The position numbers were made by a program, and so were the translations under genes. A DNA stretch of 64,000 nucleotides. Source: Litchfieldia alkalitelluris. GTDB lineage: Bacteria > Bacillota > Bacilli > Bacillales > Bacillaceae_L. A model generated the notes under the pieces. It ran no database searches, had not been told where the DNA came from, and saw nothing but the letters and a program-made list of their open reading frames with translations. Positions 1-64,000 of this stretch are shown one piece after another. Positions within the stretch are counted from its first letter, which is position 1. Every line of letters begins with the position of its first letter. The stretch is taken from NCBI RefSeq assembly GCF_002019645.1, contig NZ_KV917374.1, forward strand, positions 1,562,696 to 1,626,695, written 5' to 3'.

Positions 1-106
1 CATTCCGTTAGGTGTAATCACATACTTTAAGGGGGTGAAAATTCGTTTAAAGGTAAATTGTGTTTGGAAACAAAACTTATTTAAAAATGGAACAGGGGGA
101 AAGAGA

Positions 107-1447
107 ATGAAGAAAAACTTACTGGCAATACTGTTCGGATTAATGGCAGTGATGTTAATGGCTTGTGCTGGTGGCGGTGATGAAGAAGCTAGTGGAGACG
201 AAGCTACCGAATCAGAAGTAACAGGTGGAGATGTTGAAAACGCAACAGAATTAAAGTATTGGACATTTGTTGAGTTACACATGGAATTCTTTAAAGATGC
301 AGCAATTCGTTGGAATGAACAGAATCCTGATCGTCCAATTAAGTTAGTTGCTGAAACATTCCCGTACGATAACATGCATAATAACTTATTACTAGCGTTA
401 CAATCAGGAACTGGAGCACCTGATATTTCAGACATCGAAATTGGTCGCTTCCCTAACTATTTACAGGGTGTACCACAATTATTACCAATGAACGAATTTG
501 TTGAACCTGAAATTGATAACTTTATTAAATCACGTTTCGATATTTATGCTAAAGATGGCAATTATTATGGAATGCCTACACATGTTGGTGCATCTGTAAT
601 GTACTATAATAAGGAAATCATGGATGCTGCTGGTGTAGATATTGATTCTATTAAAACGTGGGATGACTATGTTGAAGCAGGTAAAAAAGTTGTAGAAAGT
701 ACAGATGCTGTTATGGCTGGTGTACCAACTGGTGACTATTTACCAGTATGGCAAATGATTAGCCAACGAGACTCTGATTGGTTCGATGCTGAAGGAAACT
801 TAACGTTAAATAATCAAGCAAATATTGATACACTTAAATTTTTACATGACATGATTTATGAGCACAAGGTAGCTGAAATTATGCCTGGTGGTGCACCACA
901 TGCTGAAGAATTTTACGCTTGGATGAATGAAGGCGCTGCTGCTTCCGTTGCAATGCCTATGTGGTATATGGGACGTTTCACAGATTACATGACAGATCTT
1001 AAAGGTAAAATGGTCGTACGTCCATTGCCTGCATGGGAAGAAGGCGGAAAGCGTTCAGCAGGTATGGGTGGTACAGGTACGGTTGTTACAAATCAAACAG
1101 AGCATCCGGAACTTGCTAAAGAATTCCTTGCTTTTGCGAAGCTTTCAAAAGAAGCAAATATCAAGCTTTGGAACGTTTTAGGCTTTGATCCTCCACGTTG
1201 GGATGTTTGGGAAGATCCAGCTGTTAGAGAAGATAACAAGTTCTATCAATTCTTTGGAACAGATATTTTTGATACATTATTAGAAATTAAAGACGAGATT
1301 AATGCAGTAAATATTACAGAATACACGCCAGATGTTGCAACAGAACTTAATACAAACACATTAATTAATGTCTTGAGAGAGAACAAACAAACACCTGAAG
1401 AAGCGTTAAACCAAGCGCAAAAGACGGTTGAAGCAAATATGAAATAA
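107..1447 (+). CDS. ABC sugar transporter substrate-binding lipoprotein (CUT1 type)
   Basis: Extracellular solute-binding protein of a carbohydrate ABC importer, about 446 residues. It has a lysine-start signal peptide and a lipobox ending in LMAC near residue 20, then a low-complexity Gly/Glu/Thr linker and a family-1 type binding fold. An upstream in-frame GTG at 35 is less likely: the ATG at 107 follows an AGGGGGA ribosome site at the right distance and opens directly into the signal peptide. The next gene is a GH51 arabinofuranosidase, so arabinose oligosaccharides are the probable ligand, as with araN upstream of abfA in B. subtilis. No permease lies downstream; any partners would be upstream of the window. 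The family is clear; the ligand is inferred. Confidence 0.85.
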   Translation: MKKNLLAILFGLMAVMLMACAGGGDEEASGDEATESEVTGGDVENATELKYWTFVELHMEFFKDAAIRWNEQNPDRPIKLVAETFPYDNMHNNLLLALQSGTGAPDISDIEIGRFPNYLQGVPQLLPMNEFVEPEIDNFIKSRFDIYAKDGNYYGMPTHVGASVMYYNKEIMDAAGVDIDSIKTWDDYVEAGKKVVESTDAVMAGVPTGDYLPVWQMISQRDSDWFDAEGNLTLNNQANIDTLKFLHDMIYEHKVAEIMPGGAPHAEEFYAWMNEGAAASVAMPMWYMGRFTDYMTDLKGKMVVRPLPAWEEGGKRSAGMGGTGTVVTNQTEHPELAKEFLAFAKLSKEANIKLWNVLGFDPPRWDVWEDPAVREDNKFYQFFGTDIFDTLLEIKDEINAVNITEYTPDVATELNTNTLINVLRENKQTPEEALNQAQKTVEANMK

Positions 1448-1472
1448 TCCAATTTTTGAAGATTTGAAATAT

Positions 1473-1515
1473 GGAAAAGGGTCTTGCTCTTTACTAAGGG
1501 TGATAACCCTTTTCC
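1473..1515 (+). terminator. Intergenic hairpin between binding protein and abfA
   Basis: A perfect 10-bp inverted repeat (GGAAAAGGGT / ACCCTTTTCC) with a loop of 23 bases lies between the two genes. It is not followed by a strong T run, so it may be a partial terminator or an mRNA-stabilising structure that keeps binding-protein mRNA more abundant than abfA mRNA. Confidence 0.5.
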
Positions 1516-1556
1516 TTGCAACTTTAAGCTTATTTTACTAAAGGGAGATGTTTTGA

Positions 1557-3059
<1,503 letters not shown>

Positions 3060-3064
3060 GAGTC

Positions 3065-3100
3065 AAAAAAAGAACCTCCATTTAATGGGGGTTCTTTTTT
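3065..3100 (+). terminator. Rho-independent terminator after abfA
   Basis: An AAAAGAACCTCCA / TGGGGGTTCTTTT stem with a five-base loop and a T run directly after the abfA stop. Confidence 0.85.
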
Positions 3101-3113
3101 GGGGGGGAGCAGG

Positions 3114-3230
3114 GGAGCGGGGGGACGGTTCTCATGCTTCCCGAGCAGAGAAAGGAAGCGCTAGAACCGTCCCAGCGCTCCCACTTCCCGAGCAGAGAAA
3201 GGAAGCGCCAGAACCGTCCCAGTGCTTCTC
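3114..3230. repeat. Cluster of three GGGACGGTTCT-type palindromic repeats
   Basis: One element in forward orientation (GGGGACGGTTCTCATGCTTC) is followed by two in reverse orientation (AGAACCGTCCC core), separated by a repeated CCGAGCAGAGAAAGGAAGCG stretch. It belongs to the dispersed family seen throughout the window. The open frame across it is an artefact of the repeat. Confidence 0.85.
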
Positions 3231-3302
3231 CGTATTAAGTATAGTGAAGTTGAAGACACTAAAAGTGGTAACTAAATTTGGGTGAAAGGAGTGAGTGATT
3301 TC

Positions 3303-4412
3303 TTGAGTTTTGTTCGATTTGTAGTAATCATCTATCTGATTTTGGGATTGGCAAAGCCAGTCTATGCAGAAGGAGAAACAAATTCTTTAGATTCTTTCCT
3401 ATCAACGCTTTTTTCGGAAAGAACGAGTAACCTCCTAACTCTCAATCCGGGAAGGTTAGATTCGTTTTACAACCGCCAAGTTACTTCAAGCGATAGAGCT
3501 TATAAGCAAGAGGTCCAAAGAAGTATATACCTTAATAGTTTTGCTCAGAATCGAGAAATTCAGGTAGTGGATACTGATAGTCATATTTATATTTTAGACA
3601 AAAAGGAATTTGGAAACAAAGTGAAAGTTCGACTTAAACATGATTCAACTATTCAGTATATTTACGAAAACCAGCACATTCCATATGATGTTGAAGAATT
3701 TAAGCTAGGGACCTTTCATAATATCGTTTTAGAAAAAAGGGATGAAAAGTGGGTTGTTGTTAGTGATTATTTTGCTGATCCAATTGCAGATCAACCTGGA
3801 TTGATTCCAAAGGTTACTTCTAATGAGTATCTGCTCATCTCAAAAAACATACGAGATAAAGCTGTCTCAACTAAGATAGGAGAAGGAACAAAATATAATA
3901 GAGAAAAAGCTGTGAAGTACGCAAATAAATATGCGGGTTTTTCAAAAGCAAATAGCTTTAATAATAAGTACATCGATTTTACATATTTGGGTGGAGATTG
4001 CACAAGCTTCGCTTCACAGGTCTTGGCAGATCAAGATGAAGGCGGGGGTTTGCCTATGACCGATGATTGGTACTACCGGCATGGGGGATATACGAAATCT
4101 TGGGCTCATACAGATTCTTTTATGCGATTTTTAGAAAAAAGTGGATATAGTGAATTTATAAAGGCTGGTCTTTTTAGCGAAGTGACAGAACCAACCACTG
4201 AATTCCCTGCTGGAGCAATTAAGGAACTTCAACCAGGAGATTTAATTGGATATGAAGAAAAAAATGACATTGTTCACTTTTCAATAGTGGTTGCCAAGGA
4301 TAGTAAAGGAAACCCATTAGTCAATTCACATACCGCTAATCGTTATCACGCCCCATGGGATTTAGGTTGGGATCGTTATACCAGATTTTGGCTTGTTTAC
4401 ATGAAAGATTAA
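3303..4412 (+). CDS. Exported protein with amidase-type (Amidase_6) domain
   Basis: About 369 residues. A hydrophobic N-terminus ending near PVYAEG looks like a signal peptide, followed by about 190 residues without a recognised domain. The C-terminal 150 residues resemble the putative amidase domain PF12671: a GGDCTSFASQ motif supplies the candidate catalytic cysteine, with HFSIV, NSHTANRY and FWLVY further on. Such proteins are thought to act on cell-wall peptide or amide bonds; the substrate is unknown. AAAGGAG at 3285-3291 favours TTG 3303 as start; GTG 3282 is in frame but has no ribosome site. It converges with the phosphatase gene through a shared terminator. Confidence 0.75.
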   Translation: MSFVRFVVIIYLILGLAKPVYAEGETNSLDSFLSTLFSERTSNLLTLNPGRLDSFYNRQVTSSDRAYKQEVQRSIYLNSFAQNREIQVVDTDSHIYILDKKEFGNKVKVRLKHDSTIQYIYENQHIPYDVEEFKLGTFHNIVLEKRDEKWVVVSDYFADPIADQPGLIPKVTSNEYLLISKNIRDKAVSTKIGEGTKYNREKAVKYANKYAGFSKANSFNNKYIDFTYLGGDCTSFASQVLADQDEGGGLPMTDDWYYRHGGYTKSWAHTDSFMRFLEKSGYSEFIKAGLFSEVTEPTTEFPAGAIKELQPGDLIGYEEKNDIVHFSIVVAKDSKGNPLVNSHTANRYHAPWDLGWDRYTRFWLVYMKD

Positions 4413-4415
4413 CTT

Positions 4416-4454
4416 AAAAGAGGTTATCTCAATAATTCCTGAGATAACCTCTTT
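4416..4454. terminator. Bidirectional terminator
   Basis: A 15-bp perfect stem (AAAGAGGTTATCTCA and its complement) with an eight-base loop lies between two convergent genes. The A-rich left side and T-rich right side suit both directions. Confidence 0.85.
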
Positions 4455-4458
4455 CATC

Positions 4459-5778
4459 TTATTTTGTTGGTGTGAAGTGAATGTTAAGGGCCTCAGCAAT
4501 TTTACTTGGGAAAGCTGTATTTTCATATAACCCTCGAAATAAATCAGAGCCTGGTCCATATGCATAAACCTGAACATCTACCCCTGTATGCTGAAGGCTT
4601 GTCCAACCTACCAATGCGTTTTTGGATACAATTTGATTGATGGCAATATCCATTCTAGTCGCTCCAGAGATTGTAGTTACTTCCTCAGATGTTAAATCAA
4701 TACCTGTATATTCTTTAACGACCTCAGCAATGTTTGTTTTTTCGGCATTAATTTGTCTTGCCATATACTGGCCTGTTGCAGTTACATTATGAAGAAATTC
4801 AACATTTGCATCGTACACATCATAGCCACCAACAGACATTCCGCCAGTATCATGATCGCCAGCAATAACAACAAGTGTGTTTTTATCAGTTTGGGCAAAA
4901 TTTAATGCTTCCGTTACTGCATCTTCAAATGCTTTCGTATCATTCATCGCCCATGCAGCATCATGGCCATGTCCTGCCCAGTCAATTTGGCTCCCTTCGA
5001 CCATTAAAAAGAATCCATCTTTATCTTGATTTAGTACTTCAATTGCTTTTGTTGTCATTTCAGCTAAGCTAGGTTGATTGGTTGTTTCACGATCAAGCTC
5101 AGGTGCCAAACTTGATTCTGCAAACAGACCAAGTAACTTCGTTGTGTTATTTACGGCACTTAAACTATCTCGATCCGTAACATATTCATACCCTTTAGCT
5201 TGAGCATCACTAATTAAGGTATCAGGGAAAAACTGTTTTCCTCCTCCTAAGAGGACATCAACTCCGGTTTCAAAGTACTGTGGTGCAATATCACTTTCCG
5301 CTGCTCTAGAAGCAACATGTGAAGCAAAAACAGCTGGTGTGGCATGGGTGATTGTTGAAGTTGCTACTAAGCCTGTTGATTTTCCATGCTCTTCTGCTGC
5401 TTCTAGAATGGTTTTAACAGGTGTACCATCTGGAGCAGTACTAATCATTCCATTATTCGTTTTTACACCTGTAGCCATTGCAGTCCCTGCTGCTGCTGAA
5501 TCAGTCACTTCTGTATTTGCAGAATATGTACGATGCATTCCAACCAAGTAAGGATCCATCATCGACATGTCACCTTTAAACCATCTGTAATTCGTAGCAT
5601 AAGAAGAAGAGAATCCGTCGGGAATTAAAAAGATGACATTCTTGGCTACACCTTGAGCCATTTGGTTTGATTTGTCTTTTGCAAAAGTAATAGGTTGCTG
5701 TGTTGCAAAAATGGACCCCACTAGTATGATTTGAAGTAATACAAAGGTCATCCACTTTCTCAATGATTTCGTTGTCAT
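4459..5778 (-). CDS. Secreted alkaline phosphatase
   Basis: Releases phosphate from organic phosphomonoesters outside the membrane. About 439 residues with an N-terminal signal peptide. The phosphorylated serine lies in DSAAAGTAMATG, and metal-binding motifs appear as IPDG near the N-terminus, EGSQIDWAGHGHD and AGDHDTGG, matching the PhoA family. ATG 5778 follows AGGAGTG; an upstream ATG at 5814 lacks a ribosome site. It is the only gene in its transcript. Such genes are usually PhoP-controlled, but I could not see a convincing pair of Pho boxes upstream. Closest relatives are the B. subtilis phoA/phoB products; which one cannot be told from sequence alone. Confidence 0.9.
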   Translation of the reverse strand: MTTKSLRKWMTFVLLQIILVGSIFATQQPITFAKDKSNQMAQGVAKNVIFLIPDGFSSSYATNYRWFKGDMSMMDPYLVGMHRTYSANTEVTDSAAAGTAMATGVKTNNGMISTAPDGTPVKTILEAAEEHGKSTGLVATSTITHATPAVFASHVASRAAESDIAPQYFETGVDVLLGGGKQFFPDTLISDAQAKGYEYVTDRDSLSAVNNTTKLLGLFAESSLAPELDRETTNQPSLAEMTTKAIEVLNQDKDGFFLMVEGSQIDWAGHGHDAAWAMNDTKAFEDAVTEALNFAQTDKNTLVVIAGDHDTGGMSVGGYDVYDANVEFLHNVTATGQYMARQINAEKTNIAEVVKEYTGIDLTSEEVTTISGATRMDIAINQIVSKNALVGWTSLQHTGVDVQVYAYGPGSDLFRGLYENTAFPSKIAEALNIHFTPTK

Positions 5779-5855
5779 GTTATCACTCCTATTTGTTTGA
5801 TTATGGTTCAACAAATAGTATCTTCCAATAAAAATTATTTATTTTTACAAAAAAA

Positions 5856-5962
5856 GGAAGCGTGGGGACGGTTCTAGTGCTTCCGTCTAGTAAAAAGAAG
5901 CCTGATAACCGTCCTTATGATTCCGTTTAGAAAAAATAGAAGTGCGAGAACGGTCCCAGGAG
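5856..5962. repeat. Three dispersed palindromic repeats upstream of the phosphatase
   Basis: One forward element (GGGGACGGTTCTAGTGCTTC) and two degenerate reverse elements (ATAACCGTCC and AGAACGGTCCC cores). The rest of the gene-free stretch 5779-6250 is AT-rich and shows no gene. Confidence 0.75.
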
Positions 5963-6250
5963 GGTGTACAATTATAATACGAACAAATCAGTCTGAAAAT
6001 CGTTCACTTCGTTAAACAACATCACATCATCTTCAATTAAAAAATGCTAAAACACAGTCAACAACACTACACTTATACCATAATATTTACCTAAATTGTA
6101 TATGAAAACCAATGAATGACTAGAAGAAAGTTATTGGCTAAAACAACGATTTTCTTTTCTTAATATAGCAAAATAATCCATATAAAATGATATGGAAATC
6201 CATGGTTAATTGTAAGAATTTACACTACTCTATACATACGGCTAAAAAAA

Positions 6251-6279
6251 GGAAGCACGAGAACCGTCCCAATGCTTCC
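6251..6279 (-). repeat. Single 29-bp palindromic repeat before the exporter gene
   Basis: A complete element: GGAAGC and GCTTCC ends enclosing AGAACCGTCCC. It ends two bases before the AAGGAGG ribosome site of the next gene. Confidence 0.85.
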
Positions 6280-6293
6280 GAAGGAGGGTTTGT

Positions 6294-8126
6294 TTGGGTA
6301 GAGCAGCTAAAAAGAAAAACAGGAATGGTCAACATGCTTCTTTGTTTCAACAACATTTGTTTCAGTATAGATGGGGATATTTACTCGGGACGACATTATT
6401 GTCTATCTCCTTGATTCTTCAGTTAGTGATTCCAAAATTATTAGAGCTTTTTACAGATGGTCTTCAAGATTTATCGATTTCGACATCTATGATTTGGGAA
6501 TTAGCGATATGGATGACGGTTGTAGGAGTCGGCATTTTTATCTTTCGTTCAACAGGACGTATTTATATTTTCAGACTATCGAGATTGCTAGAAAAAAACA
6601 TGCGTGAACGATTATTTGCACATTGGGAAACGCTACCTGCGGAGTATTATGAACGCCAGCGTACAGGTAATCTTATGGCACATGCAGTTAATGATGTAAA
6701 TCTTCTCCGGCAAGTTGGGATGCAAGGTGTCTTTCAAACGGTTGAATCGGTCGTACTAATCTCGATTACAGTGCTCATGATGGCAGGAACAATCGATGCA
6801 TTTTTGACGTTGTTTGTAATGATACCACTACCTGCCTTAACGTATCTCGCTTATAAGTTCAGAATTAAAATTAGATCACATTCCAATAAGGTCCAAGAAG
6901 CAATTGGAACGTTAACAAGTAGGGTACAAGAGTTTTGTTCAGGCATACGTATTATCAAAACCTATGTCCAAGAAAAAGAAGAAATGAACAAGTTTACAGA
7001 TGACAATCAGCATAATGTTGAGGCGAATAAGAAGTTAATTCAGTCAAACTCTCTTTTCAGTTCTTTAAGTCAAGGAATTGTCGGACTTAGTTACCTTATC
7101 TCAATTGTTTTAGGATCAATTCTAGTGATGAAGGGGTCAATCACTTTAGGCGAATTCGTTGCTTTTAATACATATCTCTCCCTTTTAGTGGGTCCCATTG
7201 AAAACCTGGGGAAGGTGATTAATCTCTTACAGCAAGGGAAAGCAGCGGATATTCGTCTATACGAAGTGCTTACAACAGAGCCAACGATAAAAGACGAAGA
7301 GGGAGTGATCCCGATTTCACGGATTCAAGGTGAAATCACTATAAAAAATCTTTCATTTAAGTATCCTTCAAGTGATGAAGAGGTATTAAAAAATATCAAT
7401 CTATCGATTCCTACAGGTTCAAGCTTAGCCATCGTTGGAAAAATCGGTAGTGGAAAATCGACACTCGTGAATTTGTTGTTAAGAGTTTATAATCCTCCAA
7501 GAGAATCAATCTTTATTGATTCTGTTGACATTCGAGACATCCCATTAAAAACATTGAGAACCAATGTGGGGTATGTACCGCAAGAAAATTTCCTTTTCTC
7601 AACGACGATTAAGAATAATATCGGTTTTGATCCAAAGCCTTATCAAGATAACCAAGTACATCGAGCGGCCAAACAAGCTCATGTTTACCATGACATTTCA
7701 GAACTCACACATCAGTTTGAAACGAAACTCGGAGAACGTGGTTTATCATTATCCGGAGGGCAAAGGCAAAGGGTAAGCATTGCTCGTGCCATGATTAAAA
7801 AGTCACCAATCATGATTTTTGATGATAGTCTGTCTGCTGTTGATTCAAAAACAGAAAAGACGATCCTTGAAGCTCTGAATGAAGAGATGAAGGGTAGAAC
7901 GACGATTATTATTAGTCACCGAATTTCAACGATTCAAGATTGTGATCATATCATCGTTCTTGAAAAGGGACAGATTGTTGAACAAGGCAATCATCAAACG
8001 CTCATCAAGAAGGATGGCATATATAAGAAGATGCATATCCAGCAAACTACTGGTCTTGATATGAATGTAAGTACTCCTTCCAAACAAAATGAGAGAATCA
8101 TAAAAATAAAGAGGAAGAGGGGATAA
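6294..8126 (+). CDS. bmrC: Heterodimeric ABC multidrug exporter subunit, BmrC/YheI-like
   Basis: Half-transporter of 610 residues with six membrane segments followed by a nucleotide-binding domain. The Walker A is GKIGSGKST, the signature LSGGQRQRVS, and the H-loop ISHR. The Walker B reads IMIFDDSLSAVD: the catalytic glutamate is replaced by aspartate, which marks the degenerate partner of asymmetric exporters. The canonical signature here would complete the competent ATP site with the neighbour. The TTG 6294 start is seven bases after AAGGAGG. It is co-transcribed with the next gene, in the same order as B. subtilis bmrC-bmrD. The likely role is drug or toxic-compound efflux. Confidence 0.85.
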   Translation: MGRAAKKKNRNGQHASLFQQHLFQYRWGYLLGTTLLSISLILQLVIPKLLELFTDGLQDLSISTSMIWELAIWMTVVGVGIFIFRSTGRIYIFRLSRLLEKNMRERLFAHWETLPAEYYERQRTGNLMAHAVNDVNLLRQVGMQGVFQTVESVVLISITVLMMAGTIDAFLTLFVMIPLPALTYLAYKFRIKIRSHSNKVQEAIGTLTSRVQEFCSGIRIIKTYVQEKEEMNKFTDDNQHNVEANKKLIQSNSLFSSLSQGIVGLSYLISIVLGSILVMKGSITLGEFVAFNTYLSLLVGPIENLGKVINLLQQGKAADIRLYEVLTTEPTIKDEEGVIPISRIQGEITIKNLSFKYPSSDEEVLKNINLSIPTGSSLAIVGKIGSGKSTLVNLLLRVYNPPRESIFIDSVDIRDIPLKTLRTNVGYVPQENFLFSTTIKNNIGFDPKPYQDNQVHRAAKQAHVYHDISELTHQFETKLGERGLSLSGGQRQRVSIARAMIKKSPIMIFDDSLSAVDSKTEKTILEALNEEMKGRTTIIISHRISTIQDCDHIIVLEKGQIVEQGNHQTLIKKDGIYKKMHIQQTTGLDMNVSTPSKQNERIIKIKRKRG

Positions 8127-8182
8127 GTATTAGTAGCAAGCAACCAGAAAACCAATATAAAAATATCAATGATGGCCAATTA

Positions 8183-10231
8183 ATGAAAAAGATGCTGTTG
8201 TTTGCAAAGCCTTACTGGAAAACAATCTTATTTTCATTTTTGTTAACAGGCTTTATCGTCATTGCCAGCTTAGCACAGCCATATTTAATTAAAATTGCGA
8301 TTGACTCACACATCAATGGATTGTACTCGCCGATGGTTGTGCTCGAGGAGGAGAGAAGTCAGCAGGTTAGCATGAAGCAAACAGCCACTCTCGATGGCCA
8401 GGTGTATTATCGAGTTGACGGTGAAGATGCCATTTCAACAGAACTGGAGTCAGAGATTGAAAAGTCAGCGATTGTTTCTATAAAAGGAACTCATTATCTC
8501 ATCCATGGATGGAATGAGGGTTTATCAAAGGTAGAGGATTATCAACTGGCAGCTAGTGGTAAGAGTATTACACTCGATGGTGCAGCATATCCTGTACAAA
8601 TGCTAACGGCAGATCAAGTTGATCTGTTCCGGTCAGCCGATTACACCGGTTTGATTATATTAGGAGCTGTCTATTTTCTATTAATTGTAGGCTCTGGTAT
8701 TTTGTCATACTATCAAAACAATAGTCTTCAATATACAGGACAGTCGGTTATCTATGATATTCGCCAAAAGATGATGAAGCATTTGTCTAACATGCAGATG
8801 GACTTTTATGGGAAAAATCCAATTGGAAGATTAGTCACAAGGATTACCCATGACGTCGAAGCGTTGAACCAGCTTTATTCACAAGTAATCGTTAACTTAA
8901 TAAAAGAAGTTTTAATGCTTGTGGGGATTGTTATCATCATGCTGCAAATGAGTGTTAAATTAACACTTGTCAGTTTTATCGTTATTCCAGTGATAGTCGT
9001 CATTACGTTTTATTTTAAAAAAGTCATTCGAAATGCACAGCGCTATGTTCGTCTAATTTTATCAAGACTTAATACGAACTTAGCGGAAAACCTTTCGGGG
9101 ATGAAGGTAATTCAAATTTTTGCACGTGAAAAGAAGCAGTTAGAAGATTTTCAAAAGCTAAATGATGAGCATTACCGAGCGGGGATGCGTCAGACTGTGT
9201 TAAACTCGATTTTTAATCCGTCAATTGGCTTGTTTGGTAATATTTCGTTAGCCTTGATTGTATGGTACGGGGGAAGACATGTCTTAGATGGGGCAGTTAC
9301 CTTTGGTGTCGTGTATGCTTTTACAAGCTATGTAAGACAGTTTTTCGAACCATTGCGCGGTTTAGCTGATCGCTTTAATCAAATTCAAGCATCTTTAGCA
9401 TCTGCTGAACGAATTTTTGATACGTTAGAAGAAAAGCCAACGATTATCAATTCTTCAAACCCACAGCAATTGCCTGAAAGGGTACGAGGAAAAGTGGACT
9501 TTAATCATGTGTGGTTTGCTTATCAAGATGAAGAATGGGTGTTAAAGGATGTGCATTTTAATATCAAGCCGGGAGAGACAATTGGAATTGTTGGAGCGAC
9601 AGGAGCTGGGAAAAGTTCAATCATTCAACTGATTAACCGTTTTTACGATATTCAAAAGGGAGAAATCCGAATTGATGATGTGAATATCAAAGATGTTACA
9701 ATGGAAGATTTAAGAAAGCATATTGGAATTATTCAGCAAGATAGCTTTGTGTTTTCAGGGACTGTGTATGATAATATTCGTTTAAACAATACGTATATAA
9801 CAAACGAAGAGATCATCCATGCAGCAAAATCGGTCAACATTGATGAGTTCTTCCGTGCGCTACCAAATGGATATGAAACAATACTAGGGGAAGACGGGGT
9901 TGTGTTGTCAACTGGTCAAAAGCAGTTGCTGTCATTTTTGCGAGCAATTTTAGCGGGTCCAAATGTTTTGATTTTGGATGAAGCAACAGCCAATATTGAT
10001 ACAGAAACAGAGATGGTTGTTCAAGATACGTTGAAGAAAGTATCTGAAAATCGGACCACTATTATCATTGCGCATCGCCTGGCCACGATTCAACATGCAG
10101 ATAAGATTATTGTACTAGATAAAGGCCAAATTATTGAGGTCGGAAATCATCCAACATTGCTTGCGAAAAGAGGCGCTTATTATCGCCTGTGTCATAATCA
10201 AAATAAACAAAAACGTGCTGTACGGGTGTAA
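8183..10231 (+). CDS. bmrD: Heterodimeric ABC multidrug exporter subunit, BmrD/YheH-like
   Basis: Partner half-transporter, 682 residues from ATG 8183. It has the BmrD-type insertion of roughly 100 residues between the first two membrane segments, predicted outside. The nucleotide-binding domain has Walker A GATGAGKSS, a degenerate signature LSTGQKQLLS and canonical Walker B VLILDEATA with the catalytic glutamate, the exact complement of its neighbour. ATG 8183 has no ribosome site. An ATT at 8129, 18 codons upstream in frame, follows GGAAGAGGGGA by about six bases, so the true start may be there. It is separated by two bases (ATT) or 56 bases (ATG) from the upstream gene. Confidence 0.85.
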   Translation: MKKMLLFAKPYWKTILFSFLLTGFIVIASLAQPYLIKIAIDSHINGLYSPMVVLEEERSQQVSMKQTATLDGQVYYRVDGEDAISTELESEIEKSAIVSIKGTHYLIHGWNEGLSKVEDYQLAASGKSITLDGAAYPVQMLTADQVDLFRSADYTGLIILGAVYFLLIVGSGILSYYQNNSLQYTGQSVIYDIRQKMMKHLSNMQMDFYGKNPIGRLVTRITHDVEALNQLYSQVIVNLIKEVLMLVGIVIIMLQMSVKLTLVSFIVIPVIVVITFYFKKVIRNAQRYVRLILSRLNTNLAENLSGMKVIQIFAREKKQLEDFQKLNDEHYRAGMRQTVLNSIFNPSIGLFGNISLALIVWYGGRHVLDGAVTFGVVYAFTSYVRQFFEPLRGLADRFNQIQASLASAERIFDTLEEKPTIINSSNPQQLPERVRGKVDFNHVWFAYQDEEWVLKDVHFNIKPGETIGIVGATGAGKSSIIQLINRFYDIQKGEIRIDDVNIKDVTMEDLRKHIGIIQQDSFVFSGTVYDNIRLNNTYITNEEIIHAAKSVNIDEFFRALPNGYETILGEDGVVLSTGQKQLLSFLRAILAGPNVLILDEATANIDTETEMVVQDTLKKVSENRTTIIIAHRLATIQHADKIIVLDKGQIIEVGNHPTLLAKRGAYYRLCHNQNKQKRAVRV

Positions 10232-10914
10232 GCTTGAGAGAATCTATAATGGACAACAGGAAGTTTGGGGATTTAATATGGCACGACTATTGGATTATGA
10301 CTAGTTGTGTCTTTTTTCTATTCATAATGAACTACTACAAGGTGTGCGCTTAACCATTCTTCATAAAGTGACGTATAAATAGTTCTTTAGAAGTGGAAAT
10401 CCAAAATAGGGTGAATTGAACAAAAAAGTGTTAAATCCCAAAACACCTGTATTACCGATGCATTTCTAGGTGCAAAAAAGTACAATAGACGGTCTAAATT
10501 GATAATGCTACCATTTTAAATAGGTTGACCAATATAAAACTAAAGCGAGCTATTAGACTTAATCTCATTTTTCCTATAGGAATAAATACATATGTTTTTG
10601 TATCCGTTCCCAAAAGTTGCAATACTCTAAATCTTCAGTGGGAAATTGTTTTTAGTGTTCAGTTCGATAACAGAAGTATTTAATTGGTCATCTTAATTTT
10701 AAGACTAGCTAGGGGGGATAGGGTTAATAAAATTTAGTAAGACAAGCTAAGCTTTTTGTTGAACAGATGATTTATTTTCTTACCGCGTGAGAAGCTTGAA
10801 ATGTGTATTTCTACTATTTAACTAGAGAAATAGAAAAGTAGTGTCTTTCAAGGTGAGATCTTCAACTAGATAAACATCCTTCCTTGGTAAAATGCAGAAG
10901 GAGTGAATTGGAAA
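10232..10914. other. Long gene-free region before the PL11 gene
   Basis: About 680 AT-rich bases with no convincing gene, terminator or recognised riboswitch. It presumably carries the promoter and control sites of the downstream lyase gene. I saw no good match to a cre site. Confidence 0.5.
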
Positions 10915-13900
10915 TTGGGGAATAAAAGTAAAATCAGAAAGTTTCTTTATATATTTATGGTGTTTACCCTTGTTTTATCAAATTTACCATATGCAATAAG
11001 TGCTGAAACAAATAGCACAGATAGTAGCGATTATACTTTACTAACTGGTACTGATTTTGAGAATGACGATACTTGGGGTTTTTCTCCAGGTGGTGGGACA
11101 ACTGCCGAAGTAGTAACAGTAGACGAGAATAAATATTTAACCGTGACTGGGAACGGAAGTGGATTTCGTACGATAGCAAAGACTCTGGATGAAGCTACCA
11201 CTGATTCGGAGGTTTTATTTTCATTCGATTGGAAGCCAGGGGATGTCTCCACTGACTTAAATTCGAGCGAAATATTATTTAGCGATACTAGTGGAAATGC
11301 TCTTTTCAGAATCGTTAAAGCTGGAGGAACAGCTGGTGAGATTAAATATGAAGTTGGAACCAATGGTACAGATTTATCGGGAGCTGAAACCGTAACAAGT
11401 GTCAGCACAGATGAAAGCTGGTTATCTGTTGAGGTATTATTCGACTTTATTAATGAAAGCGTTTCATTAAATGTGGAAGATAAAAATGATGTAAGCAAGA
11501 GCTTCACAGCATCTGACATCGATATTAGTTTTCTTAATTATGTGAACAGTATTGAAAAGATTGCAATTAATGGTAACCGTGCTGGAGGTAATAATCTTAG
11601 CTTTGAAACTGGTTTAGACAATGTAGGTATTTATGGATCTGGAGAGGACGCTCCTTCTCAACAAGATCAAAACATTGTTTCGGTTGTAAGTGATTACAAC
11701 ACAGAATATACTCTACCAAAAGAGGTAGTTAAAGAGGATGTTATTTCTCTATTCCCAAGTATCCTTGATGTACAACTGGAAAATGATGTTGTCATTGGAG
11801 TAGGTGTGAATTGGGATAGCGCTGACTATAATGCAAATGAATTAGGCACATATTCTTTTGTAGGTACTCTAAATACGGAAGATGTTCCCAATGTAGCTAA
11901 TGGCAATGACATAAAAGCAACTATAAATGTTACTGTTGCTGAGGCTGGTGCTATCCCAGAGATTGACGGATATGTTGGGGTACATTACAGTGACTTTGGA
12001 GATATCGTTGAAGTAGTTCCTGCAAATTGGGGATTTACTACTGCTGCAGCTACTCTTTCAATAAATAGAGAAGATGTTGCAGGAAATACTACTCCAAAAT
12101 TACAATACAGCATTGCAAATCAATCAGGTGGACGTGTTGCTACAAAGAATTTTGATACAGCTGTAAAAGGGCAGGATATTCTTGTGACTTTTGATTGGTA
12201 TCCAGGAAAAAACAATGATAAAGCTGAACACCATGCTTCTGAAAATGGTGGGGAATTCAGAATCATTGACGGCTCTGGAAACAATGTATTTACATTAAAC
12301 AATACAAACAAAGCTCCAATAACTTACTATGCAGGAAATGGGACTCCTACTGCTACTGCTATTACAAATCCAGAAGCATGGTATGGAGTAGAAGTGAAAT
12401 TTGACTTAATTAATAATGAAGCAATATTAAAGCTAACTGATAAAGCGACAGGAAAAATTGAGGAATACACTTCGTCTCTAGATGGTGTAGCTTTTGATGG
12501 TTCTATAGCTACTGTTAAGCTTGTAGGTCTTCGTACATCTGGTAATAACCATACATGGACAACTTACCTTGATAATTTAGGAGTATATAGTGTTCCTATT
12601 TCAGATAGTACAATTATTAAGGTAGAAAAATTGCCATACCATCGAGTATATGTCGGTGAAACTACAGAAAGCATCGATTCTATCGGCTTACCAGAAACAG
12701 TAGAGGTAACACTAGCTGATAATAGCACAGTAGATGTTGCTGTTAGTGAGTGGGCTTCTGTTGGAACTGAATGGGATTCTAGTAAGTCAGGAGTTTACGA
12801 ATTTAAAGGTACTCTTGCAGAAACAGAAGGTTTCGAAAACGATTTTAATAGAAGCGCAACGATTTATGTGTATAATCGTCTGACTCCACCGAATAATGCT
12901 CGCCAAACAGAATGGCTTGATCGTGGAGTAGTTGCACTTAAATCAGAAGACGGTATCTTTATTAGCTGGCGCTTGCTTGCTGATGAATATGCTAAGGATG
13001 TAACATTCAATATTTACCGTAATGAAGAGAAATTAAATACGGAAGCTTTAGAGGTTACAAACTATTTGGATTCAGAAGGTACTCCAGGAGACACTTATAC
13101 AGTTGAGACACTAGTTGAAGGCTCTTCTACTGAAACAAATGAAGTACAAGCAGAGGGAACTGATTATCTTTCTATCCCAATGCAACAGCCTGAGGGTGGA
13201 ACAACTGCTACAGGAGATTATACGTACACTGTAAATGATTCAAGTGTTGGAGATTTAGACGGTGACGGTGAGTATGAGGTTATCGTAAAATGGTATCCGA
13301 CGAATTCAATTGATAGCTCACAACAAGGTATGACTGGTCCAACCATTTTTGATGCTTATAAATTGGATGGAACCCTTTTATGGCGTATCAATATGGGGCA
13401 TAACCTTACATCAGGAGCCCACTATCATCAATTTGTGGTAGCTGACTTTGATGGAAATGGTAAGAGCGAATTCCTTATCAAAACAGCAGATGCTACAACA
13501 TCATATGGTACAACAGATGGGGAATTTGATAGCAGCAAAGTACTTAGTGTAATTGGAAATGCTGAAGATGATGGTAAATGGGTAAATGAAACAGGACATG
13601 TGTATGGTGGTCCAGAATACATGTCAGTATTTAATGGTGAAACGGGTGAAGTAATCGATACAATTGATTATGCATTCCCTCTCGAAAAAGTAGAAGGCGA
13701 TAACGGTGCTTCATGGGGAGATACTTGGTATAACCGTTCAGATCGATTCCTTTCTGGGCTAGCTTATTTAGATGGCGTTAAACCGAGTGCAATCTATGGT
13801 AGAGGGTATTATGAAAGAACGTCTTTTGTCGCTTATAGTTTAGTAGACGGAAAGCTTATTGAAGAATGGACATTTGATTCGGACGAAGCTGGCAGAGGCG

Positions 13901-15084
13901 CAGGTATGGGTTATCACAGTCTTGCAACTGCAGATGTGGATAATGATGGCTTCGATGAAATTCTTGCTGGTTCATTAACACTTGATCAAGATGGCTCCAT
14001 CCTTTATGTAATGGATGGCGAAATGCAACGCGAATTAGGATCTCATGGAGATGCAATGCATGTAGGTGCATTTGATCCTGATCGAGAAGGTCTCCAGTTC
14101 TTCGGTGTGCATGAGGTGCCAGCAGTTGCATCTCTAGAGTTACACGATGCTGCCACTGGGGAAACGTTAATGTCATATTTCGCTTCTGTTGATGCAGGTC
14201 GTGGAGTTGCTGCGAACATTACATCTAGCCCTGGCTATGAATTCTGGGGAACGGGTGGTCATACTGTTGAAACAGGTGGAGGAATCTACAACGTACAAGG
14301 TAATGTTGTAGCTGATAGCTTTAGAGAAGCAGGTCTTTCTGTTAACTTTGCCCTATATTGGGATGGAGATCTGTTACAAGAATTACTTGATAACACGACC
14401 ATTACTAAATACAATGAAAACACTGGAAAGTCTGAACTAGTAAGAAGCTTTGAAGGTGTTGTAAGTAATAACGGAACAAAGGCAACTCCAACACTACAAG
14501 CAGATATTCTTGGAGACTGGCGTGAAGAAGTTCTACTTCCAACAACAGATAGTTCAGAGCTTAGAATATTCAGTACAACTACACCTACTGATTACAGATT
14601 ATATACGTTAATGCATGATCCAACATATCGATTGGGTGTTGCTTGGCAAAACTCAGGCTATAATCAGCCTCCACATATCGGCTTCTATCTAGGAGAAGAT
14701 ATTAGAGAAGCTGTTCTTGCTGGAAACTTAGAAGCGCCAGCAGTTGCATATACAAATGCACCTGAGACTGAGAATCCTGGAACAGACCCTGGAACAGACC
14801 CTGGAACAGATCCTGGAACAGACCCTGGAACAGATCCTGGAACAGACCCTGAAACAGACCCTGGAACAGACCCTGGAACAGACTCTGGAACAGACCCTGG
14901 AACAGACCCTGAAACAGACCCAGGAACAGACTCTGGAACTGATTCTGGTAAAGACAAGGGTGGCGAAAAATTACCAGAAACAGCTACTTCTACTTACAAT
15001 TGGATTTTAGTTGGAGTAGTACTACTTTTAATCGGTATTTCTTTCTTCTTTTGGAGTAACTCTAGAAGAAGACAAACAGTATAA
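10915..15084 (+). CDS. Cell-wall-anchored rhamnogalacturonan lyase, PL11, multi-domain
   Basis: Cleaves the rhamnogalacturonan-I backbone by beta-elimination outside the cell. The protein has about 1389 residues. Order: signal peptide (to about 33); two related modules of about 200 residues with GFTT/GFSP starts, probably carbohydrate-binding; two Big_4-like domains (around 250-345 and 575-660); a YesW-like PL11 catalytic region (about 665-1310) with RGVVALKSEDGIFISWRLL and calcium-type DLDGDGEYEV motifs; an Asp-Pro-Gly-Thr repeat linker; then LPETA, a membrane segment and an SRRRQ tail, i.e. a sortase signal. B. subtilis YesW/YesX are far shorter (about 600). AAGGAG at 10898-10903 favours TTG 10915; GTG 10903 overlaps that site. 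Confidence 0.88.
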   Translation: MGNKSKIRKFLYIFMVFTLVLSNLPYAISAETNSTDSSDYTLLTGTDFENDDTWGFSPGGGTTAEVVTVDENKYLTVTGNGSGFRTIAKTLDEATTDSEVLFSFDWKPGDVSTDLNSSEILFSDTSGNALFRIVKAGGTAGEIKYEVGTNGTDLSGAETVTSVSTDESWLSVEVLFDFINESVSLNVEDKNDVSKSFTASDIDISFLNYVNSIEKIAINGNRAGGNNLSFETGLDNVGIYGSGEDAPSQQDQNIVSVVSDYNTEYTLPKEVVKEDVISLFPSILDVQLENDVVIGVGVNWDSADYNANELGTYSFVGTLNTEDVPNVANGNDIKATINVTVAEAGAIPEIDGYVGVHYSDFGDIVEVVPANWGFTTAAATLSINREDVAGNTTPKLQYSIANQSGGRVATKNFDTAVKGQDILVTFDWYPGKNNDKAEHHASENGGEFRIIDGSGNNVFTLNNTNKAPITYYAGNGTPTATAITNPEAWYGVEVKFDLINNEAILKLTDKATGKIEEYTSSLDGVAFDGSIATVKLVGLRTSGNNHTWTTYLDNLGVYSVPISDSTIIKVEKLPYHRVYVGETTESIDSIGLPETVEVTLADNSTVDVAVSEWASVGTEWDSSKSGVYEFKGTLAETEGFENDFNRSATIYVYNRLTPPNNARQTEWLDRGVVALKSEDGIFISWRLLADEYAKDVTFNIYRNEEKLNTEALEVTNYLDSEGTPGDTYTVETLVEGSSTETNEVQAEGTDYLSIPMQQPEGGTTATGDYTYTVNDSSVGDLDGDGEYEVIVKWYPTNSIDSSQQGMTGPTIFDAYKLDGTLLWRINMGHNLTSGAHYHQFVVADFDGNGKSEFLIKTADATTSYGTTDGEFDSSKVLSVIGNAEDDGKWVNETGHVYGGPEYMSVFNGETGEVIDTIDYAFPLEKVEGDNGASWGDTWYNRSDRFLSGLAYLDGVKPSAIYGRGYYERTSFVAYSLVDGKLIEEWTFDSDEAGRGAGMGYHSLATADVDNDGFDEILAGSLTLDQDGSILYVMDGEMQRELGSHGDAMHVGAFDPDREGLQFFGVHEVPAVASLELHDAATGETLMSYFASVDAGRGVAANITSSPGYEFWGTGGHTVETGGGIYNVQGNVVADSFREAGLSVNFALYWDGDLLQELLDNTTITKYNENTGKSELVRSFEGVVSNNGTKATPTLQADILGDWREEVLLPTTDSSELRIFSTTTPTDYRLYTLMHDPTYRLGVAWQNSGYNQPPHIGFYLGEDIREAVLAGNLEAPAVAYTNAPETENPGTDPGTDPGTDPGTDPGTDPGTDPETDPGTDPGTDSGTDPGTDPETDPGTDSGTDSGKDKGGEKLPETATSTYNWILVGVVLLLIGISFFFWSNSRRRQTV
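14773..14946 (+). repeat. 12-bp coding repeat (GTDP linker)
   Basis: Tandem GGAACAGACCCT-type units encode (Gly/Glu)-Thr-Asp-(Pro/Ser). They form an extended, acidic wall-spanning spacer between the lyase and its anchor. The reverse-strand open frame here is a mirror of the repeat. Confidence 0.9.
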
Positions 15085-15114
15085 TCTTTATACTTTCGAA
15101 ATGAAACCGTATTG

Positions 15115-15148
15115 AAAAACGGAGTGGCTACGAGCCACTCCGTTTTTT
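15115..15148 (+). terminator. Rho-independent terminator after PL11 gene
   Basis: A perfect AAACGGAGTGGCT stem with a three-base loop, followed by TTTTTT. Confidence 0.9.
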
Positions 15149-15223
15149 GTAATCATGGGGACGGTTCTGATGTGCACCCCAATTGTTAGACACAACAACT
15201 AACAATTGGAGGTGCACTTTTAC

Positions 15224-15736
15224 ATGAAGAAGAAATACCCTTTAGAAATAAAGATAGCTGCAGTAAATGAATATCTTGAAGGCGGAGAGTCTATCAGGCA
15301 GACAGCCCAAAAGTACAATGTTAATAAAACGATGTTACACAGATGGGTAGCGAAATTTCAAAAGCATGGTATATCTGGCTTAGAGGAAACCTATACAAAA
15401 TCCTCATTTGAGTTTAAAATGGACGTACTTAATTATCTGAACGAGATGGGAGCGTCCATCGAAGAAGTTACTGCAGTATTTAATGTTTCTTCATCTGCCA
15501 TAGTGTATAAGTGGAAGAATCTACTTGAAACACAGGGAATTGACGCTCTTAAAAAGAAGAAAAAGGAGCGTCCTTCACCCATGAAAAAGCAACCTAAGAA
15601 TAATCAACCAGTAGAAGGAACTGAAGAAGCACTACGTGCTGAAATTGAACAACTTCGTATGGAGAATGCATATTTAAAAAAGCTACAAGCCTTAATTCAG
15701 GAAAAGAACTCACAGAAAAAGAAAAGGCACAGGTGA
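15224..15736 (+). CDS. IS3-family transposase OrfA (copy 1)
   Basis: A 170-residue DNA-binding subunit. It has two helix-turn-helix units (near residues 10-50 and 65-105) and a C-terminal coiled coil (EALRAEIEQLRMENAYLKKL), as usual for OrfA. ATG 15224 follows GGAGG. A slippery heptamer A-AAA-AAG at 15676-15682, in the correct phase, would give the -1 shift into the orfB frame. Differs from copy 2 by a few substitutions (for example K/N and S/Y in the first third). Confidence 0.88.
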   Translation: MKKKYPLEIKIAAVNEYLEGGESIRQTAQKYNVNKTMLHRWVAKFQKHGISGLEETYTKSSFEFKMDVLNYLNEMGASIEEVTAVFNVSSSAIVYKWKNLLETQGIDALKKKKKERPSPMKKQPKNNQPVEGTEEALRAEIEQLRMENAYLKKLQALIQEKNSQKKKRHR

Positions 15737-15762
15737 TTTATGAATGAAGGCGTGAATTTAAG

Positions 15763-16575
15763 GTGATTGACTTGATAAAGTTCGCTGAAATGCCACGTAG
15801 CACGTATTATTATTGGGTAAAACAAATGGATAAACCAGATAAATATAGTGAAATGAAAGAGGTTATCCAACAGATCTTTGACGAACATCAAGGTCGATAT
15901 GGCTATCGACGTATCACACTGGAATTACGTAATCGGGGTCATGTAATTAATCACAAAACAGTCCTTCGCTTAATGAATGAGATGGGTTTAAAATGCTTAG
16001 TTCGCATGAAAAAATACCGTTCATATCGTGGAAAAGTGGGTGAAGTCGCACCGAATATACTAGAGCGAGATTTCCAAGCTACGAAGCCAAATGCGAAGTG
16101 GGTTACAGATGTGACAGAATTCCATTTGTTTGGCGAGAAACTTTATCTTTCACCTATTCTGGACCTTTACAACGGTGAAATTATTGCTTATAACCTAGAG
16201 AAACGTCCAGTATACACACTTGTATCTAAAATGTTAGATACGGCCATACAACAATTAGACGACCATGATTGCCCTATCCTTCACTCTGATCAAGGCTGGC
16301 ATTATCAGATGAAGAAGTTTCGACACACCTTACAGAAGAATGGAATTACCCAAAGTATGTCTCGCAAGGGCAATTGTTTAGATAATGCAGTAATGGAGAA
16401 CTTTTTTGGATTATTAAAGAGCGAATTACTTTATTTAAGAGAATTTGAGAGTATGGATCATTTCAAACTAGAATTAGAGAAATATATTTACTATTATAAT
16501 CACAAACGGATTAAGCAAAAATTAAAAGGTATGAGTCCGATTCAATATCGAACTCATACCCAGCAAGCTGCTTAA
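15763..16575 (+). CDS. IS3-family transposase OrfB (copy 1), fusion frame interrupted
   Basis: The integrase-core DDE protein, about 270 residues from GTG 15763. It has an HTH_21-like start ([11 protein letters not shown]), the first catalytic Asp in KWVTDVTEF, the second in SDQGWHY and the Glu in AVMENFFG. The -1 fusion frame coming from orfA meets a TGA at 15745-15747 where copy 2 has TTA (Leu), so a full OrfAB cannot be made from this copy. OrfB alone could still be translated, but in IS3 elements the fusion is the active transposase. Confidence 0.85.
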
Positions 16576-16607
16576 TAGCTTGTGTCTAACATTTTGGGTT
16601 CAGTTCA

Positions 16608-16937
16608 TTCGTGCTTCCATTGGAAGCGCGCAAGACAGACCCACTGAGTCAGAGTTCATGCCACTTGTCTATCAATATGTGCAAAATATCGAAATGTACT
16701 TATTATTTCTTTTGGTGGTAAAATAAAGTTGATTATTCAGTTAATGGGAATTCCCTACGCTACATGGAGAAAGTGGTGTCATGGCAGGTGTCCTTTATCA
16801 AGTTAAACCGAATCGAGGGTTATTTAATACTTAGGGTTTAACACTCTCTAGCTACCTTTACCAGAGCAGAAAAAGGTTACCTTAATCGAAAATGTAGTGT
16901 CTAATAGTTTAGAAGCTTGTAAGGAATATAAAAAAGT
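16608..16937. other. Gene-free stretch right of IS copy 1
   Basis: It begins with the right half of the interrupted repeat (TTCGTGCTTCC) and an ATTGGAAGCGCGC remnant. The rest is about 300 AT-rich bases with no gene or clear signal. Confidence 0.5.
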
Positions 16938-16964
16938 GAGCATGGGGACGGTTCTCGTGCTTCC
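16938..16964 (+). repeat. Palindromic repeat in the leader of the peptidase gene
   Basis: Forward element (ATGGGGACGGTTCTCGTGC core) ending four bases before the GAGGAGG ribosome site of the M20 gene. Confidence 0.8.
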
Positions 16965-16983
16965 GCAGAGGAGGAATTATTAC

Positions 16984-18255
16984 ATGACTAAGGAAAGATT
17001 TTTTAACGAGGATATCGAAGCCATTTTTCAACAATTGTTCAATGAGTCTAAAGTACAAGAAGCCTTGCGTTTTCTTCAAGAAGATAATGATGCAACGGCT
17101 GCTGAACAGGTTGAAATCACAGAAATCGCTGCTCCAACGTTTTCAGAAGAAATACGTGGAGAGGATTATCGAAAAAGATTGATTGAGCTAGGAATCAGGG
17201 ATATTGAAGTGGACGAAGTGGGCAATGTGTTTGGTTTCAGACCTGGAACTGGCAATGGTCCAAGGTTAGTTGTGTGTGCACATCTTGATACCGTGTTTCC
17301 AGAGGGAACAGAAACGAAGGCGAAGGTAATTGATGGTAAGATTTTTGCGCCAGGCATCTCTGATGATGGAAGAGGATTAGCTGTTGTACTAACCTTAGTT
17401 AGAGCATTAAATACGGCTAGTATTGAAACAGAAGGTGACCTAATTATCGGGGCTACTGTCGGTGAGGAAGGGTTAGGCGATTTGTGTGGTGTGAAGGCTT
17501 TATTTGAAAACCGGATTGATATTGATGGTTTTATTTCTATCGAACCGGGTAGCCCAGAAGGTGTCATATACCTGGGGACGGGCAGCCATCGATACCATGT
17601 AACATATAGAGGCCCAGGAGGGCATAGCTTCGGAAACTTTGGAACACCAAGCCCGATCCATGCACTAGGACGGGCGATTGCGATGATTTCAGAGATTGAA
17701 ACGCCAGATGAGCCGAAAACCACCTTTAATGTTGGAATCATTAGCGGTGGCACGTCGATTAACACCATTGCTGAAGAAGCAGCAATGTTCGTTGACTTGC
17801 GATCAAATTCACAGGAAGAATTACAACAGCTAGATGAAAAAGTTCGTAATGTAATAAACCAGGCAGCAATAGAAGAAAATGAACGATGGAATTCGGATGG
17901 AATTACAGTTGATTTGAAGCTTGTTGGTAATCGTCCAGCTGGTACCCAACCATCTGATGCAATCATCGTACAGACCGCCTTAGCTGCATCAAAAGCCCTT
18001 GGTTTTGAAGCAGTGTTAGCGGGAGCACTTAGCACAGATTCCAATGTTCCAATTTCACTAGGCATTCCAGCTGTCACACTTGGAGGTGGCGGAGACTTTG
18101 GCGGAGTTCACACTTTAAATGAATATTTTGATCCGAAAGATTCATATCAAGGGGCACAAAGGATTTTTCTAACAATGCTTGCACTAGTAGGAATGAAGGG
18201 TGTTAATCAGCCGCTTTTAAGGGAGCAGGGGGACGGTTCTCGTGCTTCTGACTGA
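16984..18255 (+). CDS. M20-family metallopeptidase/deacylase
   Basis: A zinc-dependent hydrolase of 424 residues, probably a cytoplasmic peptidase or amide hydrolase. Metal-binding motifs: CAHLDTVFPEG (His and Asp), GISDDGRG (bridging Asp) and TVGEEGLGD (catalytic Glu and metal-ligand Glu). The dimerisation domain lies around GGHSFGNFG, and the last ligand is probably the His in GGVHTLNEYF. ATG 16984 follows GAGGAGG at nine bases; the longer frame from 16897 runs through a repeat. The final residues (QGDGSRASD) and the stop are encoded by another dispersed repeat, so the C-terminus has been altered by repeat insertion. The substrate is not evident. Confidence 0.85.
   Translation: MTKERFFNEDIEAIFQQLFNESKVQEALRFLQEDNDATAAEQVEITEIAAPTFSEEIRGEDYRKRLIELGIRDIEVDEVGNVFGFRPGTGNGPRLVVCAHLDTVFPEGTETKAKVIDGKIFAPGISDDGRGLAVVLTLVRALNTASIETEGDLIIGATVGEEGLGDLCGVKALFENRIDIDGFISIEPGSPEGVIYLGTGSHRYHVTYRGPGGHSFGNFGTPSPIHALGRAIAMISEIETPDEPKTTFNVGIISGGTSINTIAEEAAMFVDLRSNSQEELQQLDEKVRNVINQAAIEENERWNSDGITVDLKLVGNRPAGTQPSDAIIVQTALAASKALGFEAVLAGALSTDSNVPISLGIPAVTLGGGGDFGGVHTLNEYFDPKDSYQGAQRIFLTMLALVGMKGVNQPLLREQGDGSRASD
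18222..18249 (+). repeat. Palindromic repeat overlapping the end of the M20 gene
   Basis: Forward element (GGGGGACGGTTCTCGTGCTT core) that supplies the last codons of the upstream gene. Confidence 0.85.
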
Positions 18256-18320
18256 GTAAGTGAAAGAGAAAGCGGTAAGGTTCTGTTGCTTCTTATTTAG
18301 TAAGCATCATACTATGATGA

Positions 18321-18422
18321 GGGATTTACAGGCAGTTTTTAACATCCGGATTTCCAGAAATCACACTTTCGGTTTATCTTTATCTGTTTATGGGACTAGG
18401 AGTTGTGTTAGGGAAGAACTAA
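18321..18422 (+). pseudogene. Possible C-terminal remnant of a membrane protein
   Basis: An open stretch without a start codon or ribosome site encodes a hydrophobic tail (SVYLYLFMGLGVVLGKN) ending in TAA. It resembles the last membrane helix of a transporter, but is too short to assign. It may be chance. Confidence 0.2.
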
Positions 18423-18441
18423 AGGGAAAACAGTGGGACGG

Positions 18442-18651
18442 CTTCTCGTGCTTCAAATGGAAGCATGAGAACCGTCCCACTGCTTCTCGTGCTTCAAATG
18501 GAAGCATGAGAACCGTCCCACTGCTTCTCGTGCTTCAAATGGAAGCATGAGAACCGTCCCACTGCTTCTCGTGCTTCAAATGGAAGCATGAGAACCGTCC
18601 CACTGCTTCTCGTGCTTCAAATGGAAGCATGAGAACCGTCCCACTGCTTCT
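18442..18651 (-). repeat. Tandem array, five 41-bp units with the palindromic core
   Basis: Exact period of 41 bp, with unit starts at 18442, 18483, 18524, 18565 and 18606 and a short partial at 18647. Each unit contains AGAACCGTCCCACTGCTTCT and a TGCTTCAAATGGAAGCA palindrome. A forward half-element (TGGGACGG) precedes it. The array abuts the stop codon of the next minus-strand gene. Confidence 0.95.
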
Positions 18652-18830
18652 TAGTTAATGATGGAATCATAAACCTCATCAACCACTTCATCGCTTTCAA
18701 TGCCAAATTCCATTCTTAATTGATATCTAATAATGTCTTTATTTACGGATCCCTCAACATTTTTTATGGCTGTTGTTCTCAGCCAATGGGTAATCAATTG
18801 AATTTGGTCATCATAATTTAAAATAGTCAA
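18651..18830 (-). CDS. Small hypothetical protein
   Basis: About 59 residues, no recognised family. It is acidic at the C-terminus (ESDEVVDEVYDSIIN) and mostly predicted helical; no signal peptide or membrane segment. GAGGAG lies eight bases before TTG 18830; GTG 18839 overlaps that site. The good ribosome site and balanced composition suggest a real gene. Its stop directly touches the 41-bp array. Confidence 0.5.
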   Translation of the reverse strand: MTILNYDDQIQLITHWLRTTAIKNVEGSVNKDIIRYQLRMEFGIESDEVVDEVYDSIIN

Positions 18831-18910
18831 ACGAGACACTCCTCTAAGCTTTTCCTTTTAACATCCGTCTAAAGGTCCATTTATATACTCAGTTTGAGTG
18901 TTTTGCTAGT

Positions 18911-19774
18911 TTATCTTATCTTCTTATCAGACACCGTCTTATGATTCATATTAAACTGTGATGGAGACATCCCAACGATTTTTTTGAAAATCCGACTAAA
19001 ATATAATTCATCCTCGTAACCGACACTTTGACTTATTTCTTTAATCCGGAAATCGGACAAAGCAAGGAGTTCTTTCGCGCGGTCAATCCGAAGATGTGTT
19101 AAATAATCAATTGGGCTATATCCTACATACTTTTTGAACAGGCGGGAATAGTGACTTGAACTAAGTCCTGCCATGGTTGATAAATCTGTTAGCGTTAATG
19201 AATTATTATAGTGATTTACCATATAATCAATCGTCAATTCAATCGCTAACGTCGTATCACCAGCTATTTTTTGAGAACGAAAATCTTCAATAATGGTTAA
19301 CCATAATTCTTGAAAGAGAATTTTCCTTTGAATGGCAACAGACGGACCTCGTCGTTTTGATAGATTGGTAATTTGCTCAAATAATAAAGTGATTCCAGAG
19401 ATGTTGCTAATCGAATAGATTCCTTTTAAGGGGAAATCTGTTTCTTGTCCTTGCTCCAAATACCAAGTCTCTTTTTCTTCATAAGCAACTGCATAGCTAA
19501 ACCGAATAAAATAAAACTCAAGTGGATCTGTCGGTGAACCCTTTTTCTCACAAACCATACCAGGAGAATAAATAATCAGTTTTCCTGGCTTTACCTTATG
19601 CTTGTTTCCATTAATGATAATCTCACCCTGACCTTTTGTAATTAACCAAATCGAGTGATATTTGTGAATCTTTTCGGCTTTATACCAATCTTGTGGGCAA
19701 TGTTTATGACCAGCTAATAACAAAGAAAATGTCAGCTGGTTTAGCGATTTAGCGATTTTTCCGGGTTTTGTCAT
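18911..19774 (-). CDS. AraC-family transcriptional regulator
   Basis: About 287 residues. The N-terminal cupin-like sensor domain (IINGNKHKVKPGKLIIYSPG) is followed by a C-terminal double helix-turn-helix with GLSSSHYSRLFKKYVGYSP and GYEDELYFSRIFKKIVGMSP. This is the layout of sugar-responsive AraC activators. ATG 19774 is preceded by AAGGAATGGTGG; the ATG at 19786 abuts it. It lies downstream of the YibE/F pair on the same strand with about 80 bases between. The target is unknown; it could act on those genes or on a sugar gene elsewhere. Confidence 0.88.
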   Translation of the reverse strand: MTKPGKIAKSLNQLTFSLLLAGHKHCPQDWYKAEKIHKYHSIWLITKGQGEIIINGNKHKVKPGKLIIYSPGMVCEKKGSPTDPLEFYFIRFSYAVAYEEKETWYLEQGQETDFPLKGIYSISNISGITLLFEQITNLSKRRGPSVAIQRKILFQELWLTIIEDFRSQKIAGDTTLAIELTIDYMVNHYNNSLTLTDLSTMAGLSSSHYSRLFKKYVGYSPIDYLTHLRIDRAKELLALSDFRIKEISQSVGYEDELYFSRIFKKIVGMSPSQFNMNHKTVSDKKIR

Positions 19775-19855
19775 GAAAACCACCATTCCTTAAAGAACGT
19801 TTATGTTGTATAAATACGTGATTTGCCCTTTAATATACCAGTTGTTTGTCGTGGT

Positions 19856-20647
19856 CTATGAATTACTAACCTCATCAGATGATTCTTTATTTTTGCTTTT
19901 TTTTGTTAAAAATAAAGCTGTAACCCAAGCGGTAATCGGAATAACCATTGTTACACCAATGCCAGCACAAAGGAGAGTAATCATTTCTGCACTAAATATT
20001 TTTGAATTAACAATTTCCCCAACGGAGTAAGATAAATCTTTAAACCAGATAAGCAAAGCTAAATATCCGCCAAAAAATGCGAAAAACAAAGTGTTCGTAC
20101 TTGTCCCTAAAATATCTCTGCCAATACTTAATCCTGATGTGAATAACTCTTTTCTACTAATAGACGGATGATGATAATGGATTTCACGCATCGGCGATGA
20201 AATAGCTATCGCAGTATCAGTAATGGCGCCTATGGTGCTCATAATAATCACAGACACTCCAATTTTCACAAAGTCAATTCCAATAAAAAGTGAAAATATG
20301 CTAAGCTCCTCAATTTCTTCTGCACCAAAACCCTGAATCATTGCCTTTTCAGAAATAATAACAATAAAAAAGAGTAGTATGACAGTTGAAATGATCGTAG
20401 AAATGAAGGCTGTTTTCGTTTTACCGTTAATTTCGTTAATATAAAATAAATTAATACAACTAATGATGGTCGATGCAATGATCGTCAAGATAATCAGATT
20501 TACATTAGGGTCATTCATGATAAAAATAATGATAATGAGCACACCAAAATTAAAGAATAACGCTAAAAACGATCTTGCTCCTTTTTTCCCACCAATAAGG
20601 GTCATCAATAGAAACAAAATACCTGCTAGCAAAACTAATGCATTCAT
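19856..20647 (-). CDS. YibE/F family membrane protein (second of pair)
   Basis: 263 residues, about seven predicted membrane helices. The family motif region TIGAITDTAIAISSPMREI and a later GRDILGTSTNTLFFAFFGGYLALL match YibE/F-like proteins. Function is unknown in this family; a transport role is often guessed. The start overlaps the upstream stop by four bases (ATGA), so the two are translationally coupled and probably form one complex. Confidence 0.82.
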   Translation of the reverse strand: MNALVLLAGILFLLMTLIGGKKGARSFLALFFNFGVLIIIIFIMNDPNVNLIILTIIASTIISCINLFYINEINGKTKTAFISTIISTVILLFFIVIISEKAMIQGFGAEEIEELSIFSLFIGIDFVKIGVSVIIMSTIGAITDTAIAISSPMREIHYHHPSISRKELFTSGLSIGRDILGTSTNTLFFAFFGGYLALLIWFKDLSYSVGEIVNSKIFSAEMITLLCAGIGVTMVIPITAWVTALFLTKKSKNKESSDEVSNS

Positions 20648-21765
20648 GACCTAGCCCTCTTTCTATTTATGAAAAATAAAGTCGTGTATAGACCAATCGG
20701 AATGGTTAAAACGATTCCGATTCCACCAGCTAGAGCACGAGCTAATTCTAATGATAGGCTCATAGAGAGAGTAAATCCTAGAGGAGAACCATTTTTTAAA
20801 TATAAAAGAATCATCGGTATGGAGCCACTTATGTAAACAAAAAATAAAATATTGGTCATCGTTCCCATAATATCTTTTCCGATTTCCATACCTGAATGTT
20901 TAAGAGCTTTGACGGCAATATTGTTATTTCTCTCATATAACCCAAAAATAGAAGAAGACATTGTAATGGCAACATCCATTACTGCTCCAAGAGATCCGAT
21001 AAATAGTCCAGCCATAAATACCATTTGATAAGGGCGAGTTAAAAACTGCATTTCCTCATACCGAAGGCCATTTTCAGAGGTTACCCAAATAACAAGATAT
21101 GCAATGAGCAATGAGCTAAACGTTCCTAATAAGGTAGCAATAATTGCTGCATAAGTTTTTTCATTAAAGCCGTTAACTAGTAACAAAGAAATGACAGTAA
21201 ATAAGACAACACTAAAGCCACAGATCCATACAAGACTTATTTCTGAATGAGTTAGGTAAACATCCAGTGCAAAAGATAACAACACAGCATTAATAGCCAA
21301 GCTGATAATCGAAAATAAACCTTGTTTTCTTCCGACGATGATTAAAAGCAAGATAAAAACCCATGCGACAATCAAAACGTATTTATCACGTTTAACATCA
21401 ACAATCGTACCTGTTATATTATTTTCATCAATTGAAACAAACACTTCTTGCCCTACTTGATATTCTTGATCATAAGCTTTGGATAAGGAATACTCGTTGA
21501 TTATGGTAATATGCTTATCTTTTGCTTCACCATTTTTTAGGATCGCAATGATCTCTTGAGTGAAAAGATGATCCTCATTGCCATGAATATCAATGAGTTC
21601 AGTCGATTCTTTAAGCTCAATTTGGACAACCTCAGCTATTGGGCGTGAGTAGAAGGAATAATTATTGTTTACAAAAATAACGGTGGATAAAAAAGAGATT
21701 ACTAGCAACATATATATATACATTTGTTTTTTTGGTATTTTTATAAATTTATCTCTTAGACTCAA
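20644..21765 (-). CDS. YibE/F family membrane protein (first of pair)
   Basis: 373 residues. One N-terminal membrane anchor is followed by an extracytoplasmic domain of about 100 residues (with EVFVSIDENNITGTIVDV) and then about seven helices carrying the YibE/F signature (GAVMDVAITMSSSIFGLYE and GKDIMGTMTNILFFVYISG). Begins at TTG 21765 with a weak AGGATG site. It is paired with the shorter paralogue downstream. Function unknown. Confidence 0.82.
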   Translation of the reverse strand: MSLRDKFIKIPKKQMYIYMLLVISFLSTVIFVNNNYSFYSRPIAEVVQIELKESTELIDIHGNEDHLFTQEIIAILKNGEAKDKHITIINEYSLSKAYDQEYQVGQEVFVSIDENNITGTIVDVKRDKYVLIVAWVFILLLIIVGRKQGLFSIISLAINAVLLSFALDVYLTHSEISLVWICGFSVVLFTVISLLLVNGFNEKTYAAIIATLLGTFSSLLIAYLVIWVTSENGLRYEEMQFLTRPYQMVFMAGLFIGSLGAVMDVAITMSSSIFGLYERNNNIAVKALKHSGMEIGKDIMGTMTNILFFVYISGSIPMILLYLKNGSPLGFTLSMSLSLELARALAGGIGIVLTIPIGLYTTLFFINRKRARS

Positions 21766-21986
21766 AGTACAACATCCTAACTACTTGTAATATATGAATT
21801 GTACTATACTCCTGTAGCTTCCACCACTGGAGCATTGTTTGGATAAGAAAAGTTTTCAATATAGAGTTTTTTTACAAAAGCAATATGATTTTAATAGCTA
21901 TGTCATAAACATTTAGTGCTCATTGGTTAGTAGTGATAGAACAACTATGATACTCTATAGTTAAATACTAAAAAGGTGGTTTGTAT

Positions 21987-22832
21987 ATGGATATCTCGAT
22001 TCCAAAAGTCACATTAAATGATGGGTTAACAATCCCTGTTATCGGGCTAGGGACATATAAACTTAAGGGTGAACAAGGAGTCAATTCGATGGTAACGGCG
22101 ATTGATGAGTTGGGTTATCGACTGATTGATTCAGCTTATAATTATGAAAACGAAGGGACTGTAGGTGAAGCGGTTCGACGCAGTTCTGTTGCAAGAGAAG
22201 AGTTAAGAATAACCTCCAAGTTACCTGGACGTTATCAAACGTATGAACATGCGATGACGACGATTCAAGAATCATTATATCGGGCAAACCTGGATTATTA
22301 TGATTTATACCTAATTCATTGGCCAAATCCAAAACAAGACCTTTACGTGGAAGCGTGGCAAGCTTTAATTGATGCGAAAAAACAGGGGTTAATTCGCTCA
22401 ATTGGAGTATGTAATTTCTTACCTGAACATCTTGAGAGACTAGAAAAAGAAACAGGTGTGAAGCCAAGCCTTAATCAAATCGAATTACATCCTTTTTTTA
22501 ATCAAGCCGAACAAAGAAAATGGCATGAAGACAATGACATTATCACTCAATCTTGGAGTCCGCTAGCGCGAGCCATTGAGGTATTACATAATGAAACGAT
22601 CCAACAAATTGCAACGGAGCGCAACAAGTCTGTTTCACAAATCATATTACGCTGGCATTATCAACTCGGAGCAGTCTCGATTCCAAAGTCAGCTTCACCA
22701 AACAGGCAGTTAGAAAACATATCAATCTTTGATTTTAACTTAGATGAAAAAGAGATGAACCTCATTTCAGGATTAACACGAGTTGACGGAAGATTACAGG
22801 GGCAAGACCCAGCTGTATACGAAGAATTTTAA
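21987..22832 (+). CDS. Aldo/keto reductase
   Basis: NADPH-dependent reductase of carbonyl compounds, 281 residues, cytoplasmic. The catalytic tetrad is visible: Asp and Tyr in DSAYNYENEG, Lys in TSKLPG and His in LIHWPNP. The cofactor-binding SIPKSASPNRQLEN follows near the C-terminus. ATG 21987 is seven bases after AAGGTGG. It is a single gene ended by a palindromic repeat acting as a probable terminator. The substrate cannot be told. Confidence 0.9.
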   Translation: MDISIPKVTLNDGLTIPVIGLGTYKLKGEQGVNSMVTAIDELGYRLIDSAYNYENEGTVGEAVRRSSVAREELRITSKLPGRYQTYEHAMTTIQESLYRANLDYYDLYLIHWPNPKQDLYVEAWQALIDAKKQGLIRSIGVCNFLPEHLERLEKETGVKPSLNQIELHPFFNQAEQRKWHEDNDIITQSWSPLARAIEVLHNETIQQIATERNKSVSQIILRWHYQLGAVSIPKSASPNRQLENISIFDFNLDEKEMNLISGLTRVDGRLQGQDPAVYEEF

Positions 22833-22861
22833 GGAAGCAGGGGGACGGTTCTCCTGCTTCC
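22833..22861 (+). repeat. Palindromic repeat directly after a stop codon; probable terminator
   Basis: A single 29-bp element starts immediately after the TAA. Its ends GGAAGCAGG/CCTGCTTCC form a 9-bp stem, and CTTTATTTTCTG follows. It could serve as the terminator of the aldo/keto reductase gene. Confidence 0.8.
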
Positions 22862-22943
22862 CTTTATTTTCTGTTCTTTTTTGCATATTTTATATATATC
22901 TTAAATATTGACTAAATAAAAATAAGCAGATGGGGGAGAGTGG

Positions 22944-23339
22944 ATGAAATATCGCCTGTTTGGCGGAGTAGTGAAAATTCCAGTCGGTCCGGGCTCTAAA
23001 AGAAAGATTTTAAAAGCAGTTGTTGAGGCTCATATGAGCGCTTTTCTTGATCACGGAATCTTTCCGAGTTGGGAAAATTATGAGGTCTTTCCGAAGTTTA
23101 TTGAGAATATCGAAAAATATTCCTTAACCGAAAATGACATTGCAATACTAAAAGGTTTCTGGATTGATCGATTAATATCTGAAATGGAATACGCTAGTAA
23201 GTGGATACATTCATTTGAAAGTTATACTGATGAAAATGATGACGTTCATAAGTTAATTGAACTATGGACTCAAGACAAAGGAAAGCGGGAATTTCTTAAG
23301 AGAGCACATGATCTTTATAAGGATAAATATGAAAGCTGA
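22944..23339 (+). CDS. Hypothetical cytoplasmic protein
   Basis: 131 residues with no family I recognise. Start ATG 22944 follows GGGGGAGAG. The N-terminus has a basic GPGSKRK stretch, and the rest is predicted largely helical with many aromatic residues; no signal or membrane segment. The single gene is flanked by terminator-like structures. Confidence 0.6.
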   Translation: MKYRLFGGVVKIPVGPGSKRKILKAVVEAHMSAFLDHGIFPSWENYEVFPKFIENIEKYSLTENDIAILKGFWIDRLISEMEYASKWIHSFESYTDENDDVHKLIELWTQDKGKREFLKRAHDLYKDKYES

Positions 23340-23358
23340 GTATAGAGGAAAGAATTTA

Positions 23359-23389
23359 AGAGGTAAGGAGCCTGTGGCTTCTTACCTCT
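23359..23389 (+). terminator. Terminator-like hairpin
   Basis: A 14-bp stem (AGAGGTAAGGAGCC / GGCTTCTTACCTCT, one G-T pair) with a three-base loop shortly after the hypothetical gene; no strong T run. Confidence 0.6.
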
Positions 23390-23545
23390 ATTAATGTGCA
23401 CCATTCTTTCGTTATTTTTCATTAGAAAAAGTTGGACTTTTTCAGCAGTCTCGACTCTTCACTATATGATATTGTTTATTTCTGGAAAAAGCTGTGACAA
23501 GTTGTTATCATCATTTTAAGTGAATGAAACTAAGGGGGGGTAAAA

Positions 23546-24529
23546 ATGATTGGTTTTATTATAGGGATGATCGTGTTCATTTTTGTTGTCATGTTGGTCG
23601 CTGTGAAAAGCAATTCTACTAGGACGAGGACAGTACGGAGAGTAAGGGGGAGGGTGAAAAATGAGAATATGCCTGATCTATTAGGAATCAATAATAGTGG
23701 AGTTCCTATTGTTCAAGCGTTAAATTCATCCCTTTCACCTTCATATTTAGGTAATGTCAAAAATCGCGTATTAATGGAACACCCCAACTGGCTAGATCAC
23801 GAATACGAATGGACTTTTTTTGAATTGAAACGATATTTTGTAATGAATAGTATTCTAAAATCTGTCCCGATGTTCAGCAGTCAAGTTGATGAAATATGGC
23901 ATCAAATGCTCATGTTCACAAGGGAATATGAAAAATTCACGAAGGATTTCTACAAAGAAACCTTACACCATACTCCTACGCTTGAGAGCACACCGATCCC
24001 AGGGGAGAGAGCGTTTTTTGACTGGATTTACCTAAGTCTGTTTGAGCCAACGTCAAATAGTAGAATCCTGTGGGGTGGATTTTTACGGAATCCAATAAAG
24101 CGTGAAATCCTTAATGATTTCCGAATTCTAACAGAAAGCGAACTTCTAAATAAATATTTCCGGCAGCATGACGATTGGATGGACGTTAAACGAGGCTTGA
24201 TACAAAAAATGAAAAACGAAATTAATGGTGCCGACGCTATGAATCATAGCCATAATCATAATGAGTCCCATTCTTCTACGCAGAATACCCAACTAGTAAA
24301 CTATGCACTTGGTGCTGCAGTCTTTTATTCTCTTTATCAATCAGACCATTATGAAGATCATATGAATGAAATTGTCCCGGAAGAATATGAGGACGAAAAT
24401 GGTGGAGGAGCAGGAATTTATTGCTCTGGTTATACTTGCAGTACTTCTGATGACCATTCAGGAGGAGATTCGGGCGGAGATTCCGGGGGAGCAAGCTGCT
24501 CTAGTTTTGGTGGAGGCTGCAGCAGTTAG
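23546..24529 (+). CDS. Membrane-anchored protein with GRDP-like region and Gly/Ser/Cys tail
   Basis: 327 residues. One N-terminal membrane helix and a basic RTRTVRRVRGRVK segment come first. The middle region with VDEIWHQMLMFTREYEKF resembles glycine-rich-domain-protein-like sequences. A His-rich patch (HSHNHNESHSS) follows. The C-terminus is rich in Gly, Ser, Asp and Cys and ends SCSSFGGGCSS, like tails of some TIGR04222-type membrane proteins. ATG 23546 follows AAGGGGGGG. The function is unknown; a metal-binding or surface role is only a guess. Single gene. Confidence 0.6.
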   Translation: MIGFIIGMIVFIFVVMLVAVKSNSTRTRTVRRVRGRVKNENMPDLLGINNSGVPIVQALNSSLSPSYLGNVKNRVLMEHPNWLDHEYEWTFFELKRYFVMNSILKSVPMFSSQVDEIWHQMLMFTREYEKFTKDFYKETLHHTPTLESTPIPGERAFFDWIYLSLFEPTSNSRILWGGFLRNPIKREILNDFRILTESELLNKYFRQHDDWMDVKRGLIQKMKNEINGADAMNHSHNHNESHSSTQNTQLVNYALGAAVFYSLYQSDHYEDHMNEIVPEEYEDENGGGAGIYCSGYTCSTSDDHSGGDSGGDSGGASCSSFGGGCSS

Positions 24530-24533
24530 GTCA

Positions 24534-24648
24534 GGAAGCGCTGGGACGGTTCTCATGCTTCGTCGAGAAGGAAAAAAGAAGCGCTGGGACGGTTCTCATG
24601 CTTCGTCGAGAAGGAAAAAAGAAGCGCGAGAACCGTCCCCTTGCTTCC
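24534..24648. repeat. Three palindromic repeats after the GRDP-like gene
   Basis: Two forward elements in a 43-bp direct repeat (GAAGCGCTGGGACGGTTCTC, linked by GTCGAGAAGGAAAAAA), then one reverse element (GAGAACCGTCCCC). Confidence 0.9.
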
Positions 24649-24781
24649 GAGTTTTTAAAAAACAACTTGAAAAATCGAAATATTACGTAAATAATAAGGT
24701 ATAATTAATTTAATAGTTTTTCAACTTAATTTTATGTCAACCATGGGTTATCCATAAAAAATAAACATCACTATGAAGAAT

Positions 24782-24796
24782 ATGAAAGCGTTTCCT
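24782..24796 (+). promoter_or_regulatory. Probable cre (CcpA) site upstream of the sensor kinase gene
   Basis: ATGAAAGCGTTTCCT fits the relaxed cre consensus WTGNAANCGNWNNCW at every fixed position. It lies about 45 bases before the kinase start, which suggests catabolite repression of the two-component system. Confidence 0.55.
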
Positions 24797-24840
24797 GCTG
24801 TTTGTAGTACTTGGCCAAAATACTAAATTGGAGTTCTAAA

Positions 24841-26625
24841 ATGATGAAGAACTTGAAAATGCTGGCTTTAAATCGGTATAAAAACTTAAAAATTAAATAT
24901 AAGTTAATCGTGTTTATTTTAATCCTTTTACTTGTTTGTTTATCGTTCATTATCATAGGTTTTCAATATGCGTTTAACACTTATGATGAACAAATCTATC
25001 GAAAGTCTTCACAGGTATTGATCATGTCTTCTAATCGAATCGAGGATGAACTGAAAAATATTGAGGAAGTTACGTATAAGGTCGCTACTGATTCTGTCAT
25101 TCAAGATGCCTTAACTGACTCATATGAGAGTTTATCAAAATATGAAAAATTTCGAATTGAACAGGAAATTTGGGAAAAGTTAACTAGTTATATTGGTTCA
25201 GAGAACTATATACAATCGATTCATCTATTTAACCGAGATGGCAAAGAATTTCGGGCTGGTCGAGCTCCATCCAAAAACTTATATAATCACAAAGGTACCC
25301 TCATAAAAACAGCCGAAAATGGGAGTGGAGGAAATGTTTGGATGTCACTAGAAGGCTCCAATAACACCATTTTTTCTACAAGGGAGATTAGATCTTATAA
25401 AAGGCTTAGGTTTGAAAACCTTGGATCATTAATTGTTGAAGTGAGGTTACATGAAATCGTTGACGAACTTTCAAGCGAAAGAGAAGGTGAAGGTTTTATC
25501 GCCATGTCTAAGGGAGATGATATGTTCTTTGTTGAAGATCCCACAATCGACCTGAGTGCAATAGATTTATCAGCAGATGATCCTCAAGGATACAAAATCC
25601 AACAAATGCTTGGACGCAGCAACTTTGTTACTTATTCTAAATCACCATATATGGATTGGACGTATTGGAGTGTCATACCATTTGACACCATGTTTGCTAA
25701 GGTGACAATGATAAAATATATGGTTATTTTTCTCTTTTTGGCAATCATGATCTCTGCTATTTATTTAGTGGTTCGATTCTCTAAGAGAATTACGAATCCT
25801 ATAGAAAACTTAGTCTCAGCTATGAAGTATGTCGAAAGAGGAGACTTTAAAGTGGCTGACACATTTACACCTTCCCAATATCATGATGAGGTTGGTATCC
25901 TTCATCAGAATTTCATTCAAATGATTGAGAGAATTAATGATCTGATTAAAGAAAATTATGAAAAGCAATTATTATTAAAGGATACCGAATTTAAAGCCTT
26001 ACAATCACAGATTAATCCACATTTTCTTTATAATGCATTGGAATCAATTAATTGGTTAGCAAAAATAAATCAACAGCAGCAAATATCCCAAATGGTAGAG
26101 TCGCTAGGTTTTTTATTAAGAAACGCTATAAGTATTCAAGACGATGTCATTACAGTACGTGAAGAAGTTAAAATGGTTGAGCATTATGTAACGATTCAAA
26201 GATATCGATTTGAAGAGCGATTAGAATTTTCATTATCTGTCGATGAAGAAGTAAAGGATTGTGTTTTACCTAAACTGGTTATTCAGCCACTAGTGGAGAA
26301 TGCGATTATATATGGATTAGAGAGGATGATAGAGCCTTGTAACATCCATGTATCTGTCTTGAAAGAAGGAGATTATCTACAATTAGCTGTAGAGGATAAT
26401 GGACCGGGAATGGACAAAGAGCAGCTTGACAAGGTTAGAAAAGGTGAAATGAAAACAAGAGGCACTGGAATAGGCTTGCGTAACATTGATTCAAGAATTA
26501 AATTTGTATTTGGATCAGAGTACGGACTTCAGATTGATAGTGAATTGAACAAAGGGACAAAGGTCAGTATTACTATTCCATACCAGAAGAGGTGGGATTA
26601 TGTACAGAGTACTATTGGTAGATGA
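24841..26625 (+). CDS. yesM: Sensor histidine kinase, YesM-like
   Basis: Membrane sensor of about 594 residues. The first helix is at about residues 17-40, then a 230-residue extracytoplasmic sensing domain, a second helix, a HAMP linker, a His_kinase domain with the phosphorylated His in QSQINPHFLYNALES, and an ATPase domain with VENAIIYGLE and GTGIGLRNI. This is the LytS/YesM class that pairs with AraC-type response regulators. ATG 24841 follows GGAG at eight bases; the TTG at 24811 has no ribosome site. The response regulator overlaps its 3' end. The neighbouring importer and GH genes suggest that it senses pectin oligosaccharides. Confidence 0.88.
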   Translation: MMKNLKMLALNRYKNLKIKYKLIVFILILLLVCLSFIIIGFQYAFNTYDEQIYRKSSQVLIMSSNRIEDELKNIEEVTYKVATDSVIQDALTDSYESLSKYEKFRIEQEIWEKLTSYIGSENYIQSIHLFNRDGKEFRAGRAPSKNLYNHKGTLIKTAENGSGGNVWMSLEGSNNTIFSTREIRSYKRLRFENLGSLIVEVRLHEIVDELSSEREGEGFIAMSKGDDMFFVEDPTIDLSAIDLSADDPQGYKIQQMLGRSNFVTYSKSPYMDWTYWSVIPFDTMFAKVTMIKYMVIFLFLAIMISAIYLVVRFSKRITNPIENLVSAMKYVERGDFKVADTFTPSQYHDEVGILHQNFIQMIERINDLIKENYEKQLLLKDTEFKALQSQINPHFLYNALESINWLAKINQQQQISQMVESLGFLLRNAISIQDDVITVREEVKMVEHYVTIQRYRFEERLEFSLSVDEEVKDCVLPKLVIQPLVENAIIYGLERMIEPCNIHVSVLKEGDYLQLAVEDNGPGMDKEQLDKVRKGEMKTRGTGIGLRNIDSRIKFVFGSEYGLQIDSELNKGTKVSITIPYQKRWDYVQSTIGR

Positions 26626-28141
26626 CGAACGAATAATTTTAGAAGGCATTTCACGAATCATCAATTGGAATGAATTAGGGACCAATTTGATAGGTACAGC
26701 CAGAAATGGGCTTGAAGCTTATGATTTTATCACTCGAGAAGAGCCTGATATTGTTATCTGTGATATCCAAATGCCGGGGATGAACGGTCTGGAATTAGTC
26801 GAACTCGTCTCAAAAGAAAAACCTTTTATAAAGTTTATTATTTTATCAGGATTCAACGATTTTAATTACGCGAAGCAAGCCATGGAATATGGTGTGAAGC
26901 ATTATTTATTAAAGCCATGCAATGAAAAAAATATTGCTGATGCATTATTAAAATTGATTGCTGATTTAAACAGAGATGCCAAAAGAGAACAGTTTCTTAT
27001 GGAAACAAAAAGCCGTCTTGATCAAGTTCAACCTTTAGTGAAAAAGCAATTATTAAAGGAATTTATTTCGAGTAAGCCTGAGAGTAATAGAGGTGGGATT
27101 CAGTTTTATGAAAAACTGCTAAGAATGAATTTTCAAGAGGAATTTATTCGTCTTGTCATCTTTAGAATTGAAGGAGAATTTCATTATGAACACATGTTTG
27201 TTATTGAAAACCTCGGCGAAGATCTATTTTCACAATCAATCTTATCTACAAGTATAGGGGATAATGTTTTATTTCTTATAAATGAACAAGGTTTTAATCA
27301 ACTTCAAATGAAAATTGAACAACTACGTGATCATTTCAACGATATTTATGGAATGGATATGACCGTAGCCCTAAGTGAAGTGGACTGTATTACACAGGTG
27401 AGAAGACTTTATTTAGAAGCATTAGAATGTCTGAATCATCGTTTTTATTTAGGTGAAGGAAGTATCATCTCAAAAAGCGATATTCACCAAGACCAAAGAA
27501 CAAATGATTACGAATATGACGGCCAGAGCCTTTGTTTGTTTATTAAGTCCGGAAACCTAGAAAAGGTAGAAAGTGAAATTACTAGCTTTTTTCATGACTT
27601 AACAAAAAGTCGGTTTCCAATCAATTTAGTTCGTTCATATGTAATGCAGGTATTTTTAGTGATCATTCAACAATCTGATTCTAGTAAAATCCAACACTAT
27701 ATGGAGAAAATGTCAAAATTAATTGATATGGATACGATTCAACAAATGGAAGAGTTTTTTCTTTTTACAGCAAAAGAAATCACACAGGTTCACTATGACA
27801 GACATAAATCCAATCATTCTGACATCATTCAAAAAATAATGGGCCTTGTGGAGGAAAACCTTGCTAATACCGAACTATCACTGAAATGGGTGGCCCATAA
27901 GGTGTACATGAACGCCGATTATTTAGGGAAACTATTTAAACAAGAAACGGGTCAAAAATTTTCAAGCTATGTGACTCAAATGAGAGTAAACAAGGCCATC
28001 GAACAAATTCACTTGATGGAAGAAGTAAAAGTATTTGAGATTGCTGAAATGATCGGATATGGAGACAATCCACAATATTTCAGCCAAGTATTTAAAAAAC
28101 TAACAGGGTATTCTCCGTCAGAATATAAAAAGGCAAATTAA
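26600..28141 (+). CDS. yesN: Response regulator with AraC-type output, YesN-like
   Basis: 513 residues. The receiver domain has the phospho-acceptor Asp near residue 55 (DIVICDIQMPGMNG) and a conserved KPC lysine near 105. A middle region of about 250 residues follows, then a C-terminal AraC HTH (YLGKLFKQETGQKFSSYV and NPQYFSQVFKKLTGYSPSEY). It overlaps the kinase gene by 26 bases and is followed by a terminator. It probably activates the binding-protein/permease operon directly downstream. Confidence 0.88.
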   Translation: MYRVLLVDDERIILEGISRIINWNELGTNLIGTARNGLEAYDFITREEPDIVICDIQMPGMNGLELVELVSKEKPFIKFIILSGFNDFNYAKQAMEYGVKHYLLKPCNEKNIADALLKLIADLNRDAKREQFLMETKSRLDQVQPLVKKQLLKEFISSKPESNRGGIQFYEKLLRMNFQEEFIRLVIFRIEGEFHYEHMFVIENLGEDLFSQSILSTSIGDNVLFLINEQGFNQLQMKIEQLRDHFNDIYGMDMTVALSEVDCITQVRRLYLEALECLNHRFYLGEGSIISKSDIHQDQRTNDYEYDGQSLCLFIKSGNLEKVESEITSFFHDLTKSRFPINLVRSYVMQVFLVIIQQSDSSKIQHYMEKMSKLIDMDTIQQMEEFFLFTAKEITQVHYDRHKSNHSDIIQKIMGLVEENLANTELSLKWVAHKVYMNADYLGKLFKQETGQKFSSYVTQMRVNKAIEQIHLMEEVKVFEIAEMIGYGDNPQYFSQVFKKLTGYSPSEYKKAN

Positions 28142-28151
28142 AGATACTAGG

Positions 28152-28187
28152 ACTCATTATCGATATGGAGATAATGGGTTTTTATTT
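28152..28187 (+). terminator. Terminator after the response regulator gene
   Basis: An ACTCATTATC / GATAATGGGT stem (two G-T pairs) followed by TTTTATTTTT. Confidence 0.75.
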
Positions 28188-28278
28188 TTCTACAAGTGTT
28201 ACTCGTGAGTATGAGAATAGTGCAAGTTAATACTTAGTGTAAACCATAAAGAGGTAATAACTATTGCTCGCTGATTAC

Positions 28279-28412
28279 TTGGAATGAGTGGAGAGCCATG
28301 CCACTCCTGCGGGATACACGGGGCAAAGTGAGACCCCGCACAGGAGCCTGCGACGAGGAGGCTCACCGCACCGCCCGCGGAAAGGGCATGGATCGCAGTG
28401 AATGGAAAGTTC
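28279..28412 (+). repeat. GC-rich ~135-bp dispersed repeat, copy A
   Basis: It starts GGAATGAGTGGAGAGCCA and ends near GGATCGCAGTGAATGGAA. It contains an internal stem (CTCCTGCGGG with CCCGCACAGGAG) and a GCGACGAGGAGG block. Much richer in GC than its surroundings. Related copies are at 35526-35668, 35754-35882 and 53960-54097, with a fragment at 41396-41442. It may be a structured RNA or a small non-autonomous mobile element. Confidence 0.8.
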
Positions 28413-28581
28413 ACCACCCATGGTGTTAATACTCATATTTGCTAATTCTTCCTTTCTTAAAAAAGTAAATTAATTAATAGTTTAACTATAAAAAAACGAA
28501 TCCTCAGAATTCACTGATTTTTAAACAGTGTTATCTGTTTTTTCCATGTTAAAAGATTCATAGAGCCTATAAAATAAGTAT

Positions 28582-28595
28582 TGTAAACGCTAACA
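28582..28595 (+). promoter_or_regulatory. cre (CcpA) site before the importer operon
   Basis: TGTAAACGCTAACA matches TGWAANCGNTNWCA at every position and lies 27 bases before the ATG. A TATAAAAT box just upstream could be the -10 element. Indicates glucose repression of the sugar importer. Confidence 0.8.
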
Positions 28596-28621
28596 AAAAA
28601 TGGAACAAGGGGGAAAAAAGA

Positions 28622-29932
28622 ATGAAAAAATGGTTAATGTTATTATTGTCAGTCTTCATGGTATTCTCTCTCGCAGCTTGTAGTGGTAGTACATCTAGTG
28701 ATACTCCGGCAGACTCTGGAGATAGCGGAGATGGTGAGGAAAAACAAGAAGAAGTAAAACTTCGTATTGCTTGGTGGGGTTCTGAGCCAAGACATGATTA
28801 CACACTAAAGGTTATTGAAATGTATGAAAAAGAAAATCCAGGTGTAAAAATTCAAGCTGAGTATGCAAGCTGGGATGACTACTGGAAAAAGTTAGCGCCT
28901 CAGGCTTCAGCATCACAATTACCAGACATTATCCAAATGGACTTATCATATTTCTCTCAATATGCTGAAAATGGTCAGTTAACAGATTTAGCTCCTTTTA
29001 TCGGAAATCAACTTGATGTTACAAATTTCACTGATAACTATGTAGATGGTGGGAAAATCGGTGACAAGCTATATGGTTTTAACTTAGGGGTTAACGTTGT
29101 TGGTTTCCATTATGATGAAGCCTTATTAAAGCAGGTTGGAGTCGACTCTCTTTCTGAGGATTGGACTTGGGATGAATATAAAGAAGTTGCTGCTAAAGCA
29201 AAAGATGCAGGACTTTATGTGGACACTGGAATGAAAGCAGATGTGTTTTTCAACTACTATTTAAGAACACAAGGGAAATCTTTATACAATGAAGATGGAA
29301 CTGCACTAGGTTATGAAGATGATCAAATGTTTATTGATTTCTTTGGAATGACTTCACAGTTAGTAAAAGATGAAGCAGTACCAACTCCTGACTACATGGC
29401 ACAGATTAAAGGAATTGAAGATGATCCTGTAGTTAAACAAGATGCAATTGGTATTTGGCAATGGTCAAATCAGTTTGTTGGATTACAACAAGTAGCTAAC
29501 AGAGAATTGAAAATCCAAAACATGCCAGGACCTGGTACAAGTGATGGTTTATATCTAAAACCAAGTATGTTCTGGTCAGTTGCAAACAATTCTGAGCACA
29601 AAGAAGAAGCAGCTAAGTTCATCAGTTTCTTTGTAAACAATGAAGAAGCAAATAAATTAATCTTAGGTGACCGCGGAATTCCTGGATCATCTGTTGTGAA
29701 GGAAGCTCTTAAGCCAGTTCTTTCACCACAACAAGTTCAAGCATTTGATGCTGTTGCATGGGCTGAACAAAACAGTTCAGCATTTGATGGTCCAGATCCA
29801 ATTGGAGCAGGTGAGATCATTGAAACACTTGATCTTTTAGCTGAACAAATGGCTTATGGTCAACTTTCAGTAGAAGATGCAGCAAAACAATTTAGACAAC
29901 AAGCAGAAAGCATTTTATCTCAAAATAAATAA
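28622..29932 (+). CDS. yesO: ABC sugar-binding lipoprotein, YesO-like
   Basis: 436 residues. Signal peptide with lipobox LAAC, an acidic linker, then a CUT1 binding-protein fold (RIAWWGSEPRHDYTLKVIEM). It is the first gene of an importer operon with two permeases, preceded by a cre site and a strong ribosome site. It follows the YesMN-like regulators in the same order as B. subtilis yesMNOPQ, so rhamnogalacturonan oligosaccharides are the likely cargo. A close paralogue is encoded at 33145-34428. Confidence 0.88.
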   Translation: MKKWLMLLLSVFMVFSLAACSGSTSSDTPADSGDSGDGEEKQEEVKLRIAWWGSEPRHDYTLKVIEMYEKENPGVKIQAEYASWDDYWKKLAPQASASQLPDIIQMDLSYFSQYAENGQLTDLAPFIGNQLDVTNFTDNYVDGGKIGDKLYGFNLGVNVVGFHYDEALLKQVGVDSLSEDWTWDEYKEVAAKAKDAGLYVDTGMKADVFFNYYLRTQGKSLYNEDGTALGYEDDQMFIDFFGMTSQLVKDEAVPTPDYMAQIKGIEDDPVVKQDAIGIWQWSNQFVGLQQVANRELKIQNMPGPGTSDGLYLKPSMFWSVANNSEHKEEAAKFISFFVNNEEANKLILGDRGIPGSSVVKEALKPVLSPQQVQAFDAVAWAEQNSSAFDGPDPIGAGEIIETLDLLAEQMAYGQLSVEDAAKQFRQQAESILSQNK

Positions 29933-29941
29933 GGAAAATGA

Positions 29942-29973
29942 CTGATAGCTGATCATCTTCGATCAGCTATCAG
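29942..29973 (+). terminator. Hairpin between binding protein and permeases
   Basis: A perfect 13-bp stem (CTGATAGCTGATC and complement) with a six-base loop, followed by ACTTTATTCG. Probably an attenuating or 3'-protecting structure that gives more binding protein than permease. Confidence 0.75.
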
Positions 29974-30017
29974 ACTTTATTCGATTATTGGAATTATCCT
30001 AGAAAGGAAATGATCGT

Positions 30018-30917
30018 ATGAGTACACGCGCTCTCAAGCAAAATGTAACAGGGTACCTATTCATAAGTCCCTTTATTATTGGATTTCTAGCGTTTACTTT
30101 TATCCCCATTTTGGCTTCCTTATATTTTTCATTTACAAAATATAATATGTTCGGGGATCCTCAATGGATTGGGTTACAGAACTATGAAAAAATGTTTAAT
30201 GGTGACCCAAGATACTGGCAATCTCTAAAAGTAACCCTCCTTTATGTAATTGCTGGTGTTCCCTTAAGACTTGGATTCGCACTTATGGTTGCAATGATTT
30301 TAAACACAGCTTCTAGAGCCGTAGGGCTTTACCGTTCTTTATTCTATTTGCCATCTTTAATTGGTGGAAGTGTTGCGGTTGCAATTATGTGGCGTAACAT
30401 CTTCGGAGATGAGGGGATTATCAATCTACTACTTGTGTTCCTCGGTATTCCGGATGTCCGCTGGTTTGGAGATCCAACTGCAGCACTTTGGATGCTTATT
30501 TTCCTATCAGTTTGGCAGTTTGGGTCATCGATGTTAATTTTCTTAGCTGGGTTGAAAAGCATTCCAGTTACGTATTATGAAGCAGCAAGTGTAGATGGTG
30601 CTAACTATTTTCAAAAATTCTCGAAAATTACACTACCAATGTTAACGCCAGTTATTTTATTTAATACAATTATGCAAACTATTGCTGCATTCATGACATT
30701 CGTTCCTGCATTTATTATTTCAAAAGGAACTGGTGGTCCATTAGACGGTACACTTCTCTACTCATTATACTTGTTCATTCAAGGTTTTGAATTCTTTAAT
30801 ATGGGATATGCTTCTGCAATGGCTTGGATCATGTTAATCATTGTTGGTATTCTTACCGCGCTCATCTTCTTCTCATCGAAATTTTGGGTTCATTATGAAT
30901 CTGAAGGGGGGAAATAG
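30018..30917 (+). CDS. yesP: ABC sugar transporter permease, YesP-like (MalF type)
   Basis: 299 residues with six membrane helices. The cytoplasmic EAA loop ([22 protein letters not shown]) for docking the shared ATPase is present. ATG 30018 follows GAAAGGAAATG. It forms the membrane channel with the next gene, three bases downstream. No ATPase is encoded nearby; CUT1 importers often share an MsmX-type ATPase encoded elsewhere. Confidence 0.9.
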
Positions 30918-30919
30918 GA

Positions 30920-31813
30920 ATGCAATCAGATGTTAAAATAAAACCCGAAACAAATCCAAAAGGGTTACATGTGCCAAATGTAAAAAAACCTAAGTGGTGG
31001 ATTTATCATTTATTGGTCGGAACCTTTGCGGTACTAATGCTCTATCCGGTCATTTGGCTATTAATGAGTTCATTTAAGCCAAGTGAAACCATTTTCGTAA
31101 CAGCACAATCACTAATCCCAGATCCATGGATCTTTAGTAACTATGGTAAAGGGTGGGAAGGAATTGGTGGAAATACCTTTGGAGTGTTTATCAAAAACAC
31201 GGTTGTTCTTGTTATTTTTACAATGATTGGTCAAGTCATTTCCTCAGCTGTTATTGCGTTTGGATTTGCGAGATTAACATTTTTCGGAAAAGGTTTTTGG
31301 TTCGCACTAATGATGGTGACCTTAATGTTACCGTATGAGGTTGTTATGATTCCTCAGTACATTATTTTCGCGAAACTAGGATGGTTAGACTCAATTAAAC
31401 CTATTGCGATTCCAGCCTATTTTGGACATCCGTTTTTCATATTCTTACTTGTTCAGTTTATTAAAACGATACCAAGAGAATTGGATGAAGCAGCAACAAT
31501 CGATGGTTGTGGTACATTCAAGATTTTTTACAAGATTATCTTACCGTTGATTAAGCCAGCATTAGCTACTGCAGCAATTTTCTCGTTTTACTGGACTTGG
31601 GATAACTTATTAGGACCTGTTTTATACTTAAATAGTCCTGATAAATACACGGTTTCAATGGCATTAAATATGTTCTTAAGTAATGAAACAGTCTCAAACT
31701 GGGGTGCGATGTTTGCGATGTCGATTGTTACCTTAATACCGGTATTTGTGGTCTTCTTCTTGTTCCAAAGACATGTAGTTGAAGGTATTAGTACAAGTGG
31801 ATTAAAGGGGTAA
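30920..31813 (+). CDS. yesQ: ABC sugar transporter permease, YesQ-like (MalG type)
   Basis: 297 residues. A hydrophilic N-terminal tail is followed by six membrane helices and the EAA loop ([20 protein letters not shown]). The C-terminus ends GISTSGLKG as in MalG-type subunits. Start ATG 30920 follows GAAGGGGGGAAA. Partner of the preceding permease. Confidence 0.9.
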
Positions 31814-31924
31814 GATCTTCGGAAGAAAAAGCCAGGGCTGTTTGGATTTGCAACAAGGGGTATACTGTTTTTCCAGAGACAAGGTTGTCATCTCGAAGTT
31901 AGTTATCACAGCGCAGTTATAAAA

Positions 31925-31960
31925 CCTTTCAAAAGCAACAGATCTGACGAAAACAGCCTT
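31925..31960 (+). repeat. Short dispersed repeat (AAAGCAACA...ACGAAAACAGCC)
   Basis: CTTTCAAAAGCAACA and ACGAAAACAGCC separated by eight bases. Similar blocks occur at 32946-32981 and 54128-54167, always in a leader region before a sugar-locus gene. Confidence 0.6.
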
Positions 31961-32053
31961 GTTTAAAAAACAGTATGATTCTAAAACCGGCAGGATTAAG
32001 TTAAACCTGTTAAAAAGGAATCAATATAATCTATTAAAAAGGAATGAGTATGT

Positions 32054-32713
32054 ATGGTTGAAACACATGGATTCTTAGGTGCTGTAAACAATGTTCTGGA
32101 ATGGATATCAAGATTAGCACTCTTAAATTTACTTTGGATATTCTTTTCATTCCTGGGGCTCATTGTGTTTGGATTATTTCCAGCAACAGTCGCGATGTTT
32201 TCCGTTGTTAGAAGATGGGCAATGGGAGAGATGGAGATATCCATTACAAAAGTGTTTTGGAAGTCATACAAAAAGGAATTTGCCAAGAGTAACCTTCTTG
32301 GGGGAATCATATCGAGCGTTGGATTGGTCTTAGTGATTGATTTTCTCTTTTTGAAGCAAGCTTCACCTCAGATACAACATTTCTTATTTGTTCCTTTTCT
32401 AATTATATTGATTCTTTTTATTTGTACATTGTTTTATGTGTTTCCTATGTATGTTCATTATGAAATGAAATTGCTGGATGTACTTAAAAATTCCTTCATC
32501 GTGATGATAATGAGGCCACTTTCAACCATTATGATGTTCGTATGTGGTGTGGGATTAATGATCCTTTTATCGTTTGCTCCGCCGTTACTGATCATTTGTA
32601 GCGGAAATGTTTTTGCGTTGCTGATGACAAAGCCTGCAATGAATGCTTTTAATCATATAAACCGTAAATATGAGAAAGTAAAGGGGTTAAAAGAACAAAA
32701 TGTAGCACTTTAA
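32054..32713 (+). CDS. DUF624 membrane protein, YesL/YesV-like
   Basis: 219 residues with about five membrane helices. The N-terminal NLLWIFFSFLGLIVFGLFPATVAM pattern is typical of DUF624 (YesL family). Such proteins accompany CUT1 importers for plant glycans in Bacillus; their exact role is unknown. ATG 32054 has AAAAAGGA about ten bases upstream. It may be read as the tail of the importer operon, although a 240-base gap precedes it. Confidence 0.88.
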   Translation: MVETHGFLGAVNNVLEWISRLALLNLLWIFFSFLGLIVFGLFPATVAMFSVVRRWAMGEMEISITKVFWKSYKKEFAKSNLLGGIISSVGLVLVIDFLFLKQASPQIQHFLFVPFLIILILFICTLFYVFPMYVHYEMKLLDVLKNSFIVMIMRPLSTIMMFVCGVGLMILLSFAPPLLIICSGNVFALLMTKPAMNAFNHINRKYEKVKGLKEQNVAL

Positions 32714-32727
32714 GTAGACCTACTAAA

Positions 32728-32741
32728 TGTAAATGTTTACA
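32728..32741. promoter_or_regulatory. Perfect palindrome, cre-like
   Basis: TGTAAATGTTTACA is a perfect 14-base palindrome. It differs from an ideal cre only in having TG where the central CG is expected. It lies about 400 bases before the next gene, so its role is uncertain. Confidence 0.35.
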
Positions 32742-34428
<1,687 letters not shown>

Positions 34429-34450
34429 AATGCAAGGGAGGATGTTAATC

Positions 34451-35482
34451 ATGGCAAAACTTCATTTTGATGAAACTGAGATTACTAAATTAATTGATCG
34501 TGTCGTGAAAAGAACCTTTGAAATGGACTTTAATTGGGATTGGCCAGGTGGTGTTGCTTTTTATGGAGTGGCATGTGCCTATGAAGCAACTGAAAAACAA
34601 GACTATATTGATTTATTAAAAGCCTGGGTTGATGAAAAGCTTGAGGATGGCTTGCCAAGGCTATCAATCAATGGCGTATCGATTGGTCATTGTCTAATTA
34701 CACTTTATACCGTTACAGGGGATGAGAAGTATTTAGATGTGATTAAAGAGATGGCTGATTATTTACATAACGAAGCACATCGTTTTGCAGATGGAATTTT
34801 CCAGCATACTGTAAACTCAGTAAAGGATGTATTTCCTGAGCAAGCTTGGGTAGATACGATGATGATGGCAGGACTATTTCTTTTACGAGTGGGACGATTA
34901 CTAGAACGTGAGGATTATTTTAAAGACGGTCTTAAGCAGTATCATGGGCATGAAGATTTCTTGCAGGACCCAGTAACAAATCTCTATTATCATGGTTGGG
35001 ATAATATAGCTCAAAATCACATGTCATCGATTTATTGGGCTCGTGGCAATGGATGGGCTGCTTTGACTATGGCAAAGGCATTAGGGTTAATCGAGGTACA
35101 GGATCCATCGTATATGATTATTGATGGTTCTTTACGTGATCAATTAAGTGCGTTAGTGCGACTTCAAGGGGAAACAGGATTATGGCATACGATTGTGGAT
35201 GATCCTACTTCATACTATGAAATCTCAGGATCGGTTGCGATTGCAGCGGCACTGATGACTCGAGGAAGTCTTTATAATAAGTATATTCAAAAGGCGATAG
35301 ATGGGATCCTTAATGAAATTGAAGAGGATGGAAAGGTATCAAAGGTTTCAGCGGGTACGGCTGTCATGAATGATGCCGATGGATATAAGAATGTTCCGTT
35401 TAAGCGTATTCAAGGTTGGGGGCAAGGGTTAACACTAGTGTTTTTAGCTGAGTTATTGAAGAGTCGGAAACAGGTGTTTTAA
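34451..35482 (+). CDS. yesR: Unsaturated rhamnogalacturonyl hydrolase, GH105
   Basis: Removes the unsaturated galacturonyl residue left at the end of oligosaccharides by the lyase. About 343 residues, the length of YesR, no signal peptide, cytoplasmic. The (alpha/alpha)6 fold markers include the catalytic Asp in EQAWVDTMMMAG, plus HGWDN and SIYWARGNGWAAL. ATG 34451 is preceded by AAGGGAGG; earlier in-frame ATGs at 34421, 34430 and 34442 overlap the previous gene or the ribosome site. Its product would be rhamnosyl-terminated chains for the rhamnosidase encoded downstream. Confidence 0.92.
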   Translation: MAKLHFDETEITKLIDRVVKRTFEMDFNWDWPGGVAFYGVACAYEATEKQDYIDLLKAWVDEKLEDGLPRLSINGVSIGHCLITLYTVTGDEKYLDVIKEMADYLHNEAHRFADGIFQHTVNSVKDVFPEQAWVDTMMMAGLFLLRVGRLLEREDYFKDGLKQYHGHEDFLQDPVTNLYYHGWDNIAQNHMSSIYWARGNGWAALTMAKALGLIEVQDPSYMIIDGSLRDQLSALVRLQGETGLWHTIVDDPTSYYEISGSVAIAAALMTRGSLYNKYIQKAIDGILNEIEEDGKVSKVSAGTAVMNDADGYKNVPFKRIQGWGQGLTLVFLAELLKSRKQVF

Positions 35483-35525
35483 TTGATAGTTATTTTCTAG
35501 GGCAACACTGAAAATAACTGGGGGT

Positions 35526-35668
35526 GGAGAGTTCCATTCGCTGCAGTTCACTCGCTTTCCGCAGGGCGGTCCGGGAGCCTCCTCGTCGCCTGTGGCTCCT
35601 GTGGGGTCTCCCGAGACCGACCGCTATATATATCCTGTAGGAGTCGAGTGACCTTCCGCTCATTCCAC
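35526..35668 (-). repeat. GC-rich dispersed repeat, copy B
   Basis: Reverse-orientation copy, with GTTCCATTCGCTGCAGTTCA at the left and CCGCTCATTCCAC at the right. The internal GCCTCCTCGTCGCC block is conserved. Confidence 0.8.
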
Positions 35669-35753
35669 ACAAAGTGAGCAACATTTTTATTCTACATGGT
35701 GCTAATTTTGAATTAGCATGAATGTCTATCCTGAAAATACATTTGGTTAGCTG

Positions 35754-35882
35754 AGTTCCAGTCGCTGCGATTCACGCTCTTTCCACGGGCGGTGCTGTGA
35801 ACCTCTTCGTCGGAGGATCCTGCGGGGTCTCACTTTGCCACGTGTATTCCGCAGGAGTCGCGTGGCTCTCCGCTCATTCCAA
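35754..35882 (-). repeat. GC-rich dispersed repeat, copy C
   Basis: A second reverse copy 85 bases after copy B, diverged from it (GAGTTCCAGTCGCTGCGATT at the left, CTCCGCTCATTCC at the right). The two copies fill most of the 590-base gap between the GH105 and esterase genes. Confidence 0.8.
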
Positions 35883-36074
35883 GTACTCAGTAAGCCAAAT
35901 GCTATTATAGATCAAGACACTGTGTTAGCGAACATTTTAGAAAATGATTGAGTACATAGCAATTAAACATAAACCACGATACCGTGGTTTTTACTTTATG
36001 TACAGCTGTTTTGAATGTTGAATGCATTTTGAAGGAAAACTATTAAGATTAATTGTTTAGTAGGAGGTTACGAG

Positions 36075-37184
36075 ATGTCAGAGAAGTATTTATTTGACTT
36101 TGGAACTGGAGAGGCATTTCCAGGTTATACGAAGGTAACAGAGAAAAGTGTTTATAGTGATAAAAGTGGATTTGGTTTTAGTCGTTCTGACCAAATGTAT
36201 ATGATAAATCGAGAAACATCGAAACCGTTATTTAGTGATTTTTGTATTCCTCTAAGAAATAGCTTTTTAGTGGATGTACCAAACGGTGTCTATACGATTA
36301 CTTTCTTAATTGGTGATGCATTAGTCGAAACAGAAACAACGATTAAGTATAACGATAACAAAGTATTGATACGTGAATTGAAAACGTACCCAAAACAATT
36401 TGTAAGAGAAAGTTTTACAGTGAATGTTAATGATGGAAGAATCAAGCTGACTTTTTTCGGCTGCGCTCCTCGAATCAATGCGATGGAGATCTCACTGAAG
36501 AAGGATGCTGTTGCCATGTTTTTAGCAGGTGATTCAACTGTCGCCGATCAACCAATCGATGGTTATCCATATGCGGGCTGGGGGCAATGTCTGCCTCAGT
36601 ATATTAAAGCAGATGCAGTTGTTTGTAATCATGCATATTCCGGAAGAAGTTCTAAAAGTTTCATAGATGAAGGTAGGCTTGACTCAATTTGGGATCAAAT
36701 AAAAACAGGGGATTTTTTGTTCATACAGTTTGGACATAATGATTCAAAGCCTGATAAAGCACGTCATACCGACCCATTCACAACCTATAAAGAGTACTTG
36801 AAGATTTATATTGACGGTGCAAGACAACGAGGAGCGACACCTATACTCATTACATCGGTTCAACGCAGAATGTTTAATGATGATGGAAAGATTATTGAGA
36901 CCCATGGTGATTATATTTTAGCAGTTAAGGAGCTTGCGATTGAAGAAGGTGTACTGTTACTAGATTTGGCAGAAAAAAGTAAGAACCTTTACGAAAAATT
37001 AGGTCGTGAAGGTTCGAAAGCCCTTTTGATGTGGGGAGTTCCTGGAGAGTTCTTGAATTTTCCTAATGGTGTTAGTGATAATACTCATTTTCAAGAATAT
37101 GGTGCGAATTTTATTGCTGAATTAGTTGTAGAAGGTTTAAGGGAATTTAACTTACAATCTTTGAACTTATGTTTAAGGTCTTAG
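36075..37184 (+). CDS. SGNH esterase, probable rhamnogalacturonan acetylesterase
   Basis: 369 residues. The first ~145 form a beta-rich, galactose-binding-like module (YLFDFGTGEAFPGYTKVT). The rest is an SGNH hydrolase of the RhgT type: nucleophile Ser in AGDSTVADQ, Gly in GWGQC, Asn in FGHNDSKP, and the Asp/His pair in SDNTHFQEYGA. It probably removes acetyl groups from rhamnogalacturonan oligosaccharides. No signal peptide. ATG 36075 follows TAGGAGG. Starts an operon-like run with the GH42 and second esterase genes. Confidence 0.85.
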   Translation: MSEKYLFDFGTGEAFPGYTKVTEKSVYSDKSGFGFSRSDQMYMINRETSKPLFSDFCIPLRNSFLVDVPNGVYTITFLIGDALVETETTIKYNDNKVLIRELKTYPKQFVRESFTVNVNDGRIKLTFFGCAPRINAMEISLKKDAVAMFLAGDSTVADQPIDGYPYAGWGQCLPQYIKADAVVCNHAYSGRSSKSFIDEGRLDSIWDQIKTGDFLFIQFGHNDSKPDKARHTDPFTTYKEYLKIYIDGARQRGATPILITSVQRRMFNDDGKIIETHGDYILAVKELAIEEGVLLLDLAEKSKNLYEKLGREGSKALLMWGVPGEFLNFPNGVSDNTHFQEYGANFIAELVVEGLREFNLQSLNLCLRS

Positions 37185-37229
37185 ATAGTTTCTTTGTTTC
37201 AAAAAATCAATGATTGATAGGTGAAAAGG

Positions 37230-39221
37230 ATGACAAAAAAATTATATCACGGTGCCGCTTACTATCCAGAGCTGTGGCCAGAGGAAACAATAGAGGAAGA
37301 TATCAAATATATGCTTGAGGCGGGAATCAATGTTGTGAGAATTGGTGAATTTGCTTGGTCATCAATGGAAAAAGAAGAAGGAAAGATCGACTTGAGTTTT
37401 TTTGTTAACATCATCAACAGGTTGAGTGAACATGGAATTGAGACAGTGATGTGTACACCAACGCCAACGCCGCCAATCTGGTTAACTCATAATCATCCTG
37501 AACGAATGCATGTAGATCAAGAAGGACATGTGATGGTTCACGGCTCGAGGCAGCACATTTGTACCAACAATCCTGTTTTCAGGGAAAAAGCAGCGATCAT
37601 TACGAGAGAAATCGCAAAAGCAATCGGAAATCTTCCTGATGTGATTGCTTGGCAGCTAGATAATGAATTTAAATGTCATGTCAGTGAGTGCTATTGTGAG
37701 ACATGTAAATCACTGTGGCATCAATGGTTAGAAGAAAGATATGGCACAATTGATGTGTTAAATGAAGCATGGGGTGCCCATATTTGGAGCCAACACTACG
37801 GGCGGTTTGATCAAGTTCCGCAGCCTAAGGTTGCACCATTTCTTCATAATTCATCATTAAAAACGATGTATCAGTTATTTTCTTTTGAAAAGATTGCAGA
37901 GTTTGCTGATGAACAAGCGGCGATTATCCGTAAGTATTCAGATGCACCAATCACCCATAATAGTACAACATTTTTCCACGTGGATAATGAAAGACTTTAT
38001 GAAAACTTGGATTTCGCATCATTTGACACGTATGCGGAAAAAAGCAACTTTGCTTCCTACTTATTTAATTGTGATTTATGGAGAAATTTTAAAGCGGGAA
38101 GAGACTTTTGGATTATGGAAACAAGTCCGTCACATGCTGCGTCACTGGCAAGTCACTCTGCTCCACATCCAAATGGATATCTGATGGCAGAAGCTGTGGC
38201 AGCTTATGCGTTAGGAGGAGAAGCATTTTGTTATTGGCTTTGGAGACAACAACGTACAGGTTGTGAACAACCACACGGATCGGTGTTAAGTGCTTGGGGT
38301 AAACCGACTGTTGGGTTTGAAAATGTGAAGGAAGTTGAGTCTGCACGAAAAGAGATTGAATCTATCATTCTAGCTTCTAGACCATTACAAGCAGAAGTAG
38401 GAATTACTTATTCAGATAGGTCGCGGGCTTATTTTAAAACAGAGCCACATCGAGATTTAGACTATCGAGCACTAATTTCTAATTTCTACGAAAAAGTGTT
38501 ATCAAATGGCTACCATCGAGATCTCTTACCTGAGAAAGCTAGTTTACAAGGCTATAAATTATTGTTTACGCCTTTTCTACATTATGTTTCTAAACCTTAT
38601 ATGGAACGAGCAATGAAATTTGTAGAAGAGGGTGGAGTGTGGGTGGTTGGTCCTCTGACAGGGGGAAGAACAGAGAATCACACGATTCATACGAATGCTG
38701 CATTAGGAGAGTTGGAAGAACTGGCAGGAATTGAAACATTATTTACTTACCCGATGGATGGAACAGCGTCTATTGGTGAATTTCTAGACACTACTGCTCC
38801 ATTAAGCCTGTGGAGTGCGGTTTTTGATGCTAAAGATGCAAAAACAGTTGGAATCATTAACGAAGGTATCTCTGCTGGGCATGCTTTTATCACAGAAAAA
38901 AGCCGAGGAAAAGGTAAAATTGTTATGCTTGGTTCGTTGCCTGAAGGAGAAGCGGGTGACATTTTATTGAGTAAACTGATAAACCATTATGCGGAAGATG
39001 CAAACGTTCAACTACATACTGATGTATCTAAAGGAACGATTGTGGCACCAAGGGATCTTAACGGTGATGTAGTTTGGGTGATTGTGAACATGGACGGTCA
39101 TGGTGGTACAGTCACATTGCCGTGTATTGGGATTGATTCTTTAACAGGTGGCACAGTTGATAAGGGAATTTTAAAATTGAATCCGTTTGAATATAAAGTG
39201 ATTAAACTTAAGAGTAACTGA
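37230..39221 (+). CDS. yesZ: Beta-galactosidase, GH42, YesZ-like
   Basis: Removes beta-linked galactose from pectin galactan side chains in the cytoplasm. 663 residues, the length of YesZ. It has the acid/base Glu in IAWQLDNEFKC (about residue 146), the zinc-cluster cysteines in CHVSECYCETC, and the nucleophile Glu in FWIMETSPS. The trimerisation and C-terminal domains follow. ATG 37230 is preceded by AGGTGA; GTG 37221 lacks a site. It ends just before the second esterase gene. Confidence 0.93.
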   Translation: MTKKLYHGAAYYPELWPEETIEEDIKYMLEAGINVVRIGEFAWSSMEKEEGKIDLSFFVNIINRLSEHGIETVMCTPTPTPPIWLTHNHPERMHVDQEGHVMVHGSRQHICTNNPVFREKAAIITREIAKAIGNLPDVIAWQLDNEFKCHVSECYCETCKSLWHQWLEERYGTIDVLNEAWGAHIWSQHYGRFDQVPQPKVAPFLHNSSLKTMYQLFSFEKIAEFADEQAAIIRKYSDAPITHNSTTFFHVDNERLYENLDFASFDTYAEKSNFASYLFNCDLWRNFKAGRDFWIMETSPSHAASLASHSAPHPNGYLMAEAVAAYALGGEAFCYWLWRQQRTGCEQPHGSVLSAWGKPTVGFENVKEVESARKEIESIILASRPLQAEVGITYSDRSRAYFKTEPHRDLDYRALISNFYEKVLSNGYHRDLLPEKASLQGYKLLFTPFLHYVSKPYMERAMKFVEEGGVWVVGPLTGGRTENHTIHTNAALGELEELAGIETLFTYPMDGTASIGEFLDTTAPLSLWSAVFDAKDAKTVGIINEGISAGHAFITEKSRGKGKIVMLGSLPEGEAGDILLSKLINHYAEDANVQLHTDVSKGTIVAPRDLNGDVVWVIVNMDGHGGTVTLPCIGIDSLTGGTVDKGILKLNPFEYKVIKLKSN

Positions 39222-39238
39222 GGAGAGTGAGAATAAAA

Positions 39239-39895
39239 ATGGAACAAAACAAACATAGAATTCTTTTTCAAGGAGATTCGATTACAGATGGAGCACGCTC
39301 ACGTAATGAAGATAAAAGTCATTTAGTAGGTGCTAGTTATGCGTTCAAGATTGCAGGAAAGCTTAGTTATGAACTTGCTGAGAAAACTCCTGTATTTATG
39401 AATAGAGGAATCAGTGGGAATCGCGTATCTGATTTGTATGCACGCTGGAATGAGGATGCAATTAGTTTAAATCCAACCCTGATCAGTTTTTTAATAGGTG
39501 TTAATGATGCTTGGCGTTATATGGCGAAGGAACCAAGTGGAGTGACCGATCGGTTTGAACGAGCTTATCGACATTTATTAGAGGAAACGAGAGAAGTGCT
39601 TCCGGATACAGGTTTAATCATATGTGAACCATTTATTTTAAAAACAGGTGTCACAGCCGAGAACTGGGATGCTATGAATGATCGATTACAAAAGTATCAG
39701 GAACGATCTTCTAATTTAGCAAAAGAATTTGATGCAGTTTTTGTTCCACTACAAGATGCGTTTAATGAAGCAAGCAAAATGACAGAAGCTCACTTTTGGC
39801 TGTGGGATGGAGTACACCCAACCCCAGCAGGGCACGAACTTATCGCAAGAGAATGGTTAAGTGTTGTTCAAAAAAGTAAATTAGCGATTATTTAA
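39239..39895 (+). CDS. SGNH/GDSL-family esterase
   Basis: About 218 residues, cytoplasmic. Block I Ser is in FQGDSITDGAR, the block II Gly in NRGISGNRV, block III in IGVNDAWR, and the Asp/His pair in WDGVHPTPAGH. It resembles the small esterases of the yes region and probably deacetylates oligosaccharides. AGGAG at 39221-39225 precedes ATG 39239; GTG 39227 is too close to it. Last gene before the long 52-bp array. Confidence 0.85.
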   Translation: MEQNKHRILFQGDSITDGARSRNEDKSHLVGASYAFKIAGKLSYELAEKTPVFMNRGISGNRVSDLYARWNEDAISLNPTLISFLIGVNDAWRYMAKEPSGVTDRFERAYRHLLEETREVLPDTGLIICEPFILKTGVTAENWDAMNDRLQKYQERSSNLAKEFDAVFVPLQDAFNEASKMTEAHFWLWDGVHPTPAGHELIAREWLSVVQKSKLAII

Positions 39896-39990
39896 TAGGT
39901 GAAAGACATTTAAAGAGCCTTATGTAACGGTATAAGAATGTCTAGTGGTATGGGAAATTTCTTAGATCTATTTGTGTTGCTGATGATCTT

Positions 39991-41360
39991 GAGAAAGCGA
40001 ACCAGAGAACAGCTTTCGTTCCCTTTCATGGGCTATTGGTGTGGGAAAGGGAATCAGAGAACAGCTTTCGTTCCCTTTCATGGGCTATTGGTGTGGGAAA
40101 GGGAATCAGAGAACAGCTTTCGTTCCCTTTCATGGGCTTTGGGTATGAGAAAGGGAATCAGAGAACAGCTTTCGTTCCCTTTCATGGGCTATTGGTGTGG
40201 GAAAGGGAATCAGAGAACAGCTTTCGTTCCCTTTCATGGGCTATTTGTGTGGGAAAGGGAATCAGAGAACAGCTTTCGTTCCCTTTCATGGGCAATTGGT
40301 ATGGGAAAGGGAATCAGCCAGCATCTTTCGTTCCCTTTCATGGGCTTTGGGTGTGGGAAAGGGAATCAGAGAACAGCTTTCGTTCCCTTTCATGGGCTAT
40401 TGGTGTGGGAAAGGGAATCAGAGAACATCTTTCGTTCCCTTTCATGGGCTTTGTGTGTGGGAAAGGGAATCAGAGAACATCTTTCGTTCCCTTTCATGGG
40501 CTATTGGTGTGGGAAAGGGAATCAAACACGACCTTTCGTTCCCTTTCATGGGCTTTGTGTGTGGGAAAGGGAATCAGAGAACATCTTTCGTTCCCTTTCA
40601 TGGGCAATTGGTATGGGAAAGGGAATCAGCCAGCATCTTTCGTTCCCTTTCATGGGCTTTGGGTGTGGGAAAGGGAATCAGAGAACATTTTTCGTTCCCT
40701 TTCATGGGCTATTGGTGTGGGAAAGGGAATCAGAGAACATCTTTCGTTCCCTTTCATGGGCTTTGTGTGTGGGAAAGGGAATCAGAGAACATCTTTCGTT
40801 CCCTTTCATGGGCGATTGGTGTGGGAAAGGGAATCAAACACGAGCTTTCGTTCCCTTTCATGGGCTTTGGGTATGGGAAAGGGAATCAGAGAACATCTTT
40901 CGTTCCCTTTCCGGGGCGATTGGTGTGGGAAAGGGAATGAAACACGACCTTTCGTTCCCTTTCATGGGCGTTGGGTATGGGAAAGGGAATCAGAGAACAT
41001 CTTTCGTTCCCTTTCCGGGGCGATTGGTGTGGGAAAGGGAATGAAACACGACCTTTCGTTCCCTTTCATGGGCGTTGGGTATGGGAAAGGGAATCAGAGA
41101 ACATCTTTCGTTCCCTTTCATGGGCTTTGGGGGTGGGAAAGGGAATCAGAGAACATCTTTCGTTCCCTTTCATGGGCTTTGTGTGTGGGAAAGGGAATCA
41201 GAGAACATCTTTCGTTCCCTTTCATGGGCTATTGGTGTGGGAAAGGGAATCAAACACGACCTTTCGTTCCCTTTCATGGGCTTTGGGTATGGGAAAGGGA
41301 ATCAGAGAACATCTTTCGTTCCCTTTCATGAGCTTTGGGTGTGAGAAAGGGAATCAGAAA
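39991..41360. repeat. Tandem array of 26 hairpin-forming 52-bp units
   Basis: GGGAAAGGG-type unit starts recur every 52 bases exactly, from 39991 (variant GAGAAAGCG) to a partial 27th at 41343. Each unit has a perfect GAAAGGGAA/TTCCCTTTC inverted repeat around a 17-base loop, followed by a CATGGGC linker of variable end. Because 52 is not a multiple of three and the unit has no stop in any forward frame, three overlapping long open frames arise; none has a ribosome site or coding character. Occupies the gap between the esterase and GH115-like genes. Confidence 0.95.
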
Positions 41361-41395
41361 AACACCATAGGAGCCAAAGCGACGAGAAAATCATG

Positions 41396-41442
41396 AACCT
41401 CCCCGCGGCGCGAGTGAATCGCAGTGCACGGAACTCCACAAC
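41396..41442 (+). repeat. Fragment of the GC-rich repeat (copy E)
   Basis: CGCGGCGCGAGTGAATCGCA and CGGAACTCC match the 3' end of the GC-rich family. The rest is missing. Confidence 0.6.
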
Positions 41443-41489
41443 CAGGTTATTTACAGGTAGAACTAAAAAAAACTGAAAGGAAATCCTAA

Positions 41490-43529
41490 ATGACCACCAA
41501 CAAATACTTTATCTTGAACAATCAAACTTGCTTAGAGTATCAAGGTCCAAGTTTGAATGGGGTAAAACACTTCTTACAAGTATTAACGAGAGACAAAAAT
41601 AAGGTATTCCAAGAATCGACTACCCCAAAAAACACAACCGTTTTATTCGTTCTTGATGAACATAATCATAAAGAGTTGAATGCGGAACAATACACAATTC
41701 ACTTCTCAGAAGATCTGTCAGAAATGAAAGTGACTGCCGCAGATGAATTAGGAATCATCTATGGAATCCTACATGTTAGTGAACAACATCTTGGTGTTGA
41801 TAAATTTTGGTTCTGGAATGACTGTGAACCTGTTAGCAAAGAAGTGGTGGAAATCGCTCCAGTACCATTTTTATCAGAAATTCCAAAAGTTCGATATCGA
41901 GGCTGGTTCGTAAATGATGAAGTTCTCATTTCAGTTTGGAAGTATGAAGATTCTAATGAAATGGTTTGGGAAATGGTGTTTGAAGCATTATTGCGGTGTC
42001 GTGGAAATATGGTCATCCCCGGAACAGATATTGAAAATCCAGTATACAAAAATATCGCTATAAACATGGGGTTATGGGTCACACATCACCATGCAGAGCC
42101 CCTTGGAGCGCAAATGTTTGCTAGAGTATACCCTGACAAGAAGGCTTCTTATGTTGAAAATAAAGACTTGTTTCAACAATTATGGAAGGATGCAATTATC
42201 GAACAGAAGGATGCTAAAATTATTTGGAATATCGGTTTTAGAGGTCAAGGGGATCGGCCGTTTTGGGTAGATGATCCTACATTTGATACGGATGAGAAAA
42301 GAGGAGCATTGATTTCTGAGATCATGAGAGATCAATATGAATTAATCTCAGAGTATCAAGACGATCCAATCTGTTGCGTCAACCTTTACGGTGAAGTGAC
42401 TGAATTGTACAAGAAGGGATTACTAGAATTGCCTGATGGGGTCATTAAAATCTGGGCTGATAGCGGGTATGGAAAAATGGTAACGAGACGACAAGGGGAT
42501 CATAATCCTAGAGTGTCGTCACTTCCTTCTAAAAACGAAATCGGTCCACATGGCATTTACTATCATGTCACATTTTATGATCTTCAAGCATCAAATCATT
42601 TGACGATGTTGCCTAACACAACCACTTTTGTAAATAATGAACTTGTTCAGGCTTTTGAGCATGAAATGAATGATTTCTTAATTGTAAATTGTGGGAATAT
42701 TAGACCACATCTTTATTTTCTTGATGCGGTTTCTCAGATATGGCATCAGGGGGAAATAAATTCAGTGGAGTTCCTAAGTGAATATGTTTCTAGGTACTAT
42801 CCTTCATTTCCAGAAGGGATGAATAGGCATATCAATCATTATTTTGATGCGGTGATTCAGTATGGCGATTTAGAGGATGAACGAGCAGGGGAACAATTTT
42901 ATCATTTTACAATCAGAAAGCTGGCAAATCAATGGCTGGCATCTTTAGGGAAAGAGAGTGCTAGAAACCTATTTTGGGCAACTGGGGAATTAGACTTGGA
43001 GAATCAATTTACTTGGTTCAAAACAAAGGTAGAAGAGAAACTACGGCAGTGGGGAAAATTGTTAAAGAATGTGAAAGCCCTGGTTGGGGAAGCCGACCAT
43101 ATTGAACAAAAACGAGTTCATGATCAGTTTCTGATTCAGGTACAAATTCATAAAAATGGCTGTAAGGCTTTATCTTGTTTTAGCAAGGCGTTCGAACAGT
43201 TTCAAAAAGATGAATACCTTGCCGCTTACTTACTTGTTCATGATGCGATGCAAGAGGTAAAAGAAACAATGGAAATGATGGAGAAGACGACCTCTGAGAA
43301 GTGGGTTGGTTTTTATGATAATGATTGTCTAACGAATGTGTCATTAACCTTTTATGCACTAGAAACGGTAAGCAGATTTCTAAGATTGCTAGGAGATGGA
43401 CCATCTTTTTATCAATGGGAAAAAAAGTATCTTACGAGTGCTGCGGAGAGTTCAGTCGTATTATTAACAAATAAAACAAAGCAGCTTATGGATATGGAAT
43501 TGGTTGAGAGATTAAAAGATATCCAGTAA
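41490..43529 (+). CDS. GH115-like glycoside hydrolase
   Basis: 679 residues, no signal peptide. It matches the GH115 alpha-glucuronidase family in the N-terminal domain (LGIIYGILHVSEQHLGVDKF) and the barrel (VRYRGWFVNDE, WEMVFEALLRCRGNMVIPGT, THHHAEPLG, NLYGEVTELY). It would remove glucuronosyl decorations from oligosaccharides. It is shorter than typical GH115 proteins, which usually carry an extra C-terminal domain. ATG 41490 follows GAAAGG at nine bases. Activity on pectin rather than xylan is inferred from context only. Confidence 0.78.
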   Translation: MTTNKYFILNNQTCLEYQGPSLNGVKHFLQVLTRDKNKVFQESTTPKNTTVLFVLDEHNHKELNAEQYTIHFSEDLSEMKVTAADELGIIYGILHVSEQHLGVDKFWFWNDCEPVSKEVVEIAPVPFLSEIPKVRYRGWFVNDEVLISVWKYEDSNEMVWEMVFEALLRCRGNMVIPGTDIENPVYKNIAINMGLWVTHHHAEPLGAQMFARVYPDKKASYVENKDLFQQLWKDAIIEQKDAKIIWNIGFRGQGDRPFWVDDPTFDTDEKRGALISEIMRDQYELISEYQDDPICCVNLYGEVTELYKKGLLELPDGVIKIWADSGYGKMVTRRQGDHNPRVSSLPSKNEIGPHGIYYHVTFYDLQASNHLTMLPNTTTFVNNELVQAFEHEMNDFLIVNCGNIRPHLYFLDAVSQIWHQGEINSVEFLSEYVSRYYPSFPEGMNRHINHYFDAVIQYGDLEDERAGEQFYHFTIRKLANQWLASLGKESARNLFWATGELDLENQFTWFKTKVEEKLRQWGKLLKNVKALVGEADHIEQKRVHDQFLIQVQIHKNGCKALSCFSKAFEQFQKDEYLAAYLLVHDAMQEVKETMEMMEKTTSEKWVGFYDNDCLTNVSLTFYALETVSRFLRLLGDGPSFYQWEKKYLTSAAESSVVLLTNKTKQLMDMELVERLKDIQ

Positions 43530-43822
43530 TATTTACGGTGCTTACCCTATACTGGGAAGATTCTGTTGTAATGTTTACTAGTTAAGACATGTTGAAGGTG
43601 ATTCATTAATATATTAGGCTATTGGGGAGCGATGATTGGTATCATGGTTCCTCATTTATTTTAAGTTCTCTGTTATTTAGAAAAAGAGAACTGTTTTTTA
43701 TATATAACCGAAATGCATCTTTACCTATAATTAAGATAAGGAAAAGTCTAGCTTATAAAAGGTAAAAATAAAGCGCCTTCATTTATTTATGCTAGACAAA
43801 TACTAGATAAGGAGTTTTTCAT
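43530..43822. other. Gene-free stretch
   Basis: About 290 AT-rich bases. A weak inverted repeat (AAGTTCTCTGTTA / AAAGAGAACTG around 43663-43693) followed by TTTTTTATATA may end the GH115-like transcript. Nothing else seen. Confidence 0.4.
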
Positions 43823-45106
43823 ATGACCAAAAGATATGTGTTAATTGGAACAGGTGGAAGAGCCGAGTACTTTTATGGATCAGTTGTACGTGATTTTAGG
43901 GAAACGAGTCAACTTGTTGCTTTCTGTGATATAAATCAAACAAGAATGAATTATGCCAACCGTTTATTAGAGGAAAAATACAATCACCCTCAGGTAGCAA
44001 CCTATCTTGCTCATGAGTTTGAAACAATGATTGAGATTGAAAAGCCAGATACAGTCATTGTTACAACTGTGGATCGAACACATCATACATATATCATAAA
44101 AGCATTAGAGCTTGGATGTGATGTAGTAACGGAAAAACCAATGACCATCGATGCTGAGAAATGTCAGGAAATTATTGATGCGGTGAAAAGAACAGGAAGA
44201 GATGTCCGTGTTTCCTTCAATTATCGTTATGCGCCACATAATACGAAAATAAGAGAGTTAATTAAAAATGGTGTTATCGGAGATGTGTTCTCGGTTAATT
44301 TTGAATGGGCGCTGAACACGCAGCATGGAGCCGATTATTTCCGAAGATGGCATCGTGATAAGCGAAATAGTGGTGGATTGTTAGTTCATAAATCAACACA
44401 TCATTTTGATTTAGTGAACTTTTGGTTAGGTACGTCTCCAGAGACCGTCTATGCTCAAGGTGGCTTACGCTTTTACGGAAGAGAAAATGCAGAGGCAAGA
44501 GGCGTCACGAAGTTTTATCAGCGGGCACATGGAAGTGAAATTGCCAAGCATGATCCATTTGCAATTCAATTAGCTGACAACGATCATTTGAAAGCGATGT
44601 ATTTGGATGCTGAAGAGGAAGACGGCTATCAACGTGATCAAAGTGTATTCGGTGATGGAATTAATATTGAAGATACATTAGGAGTCATGGTGAAATATAA
44701 AAATAAAGCCATTTTAAATTATTCATTAAATGCGTATTTACCATGGGAAGGTTATACCGTGGCGTTTAATGGTAGCAAAGGCAGAATTGAAGTTCGTGTT
44801 GTTGAGCAATCTTATATCAATTCAGGCGGAAAGAAAGAAGATGAAGGGCGATTAGAGCAAAAGTCAATTGTCGTTATGCCGATGTTTGATACGCCATATG
44901 AGGTAGAGGTGGAAGAAGGAGTAGGTGGCCATGGTGGTGGTGACCCAATTCTGTTACAAGACCTTTTTGGCACACCTATAGAGGATGAATTCAACCGTGC
45001 GGCTTCCCATGTTGATGGAGCTATGTCGATTCTTACAGGGATTGCAGGGAACATCTCATTAAATACAGGCCAGCCCGTAAACGTCGATCAATTAGTGAAG
45101 TTTTAG
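43823..45106 (+). CDS. Gfo/Idh/MocA-family oxidoreductase
   Basis: 427 residues. N-terminal NAD(P) Rossmann fold (VLIGTGGRAEYFYGS), the family EKPM motif (VVTEKPMTID) and a C-terminal substrate domain with LVHKSTHHFDLVNFWLG. These enzymes oxidise or reduce sugars or remove sugars by a redox mechanism. ATG 43823 follows AAGGAG. Placement inside the glycan locus suggests a role in sugar processing, but the substrate is unknown. Confidence 0.87.
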   Translation: MTKRYVLIGTGGRAEYFYGSVVRDFRETSQLVAFCDINQTRMNYANRLLEEKYNHPQVATYLAHEFETMIEIEKPDTVIVTTVDRTHHTYIIKALELGCDVVTEKPMTIDAEKCQEIIDAVKRTGRDVRVSFNYRYAPHNTKIRELIKNGVIGDVFSVNFEWALNTQHGADYFRRWHRDKRNSGGLLVHKSTHHFDLVNFWLGTSPETVYAQGGLRFYGRENAEARGVTKFYQRAHGSEIAKHDPFAIQLADNDHLKAMYLDAEEEDGYQRDQSVFGDGINIEDTLGVMVKYKNKAILNYSLNAYLPWEGYTVAFNGSKGRIEVRVVEQSYINSGGKKEDEGRLEQKSIVVMPMFDTPYEVEVEEGVGGHGGGDPILLQDLFGTPIEDEFNRAASHVDGAMSILTGIAGNISLNTGQPVNVDQLVKF

Positions 45107-45113
45107 TTTTAAA

Positions 45114-45266
45114 GGAAGCGGGGGCGGTTCTCCGGAGCGGGGGGACGGTTCTCATGCTTCCTTCATAATGATTGAGGAGGAAGCGCAAGAACCGTCCCAA
45201 TGCTTCCCCGAAGCGCAAGAACCGTCCCAATGCTTCCCCGAAGCGCAAGAACCGTCCCCGTGCTTC
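45114..45266. repeat. Palindromic repeat cluster, two forward and three reverse
   Basis: Two forward elements (one degenerate, GGGGGCGGTTCTCC) are followed by three tandem reverse units of 30 bp (GAAGCGCAAGAACCGTCCC). The translated repeat gives RKNRPNASPK-like peptides in the frame of the next gene, upstream of its real start. Confidence 0.9.
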
Positions 45267-45294
45267 AATGCTCATAAAAAGAGGTGAAGTGTCG

Positions 45295-47781
45295 ATGAGT
45301 GGTTTGTTACAGCAGAAGTTTTTGGATCCAGATGAGGAATTTACACCTATGCCCTTTTGGTTTTGGAATGATGATTTAACACATGATGAAATTAAAAGAC
45401 AGATCCATGATTTCAATGAGAAAGGGGTCAAAGGGTTTGTCTTACATCCAAGAATTGGGATTCCGAAAGAGATTGAATATTTGTCAGATTCATTTATGAA
45501 TTATGTTCAAACAGCTGTTAGTGAGGCTGAATTACATGGAATGTCCGTGATTTTATATGATGAGGCGATGTATCCATCAGGTGCTGCAAAAGGTTTTGTG
45601 GTGAAAGAAAACCCAGCATATGCGAGCCGTGGCTTGAAAATGCTAGAATATAAGACTTGCGAAGAGTTATCTATTCCTATTCACCTTGAAGATGGCGAAA
45701 CACTCGTTTCGGTTCAAGCGGGGAAAAAGATAAACGATAGAAAAATTAATTTGACGAGTTGTCATATCATTCATCCTCATGGGAATAGGATTAATTTTAT
45801 CCCGCCTGATAACGATGAGTGGACTGTGTTCGTTTTTATCGAAACGTTTACACAAGGGACAATTCGCGGCATTCATTTTGGTGAAGATGATGGAGAAGAA
45901 AATGCACCGCGTTCAGCTGATTTATTAAATCCAGCAGCGGTGAAAACCTTTATTCAACTAACTCATGATGCCTATTATCATAAATTAAAGAGATATTTCG
46001 GTAAAACGGTGATTGCCTTTTTTACAGACGAACCTGAAATCATGGGGCGCGGAGCAACACCTGGACTAAAGCCATGGACATCAGACTTTTTAATTCAGTT
46101 CGTGCAAAACGGCAATCAAGAAACAGACTTACCTGCCTTATGGTTGGATGCTTCTGAACGAACGATAGAAATACATAAAAACTATCAACAAGCTGTTCAT
46201 AATGTATTGATTGAAGTGTATTATAAACAAATTTCACAGTGGTGTGAGGAACATGGAATTGCACTAACAGGTCATCCAGCAGCGAGTGATGATATCGGTT
46301 TGCTTAGATTTTTTCATATTCCTGGACAGGATGTGGTCTGGCGTTGGGTTGGACCTGAGAATGGAACTGCCATAGAAGGACATCACTCTACAGCGGCGAA
46401 ATGTTCATCAGATGCAGCTAGACATCGAGGAAGAAGAAGAAACCTAAACGAAGTGTTAGGGGTGTGCGGAAAAGAAACACCTTGGGCATTAAGTCCAGGT
46501 GATATGAAGTGGTATCTCGACTGGCTGTTGGTCAGAGGGGTGAACCTCTTAGTACCACATGCGTTTTATTATTCTGTTGATGGCAAGAGACGTAGCCATG
46601 AAAGACCACCTGATGTTGGTCCAAATAATCTTTGGTGGCCTTATTATAAGCAATTTGCCCAATACATAAAGCGGTTAAGTTGGTTGATGACTGATAGCAT
46701 CAATTTGACAGCGGTTGCAATTTTGTGCGAGGCTAATCGGTTGCCATGGAAAATTACGAAGCCTTTATTTGAAAATCAGATTGAATTTAATTACTTAGAA
46801 GAGGAGTTACTACTGTCTTCATGTAGAGTAGAAAACGGAAGAATTAATATTGCTAAGCAAACATACAACGTGATTGTAATAGAGGACCCTTTTCAATTAT
46901 CAGTTGAGGTAAAGGCTAGGTTAATAGATTTTATTAATGGCGGTGGCCGAGTCATTGTCTATAGTGAAGATGGGGCTGTGGAGATCATTCTAGGTGCTAC
47001 GGTAATTACAAGACCAGAAGAGGTGGTTGCGGAGATTCCTTCTTGCGACCGAAGTGAAGTGGTTTTAACTCTTGCAAGCAAATATATTAGAGTTAGTAAA
47101 GTAGTGAAGGACGATTGTATCTTTTATGTGCTTGTGAATGAAGGTGAAGACACTTACCAAGGTGCAATTTTAACCAGTGAGGTTGGAAATGTAGAGAAAT
47201 GGGATCCGTGGGATGCAACGATTACACAGGTTGATGTTCAAATGAAAGGTGACCAATTACTAGTTCCAGTTACATTGGAAAGAAGATCATCTGTTGTCTT
47301 TTGTGTGGACCCGAGCGAATCTATAAAGTTAGGGAATGATGATCCAACGAAAGTAGTCGGTCACCAAATAAAGCATATAGAGATGAACGAACGCTGGATA
47401 GCTCGTTGTGATGACAAAGTGATGGAGAGCCTTGAATTAGAGTCTTGGGTAACGTGGGATGGAATGGAACATTATTCAGGAACGGTTATCTATGAAAATA
47501 CGTTTAACATGGAAGAATTGCGCGACGTAGCTAAAGTCTTCTTAGAGCTAGGCGAAGTCTATGAAATGGCTCATGTGTTTATAAATAACAACGAGGTTGG
47601 AATCAAAATGTGGGCACCCTATCGTTTTGAAGTAGACAGGTCATTGATCCGAAATGGATTAAATACTCTTAGGATAGAGGTTACAAATAGCAAGGCTAAT
47701 CAAATGGATGATGCCAGATTACCTTCAGGGTTACTTGGTCCTGTTTTATTGGAAGCGCGGGAAGCGTGGGGACGGTTCTGA
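45295..47781 (+). CDS. GH106-like alpha-L-rhamnosidase
   Basis: 828 residues. N-terminal barrel with PMPFWFWNDDLTHDEIKRQI and MSVILYDEAMYPSGAAKG, the pattern of GH106-type enzymes, and a C-terminal sugar-binding beta domain (VFLELGEVYEMAHVFINN). It probably removes rhamnose from oligosaccharides after GH105 has acted; no signal peptide. AAGAGGTGA precedes ATG 45295. The last residues (EAWGRF) are encoded by a dispersed repeat and the TGA stop is formed by the first three bases of IS copy 2; the uninterrupted repeat would also have supplied a TGA there. Confidence 0.8.
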   Translation: MSGLLQQKFLDPDEEFTPMPFWFWNDDLTHDEIKRQIHDFNEKGVKGFVLHPRIGIPKEIEYLSDSFMNYVQTAVSEAELHGMSVILYDEAMYPSGAAKGFVVKENPAYASRGLKMLEYKTCEELSIPIHLEDGETLVSVQAGKKINDRKINLTSCHIIHPHGNRINFIPPDNDEWTVFVFIETFTQGTIRGIHFGEDDGEENAPRSADLLNPAAVKTFIQLTHDAYYHKLKRYFGKTVIAFFTDEPEIMGRGATPGLKPWTSDFLIQFVQNGNQETDLPALWLDASERTIEIHKNYQQAVHNVLIEVYYKQISQWCEEHGIALTGHPAASDDIGLLRFFHIPGQDVVWRWVGPENGTAIEGHHSTAAKCSSDAARHRGRRRNLNEVLGVCGKETPWALSPGDMKWYLDWLLVRGVNLLVPHAFYYSVDGKRRSHERPPDVGPNNLWWPYYKQFAQYIKRLSWLMTDSINLTAVAILCEANRLPWKITKPLFENQIEFNYLEEELLLSSCRVENGRINIAKQTYNVIVIEDPFQLSVEVKARLIDFINGGGRVIVYSEDGAVEIILGATVITRPEEVVAEIPSCDRSEVVLTLASKYIRVSKVVKDDCIFYVLVNEGEDTYQGAILTSEVGNVEKWDPWDATITQVDVQMKGDQLLVPVTLERRSSVVFCVDPSESIKLGNDDPTKVVGHQIKHIEMNERWIARCDDKVMESLELESWVTWDGMEHYSGTVIYENTFNMEELRDVAKVFLELGEVYEMAHVFINNNEVGIKMWAPYRFEVDRSLIRNGLNTLRIEVTNSKANQMDDARLPSGLLGPVLLEAREAWGRF
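47761..47778 (+). repeat. Left part of the palindromic repeat interrupted by IS copy 2
   Basis: GAAGCGTGGGGACGGTTC, continued after the IS at 49219 as TTCTGATGCTCC. Removing the IS and one TTC restores a standard element. Confidence 0.88.
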
Positions 47782-47810
47782 ACTGAACCCAAAATGTTAG
47801 ACACAAGCTA

Positions 47811-48653
47811 TTAAGCAGCTTGCTGGGTATGAGTTCGATATTGAATCGGACTCATACCTTTTAATTTTTGCTTAATCCGTTTGTGATTATAATAGTAAAT
47901 ATATTTCTCTAATTCTAGTTTGAAATGATCCATACTCTCAAATTCTCTTAAATAAAGTAATTCGCGCTTTAATAATCCAAAAAAGTTCTCCATTACTGCA
48001 TTATCTAAACAATTGCCCTTGCGAGACATACTTTGGGTAATTCCATTCTTCTGTAAGGTGTGTCGAAACTTCTTCATCTGATAATGCCAGCCTTGATCAG
48101 AGTGAAGGATAGGGCAATCATGGACGTCTAATTGTTGTATGGCCGTATCTAACATTTTAGATACAAGTGTGTATACTGGACGTTTCTCTAGGTTATAAGC
48201 AATAATTTCACCGTTGTAAAGGTCCAGAATAGGTGAAAGATAAAGTTTCTCGCCAAACAAATGGAAATCTGTCACATCTGTAACCCACTTCTCATTTGGC
48301 TTCGTAGCTTGGAAATCTCGCTCTAGTATATTCGGTGCGACTTCACCCACTTTTCCACGATATGAACGGTATTTTTTCATGCGAACTAAGCATTTTAAAC
48401 CCATCTCATTCATTAAGCGAAGGACTGTTTTGTGATTAATTACATGACCCCGATTACGTAATTCCAGTGTGATACGTCGATAGCCATATCGACCTTGATG
48501 TTCGTCAAAGATCTGTTGGATAACCTCTTTCATTTCACTATATTTATCTGGTTTATCCATTTGTTTTACCCAATAATAATACGTGCTACGTGGCATTTCA
48601 GCGAACTTTATCAAGTCAATCACCTTAAATACACGCCTTAATTCATAAATCAC
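47811..48653 (-). CDS. IS3-family transposase OrfB (copy 2)
   Basis: 280 residues from GTG 48653, with the open frame continuing upstream into orfA. It is a DDE integrase core with motifs KWVTDVTDF, SDQGWHY and AVMENFFG. It is normally made as an OrfAB fusion by -1 slippage on A-AAA-AAG in orfA. Several amino-acid differences from copy 1 (A/E, E/D, D/V, S/R). Confidence 0.93.
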   Translation of the reverse strand: MIYELRRVFKVIDLIKFAEMPRSTYYYWVKQMDKPDKYSEMKEVIQQIFDEHQGRYGYRRITLELRNRGHVINHKTVLRLMNEMGLKCLVRMKKYRSYRGKVGEVAPNILERDFQATKPNEKWVTDVTDFHLFGEKLYLSPILDLYNGEIIAYNLEKRPVYTLVSKMLDTAIQQLDVHDCPILHSDQGWHYQMKKFRHTLQKNGITQSMSRKGNCLDNAVMENFFGLLKRELLYLREFESMDHFKLELEKYIYYYNHKRIKQKLKGMSPIQYRTHTQQAA

Positions 48654-49162
48654 CTGTGCCTTTTCTTTTTCTGTGAGTTCTTTTCCTGAATTAAGGCTTG
48701 TAGCTTTTTTAAATATGCATTCTCCATACGAAGTTGTTCAATTTCAGCACGTAGTGCTTCTTCAGTTCCTTCTACTGGTTGATTATTCTTAGGTTGCTTT
48801 TTCATGGGTGAAGGACGCTCCTTTTTCTTCTTTTTAAGAGCGTCAATTCCCTGTGTTTCAAGTAGATTCTTCCACTTATACACTATGGCAGATGAAGAAA
48901 CATTAAATACTGCAGTAGCTTCTTCGATGGACGCTCCCATCTCGTTCAGATAATTAAGTACGTCCATTTTAAACTCAAATGAGTATTTTGTATAGGTTTC
49001 CTCTAAGCCAGATATACCATGATTTTGAAATTTCGCTACCCATCTGTGTAACATCGTTTTATTAACATTGTACTTTTGGGCTGTCTGCCTGATAGACTCT
49101 CCGCCTTCAAGATATTCATTTACTGCAGCTATCTTTATTTCTAAAGGGTATTTCTTCTTCAT
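48650..49162 (-). CDS. IS3-family transposase OrfA (copy 2)
   Basis: 170 residues. Two helix-turn-helix units and a C-terminal leucine-zipper-like segment, as in copy 1. ATG 49162 follows GGAGG. Overlaps orfB by four bases; the fusion frame is open. Confidence 0.92.
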   Translation of the reverse strand: MKKKYPLEIKIAAVNEYLEGGESIRQTAQKYNVNKTMLHRWVAKFQNHGISGLEETYTKYSFEFKMDVLNYLNEMGASIEEATAVFNVSSSAIVYKWKNLLETQGIDALKKKKKERPSPMKKQPKNNQPVEGTEEALRAEIEQLRMENAYLKKLQALIQEKNSQKKKRHR

Positions 49163-49246
49163 GTAAAAGTGCACCTCCAATTGTTAGTTGTTGTGTCTAA
49201 CAATTGGGGTGCACATCATTCTGATGCTCCCTTTTATAAGGTTTTA

Positions 49247-49280
49247 GGAAGCGTGTGATTTAGTTTTCACGCTTCTTTCT
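49247..49280. terminator. Terminator-like hairpin right of IS copy 2
   Basis: GAAGCGTG / CACGCTTC stem with a 12-base loop followed by TTTCTTTT. It may end transcripts leaving the rhamnosidase gene before the IS inserted. Confidence 0.6.
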
Positions 49281-49360
49281 TTTGTACGATGAAAAAGGAG
49301 GATAGAAGATTTAGCAGGCAATGCTTATTGCACACTATTTTTAGAAGCATAGCTTAATGC

Positions 49361-49418
49361 GAAGCGCGAGAACCGTCCCCGTGCTCCCGCCGAAGCGCGA
49401 GAACCGCCTCCCTCCTTC
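49361..49418 (-). repeat. Two reverse palindromic repeats after the AraC gene
   Basis: GAAGCGCGAGAACCGTCCCC and a degenerate GAAGCGCGAGAACCGCCTCC. They lie directly beyond the stop codon of the minus-strand regulator. Confidence 0.85.
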
Positions 49419-49419
49419 C

Positions 49420-50307
49420 TCATCCTTTTTGATTTTTTCTGTATTCGGTCGGGGAGCACCCGTTAATTTTTTTGAAGATTCTTGAGAAGTAATAGGGGTC
49501 AGCCATTCCTAATGAGTTCGAAATTTCCTTTACTGAATGGTCGGTGAGATCAAGCAGTTGGCCAGCACGCTGAATTTTCATCCGTAAGAAATAGTCAATT
49601 GGAGGAAATCCTGTTTCCTCTTTAAAAAGGTGGGTCAGATGCTGAATGGATAATCCCACAATCTTTGCTAACTCAGACAGTTTGATAGAGCGATTAATAC
49701 TGTCGTTCATGTAATGGATCGCCTTTTCTAGATAGAGCTTTTTTCTTTCTTCTTGTCCGGAACGAATACTTGATAATCCGAGTGAGCTTAATAAGAACTT
49801 CATCGCTTGAGAGGTTTTAATATGATGAAGTTGAGAATAAGGCTTTTCAGAAAGGGAAACAAAGCATTGCTCGAAAAGCTCTGAGAATTGTACATAAGTG
49901 CTTAAAGGTATCTGTAAAAGTCCTTCATTTAATCCAAAGCTCTTGATAAAAGTAATCACCTCTGCACCTTTGAGATGAACCCAATAAATACTCCATGGAT
50001 TTTCCTCATCCGCGCCGTAACAGTGTGGAGTGTCGGCAGGAATGACAATCAGTGTATGACTTTTTAGAAAGTACGTCTTTTCATGATCAAGTTTCACCCA
50101 GCCCTCACCATCAGCACAATAAATGAGAATATGTGTATCACAGCCTTCTATCCGTTCGCGATAATGGTACTTAGCTTTTGGAAAATAGCCAATATCAGTA
50201 ATGAAAAAGGGACTGATTAAAGGATGTTTACTAATTTCTACTATTACATATTCCGGAACTATAAATAGTTTTTCAGATTCAAATCCATCTTGTTTCTGTA
50301 TCAACAT
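49420..50307 (-). CDS. AraC-family transcriptional regulator
   Basis: 295 residues. N-terminal cupin-type ligand domain (ILIYCADGEGWVKLD, TLIVIPADTPHCYGADEENP) and C-terminal AraC HTH pair (GLSIQHLTHLFKEETGFPP and ADPYYFSRIFKKINGCSP). AAGGGTGGGG precedes ATG 50307; GTG 50316 overlaps that site. It is divergent from the DUF5107 gene with about 200 bases between, so it probably controls that gene and the GH35-GH2 genes beyond. Confidence 0.9.
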   Translation of the reverse strand: MLIQKQDGFESEKLFIVPEYVIVEISKHPLISPFFITDIGYFPKAKYHYRERIEGCDTHILIYCADGEGWVKLDHEKTYFLKSHTLIVIPADTPHCYGADEENPWSIYWVHLKGAEVITFIKSFGLNEGLLQIPLSTYVQFSELFEQCFVSLSEKPYSQLHHIKTSQAMKFLLSSLGLSSIRSGQEERKKLYLEKAIHYMNDSINRSIKLSELAKIVGLSIQHLTHLFKEETGFPPIDYFLRMKIQRAGQLLDLTDHSVKEISNSLGMADPYYFSRIFKKINGCSPTEYRKNQKG

Positions 50308-50449
50308 CTTCCCCACCCTTACTTATAAAATCCTATCACTAGAAAAAGAAAATGATGTATGTTACTAGCTTGAGTATTAGTAGAACTAATAATAATTGTA
50401 AATTGGAATCCGAATATAGTCCATTATAAACCGAATTTGATTTATTGTT

Positions 50450-50463
50450 TGAAAGCGTTTGTA
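50450..50463 (+). promoter_or_regulatory. Near-match cre site before the DUF5107 gene
   Basis: TGAAAGCGTTTGTA keeps the TGAAAGCG half of a cre site but has T in place of the conserved C near the end. It lies about 45 bases before the start codon. Confidence 0.4.
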
Positions 50464-50505
50464 ACGATAAAGTATAAATAGAAATAAGGTGAGGAGTGAC
50501 GTTTG

Positions 50506-53500
50506 ATGGAAAAGAATCACCATACGACCCGTATCTGGGAAGAAAAGCGACAGATCCCAACATATGGTGTTGGAGAGCCAAATAAGAATCCGATGTTCCT
50601 TGATAAGAGAGTATACCAAGGAAGCTCTGGAAAGGTATATCCACTCCCTGTCATTGATAAAATCAACGATGAAAAGAAACTAGTAAGTTATCAGTTAGTG
50701 ATTATGGAGAATGAATATATTCGGATTGAGGTGATGCCCGAAATCGGTGGCAGAATTTATCGTGCACTCGATAAAACCAATAACTATGATTTTGTCTATT
50801 ATAATCGAGTCATTAAGCCAGCGCTGGTTGGATTAGCTGGTCCATGGATATCTGGCGGGATTGAATTTAACTGGCCACAGCATCATCGCCCAAATACGTT
50901 TGGCCCTGTTGAATATCAACAGTCTGAAAATCCGGACGGTAGTGTAACCGTTTGGGTAAGTGAAATTGATAGAATGTATGGTACGAAGGTAACTGCTGGA
51001 TTTACTTTACATCCGGGAAAGGCGTATCTAGAGATTTCTGCTCAACTATATAATAGAACTCCTGAACCTCAAACATTTCTTTGGTGGGCTAATCCAGCGG
51101 TGGCAGTCAACGATGATACTCAATCGGTTTTTCCGCCCGACGTCCATGCTGTTCTTGACCACGGGAAACGCGATGTATCTAAGTTTCCAATTGCAACTGG
51201 AACGTATTATAAAATGGATTATTCAGAAGGTGTAGATATATCACGGTATAAAAATATCCCTGTTCCAACATCATATATGGCTTACAAATCTAAGTATGAT
51301 TTTGTGGGAGGGTATGATCATGGAGTGAAAGCCGGGCTGTTACACGTTGCAAATCATCATATTTCTCCGGGGAAAAAGCAGTGGACTTGGGGAAATGGTG
51401 AATTTGGTCAAGCCTGGGATCGTCATTTAACTGATGAGGATGGACCATATATCGAACTAATGACTGGTGTTTATACCGATAATCAACCGGATTTCTCATG
51501 GCTTCACCCTTATGAAGAGAAAACATTTAAACAATATTTTATGCCATACAAGGACATCGGTATCGTGAAAAATGCTTCAGTTGATGCTGCTGTTAATTTA
51601 GAAGTTGATGAAGTGTTAAAAAAAGCAAAGGTGTTTGTTTATGCAACATCTGCTTTTGAAGCAGCCGTGATTGAGTTAAAAGATAGCAGTAAGACATATC
51701 TAATTGAAACGACAACATTGTCACCCAATCATACATTTGAAACTGAGTTACCGATAGAGATAACAGAAGACCAAGTACATGATCTCATTTTATCGGTAAA
51801 AGATAACAAAGGGCGTCTATTAATCTCTTATCAGCCTGAAAAGCAAGAAATAGAAGAAATGCCAGAACCAGCAAAACCACTTCCAGCTCCTGGTGAATTA
51901 AGAACAACAGAAGAACTATATCTTGCAGGACTTCACTTAGAGCAATATCGTCATGCAACGTTTGAGCCAGATGGCTATTATATTGAGGGACTAAAGCGGG
52001 ACCCGAGGGATATTCGAAACAATGTAGCATACGGTAGATTGCTCTTACGTCGGGGACTATTCAAAGAAAGCGAAGCTTATTTTCGTAAGGCGATTGCTTC
52101 GTTAACATGGCGAAATCCAAATCCATCTGATTCTGAGACTTACTATCAGCTAGGGTTATCACTTAAGCTACAAGGAAAACTGGATGAAGCATTTACTAGC
52201 TTCTATAAAGCGGTTTGGTCTTCAGGTTGGCAGGATAGTAGCTATTTTGCGCTCGCACAAATTGCTTGTGAAAAAGGAGCATTTGAAGAGGCATTGGATC
52301 TTATTGAAAAATCACTAAATCGAAATACAGGGAATTATAAAGCACGTCATTTAAAAACCGCCTTATTACGAAAATGTCAGTTCTTAAACGAAGCAAAAAC
52401 CTTTGCGGAAGAGACGATTGCTCTAGATATTGCAGATTTTGGTGCTTATAACGAGTTATATCTTGTTTTACTAGAGCAGGGGGAAATGGAAAGGGCAGAG
52501 AATTTATTACGTGAGCTACAAGTTTTAATGCGTGGCGATGTTCAAAACCATTTATACGTAGCCGCGGATTACGCAGAGTGTGGACTTTTTGAGGAAGCGA
52601 TACAAGTGCTCAAACGAGTTTTACCAAAAGATGATAAAACCGTGTATCCAATCGTACATTATACTTTAGCTTATTTATATAACAAGCTAAATCAGTCCAC
52701 TGACTTCAAGATCCAAGTGGAAAAGGGAAATGCTGCAGCTTCTGATTACTGTTTTCCCAATTCATTATTTGAACTGATTGTGTTAGAGCATGTGATTACG
52801 ACGAGACCACAAGATGATAAGGCACATTATTATTTAGGTAATCTTTTATTTGATAAAAAAAGGCAGATGGATGCGATTAAGCATTGGGAAACGTCAAGGA
52901 CGATTAATCCTCGGTTCCCAACAGTACATCGGAACTTGACGTTAGCTTATTTCAATGTGCTACATGATGCAGAAAAGGCCCTAGCATCTCTTGAAACCGC
53001 TTTTACTTATGATAAAAATGATGCGCGCGTATTGTTTGAGTTAGACCAACTATACAAAAAACTTAGCCTCTCACCAGAAAAACGCCTGAAGTTGATGCAA
53101 TTACACATGAATTTGGTAGAAGAACGAGATGACTTATTCCTTGAATATGTAACTCTATTAAATACTCTTGGGCAATATGAAAACTCGATTGAATTACTGT
53201 CAGGACGGCATTTTCACCCTTGGGAAGGTGGCGAAGGGAAAGTAACAGGTCAATATGTGTTATCACATGTTGAACTTGGTAAAGTATATATTTTAGAGAA
53301 AAACTATGGTGCAGCAATTGAAGTTTTAAAGAAGGCACTTGTTTATCCGCATAACCTTGGAGAAGGGAAGTTAACAGGGGCGCAGGAAAATAATATCTAT
53401 TATTTTTTAGGTTGTGCTTATGAAGGGCTAAAACAAACTGAGCAATCGGCGGAGTGTTTTACATTGGCATCCCAAGGCCTAGATGAACCAACAAGTGCTA

Positions 53501-53901
53501 TGTATTACAATGATCAGCCGCCTGAAATGATTTTTTATCAAGGTCTAGCTTGGCTCAAGTTGAAAAATGAGAAAGAAGCCAAACGGAGATTTAATAAGCT
53601 AATCGATTATGCTGAAAAACATATTTTTGATTCTGTCATCATTGATTATTTTGCTGTTTCACTACCAGATTTTCTAGTCTTTGAAGAAGACCTTAATAAA
53701 AGAAATAGAATTCATTGTCTATTTATGAAAGGTCTCGGATTACTAGGGCTAGATAGGGCGAACAATGCTTTAGAGCACTTTCAACAAGTGCTACAGCTCG
53801 ACCCACATCACCAGGGAGCGAAAATTCACCAATCTGGGTTTGATCACGATTCTGATTTTAGTTTAGGAAGAAAAGATGCCACTCTACTTAGTTCAGAGTA
53901 G
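50506..53901 (+). CDS. DUF5107 and TPR-repeat protein
   Basis: 1131 residues, cytoplasmic. The first ~380 form a DUF5107 domain with a mutarotase-like look (VMPEIGGRIYRALDKTNNYDF, GPWISGGIEFNWPQHHRPN, HLTDEDGPYIELMTGVYTDN). About 700 residues of TPR-type helical repeats follow (ETYYQLGLSLKLQGKLDEAF, AHYYLGNLLFDKKRQMDAI). GAGGAG precedes ATG 50506. The family occurs in glycan loci but its reaction is not established to my knowledge. An enzyme or binding protein for galactose- or arabinose-containing oligosaccharides is a guess. It is divergent from an AraC regulator. Confidence 0.82.
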   Translation: MEKNHHTTRIWEEKRQIPTYGVGEPNKNPMFLDKRVYQGSSGKVYPLPVIDKINDEKKLVSYQLVIMENEYIRIEVMPEIGGRIYRALDKTNNYDFVYYNRVIKPALVGLAGPWISGGIEFNWPQHHRPNTFGPVEYQQSENPDGSVTVWVSEIDRMYGTKVTAGFTLHPGKAYLEISAQLYNRTPEPQTFLWWANPAVAVNDDTQSVFPPDVHAVLDHGKRDVSKFPIATGTYYKMDYSEGVDISRYKNIPVPTSYMAYKSKYDFVGGYDHGVKAGLLHVANHHISPGKKQWTWGNGEFGQAWDRHLTDEDGPYIELMTGVYTDNQPDFSWLHPYEEKTFKQYFMPYKDIGIVKNASVDAAVNLEVDEVLKKAKVFVYATSAFEAAVIELKDSSKTYLIETTTLSPNHTFETELPIEITEDQVHDLILSVKDNKGRLLISYQPEKQEIEEMPEPAKPLPAPGELRTTEELYLAGLHLEQYRHATFEPDGYYIEGLKRDPRDIRNNVAYGRLLLRRGLFKESEAYFRKAIASLTWRNPNPSDSETYYQLGLSLKLQGKLDEAFTSFYKAVWSSGWQDSSYFALAQIACEKGAFEEALDLIEKSLNRNTGNYKARHLKTALLRKCQFLNEAKTFAEETIALDIADFGAYNELYLVLLEQGEMERAENLLRELQVLMRGDVQNHLYVAADYAECGLFEEAIQVLKRVLPKDDKTVYPIVHYTLAYLYNKLNQSTDFKIQVEKGNAAASDYCFPNSLFELIVLEHVITTRPQDDKAHYYLGNLLFDKKRQMDAIKHWETSRTINPRFPTVHRNLTLAYFNVLHDAEKALASLETAFTYDKNDARVLFELDQLYKKLSLSPEKRLKLMQLHMNLVEERDDLFLEYVTLLNTLGQYENSIELLSGRHFHPWEGGEGKVTGQYVLSHVELGKVYILEKNYGAAIEVLKKALVYPHNLGEGKLTGAQENNIYYFLGCAYEGLKQTEQSAECFTLASQGLDEPTSAMYYNDQPPEMIFYQGLAWLKLKNEKEAKRRFNKLIDYAEKHIFDSVIIDYFAVSLPDFLVFEEDLNKRNRIHCLFMKGLGLLGLDRANNALEHFQQVLQLDPHHQGAKIHQSGFDHDSDFSLGRKDATLLSSE

Positions 53902-53959
53902 ACCTCCATGCTAATTCAATTTGCACCATGGTATATGAAATTAGTGTGCTTACTAAGTG

Positions 53960-54097
53960 TGGAATGAGCGGAGAGCCACCTGAGCTCCTGCGGGATCTAG
54001 CGGTCTCGTGAGACCCCGCAGGAGCTCAGGAGAGCGACGAGGAGGATCACGGACCGCCCCGGGGAAAGCAGGTGGATCGCAGCTCATGGAACTCCTC
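53960..54097 (+). repeat. GC-rich dispersed repeat, copy D
   Basis: GGAATGAGCGGAGAGCCACC to GGATCGCAGCTCATGGAA. The internal inverted repeat GAGCTCCTGCGGG / CCCGCAGGAGCTC is 13 bp and perfect, so it folds strongly. Lies between the DUF5107 and GH35 genes. Confidence 0.85.
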
Positions 54098-54127
54098 TTA
54101 CTAAGTTATTTTCAGGAAAGATTTAAA

Positions 54128-54167
54128 AGACTTTTCAAAAGCAACAATGTTTACGAAAATAGCCTTT
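54128..54167 (+). repeat. Short dispersed repeat in the GH35 leader
   Basis: GACTTTTCAAAAGCAACA and TTTACGAAAATAGCCTTT; relatives at 31925 and 32946. Ends just before the ribosome site of the GH35 gene. Confidence 0.6.
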
Positions 54168-54186
54168 AATAAGGAAGGAAACCTTT

Positions 54187-56540
54187 ATGAGAGAGTATAG
54201 TATTGAGGTCAACGATCCTAAAAAAGAGATATACCCACTTGTTACAAAGCTGGGGGGAGCTAATAGCTTTGGAGAGAGCTATAGCTTTACAAATTATTAT
54301 CTCGAAAAAGATGGCCAGCCTTACTTCGGGATAAGTGGTGAGTTTCATTATAGTAGATATCACTGTGAAGATTGGGAAGATGAAATTATTAAAATGAAAA
54401 TGTGTGGTATAACGATCATCCCAACCTACGTATTTTGGAATCATCATGAGGAGGAACAAGGAATTTTTGATTGGGAAGCTAATAAAGACATTCGTCGATT
54501 TGTTGAGTTATGTGGAAAACACTGTCTCGGCGTTATTTTAAGAATTGGTCCTTTTGCACATGGGGAAGTAAGAAATGGTGGTACCCAGACTGGCTATTTG
54601 GTAGACCATTTGATCTTCGGTCCAATGATGAGGAGTACTTAACTTATGTGAATCGATTTTATCAGGAAATCGGAAATCAAGTACAAGGGCTCTCGTTTAA
54701 GGACGGTGGTCCGATTATTGGAACACAAATTGAAAATGAATATGAACATGCAGGTGCACCATGGGAAATTACAACAGGCACTAGTAGTGAATGGGTTGCA
54801 GCAGGAAGAGATGGAGACGCCCATATGATCAAATTAAAGCAGTTAGCCATTGAAGCTGGAATTGAAACGCCAATTTATACTGGTACTGGATGGGGAGGAG
54901 CATCAGCTCCAGTTGATGAAGTGCTCCCATTATGGGGAGGATACGCGTTTTGGCCGTGGATTTTCTATGGAGATGTAAAGAAACACCCTGCAACACCTGA
55001 ATTTATCTTTAGAGACTATCATAATGACCAACTAGAAAACTACGGGTTTTCACCCACTTATCGTCCAGAAAGTCTCCCGTTTGCTTGTTGTGAAATGGGA
55101 GGGGGGATGACAGTCTTTTATAACTACCGTTTCAAGCTACCGTATGAAAGTGTCGATGCTATGGCGGAAATGAAGGTAGCAGGTGGGTGCAACTTTGTTG
55201 GTTACTATGTTTTTCATGGTGGTTCAAATCCTAAGGGGAAGAGAACTTCATTTTTGAATGAACATGCTACACCTAAAATATCGTACGACTACCAAGCACC
55301 AATTGGAGAGTTCGGACAAATTAGAGATTCTTATAAAAGGTTAAAACGTCAACACTATTTTTATAAAACAGTTGAGAAGGAATTTTGCAAAACAAAAACA
55401 ATTCTGCCATATGATACACGTGAAATGGATCCGTATGAGATTGAGACATTAAGATATGCTGTTCGGGCAGACGGAAATTCTGGTTTTGTTTTTATAAATA
55501 ATTATCAAGATCATGTTGAAACAAAGAACCAAGAAGACTTTGCGATTACAGTTAAGCTTGCAACTGAAAACATACGACTTCCTAAAAACGAAAGCATATC
55601 GTTAGCAAAGGATGAGTGTTGTATTTTGCCATTCAACTTTGATTTACAAGGAGTAACTTTAAAATATTCAACCACACAATTTTTAACAAGGATTGAACAT
55701 GAAGGTGAAACAACTTTCTTCTTCTTTATTCCTAAGGGAATCGAGGGTGGTGAATATCTTCTTGAGGGGCATGAGATTCAAGAAGTGTTGGTTGATAAAG
55801 GTAAAGGAACCATTCTATCAGATGGCAATACCTTGGTCCAAGTGAGTAGTCAAGACAGTAGTTTAATTGAACTCACCTTGAAGACTGGAAATAAGCTTCG
55901 TATTTGTACCCTAACTAATGAGCAAAGCTTACAATTTTGGAAGTTCTCATTTAGAGGAAAAGAGCAAATCTTTCTTACAGATGCGACTGTTCTTGTTGAT
56001 GATAATAAAATTAGGCTGGAATGCGAAGGTCATGAGGCTATTCAATTGAAAGTATATCCCGGGTTCAATGATGCGATGACGATAGCTGGAGAAGAAATAA
56101 CTTGTAAAAATGATGGGATTTTTAAGGAGTTTAAGAAAAAGGTCGTAAGGAAGGAACCAGTTTTGGACGTGAAAATGGTTAACTCGAATAAAGCAATCAT
56201 TCAGTGTCAGTCCGAAGTTTTTAAAGGGGGAAAAGAACTCCTACTTCAGATTGACTATGTTGGTGACATTGGTTATGCGTTTATCGATGGCGAGCTTATT
56301 CATGATAATTTTAGCAATAATCACACATGGGAAATTGGTTTAAAACAGCATCAGCAAGAGCTTTTAGAAAAAGGAATGTATATTTATATCTCCCCGTTAA
56401 AAGAAGGGAGTTTTGTCAAAAGTGATTCACCGATGGCTGCAAGAGCCGAGGTTATCAATAAGCAAATCGCAGAAATTAAATCCATTAAAGCTAAATTGAT
56501 TCGTGAGTTTGAATTAGTGATAGAGGAGGAACCCGTATGA
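54187..56540 (+). pseudogene. Beta-galactosidase GH35, frameshifted
   Basis: Two overlapping frames together encode one GH35 protein of about 784 residues. The first (54187-54642) runs to RIGPFAHGEVRNGG and then leaves the family pattern; the second continues with YPDWLFGRPFDLRSNDEEYL, the acid/base IIGTQIENEYEH and nucleophile FACCEMGGG. The break is near 54577-54584 (GGTGGTACCCAG): one base appears to be missing, for example a T that would give Gly-Gly-Tyr-Pro. No slippery heptamer is seen there. It would have removed terminal galactose. It is coupled to the following GH2 gene by an ATGA overlap. A sequencing error remains possible. Confidence 0.85.
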
Positions 56541-59344
56541 CTAATACGCTAGAAGTAATAACAAGACAGAAGCTTTCTTTAGATGGTGAATGGTCTTTTA
56601 CGTTAGACCCCGAAAAAAAGTATAAAGTTGACGAGATTATTAGTGCTTCATCTCTAGCGAAGATAAACGTTCCAGGATCATGGGAAGAGCAAGGATTTGG
56701 AAAGCCTTCAAAACATAATCCAATTGGAGCGTGGAAAAAGCTCCGCGAATATGAAGGCACTGCCTGGTATGTAAAGGACGTGTTTATCTCAAAAGAGATG
56801 AAAGACCAATCTCTAAAACTAGTCATTTCTGGAGTGCGTTGGATGACTAAGGTATGGATTAATGGTCGATTTGTCGGAGAAGGGGAAAGTCTTTTAAGTG
56901 ATCATGTACTAGAAGTCTCAGATTTTACGAAGGTAGGAGAGAGTAATCAATTTGTCATTTGTGTCAATAATGAAATGAACTATCCTCTCCATGATAGCCA
57001 TATCCACTCATACCATACCGCTACAAATTGGGGTGGGATAACTGGTGGAGTATATTTGGAGGCAATGCCAGAGATAAGTATTCACGATGTGAAAATGTAT
57101 CCAAGACTAGAGAATCGATACATAGACTTAGAAGTTCATCTCAAGAACAGCCATCTGCTTGATAAAGATAGTGATCTCTCTGTTCAAGTATTCTCAAAGA
57201 ATCAAAAGCTTGTTTGTGATATCACGTCTCCTATCGAAGACGATCAAATTCATATGAACATTCCTCTTTGGGATGATGTGATTTATTGGGATGATCAAAA
57301 CCCATATCTTTATCAATTGAGCGCTTCAATCATTAGATCAAAAACAGAAATGATTGATCAACAAGTTCGCACGTTAGGGATAAGAGAGATCAAAGCAGAA
57401 GGCAAGCAGCTTCTTTTAAATAATGAACCAAAATTTCTAAGAGGGTATGTTGATTGTTGTATCTTCCCACAAACAGGATATCCAAGCTGGAATAAGCAAG
57501 ACTATGTGAGTCAATTTAAAACGGTTAAAAGCTATGGCTTTAATCATGTTAGGCTACATGGTTGGACACCCCCCAAGCCGTTTTGGGAGGCGGCAGATGA
57601 GGAAGGGATGCTAGTTCAAACCGAATTACCTCATTGGTCAAACCTATACCATCATCGAGAAGTTGAACCTGAAAAAGATGTTCATGAATTTTTAACGCGA
57701 GAATTGTATCGTGCGATTGAATCGCTGAACGAGCATCCTTCATTTGTTTTACTAGCTCTTGGTAATGAATTAGTTGGTCCTCAAGGTCATGAAGCATTGA
57801 ATAAACAGGTTGAGCTATGTAGATCTCTCGACTCTACAAGATTATACACAGATAATACGGGATTTGGGCGTCTACCGGCTCATGACCGTGAAGGCGACTT
57901 TTTTATCCCATCACTAAATGCTCATCCACCGCTAACAAATAATTATGCTGGTACACCTAATACTTCTGAGGACTATAACGTTGTAACTATGCAGTCTGAT
58001 AAACCAATTCTTGCACATGAGCATGGTCAGTTCACGATGTATGTTCGCCCGCAAGAAGCAGAAAAGTATACAGGTATTTTACGTCCACATTGGTTAAACA
58101 CAACAATGGCAACATTAGAGAAAAAAGGCCAGCTTAGTCGGATTGATGAATATATTGAAGCATCTGGAACACTGCAAGCAAGAGCATATAAGGAAAACAT
58201 CGAAAGAGCACGGAGAACTTCAGGTTTAGCAGGAATTCAGCTACTAGACATTCGTGATTTTCCAGGTCAAGGTCACGCAACTACGGGAATTTTAGATGCG
58301 TTTTGGGATAATAAAGGGACGATCACGCCTGAAAAATTCCGAGCCTTCAATGATGAAGTTGTCATTCTCATGAGATCAATGAATCGAACACACTATGCAG
58401 GGGAAAAACTGCGGGTAACGGTCGATGTATCAAATTTCAGTAATGATTTTTTCAAAGAAAGCGAATTAATCTGGGAGCTAAAAGCCAATCAACAACTTCT
58501 AAAATCAGGTATCATCACAGTTTCTGAAATCATACCTGGCACTGTCAGCTCGCTAGCCATTTTAGAAGTCGAAACACCATCTAACGTAAGTGAGTCACTC
58601 AATTTGTCGGTAAAACTTGTTGGGACTAAGAGAGTCATTGAAAACGACTGGGAATTTTGGACTTATAAGAGGCCGACACTTCATAAGGATGCGAGTAGGA
58701 TCTGGTCGGATGTCCCAGTATTGAAAAATAGCCTTTATGGAGCAAAATATCAAGGGAAAATAGGGTTTCAAGGTTTTAGTTATAAAGAGGAAAAGAATAT
58801 CGATCTGGCTATTTCAGACCATTTATCAACCGAGCTTTTACAATTCCTGCTAGATGGTGGGAAGGCTTGGATTATAGCCGAGGAAGGAAATCAATTTGAT
58901 GAAGTAAAAACTAGATTTCTACCAATCTTTTGGAATTATATCTGGTTCCCGGCACAAATCGGCACAACCATGGGGATGATTATTCATGATCATCCATCAC
59001 TAAAGAATTTTCCGCATGATGGACGTTCAAATTGGAATTGGTTTTATTTGGTTGACAGAGCAACTGCAATGAATCTCGAAACAGTTCCACAAGTCAAACC
59101 AATTGTCGAAGTGATTGATAACCATAACCGTGGAAAGCACTTAGCCTACTCATTCGAAACAAAAGTGGGAGAAGGAAGTCTTTATGTTACAACGTTTAAT
59201 ATCTTAAACAATCTAAAACGCCCTGAGGTCGAGTTTCTTCTACATGATACCACCCACTACCTGTTAAGTGACGAATTCAATCCAACGTCAAACCTGACCG
59301 TTGGTGAGTTGTTGGGGTTGTTTAAGTTGAAAGGTAAATGGTAG
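56537..59344 (+). CDS. Glycoside hydrolase family 2 (beta-galactosidase-type)
   Basis: 935 residues, no signal peptide. It has a sugar-binding jelly-roll (SLDGEWSFTLDP, NVPGSWEEQGFG), an Ig-like domain, and a TIM barrel with RGYVDCCIFPQTGYPSW, the acid/base Glu in LALGNELVGPQGHE and the nucleophile Glu in ILAHEHGQFTMY. A long C-terminal region follows. The exact specificity is open: galactosidase, arabinopyranosidase or glucuronidase are all possible in GH2. It overlaps the end of the GH35 frame by four bases and is probably the last gene of that operon. Confidence 0.87.
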   Translation: MTNTLEVITRQKLSLDGEWSFTLDPEKKYKVDEIISASSLAKINVPGSWEEQGFGKPSKHNPIGAWKKLREYEGTAWYVKDVFISKEMKDQSLKLVISGVRWMTKVWINGRFVGEGESLLSDHVLEVSDFTKVGESNQFVICVNNEMNYPLHDSHIHSYHTATNWGGITGGVYLEAMPEISIHDVKMYPRLENRYIDLEVHLKNSHLLDKDSDLSVQVFSKNQKLVCDITSPIEDDQIHMNIPLWDDVIYWDDQNPYLYQLSASIIRSKTEMIDQQVRTLGIREIKAEGKQLLLNNEPKFLRGYVDCCIFPQTGYPSWNKQDYVSQFKTVKSYGFNHVRLHGWTPPKPFWEAADEEGMLVQTELPHWSNLYHHREVEPEKDVHEFLTRELYRAIESLNEHPSFVLLALGNELVGPQGHEALNKQVELCRSLDSTRLYTDNTGFGRLPAHDREGDFFIPSLNAHPPLTNNYAGTPNTSEDYNVVTMQSDKPILAHEHGQFTMYVRPQEAEKYTGILRPHWLNTTMATLEKKGQLSRIDEYIEASGTLQARAYKENIERARRTSGLAGIQLLDIRDFPGQGHATTGILDAFWDNKGTITPEKFRAFNDEVVILMRSMNRTHYAGEKLRVTVDVSNFSNDFFKESELIWELKANQQLLKSGIITVSEIIPGTVSSLAILEVETPSNVSESLNLSVKLVGTKRVIENDWEFWTYKRPTLHKDASRIWSDVPVLKNSLYGAKYQGKIGFQGFSYKEEKNIDLAISDHLSTELLQFLLDGGKAWIIAEEGNQFDEVKTRFLPIFWNYIWFPAQIGTTMGMIIHDHPSLKNFPHDGRSNWNWFYLVDRATAMNLETVPQVKPIVEVIDNHNRGKHLAYSFETKVGEGSLYVTTFNILNNLKRPEVEFLLHDTTHYLLSDEFNPTSNLTVGELLGLFKLKGKW

Positions 59345-59360
59345 AAGCAAGGGCGCAGGG

Positions 59361-59388
59361 GGAGCACGGGGACGGTTCTCATGCTTCC
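59361..59388 (+). repeat. Palindromic repeat after the GH2 gene
   Basis: GGAGCACGGGGACGGTTCTC forward element, ending ATGCTTCC. A partial GAAGCAAGGGCGCAGGGG lies just before it. Confidence 0.85.
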
Positions 59389-59403
59389 TTTATAAACTCA
59401 TTG

Positions 59404-59432
59404 GAAAGCGTGAACACTCTTCACGCTTTTTT
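59404..59432 (+). terminator. Rho-independent terminator
   Basis: AAAGCGTGAA / TTCACGCTTT stem with a five-base loop followed by TTTTTT. Ends the GH35-GH2 transcript. Confidence 0.9.
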
Positions 59433-59566
59433 GCATGTTGTAGAAATGAGATAGTAGATTATAATATTAGCTAGATAATAGTTTTGGCTGTTCGTTTATT
59501 TATGTTTAGAACTTTTAGCACTAATACTTATAGCGCAATATGGATAGAGTTTTGCCTCGATAATAC

Positions 59567-59594
59567 GAAGCGCGAGAACCGTCCCACTGCTTCT
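59567..59594 (-). repeat. Palindromic repeat in the leader of the SEC-C gene
   Basis: GAAGCGCGAGAACCGTCCCA element ending TGCTTCT, directly followed by the AAAGGAG ribosome site. Confidence 0.85.
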
Positions 59595-59608
59595 AAAGGA
59601 GATTTAAT

Positions 59609-60835
59609 ATGGATAAGAAAATGGAGAGAATGCTACTTAACGCATTGAAGAATGCGAAAACGGATAGCAAGAAACGAGAGATAAATCGAGAGAATCAGCT
59701 TTGGAAAAATGTAGAACCACCTTATGAACTCCGTGGTCTGCTTAGCTTACTCACAAAGACCGAGTTAGATACAATTAGGAAAAACCTTAATCTCACAGGG
59801 GTAAGCTCCTTAAAAAAAGCCGAATTAGCTGATGTACTTACAGAAGCTATTGTGCAGCGTTTGCCCCAGATTTTATCGCTTCTAGATAAAGGGAGATACG
59901 ATTTGATCAGGGGCATTGTGAAAGGTTATGTCGGTGTTAGTGATAATTTCCCTATGGGGAAGGTTGAAGCACTAATGCGATATGGGATTGTTTTTCCTGT
60001 GAAAGTGAACGGCCGACAGCAATTGATCATGCCAGCGGAACTTCTAGAACCCTTTGCGGAATGTGATGGAGAAGAACTTCAAAAGGTCATTAAAAGAAAT
60101 ACAGAATATATACAACTTACACATGGGATGCTTTATTATTATGGGGTGATCGAAACATTTGATGTATTCACCAAGATCAAGAGCCTAGTTAAAGATAAAG
60201 TGGATCATAAAGAATTCCTTGAGGTTATATCAATGGCATGTGATTACTACAATAGAGTAAGATTTTCCTCATACAGACTAATAGACCGTAGAATACTATT
60301 TAAAGCAGAAGAAATTCGTGAAGAACAAAAAATGAGAGATGATATTGATTATTATCCATTTACTAGAAAGCAGCTGCTTGAAGCAGGGAAGCCTGGATTT
60401 ATTGGTAAGTCGTTGGAAATGGACAGGTTTTTAAGCTTTTTAAAGGAACGCTATAGACTAACAAATCAAGAGGTAGACAATGTTGCATGGGATTTAGTGA
60501 AAATAATTAATGTAGATGTTCGACCTAATTCATTGATTGAATACTTCCAAAAACATTTTGAGTTTCCTTCCCTTGAGTTTTTAGAACAACTAATGGGTCA
60601 CCTTATCGAAGTGTCAAATAATACAAGACAGTGGGTGTTAAAAGGGTATACCCCAAATGAATTGGTTGAAAAGGAGAATAAACAATTAACTCCGATTCCT
60701 TCAATGCCAATGACATCTACGTCACAAAAAATGAATACCAATGTCATTGATGTCGCTAGTGTAACAAGTTCAGGACGCAATTCACCTTGCCCTTGTGGAA
60801 GTGGTAAGAAGCATAAAAAGTGTTGTGGAAGATAG
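59609..60835 (+). CDS. SEC-C motif protein
   Basis: 408 residues. The last ~20 residues form a zinc-binding SEC-C motif (NSPCPCGSGKKHKKCCG), as at the end of SecA. An N-terminal helical region (LTKTELDTIRKNLNLTGVSS and KKAELADVLTEA) resembles Rho-N/SAP-type folds. The middle is not recognised. ATG 59609 follows AAAGGAG. It is a single gene with its own terminator; its function is unknown and may involve nucleic-acid or protein binding. Confidence 0.82.
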   Translation: MDKKMERMLLNALKNAKTDSKKREINRENQLWKNVEPPYELRGLLSLLTKTELDTIRKNLNLTGVSSLKKAELADVLTEAIVQRLPQILSLLDKGRYDLIRGIVKGYVGVSDNFPMGKVEALMRYGIVFPVKVNGRQQLIMPAELLEPFAECDGEELQKVIKRNTEYIQLTHGMLYYYGVIETFDVFTKIKSLVKDKVDHKEFLEVISMACDYYNRVRFSSYRLIDRRILFKAEEIREEQKMRDDIDYYPFTRKQLLEAGKPGFIGKSLEMDRFLSFLKERYRLTNQEVDNVAWDLVKIINVDVRPNSLIEYFQKHFEFPSLEFLEQLMGHLIEVSNNTRQWVLKGYTPNELVEKENKQLTPIPSMPMTSTSQKMNTNVIDVASVTSSGRNSPCPCGSGKKHKKCCGR

Positions 60836-60848
60836 AAGGAATAAGTGG

Positions 60849-60873
60849 TGGCTCCCTACCAGGGGGCCTTTTT
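60849..60873 (+). terminator. Rho-independent terminator
   Basis: GGCTCCCT / AGGGGGCC stem (one T-G pair), three-base loop, then TTTTT. Confidence 0.88.
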
Positions 60874-61113
60874 GTGTATATATAAAATAGGAAGCTCTTC
60901 ATGACGGAGATCAAATAAATTCACAGAAATACCCAGTTATAGTAATTCTTTTTCAACAGATTTTGAGATTCCCAAGCTATTAGATTGCGTACGTGCACTA
61001 CCAGAAATAATTAAGATATTCAATGTTGTATACACTCTTCCATATTTGTATAATTATTACAAATAATAACTATAACATTTTTACATGATCAATAGAAGAG
61101 ATAGGCTTAGCAA
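60874..61113. other. Gene-free stretch
   Basis: About 240 AT-rich bases with no gene or recognised signal. It probably holds the promoter of the broken hydrolase. Confidence 0.4.
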
Positions 61114-61184
61114 GGAAGCAGGGGGACGGTTCTCATGCTTCCCCTTAGAACAAAAAGAAGCGCGAGAATCGTCCCCACGCTTCC
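61114..61184. repeat. Pair of palindromic repeats in the hydrolase leader
   Basis: One forward (GGAAGCAGGGGGACGGTTCT) and one reverse element (GCGCGAGAATCGTCCCC), ending directly before an AAAAGGAGAAAGG ribosome site. Confidence 0.88.
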
Positions 61185-61200
61185 AAAAGGAGAAAGGATT

Positions 61201-62076
61201 ATGGAACGAAGAATTGAGGAATTTCAGATAGAGGGGTTAACGATCGAGTATTCTATTTTTGGCGAAGGAGAACCAATATTAGTCTTACATGGTGGGCATT
61301 CAAACTGTAACGAAGAATTTGGTTATAAAGGGTTAATAGATAATGGTTTCTCAGTTATTACTCCTTCAAGGCCTGGTTATGGAAGAACTTCAAAGGGAAT
61401 CGGAAAAAGCCTTTCAACAGCTTGCGAGTATTATTTGAAGTTATTAGTGCATTTAAAGATTGAAAAGGTTCACGTTCTAGCTATTTCGGCAGGTGGTCCA
61501 AGCGGCATTCATTTTGCTTCTAGGTACCCTTAAATAGTTTCTTCATTGACCTTGCAATCTGCAGTCACTAAGCAATGGCTTACTCCAAAGGATAAAGAAT
61601 ATAAAGCTGCAAAAATATTATTTCGTCCCGGAACTGAAAAATACACTTGGAAACTCATTTCTTCTATGAACAATATTTTTCCGCAATTTATTTTTAAACA
61701 GATGTTTCCGTCTTTTAGCAAATTGCAATATAGTGAAGCAAAGGCTAAACTTCACAAGGACGATGTAGAAGAGATTAGAAAAATGAATAATCGTCAGAGA
61801 TCAGGAGATGGTTTTTTAATAGATTTAGAACAGGTTAATGAAGCCTCTCTAGAAGATTTGAAATCTATCATTTGCCCAACTCTTATAATGCATAGTCAAT
61901 ATGATGGTTCTGTCCCATTGGAGCACGCACATTTTGCGCATGAAAATATACCTGCCTCAGAATTATGCATTCTTGAAGCGTGGGGTCATTTGATTTGGCT
62001 TGGTCATTCGTCTAAAGAAACAGATGAAAAGCTTGTTTCTTTCCTTCAATCTCATCATATATCTTGTAGTGCATGA
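61201..62076 (+). pseudogene. Alpha/beta hydrolase, interrupted by a stop codon
   Basis: One reading frame of 292 codons starting at ATG 61201 is broken by TAA at 61531-61533, between HFASRYP and IVSSLTLQSA, with homology-like character continuing in the same frame. The nucleophile elbow is LAISAGGPSG in the first half; the catalytic Asp (SQYDGSVPLEH) and His (AWGHLIWLG) are in the second, so neither half can work alone. GGTTATGGAAG-type oxyanion features and the HGG loop (VLHGGHS) are intact, which suggests recent decay. Confidence 0.85.
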
Positions 62077-62319
62077 AATAATAGTCTTTTACATGCAAGA
62101 TCTAACCAAATAATCAAGTAAACTTGGTTGTATCTGTAAAGGCAAGTTATGCCTCCTTACAACAAATTCTGTTATTGTGCTTAAAAATGAGTCTTCAGTA
62201 GTAAATAATTATATTTAATTTTAACAGATTGTTATATATCTTCTATTTTTGCAAGGATAAAAATAGGATGATAGAGAATAGAATAAGTGAATAACTATTC
62301 CTGTAAGGAGGTATAAAGG
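62077..62319. other. Gene-free stretch
   Basis: About 240 AT-rich bases before the SDR gene. No clear terminator, repeat or regulatory site seen. Confidence 0.4.
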
Positions 62320-63036
62320 ATGAAACAAACGGTGTATATAACAGGAGCTGACCGAGGACTCGGATTATCTCTGTCAAAGGTGTTTCTTGAAAAGAACTTT
62401 CGGGTATTTGCAGGTCGTTATATGAATGATTGGCCAGAGCTTGATGAATTGAAAAAGCAATTTGATGAGGACCTTGAGATTATTTCACTAGATGTCACGA
62501 ATCAACAGTCTGTGGATGAAGCAGCCCGGTTAATCAGTGAAAAAGCGAATGGTCAGTTAGATATTCTCATTAATAATGCAGCCATTTATAAAGATCGTTC
62601 AAAGGACATTTTTGGAGAATTTTATTATGACGATATGATGAAGTTGTATGATACAAATGTATTTGGACCGTTGCGTGTTTCTCAATCGGTGGTTCCTTTA
62701 TTAATGAAAGGTGAAAGGAAAATGCTTGCTAACATTTCATCAGAAGCGGGAAGCTTGGCGGATTCTTGGAGAATAAAAGAGTATGGCTATTGTATGACTA
62801 AATCAGCATTAAACATGCAATTAACAATCCTCCAAAATCATTTAAAAGATTTCGGAATCAAAGTTTTAGCTCTACATCCAGGATATGTGAAAACTTATAT
62901 TATGGGTGATTTTAACCATGAGGCAACGATTGAAGCGGTTGAATCGGCAACAGGAATTGTCAATGAAATTTTAAAAGCTCCAGCGATTGAGGAGCATATG
63001 TTTATTGATTATCAAGGGAATAAAATGAATTGGTAA
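62320..63036 (+). CDS. Short-chain dehydrogenase/reductase
   Basis: 238 residues, cytoplasmic NAD(P)-dependent oxidoreductase. Cofactor loop ITGADRGLGLSL (TGxxxGxG type), NNAA at about residue 86, and the active-site YxxxK in YCMTKSALN. The C-terminus (HPGYVKTYIMGDF) is typical of the classical family. ATG 62320 has AAGGAGG about eight bases upstream. Substrate unknown. Its neighbour is an aldo/keto reductase, but with its own leader. Confidence 0.9.
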   Translation: MKQTVYITGADRGLGLSLSKVFLEKNFRVFAGRYMNDWPELDELKKQFDEDLEIISLDVTNQQSVDEAARLISEKANGQLDILINNAAIYKDRSKDIFGEFYYDDMMKLYDTNVFGPLRVSQSVVPLLMKGERKMLANISSEAGSLADSWRIKEYGYCMTKSALNMQLTILQNHLKDFGIKVLALHPGYVKTYIMGDFNHEATIEAVESATGIVNEILKAPAIEEHMFIDYQGNKMNW

Positions 63037-63124
63037 GATAAGCGCCAGGTTTGAAAAATCGTAACGTTCACTGTACACTTAGTTTATTAGATAAACAAAC
63101 TTATTTGCAGGAGGAGAGAGAACC

Positions 63125-63964
63125 TTGACAGACTCTTTACAAAGTACAACCACACTACATAATGGTGTGAAGATGCCATGGATTGGCTTGGGCGTATTTA
63201 AAGTACAAGATGGTGAGGAAGTTGTGAATTCGATAAAAGCCGCCATTGAAGCAGGGTATCGAAGCATTGATACAGCAGCCATTTATGGGAATGAAGAGGG
63301 TGTTGGCAGAGCCATTGCCGAATCAAGTGTCACTCGTGAAGAATTGTTCATTACAACAAAGGTATGGAATTCAAATCATGGCTATGAAGCAACACTAAAT
63401 GCATTTGATGAAAGTATGAAAAAGTTAGGTTTAGACTATCTGGATTTATTTTTAATTCATTGGCCACTACCATCACAAGACAAGTATGTAGAAACCTGGA
63501 AAGCGCTTGAAAAGCTCTATAAGGATGGGAGAGTTCGTGCCATTGGGGTAAGTAATTTTAAAATTCATCATCTTGAAGATATACTAGCAAACTGTGAAAT
63601 CAAACCAATGGTCAATCAAGTAGAATATCATCCGCGATTTAATCAAAGAGTATTACACGAGTTTTGTAAAAAGCACGAAATTCAGCTTGAAGCATGGTCT
63701 CCATTAATGCAGGGAGGTCTCCTAGAGGAACCAATTCTGGTAGAACTCGCACAGAAATACAATAAATCAACCGCTCAAATTATCATCCGTTGGGATTTGC
63801 AAACTGGTGTTGTGACGATACCAAAATCAACTAAACCACACCGAATTGTAGAGAATGCAGATGTATTTGATTTTGAGCTATCGCAAGAGGATATGGATCA
63901 AATTGATACCTTGAATTTGGATCAGCGTATGTTTGCTGACCCAGATAATTTTAATAAAATATAA
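63125..63964 (+). CDS. Aldo/keto reductase (YvgN/YtbE-like)
   Basis: 279 residues. Tetrad visible as Asp and Tyr in DTAAIYGNEEGVG, Lys in TTKVWNSNHG and His in LIHWPLPSQD; cofactor site TIPKSTKPHRIVEN. It starts at TTG 63125, with AGGAGG about 12 bases upstream. Related to but clearly distinct from the reductase encoded at 21987-22832. A detoxifying reduction of reactive aldehydes such as methylglyoxal is known for close relatives. Confidence 0.92.
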   Translation: MTDSLQSTTTLHNGVKMPWIGLGVFKVQDGEEVVNSIKAAIEAGYRSIDTAAIYGNEEGVGRAIAESSVTREELFITTKVWNSNHGYEATLNAFDESMKKLGLDYLDLFLIHWPLPSQDKYVETWKALEKLYKDGRVRAIGVSNFKIHHLEDILANCEIKPMVNQVEYHPRFNQRVLHEFCKKHEIQLEAWSPLMQGGLLEEPILVELAQKYNKSTAQIIIRWDLQTGVVTIPKSTKPHRIVENADVFDFELSQEDMDQIDTLNLDQRMFADPDNFNKI

Positions 63965-64000
63965 AGAATAATAAACTCTACCTTTCATCTTAGATGAGGG

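Follow-up and report, generated by a model that had tools for sequence, protein, structure and literature searches.

Why does a stretch of 26 nearly identical hairpin units lie between two genes of a glycan-degradation locus in Litchfieldia alkalitelluris, and is it peculiar to that locus? To answer this, we analysed a window of 64,000 nucleotides (assembly GCF_002019645.1, contig NZ_KV917374.1, positions 1,562,696 to 1,626,695) and compared it with the rest of the genome and with sampled relatives. An earlier note, made from the sequence alone, had described a 52-bp array of 9-bp inverted repeats with 17-base loops, had excluded a CRISPR array, and had proposed a protein- or RNA-binding array, a recombination hotspot or a transcription barrier.

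The Array in the Window

The tandem repeat search (TRF) confirmed that the array described in the note is real, with 88% matches and a score of 2080. In the unit-by-unit map the arm TTCCCTTTC was exact in 26 of 26 units and the arm GAAAGGGAA in 25 of 26, unit 1 reading GAAAGCGAA. Both loops are 17 bases long, the motif spacing is 25/27 throughout, and no indel was found in our unit alignment. The loop and linker variants listed in the note are present and recur, so that nothing resembling spacers is seen and the requirement of a CRISPR array for non-recurring spacers is not fulfilled, although regular repeats with dyad symmetry are shared with CRISPR arrays. The linkers alternate through much of the array, giving a 104-bp super-period, and units two apart are more alike (3.75 mismatches) than neighbours (6.28). 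This does not point to a general 104-bp duplication quantum, as lag-2 similarity exceeded lag-1 similarity in only 17 of the 46 arrays tested, all with a consensus unit of about 52 bp. The neighbouring genes are as the note had said. The features of the window are collected in Table 1.

Table 1. Features of the 64,000-nucleotide window (position 1 is its first letter).
Position	Strand	Feature	Observation
39993..41358		52-bp tandem array, family A (type I)	26.3 copies; alternating inverted motifs AAAGGGAA / TTCCCTTT, starts 25/27 bp apart
39227..39895	+	GDSL esterase gene upstream of the array	Pfam Lipase_GDSL_2, 1.1e-25
39896..39992		About 97 bp between esterase stop and array	No similarity to the flanks of the other sampled arrays (hits to 0 others)
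41359..41489		Right flank, resembling the ~220-bp dispersed module in degenerate form	GGAACTCCACAACC at 41430; hits to flanks of 11 other arrays
41490..43529	+	GH115 gene downstream	Pfam Glyco_hydro_115, 4.7e-64
39938..41396	+	Overlapping open frames through the array (368, 431, 247, 141 aa), taken not to be genes	Only Pfam hit (PagP, first frame) below its cut-off
33136-47781		Glycan-degradation cluster	Solute-binding protein, GH88, GH42, two GDSL esterases, GH115, a GFO/IDH oxidoreductase and a GH106-like gene
3137-3226, 18441-18651, 24535-24647, 45180-45266		Four short tandem patches, REP-like	Periods 30-47 bp, sharing GAACCGTCCC or its complement
14776-14939		12-bp tandem repeat, 13.7 copies	Inside the long ORF 10903-15084; probably a low-complexity protein stretch

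The open frames running through the array are taken as a by-product of stop-free units, since 52 is not a multiple of 3 and the consensus units of sister arrays carry stop codons. The Rfam scan (at gathering score) and the tRNA scan of the window gave no match.

Distribution of the Arrays in the Genome and in Relatives

The unit was searched against its own genome (5.43 Mb, two contigs; here G000), a check that the note had suggested. This gave 43 matching rows at 40 distinct places spread over one 5.4-Mb contig, which is a lower bound, as only 40 of 55 first-look candidates were scored. In the 40 fetched loci (numbered with L below) the alternation of motifs holds with few breaks. The modal unit length is 52 in 37 arrays, 51 in 2 and 53 in 1, and of 315 units 242 are 52 and 56 are 51 bp long. 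At one locus (L007:1148-2094) another 52-bp array of unlike sequence (family B) lies 8 bp from the family-A array, suggesting that arrays arise or insert next to each other. Family B has at least 33 matching rows of its own (40 of 56 candidates scored).

To remove the bias of a sequence query, 1.6 Mb of the genome was taken in contiguous blocks (about 8.8 kb of it reading N) and the window was added, giving 1.664 Mb, or 31% of the genome. Of 136 non-redundant tandem arrays, 55 have three or more copies; 26 of these have period 52 and 10 have period 104, and no other period has more than 3. Two more, reported at periods 259 and 313, are family C. Other tandem repeats exist too, for example of 41, 193 and 214-221 bp. 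A scan of all lags from 10 to 130 in the same DNA gave 38 segments at lag 52 (14.0 kb), 53 at lag 104 (14.9 kb), 13 at 103, 6 each at 51 and 105, and at most 4 at any other lag. The arrays fall into family A (AAAGGGAA), B (AATCATAG..CTATGATT), C (TTCGGACAGCTTT..AAAGCTGTCCGAA) and D (AAATCCGGCGGG-type boxes, 104 bp), plus a few others. Family C has at least 129 matching pieces in the genome (40 of 43 candidates scored), at roughly thirty loci when merged by eye, and one family-D query found 12 pieces.

The exact family-A pattern occurred in 2 of 149 and in 2 of 396 genomes searched, the own genome and the relative G044 in both cases. Family C gave matches in 6 of 119 genomes, the own genome included, with at most three candidates scored per genome. 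Five relatives were sampled to 20-200 kb each; they were chosen because they gave a family A or C match, so that they do not measure prevalence in the order. All five contain arrays of period 51-52 or 102-104, mostly of other sequences: peaks at 51/52 and 102/104 were seen in G002, G005, G099 and G024, several arrays of period 51 being found in G002 and G005, while the 186 kb of G044 hold one 52-bp array. Examples are ATGACGGACA..TGTCCGTCAT in G099, ATTGGACA..TGTCTAAT and TCGCGGGATT boxes in G002, and TTTATCGACC..GGTCGATAAA in G005; some belong to family C. Meanwhile, 200 kb of E. coli MG1655 (4 x 50 kb) and five named Metabacillus/Bacillus loci (64 kb) gave no segment at any lag. Family A had no match in 50,697 phage or 72,556 plasmid records, and family C none in the plasmid records.

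Clustering of 49 consensus units of exactly 52 bp gave 12 groups at 62% identity (10 at 60%, 15 at 65%, 20 at 70%), and shuffled units never exceeded 50% in 300 trials. Remote common descent of some groups is nevertheless possible, as several contain GGACA and the family-C cluster also holds arrays of G002, G005 and G024; part of the shared period could therefore be inherited.

Tests of Helical Phase

As 52 bp is five turns and 104 bp ten turns of the double helix at 10.4 bp per turn, we examined whether the arrays keep such a register. In the type II arrays of the own genome, 1756 distances between boxes fitted a lattice of 20.80 bp, that is 2 x 10.40 (R 0.93, against 0.885 at 21.0). The mean spacing per step was 21.0 at step 1 and 20.77-20.85 from step 2 to step 20. 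This value follows from 104 bp holding five even slots, and the long distances repeat the same tandem copies; what is informative is that the boxes keep to fifths.

The length of the units was kept while their sequence changed. In 17 family-A elements sharing a non-tandem head, all counted with one aligner, the indel:substitution ratio was 10:68 in the head and 14:521 in the adjacent array (p = 3e-4), so that relative to substitutions indels are about five-fold rarer inside the arrays. A count with 20 heads, including 3 over 90 bp that were then dropped, pointed the same way (24:195 against 19:601, p = 2e-5). It should be noted that substitutions and indels in arrays are partly copies of one event, and tandem copies are not independent.

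AA/TT steps were phased at 10.4 bp: the 5th harmonic of 52 bp was 0.106 against 0.051 +/- 0.014 in shuffles (0 of 300 as high), although it was the strongest harmonic in only 3 of 12 clusters. A wedge model with unsourced parameters made 10 of 12 clusters more curved than tiled shuffles. In this model random tiles of 52-54 bp were the most curved (end-to-end ratio 0.77-0.84, against 0.91-0.97 for 47-51 and 55-57 bp), with the extreme at 53 and not at 52. Inverted arms were found in 55 of 59 consensus units (of 78 arrays, those with a unit of about 52 bp; no null was used). The dyad score exceeded the shuffled 95% point in 7 of 12 clusters and was higher base-centred than step-centred in 12 of 12.

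Tests of a Role at the RNA Level

A single unit folds as RNA at -17.9 kcal/mol (z -3.0), and a two-unit piece has z -4.3. Compensatory changes were looked for in the stems of 38 distinct family-A units, drawn from 39 of the 40 arrays (L037 gave no unit). Pairing was 91.5% against 91.2% in shuffles (171 of 500 as high) and the covariation score 0.085 against 0.082 (153 of 500 as high), although the core pairs hardly vary and the power is limited. Among the 55 arrays with a stem, the sense strand of the 23 co-directional ones showed 80 G.T against 59 A.C mismatches, 8 arrays one way and 9 the other. Some single arrays were strongly one-sided (38 to 1, 0 to 27). In the family's own orientation, the 39 family-A consensus stems had 24 G.T against 5 A.C, mostly at two pair positions and probably inherited; an RNA role would predict such a skew. 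That orientation was 3 sense and 4 antisense in the 7 sampled arrays with co-directional neighbours, read by eye. Terminator-like hits numbered 19 against 3.1 expected, but all were on the minus strand, opposite to the operon strand, with the T-run inside the repeat stem. On balance, these results favour a duplex-level role or no role.

Genomic Context and Turnover

With a home-made gene caller (coding fraction 0.72-0.83), 77 of 81 array intervals in six genomes were non-coding. Of the 4 called coding, two (528446 in the own genome and 132955 in G002) look like type II arrays under a spurious open frame. Of 72 intervals with both neighbours, 26 lie between convergent genes, against 92 of 807 array-free gaps over 200 bp (odds ratio 4.4, p = 2.5e-7); two arrays in one gap count twice. 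A replication-strand count of family A, made by eye with an assumed terminus position, gave 16 against 24.

Array positions are not conserved between species. Of 108 neighbour pairs conserved with G002 (up to one gene between; median identity 81% over 128 reciprocal best hits), 7 have an array only in G000, 6 only in G002 and 1 in both, with different sequences. Of 27 pairs conserved with G005, 2 have an array, both only in G000. The nearest named relatives of the GH115 gene are Metabacillus and Bacillus sp. PS06; in the latter the GH42 and GH115 genes are about 30 bp apart, with no array and no match to the second esterase. So arrays come and go.

One head sequence precedes the array at 21 of 40 family-A loci, and 18 of these also carry the matching tail directly after it. 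They sit in a modular dispersed repeat system with bodies of about 193 bp, about 220 bp and the array module, with common ends (CACCATGGAG.ATGAAAA ... TTTTCAGGGTAGAC) that recur with other bodies and are often chained one after another (L014, L017, L018, L020, L033 and others). The array in the window lacks this head, and family C and D arrays and those of the relatives show few or no shared flanks. In addition, the genome has eight PF01797 (Y1 transposase) rows at about six places, two of them near full length, a possible mobiliser of the REP-like patches in Table 1.

Discussion

The interpretation in the earlier note was partly supported. It was right that this is a tandem array of inverted repeats and not a CRISPR array, and a binding or structural array fits best. 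An RNA-level hairpin and a transcription barrier on the operon strand were not supported. It could not be seen from the window alone that the array is one of at least 40 of its family and one of many 52/104-bp arrays of unlike sequence here and in relatives. Its place in a glycan locus is therefore, by inference, probably incidental.

We tentatively propose, with a probability of about 0.42, that the array belongs to a class of dispersed intergenic tandem arrays whose period stays close to whole turns of the DNA helix while the sequence differs between families and species. The sequence analysis itself establishes the concentrated period, the even box lattice, the scarcity of length changes compared with neighbouring sequence of the same element, the phased AA/TT steps, two-fold symmetric units in most families, lineage-specific gain, the preference for gaps between convergent genes, and no overall sign of selection on RNA structure. 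That the duplex is what matters is our inference, as are any binding and any topological role. In this view, with whole-turn units, every unit would put its bend and its symmetric site on the same DNA face, and an array would become a curved, wrappable tract or a row of same-face protein sites. It would then act as a local topological or nucleoid-organising site (gyrase or a nucleoid-associated protein) where insertion is tolerated, although no protein partner was found and the arrays may be merely tolerated rather than beneficial to the cell. A precedent is given by the gyrase sites of E. coli, which have arms with periodic GC content and are over-represented in BIME-2 (PMC6379681), but the period of the gyrase motif is 10.75 bp and not 10.4. 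A more far-reaching reading, which we consider somewhat less likely but not excluded, is that Bacillales chromosomes carry a sequence-free class of DNA element, defined by a helix-locked lattice (10.4 bp/turn; 20.8-, 52- and 104-bp periods) and continually rebuilt with new sequences. Such arrays would work as curved or wrapped duplex springs or docking rails for topological or nucleoid proteins, especially between convergent genes.

A selfish or neutral satellite is nearly as good an explanation. Here a replication or recombination mechanism would itself prefer units of about 52 bp, helical phasing would be a by-product of that machinery, and arrays would persist only where harmless. A 52-base ruler also gives 104, units within an array are much alike, positions turn over between species, and enrichment between convergent genes, the pattern of tolerated insertions, is likewise seen for parasitic repeats, namely pneumococcal BOX, RUP, SPRITE and IS (PMC3049150). 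However, a ruler alone does not explain the five even boxes inside the 104-bp units or the phased AA/TT steps. The indel depletion suggests selection on length, though a ruler that rebuilds arrays could mimic it.

The remaining explanations are less likely. A BOX-like composite element, in which the array is the variable middle of a module spreading in trans, agrees with the heads and tails of family A, but it does not fit the array in the window, which lacks the head, and does not explain the period. A transcribed hairpin acting as a terminator, stabiliser or RNA-binding array is still less likely: the stable fold, the one-sided arrays and the consensus-stem skew speak for it, while the absence of covariation beyond shuffles, of an overall sense-strand bias and of an orientation rule speaks against it. 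Repeats of this length can mis-assemble, but we found nothing in favour of an assembly artefact or a misread coding gene. The number and spread of the family-A places, the same period in other genomes, unit lengths that are not multiples of 3 and the non-coding position of most arrays make this very improbable.

Among described systems, the BIMEs and REP arrays of enterobacteria are likewise intergenic, clustered and of alternating orientation, often between convergent or co-directional genes, and some bind gyrase (PMC6379681, PMC3733652). A REP is a palindrome of 20-40 bp with a GTAG or CGTC tag (PMC3733652); the 52-bp family-A consensus contains neither tag on either strand. A further REP criterion is a cognate Y1 (RAYT) transposase linked to the repeat, for which the PF01797 rows of this genome are only candidates. 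The arrays studied here have longer and strictly periodic units, several unlike families in one genome and a period near whole helix turns. In our reading they would work somewhat like E. coli BIMEs without being members of that family. BOX elements of Streptococcus pneumoniae, built as boxA-(boxB)n-boxC (PMC3049150), share the head, tandem unit and tail architecture with 18 of 40 family-A loci as well as the enrichment in convergent gaps, but the array in the window and the sampled C, D and relatives' arrays lack such a head and tail. MIRU-VNTR loci of Mycobacterium are dispersed intergenic tandem arrays with a period near 53 bp at tens of loci. They form one sequence family, whereas here there are several unlike families and an even 20.8-bp sub-lattice. 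No title or abstract opening listed in our searches of the open literature reports the present arrays.

Short-repeat families are usually defined by sequence. Here the shared trait appears to be geometry, namely the period, to within a base or so, of many unlike arrays. If an amplification mechanism sets this period, the arrays point to a copying process with a 52-base step that we could not find described. If instead duplex register is under selection, they offer a natural series of constructs for asking how bacteria use phased DNA and whether intergenic repeats manage supercoiling between converging genes, a question long raised for BIMEs.
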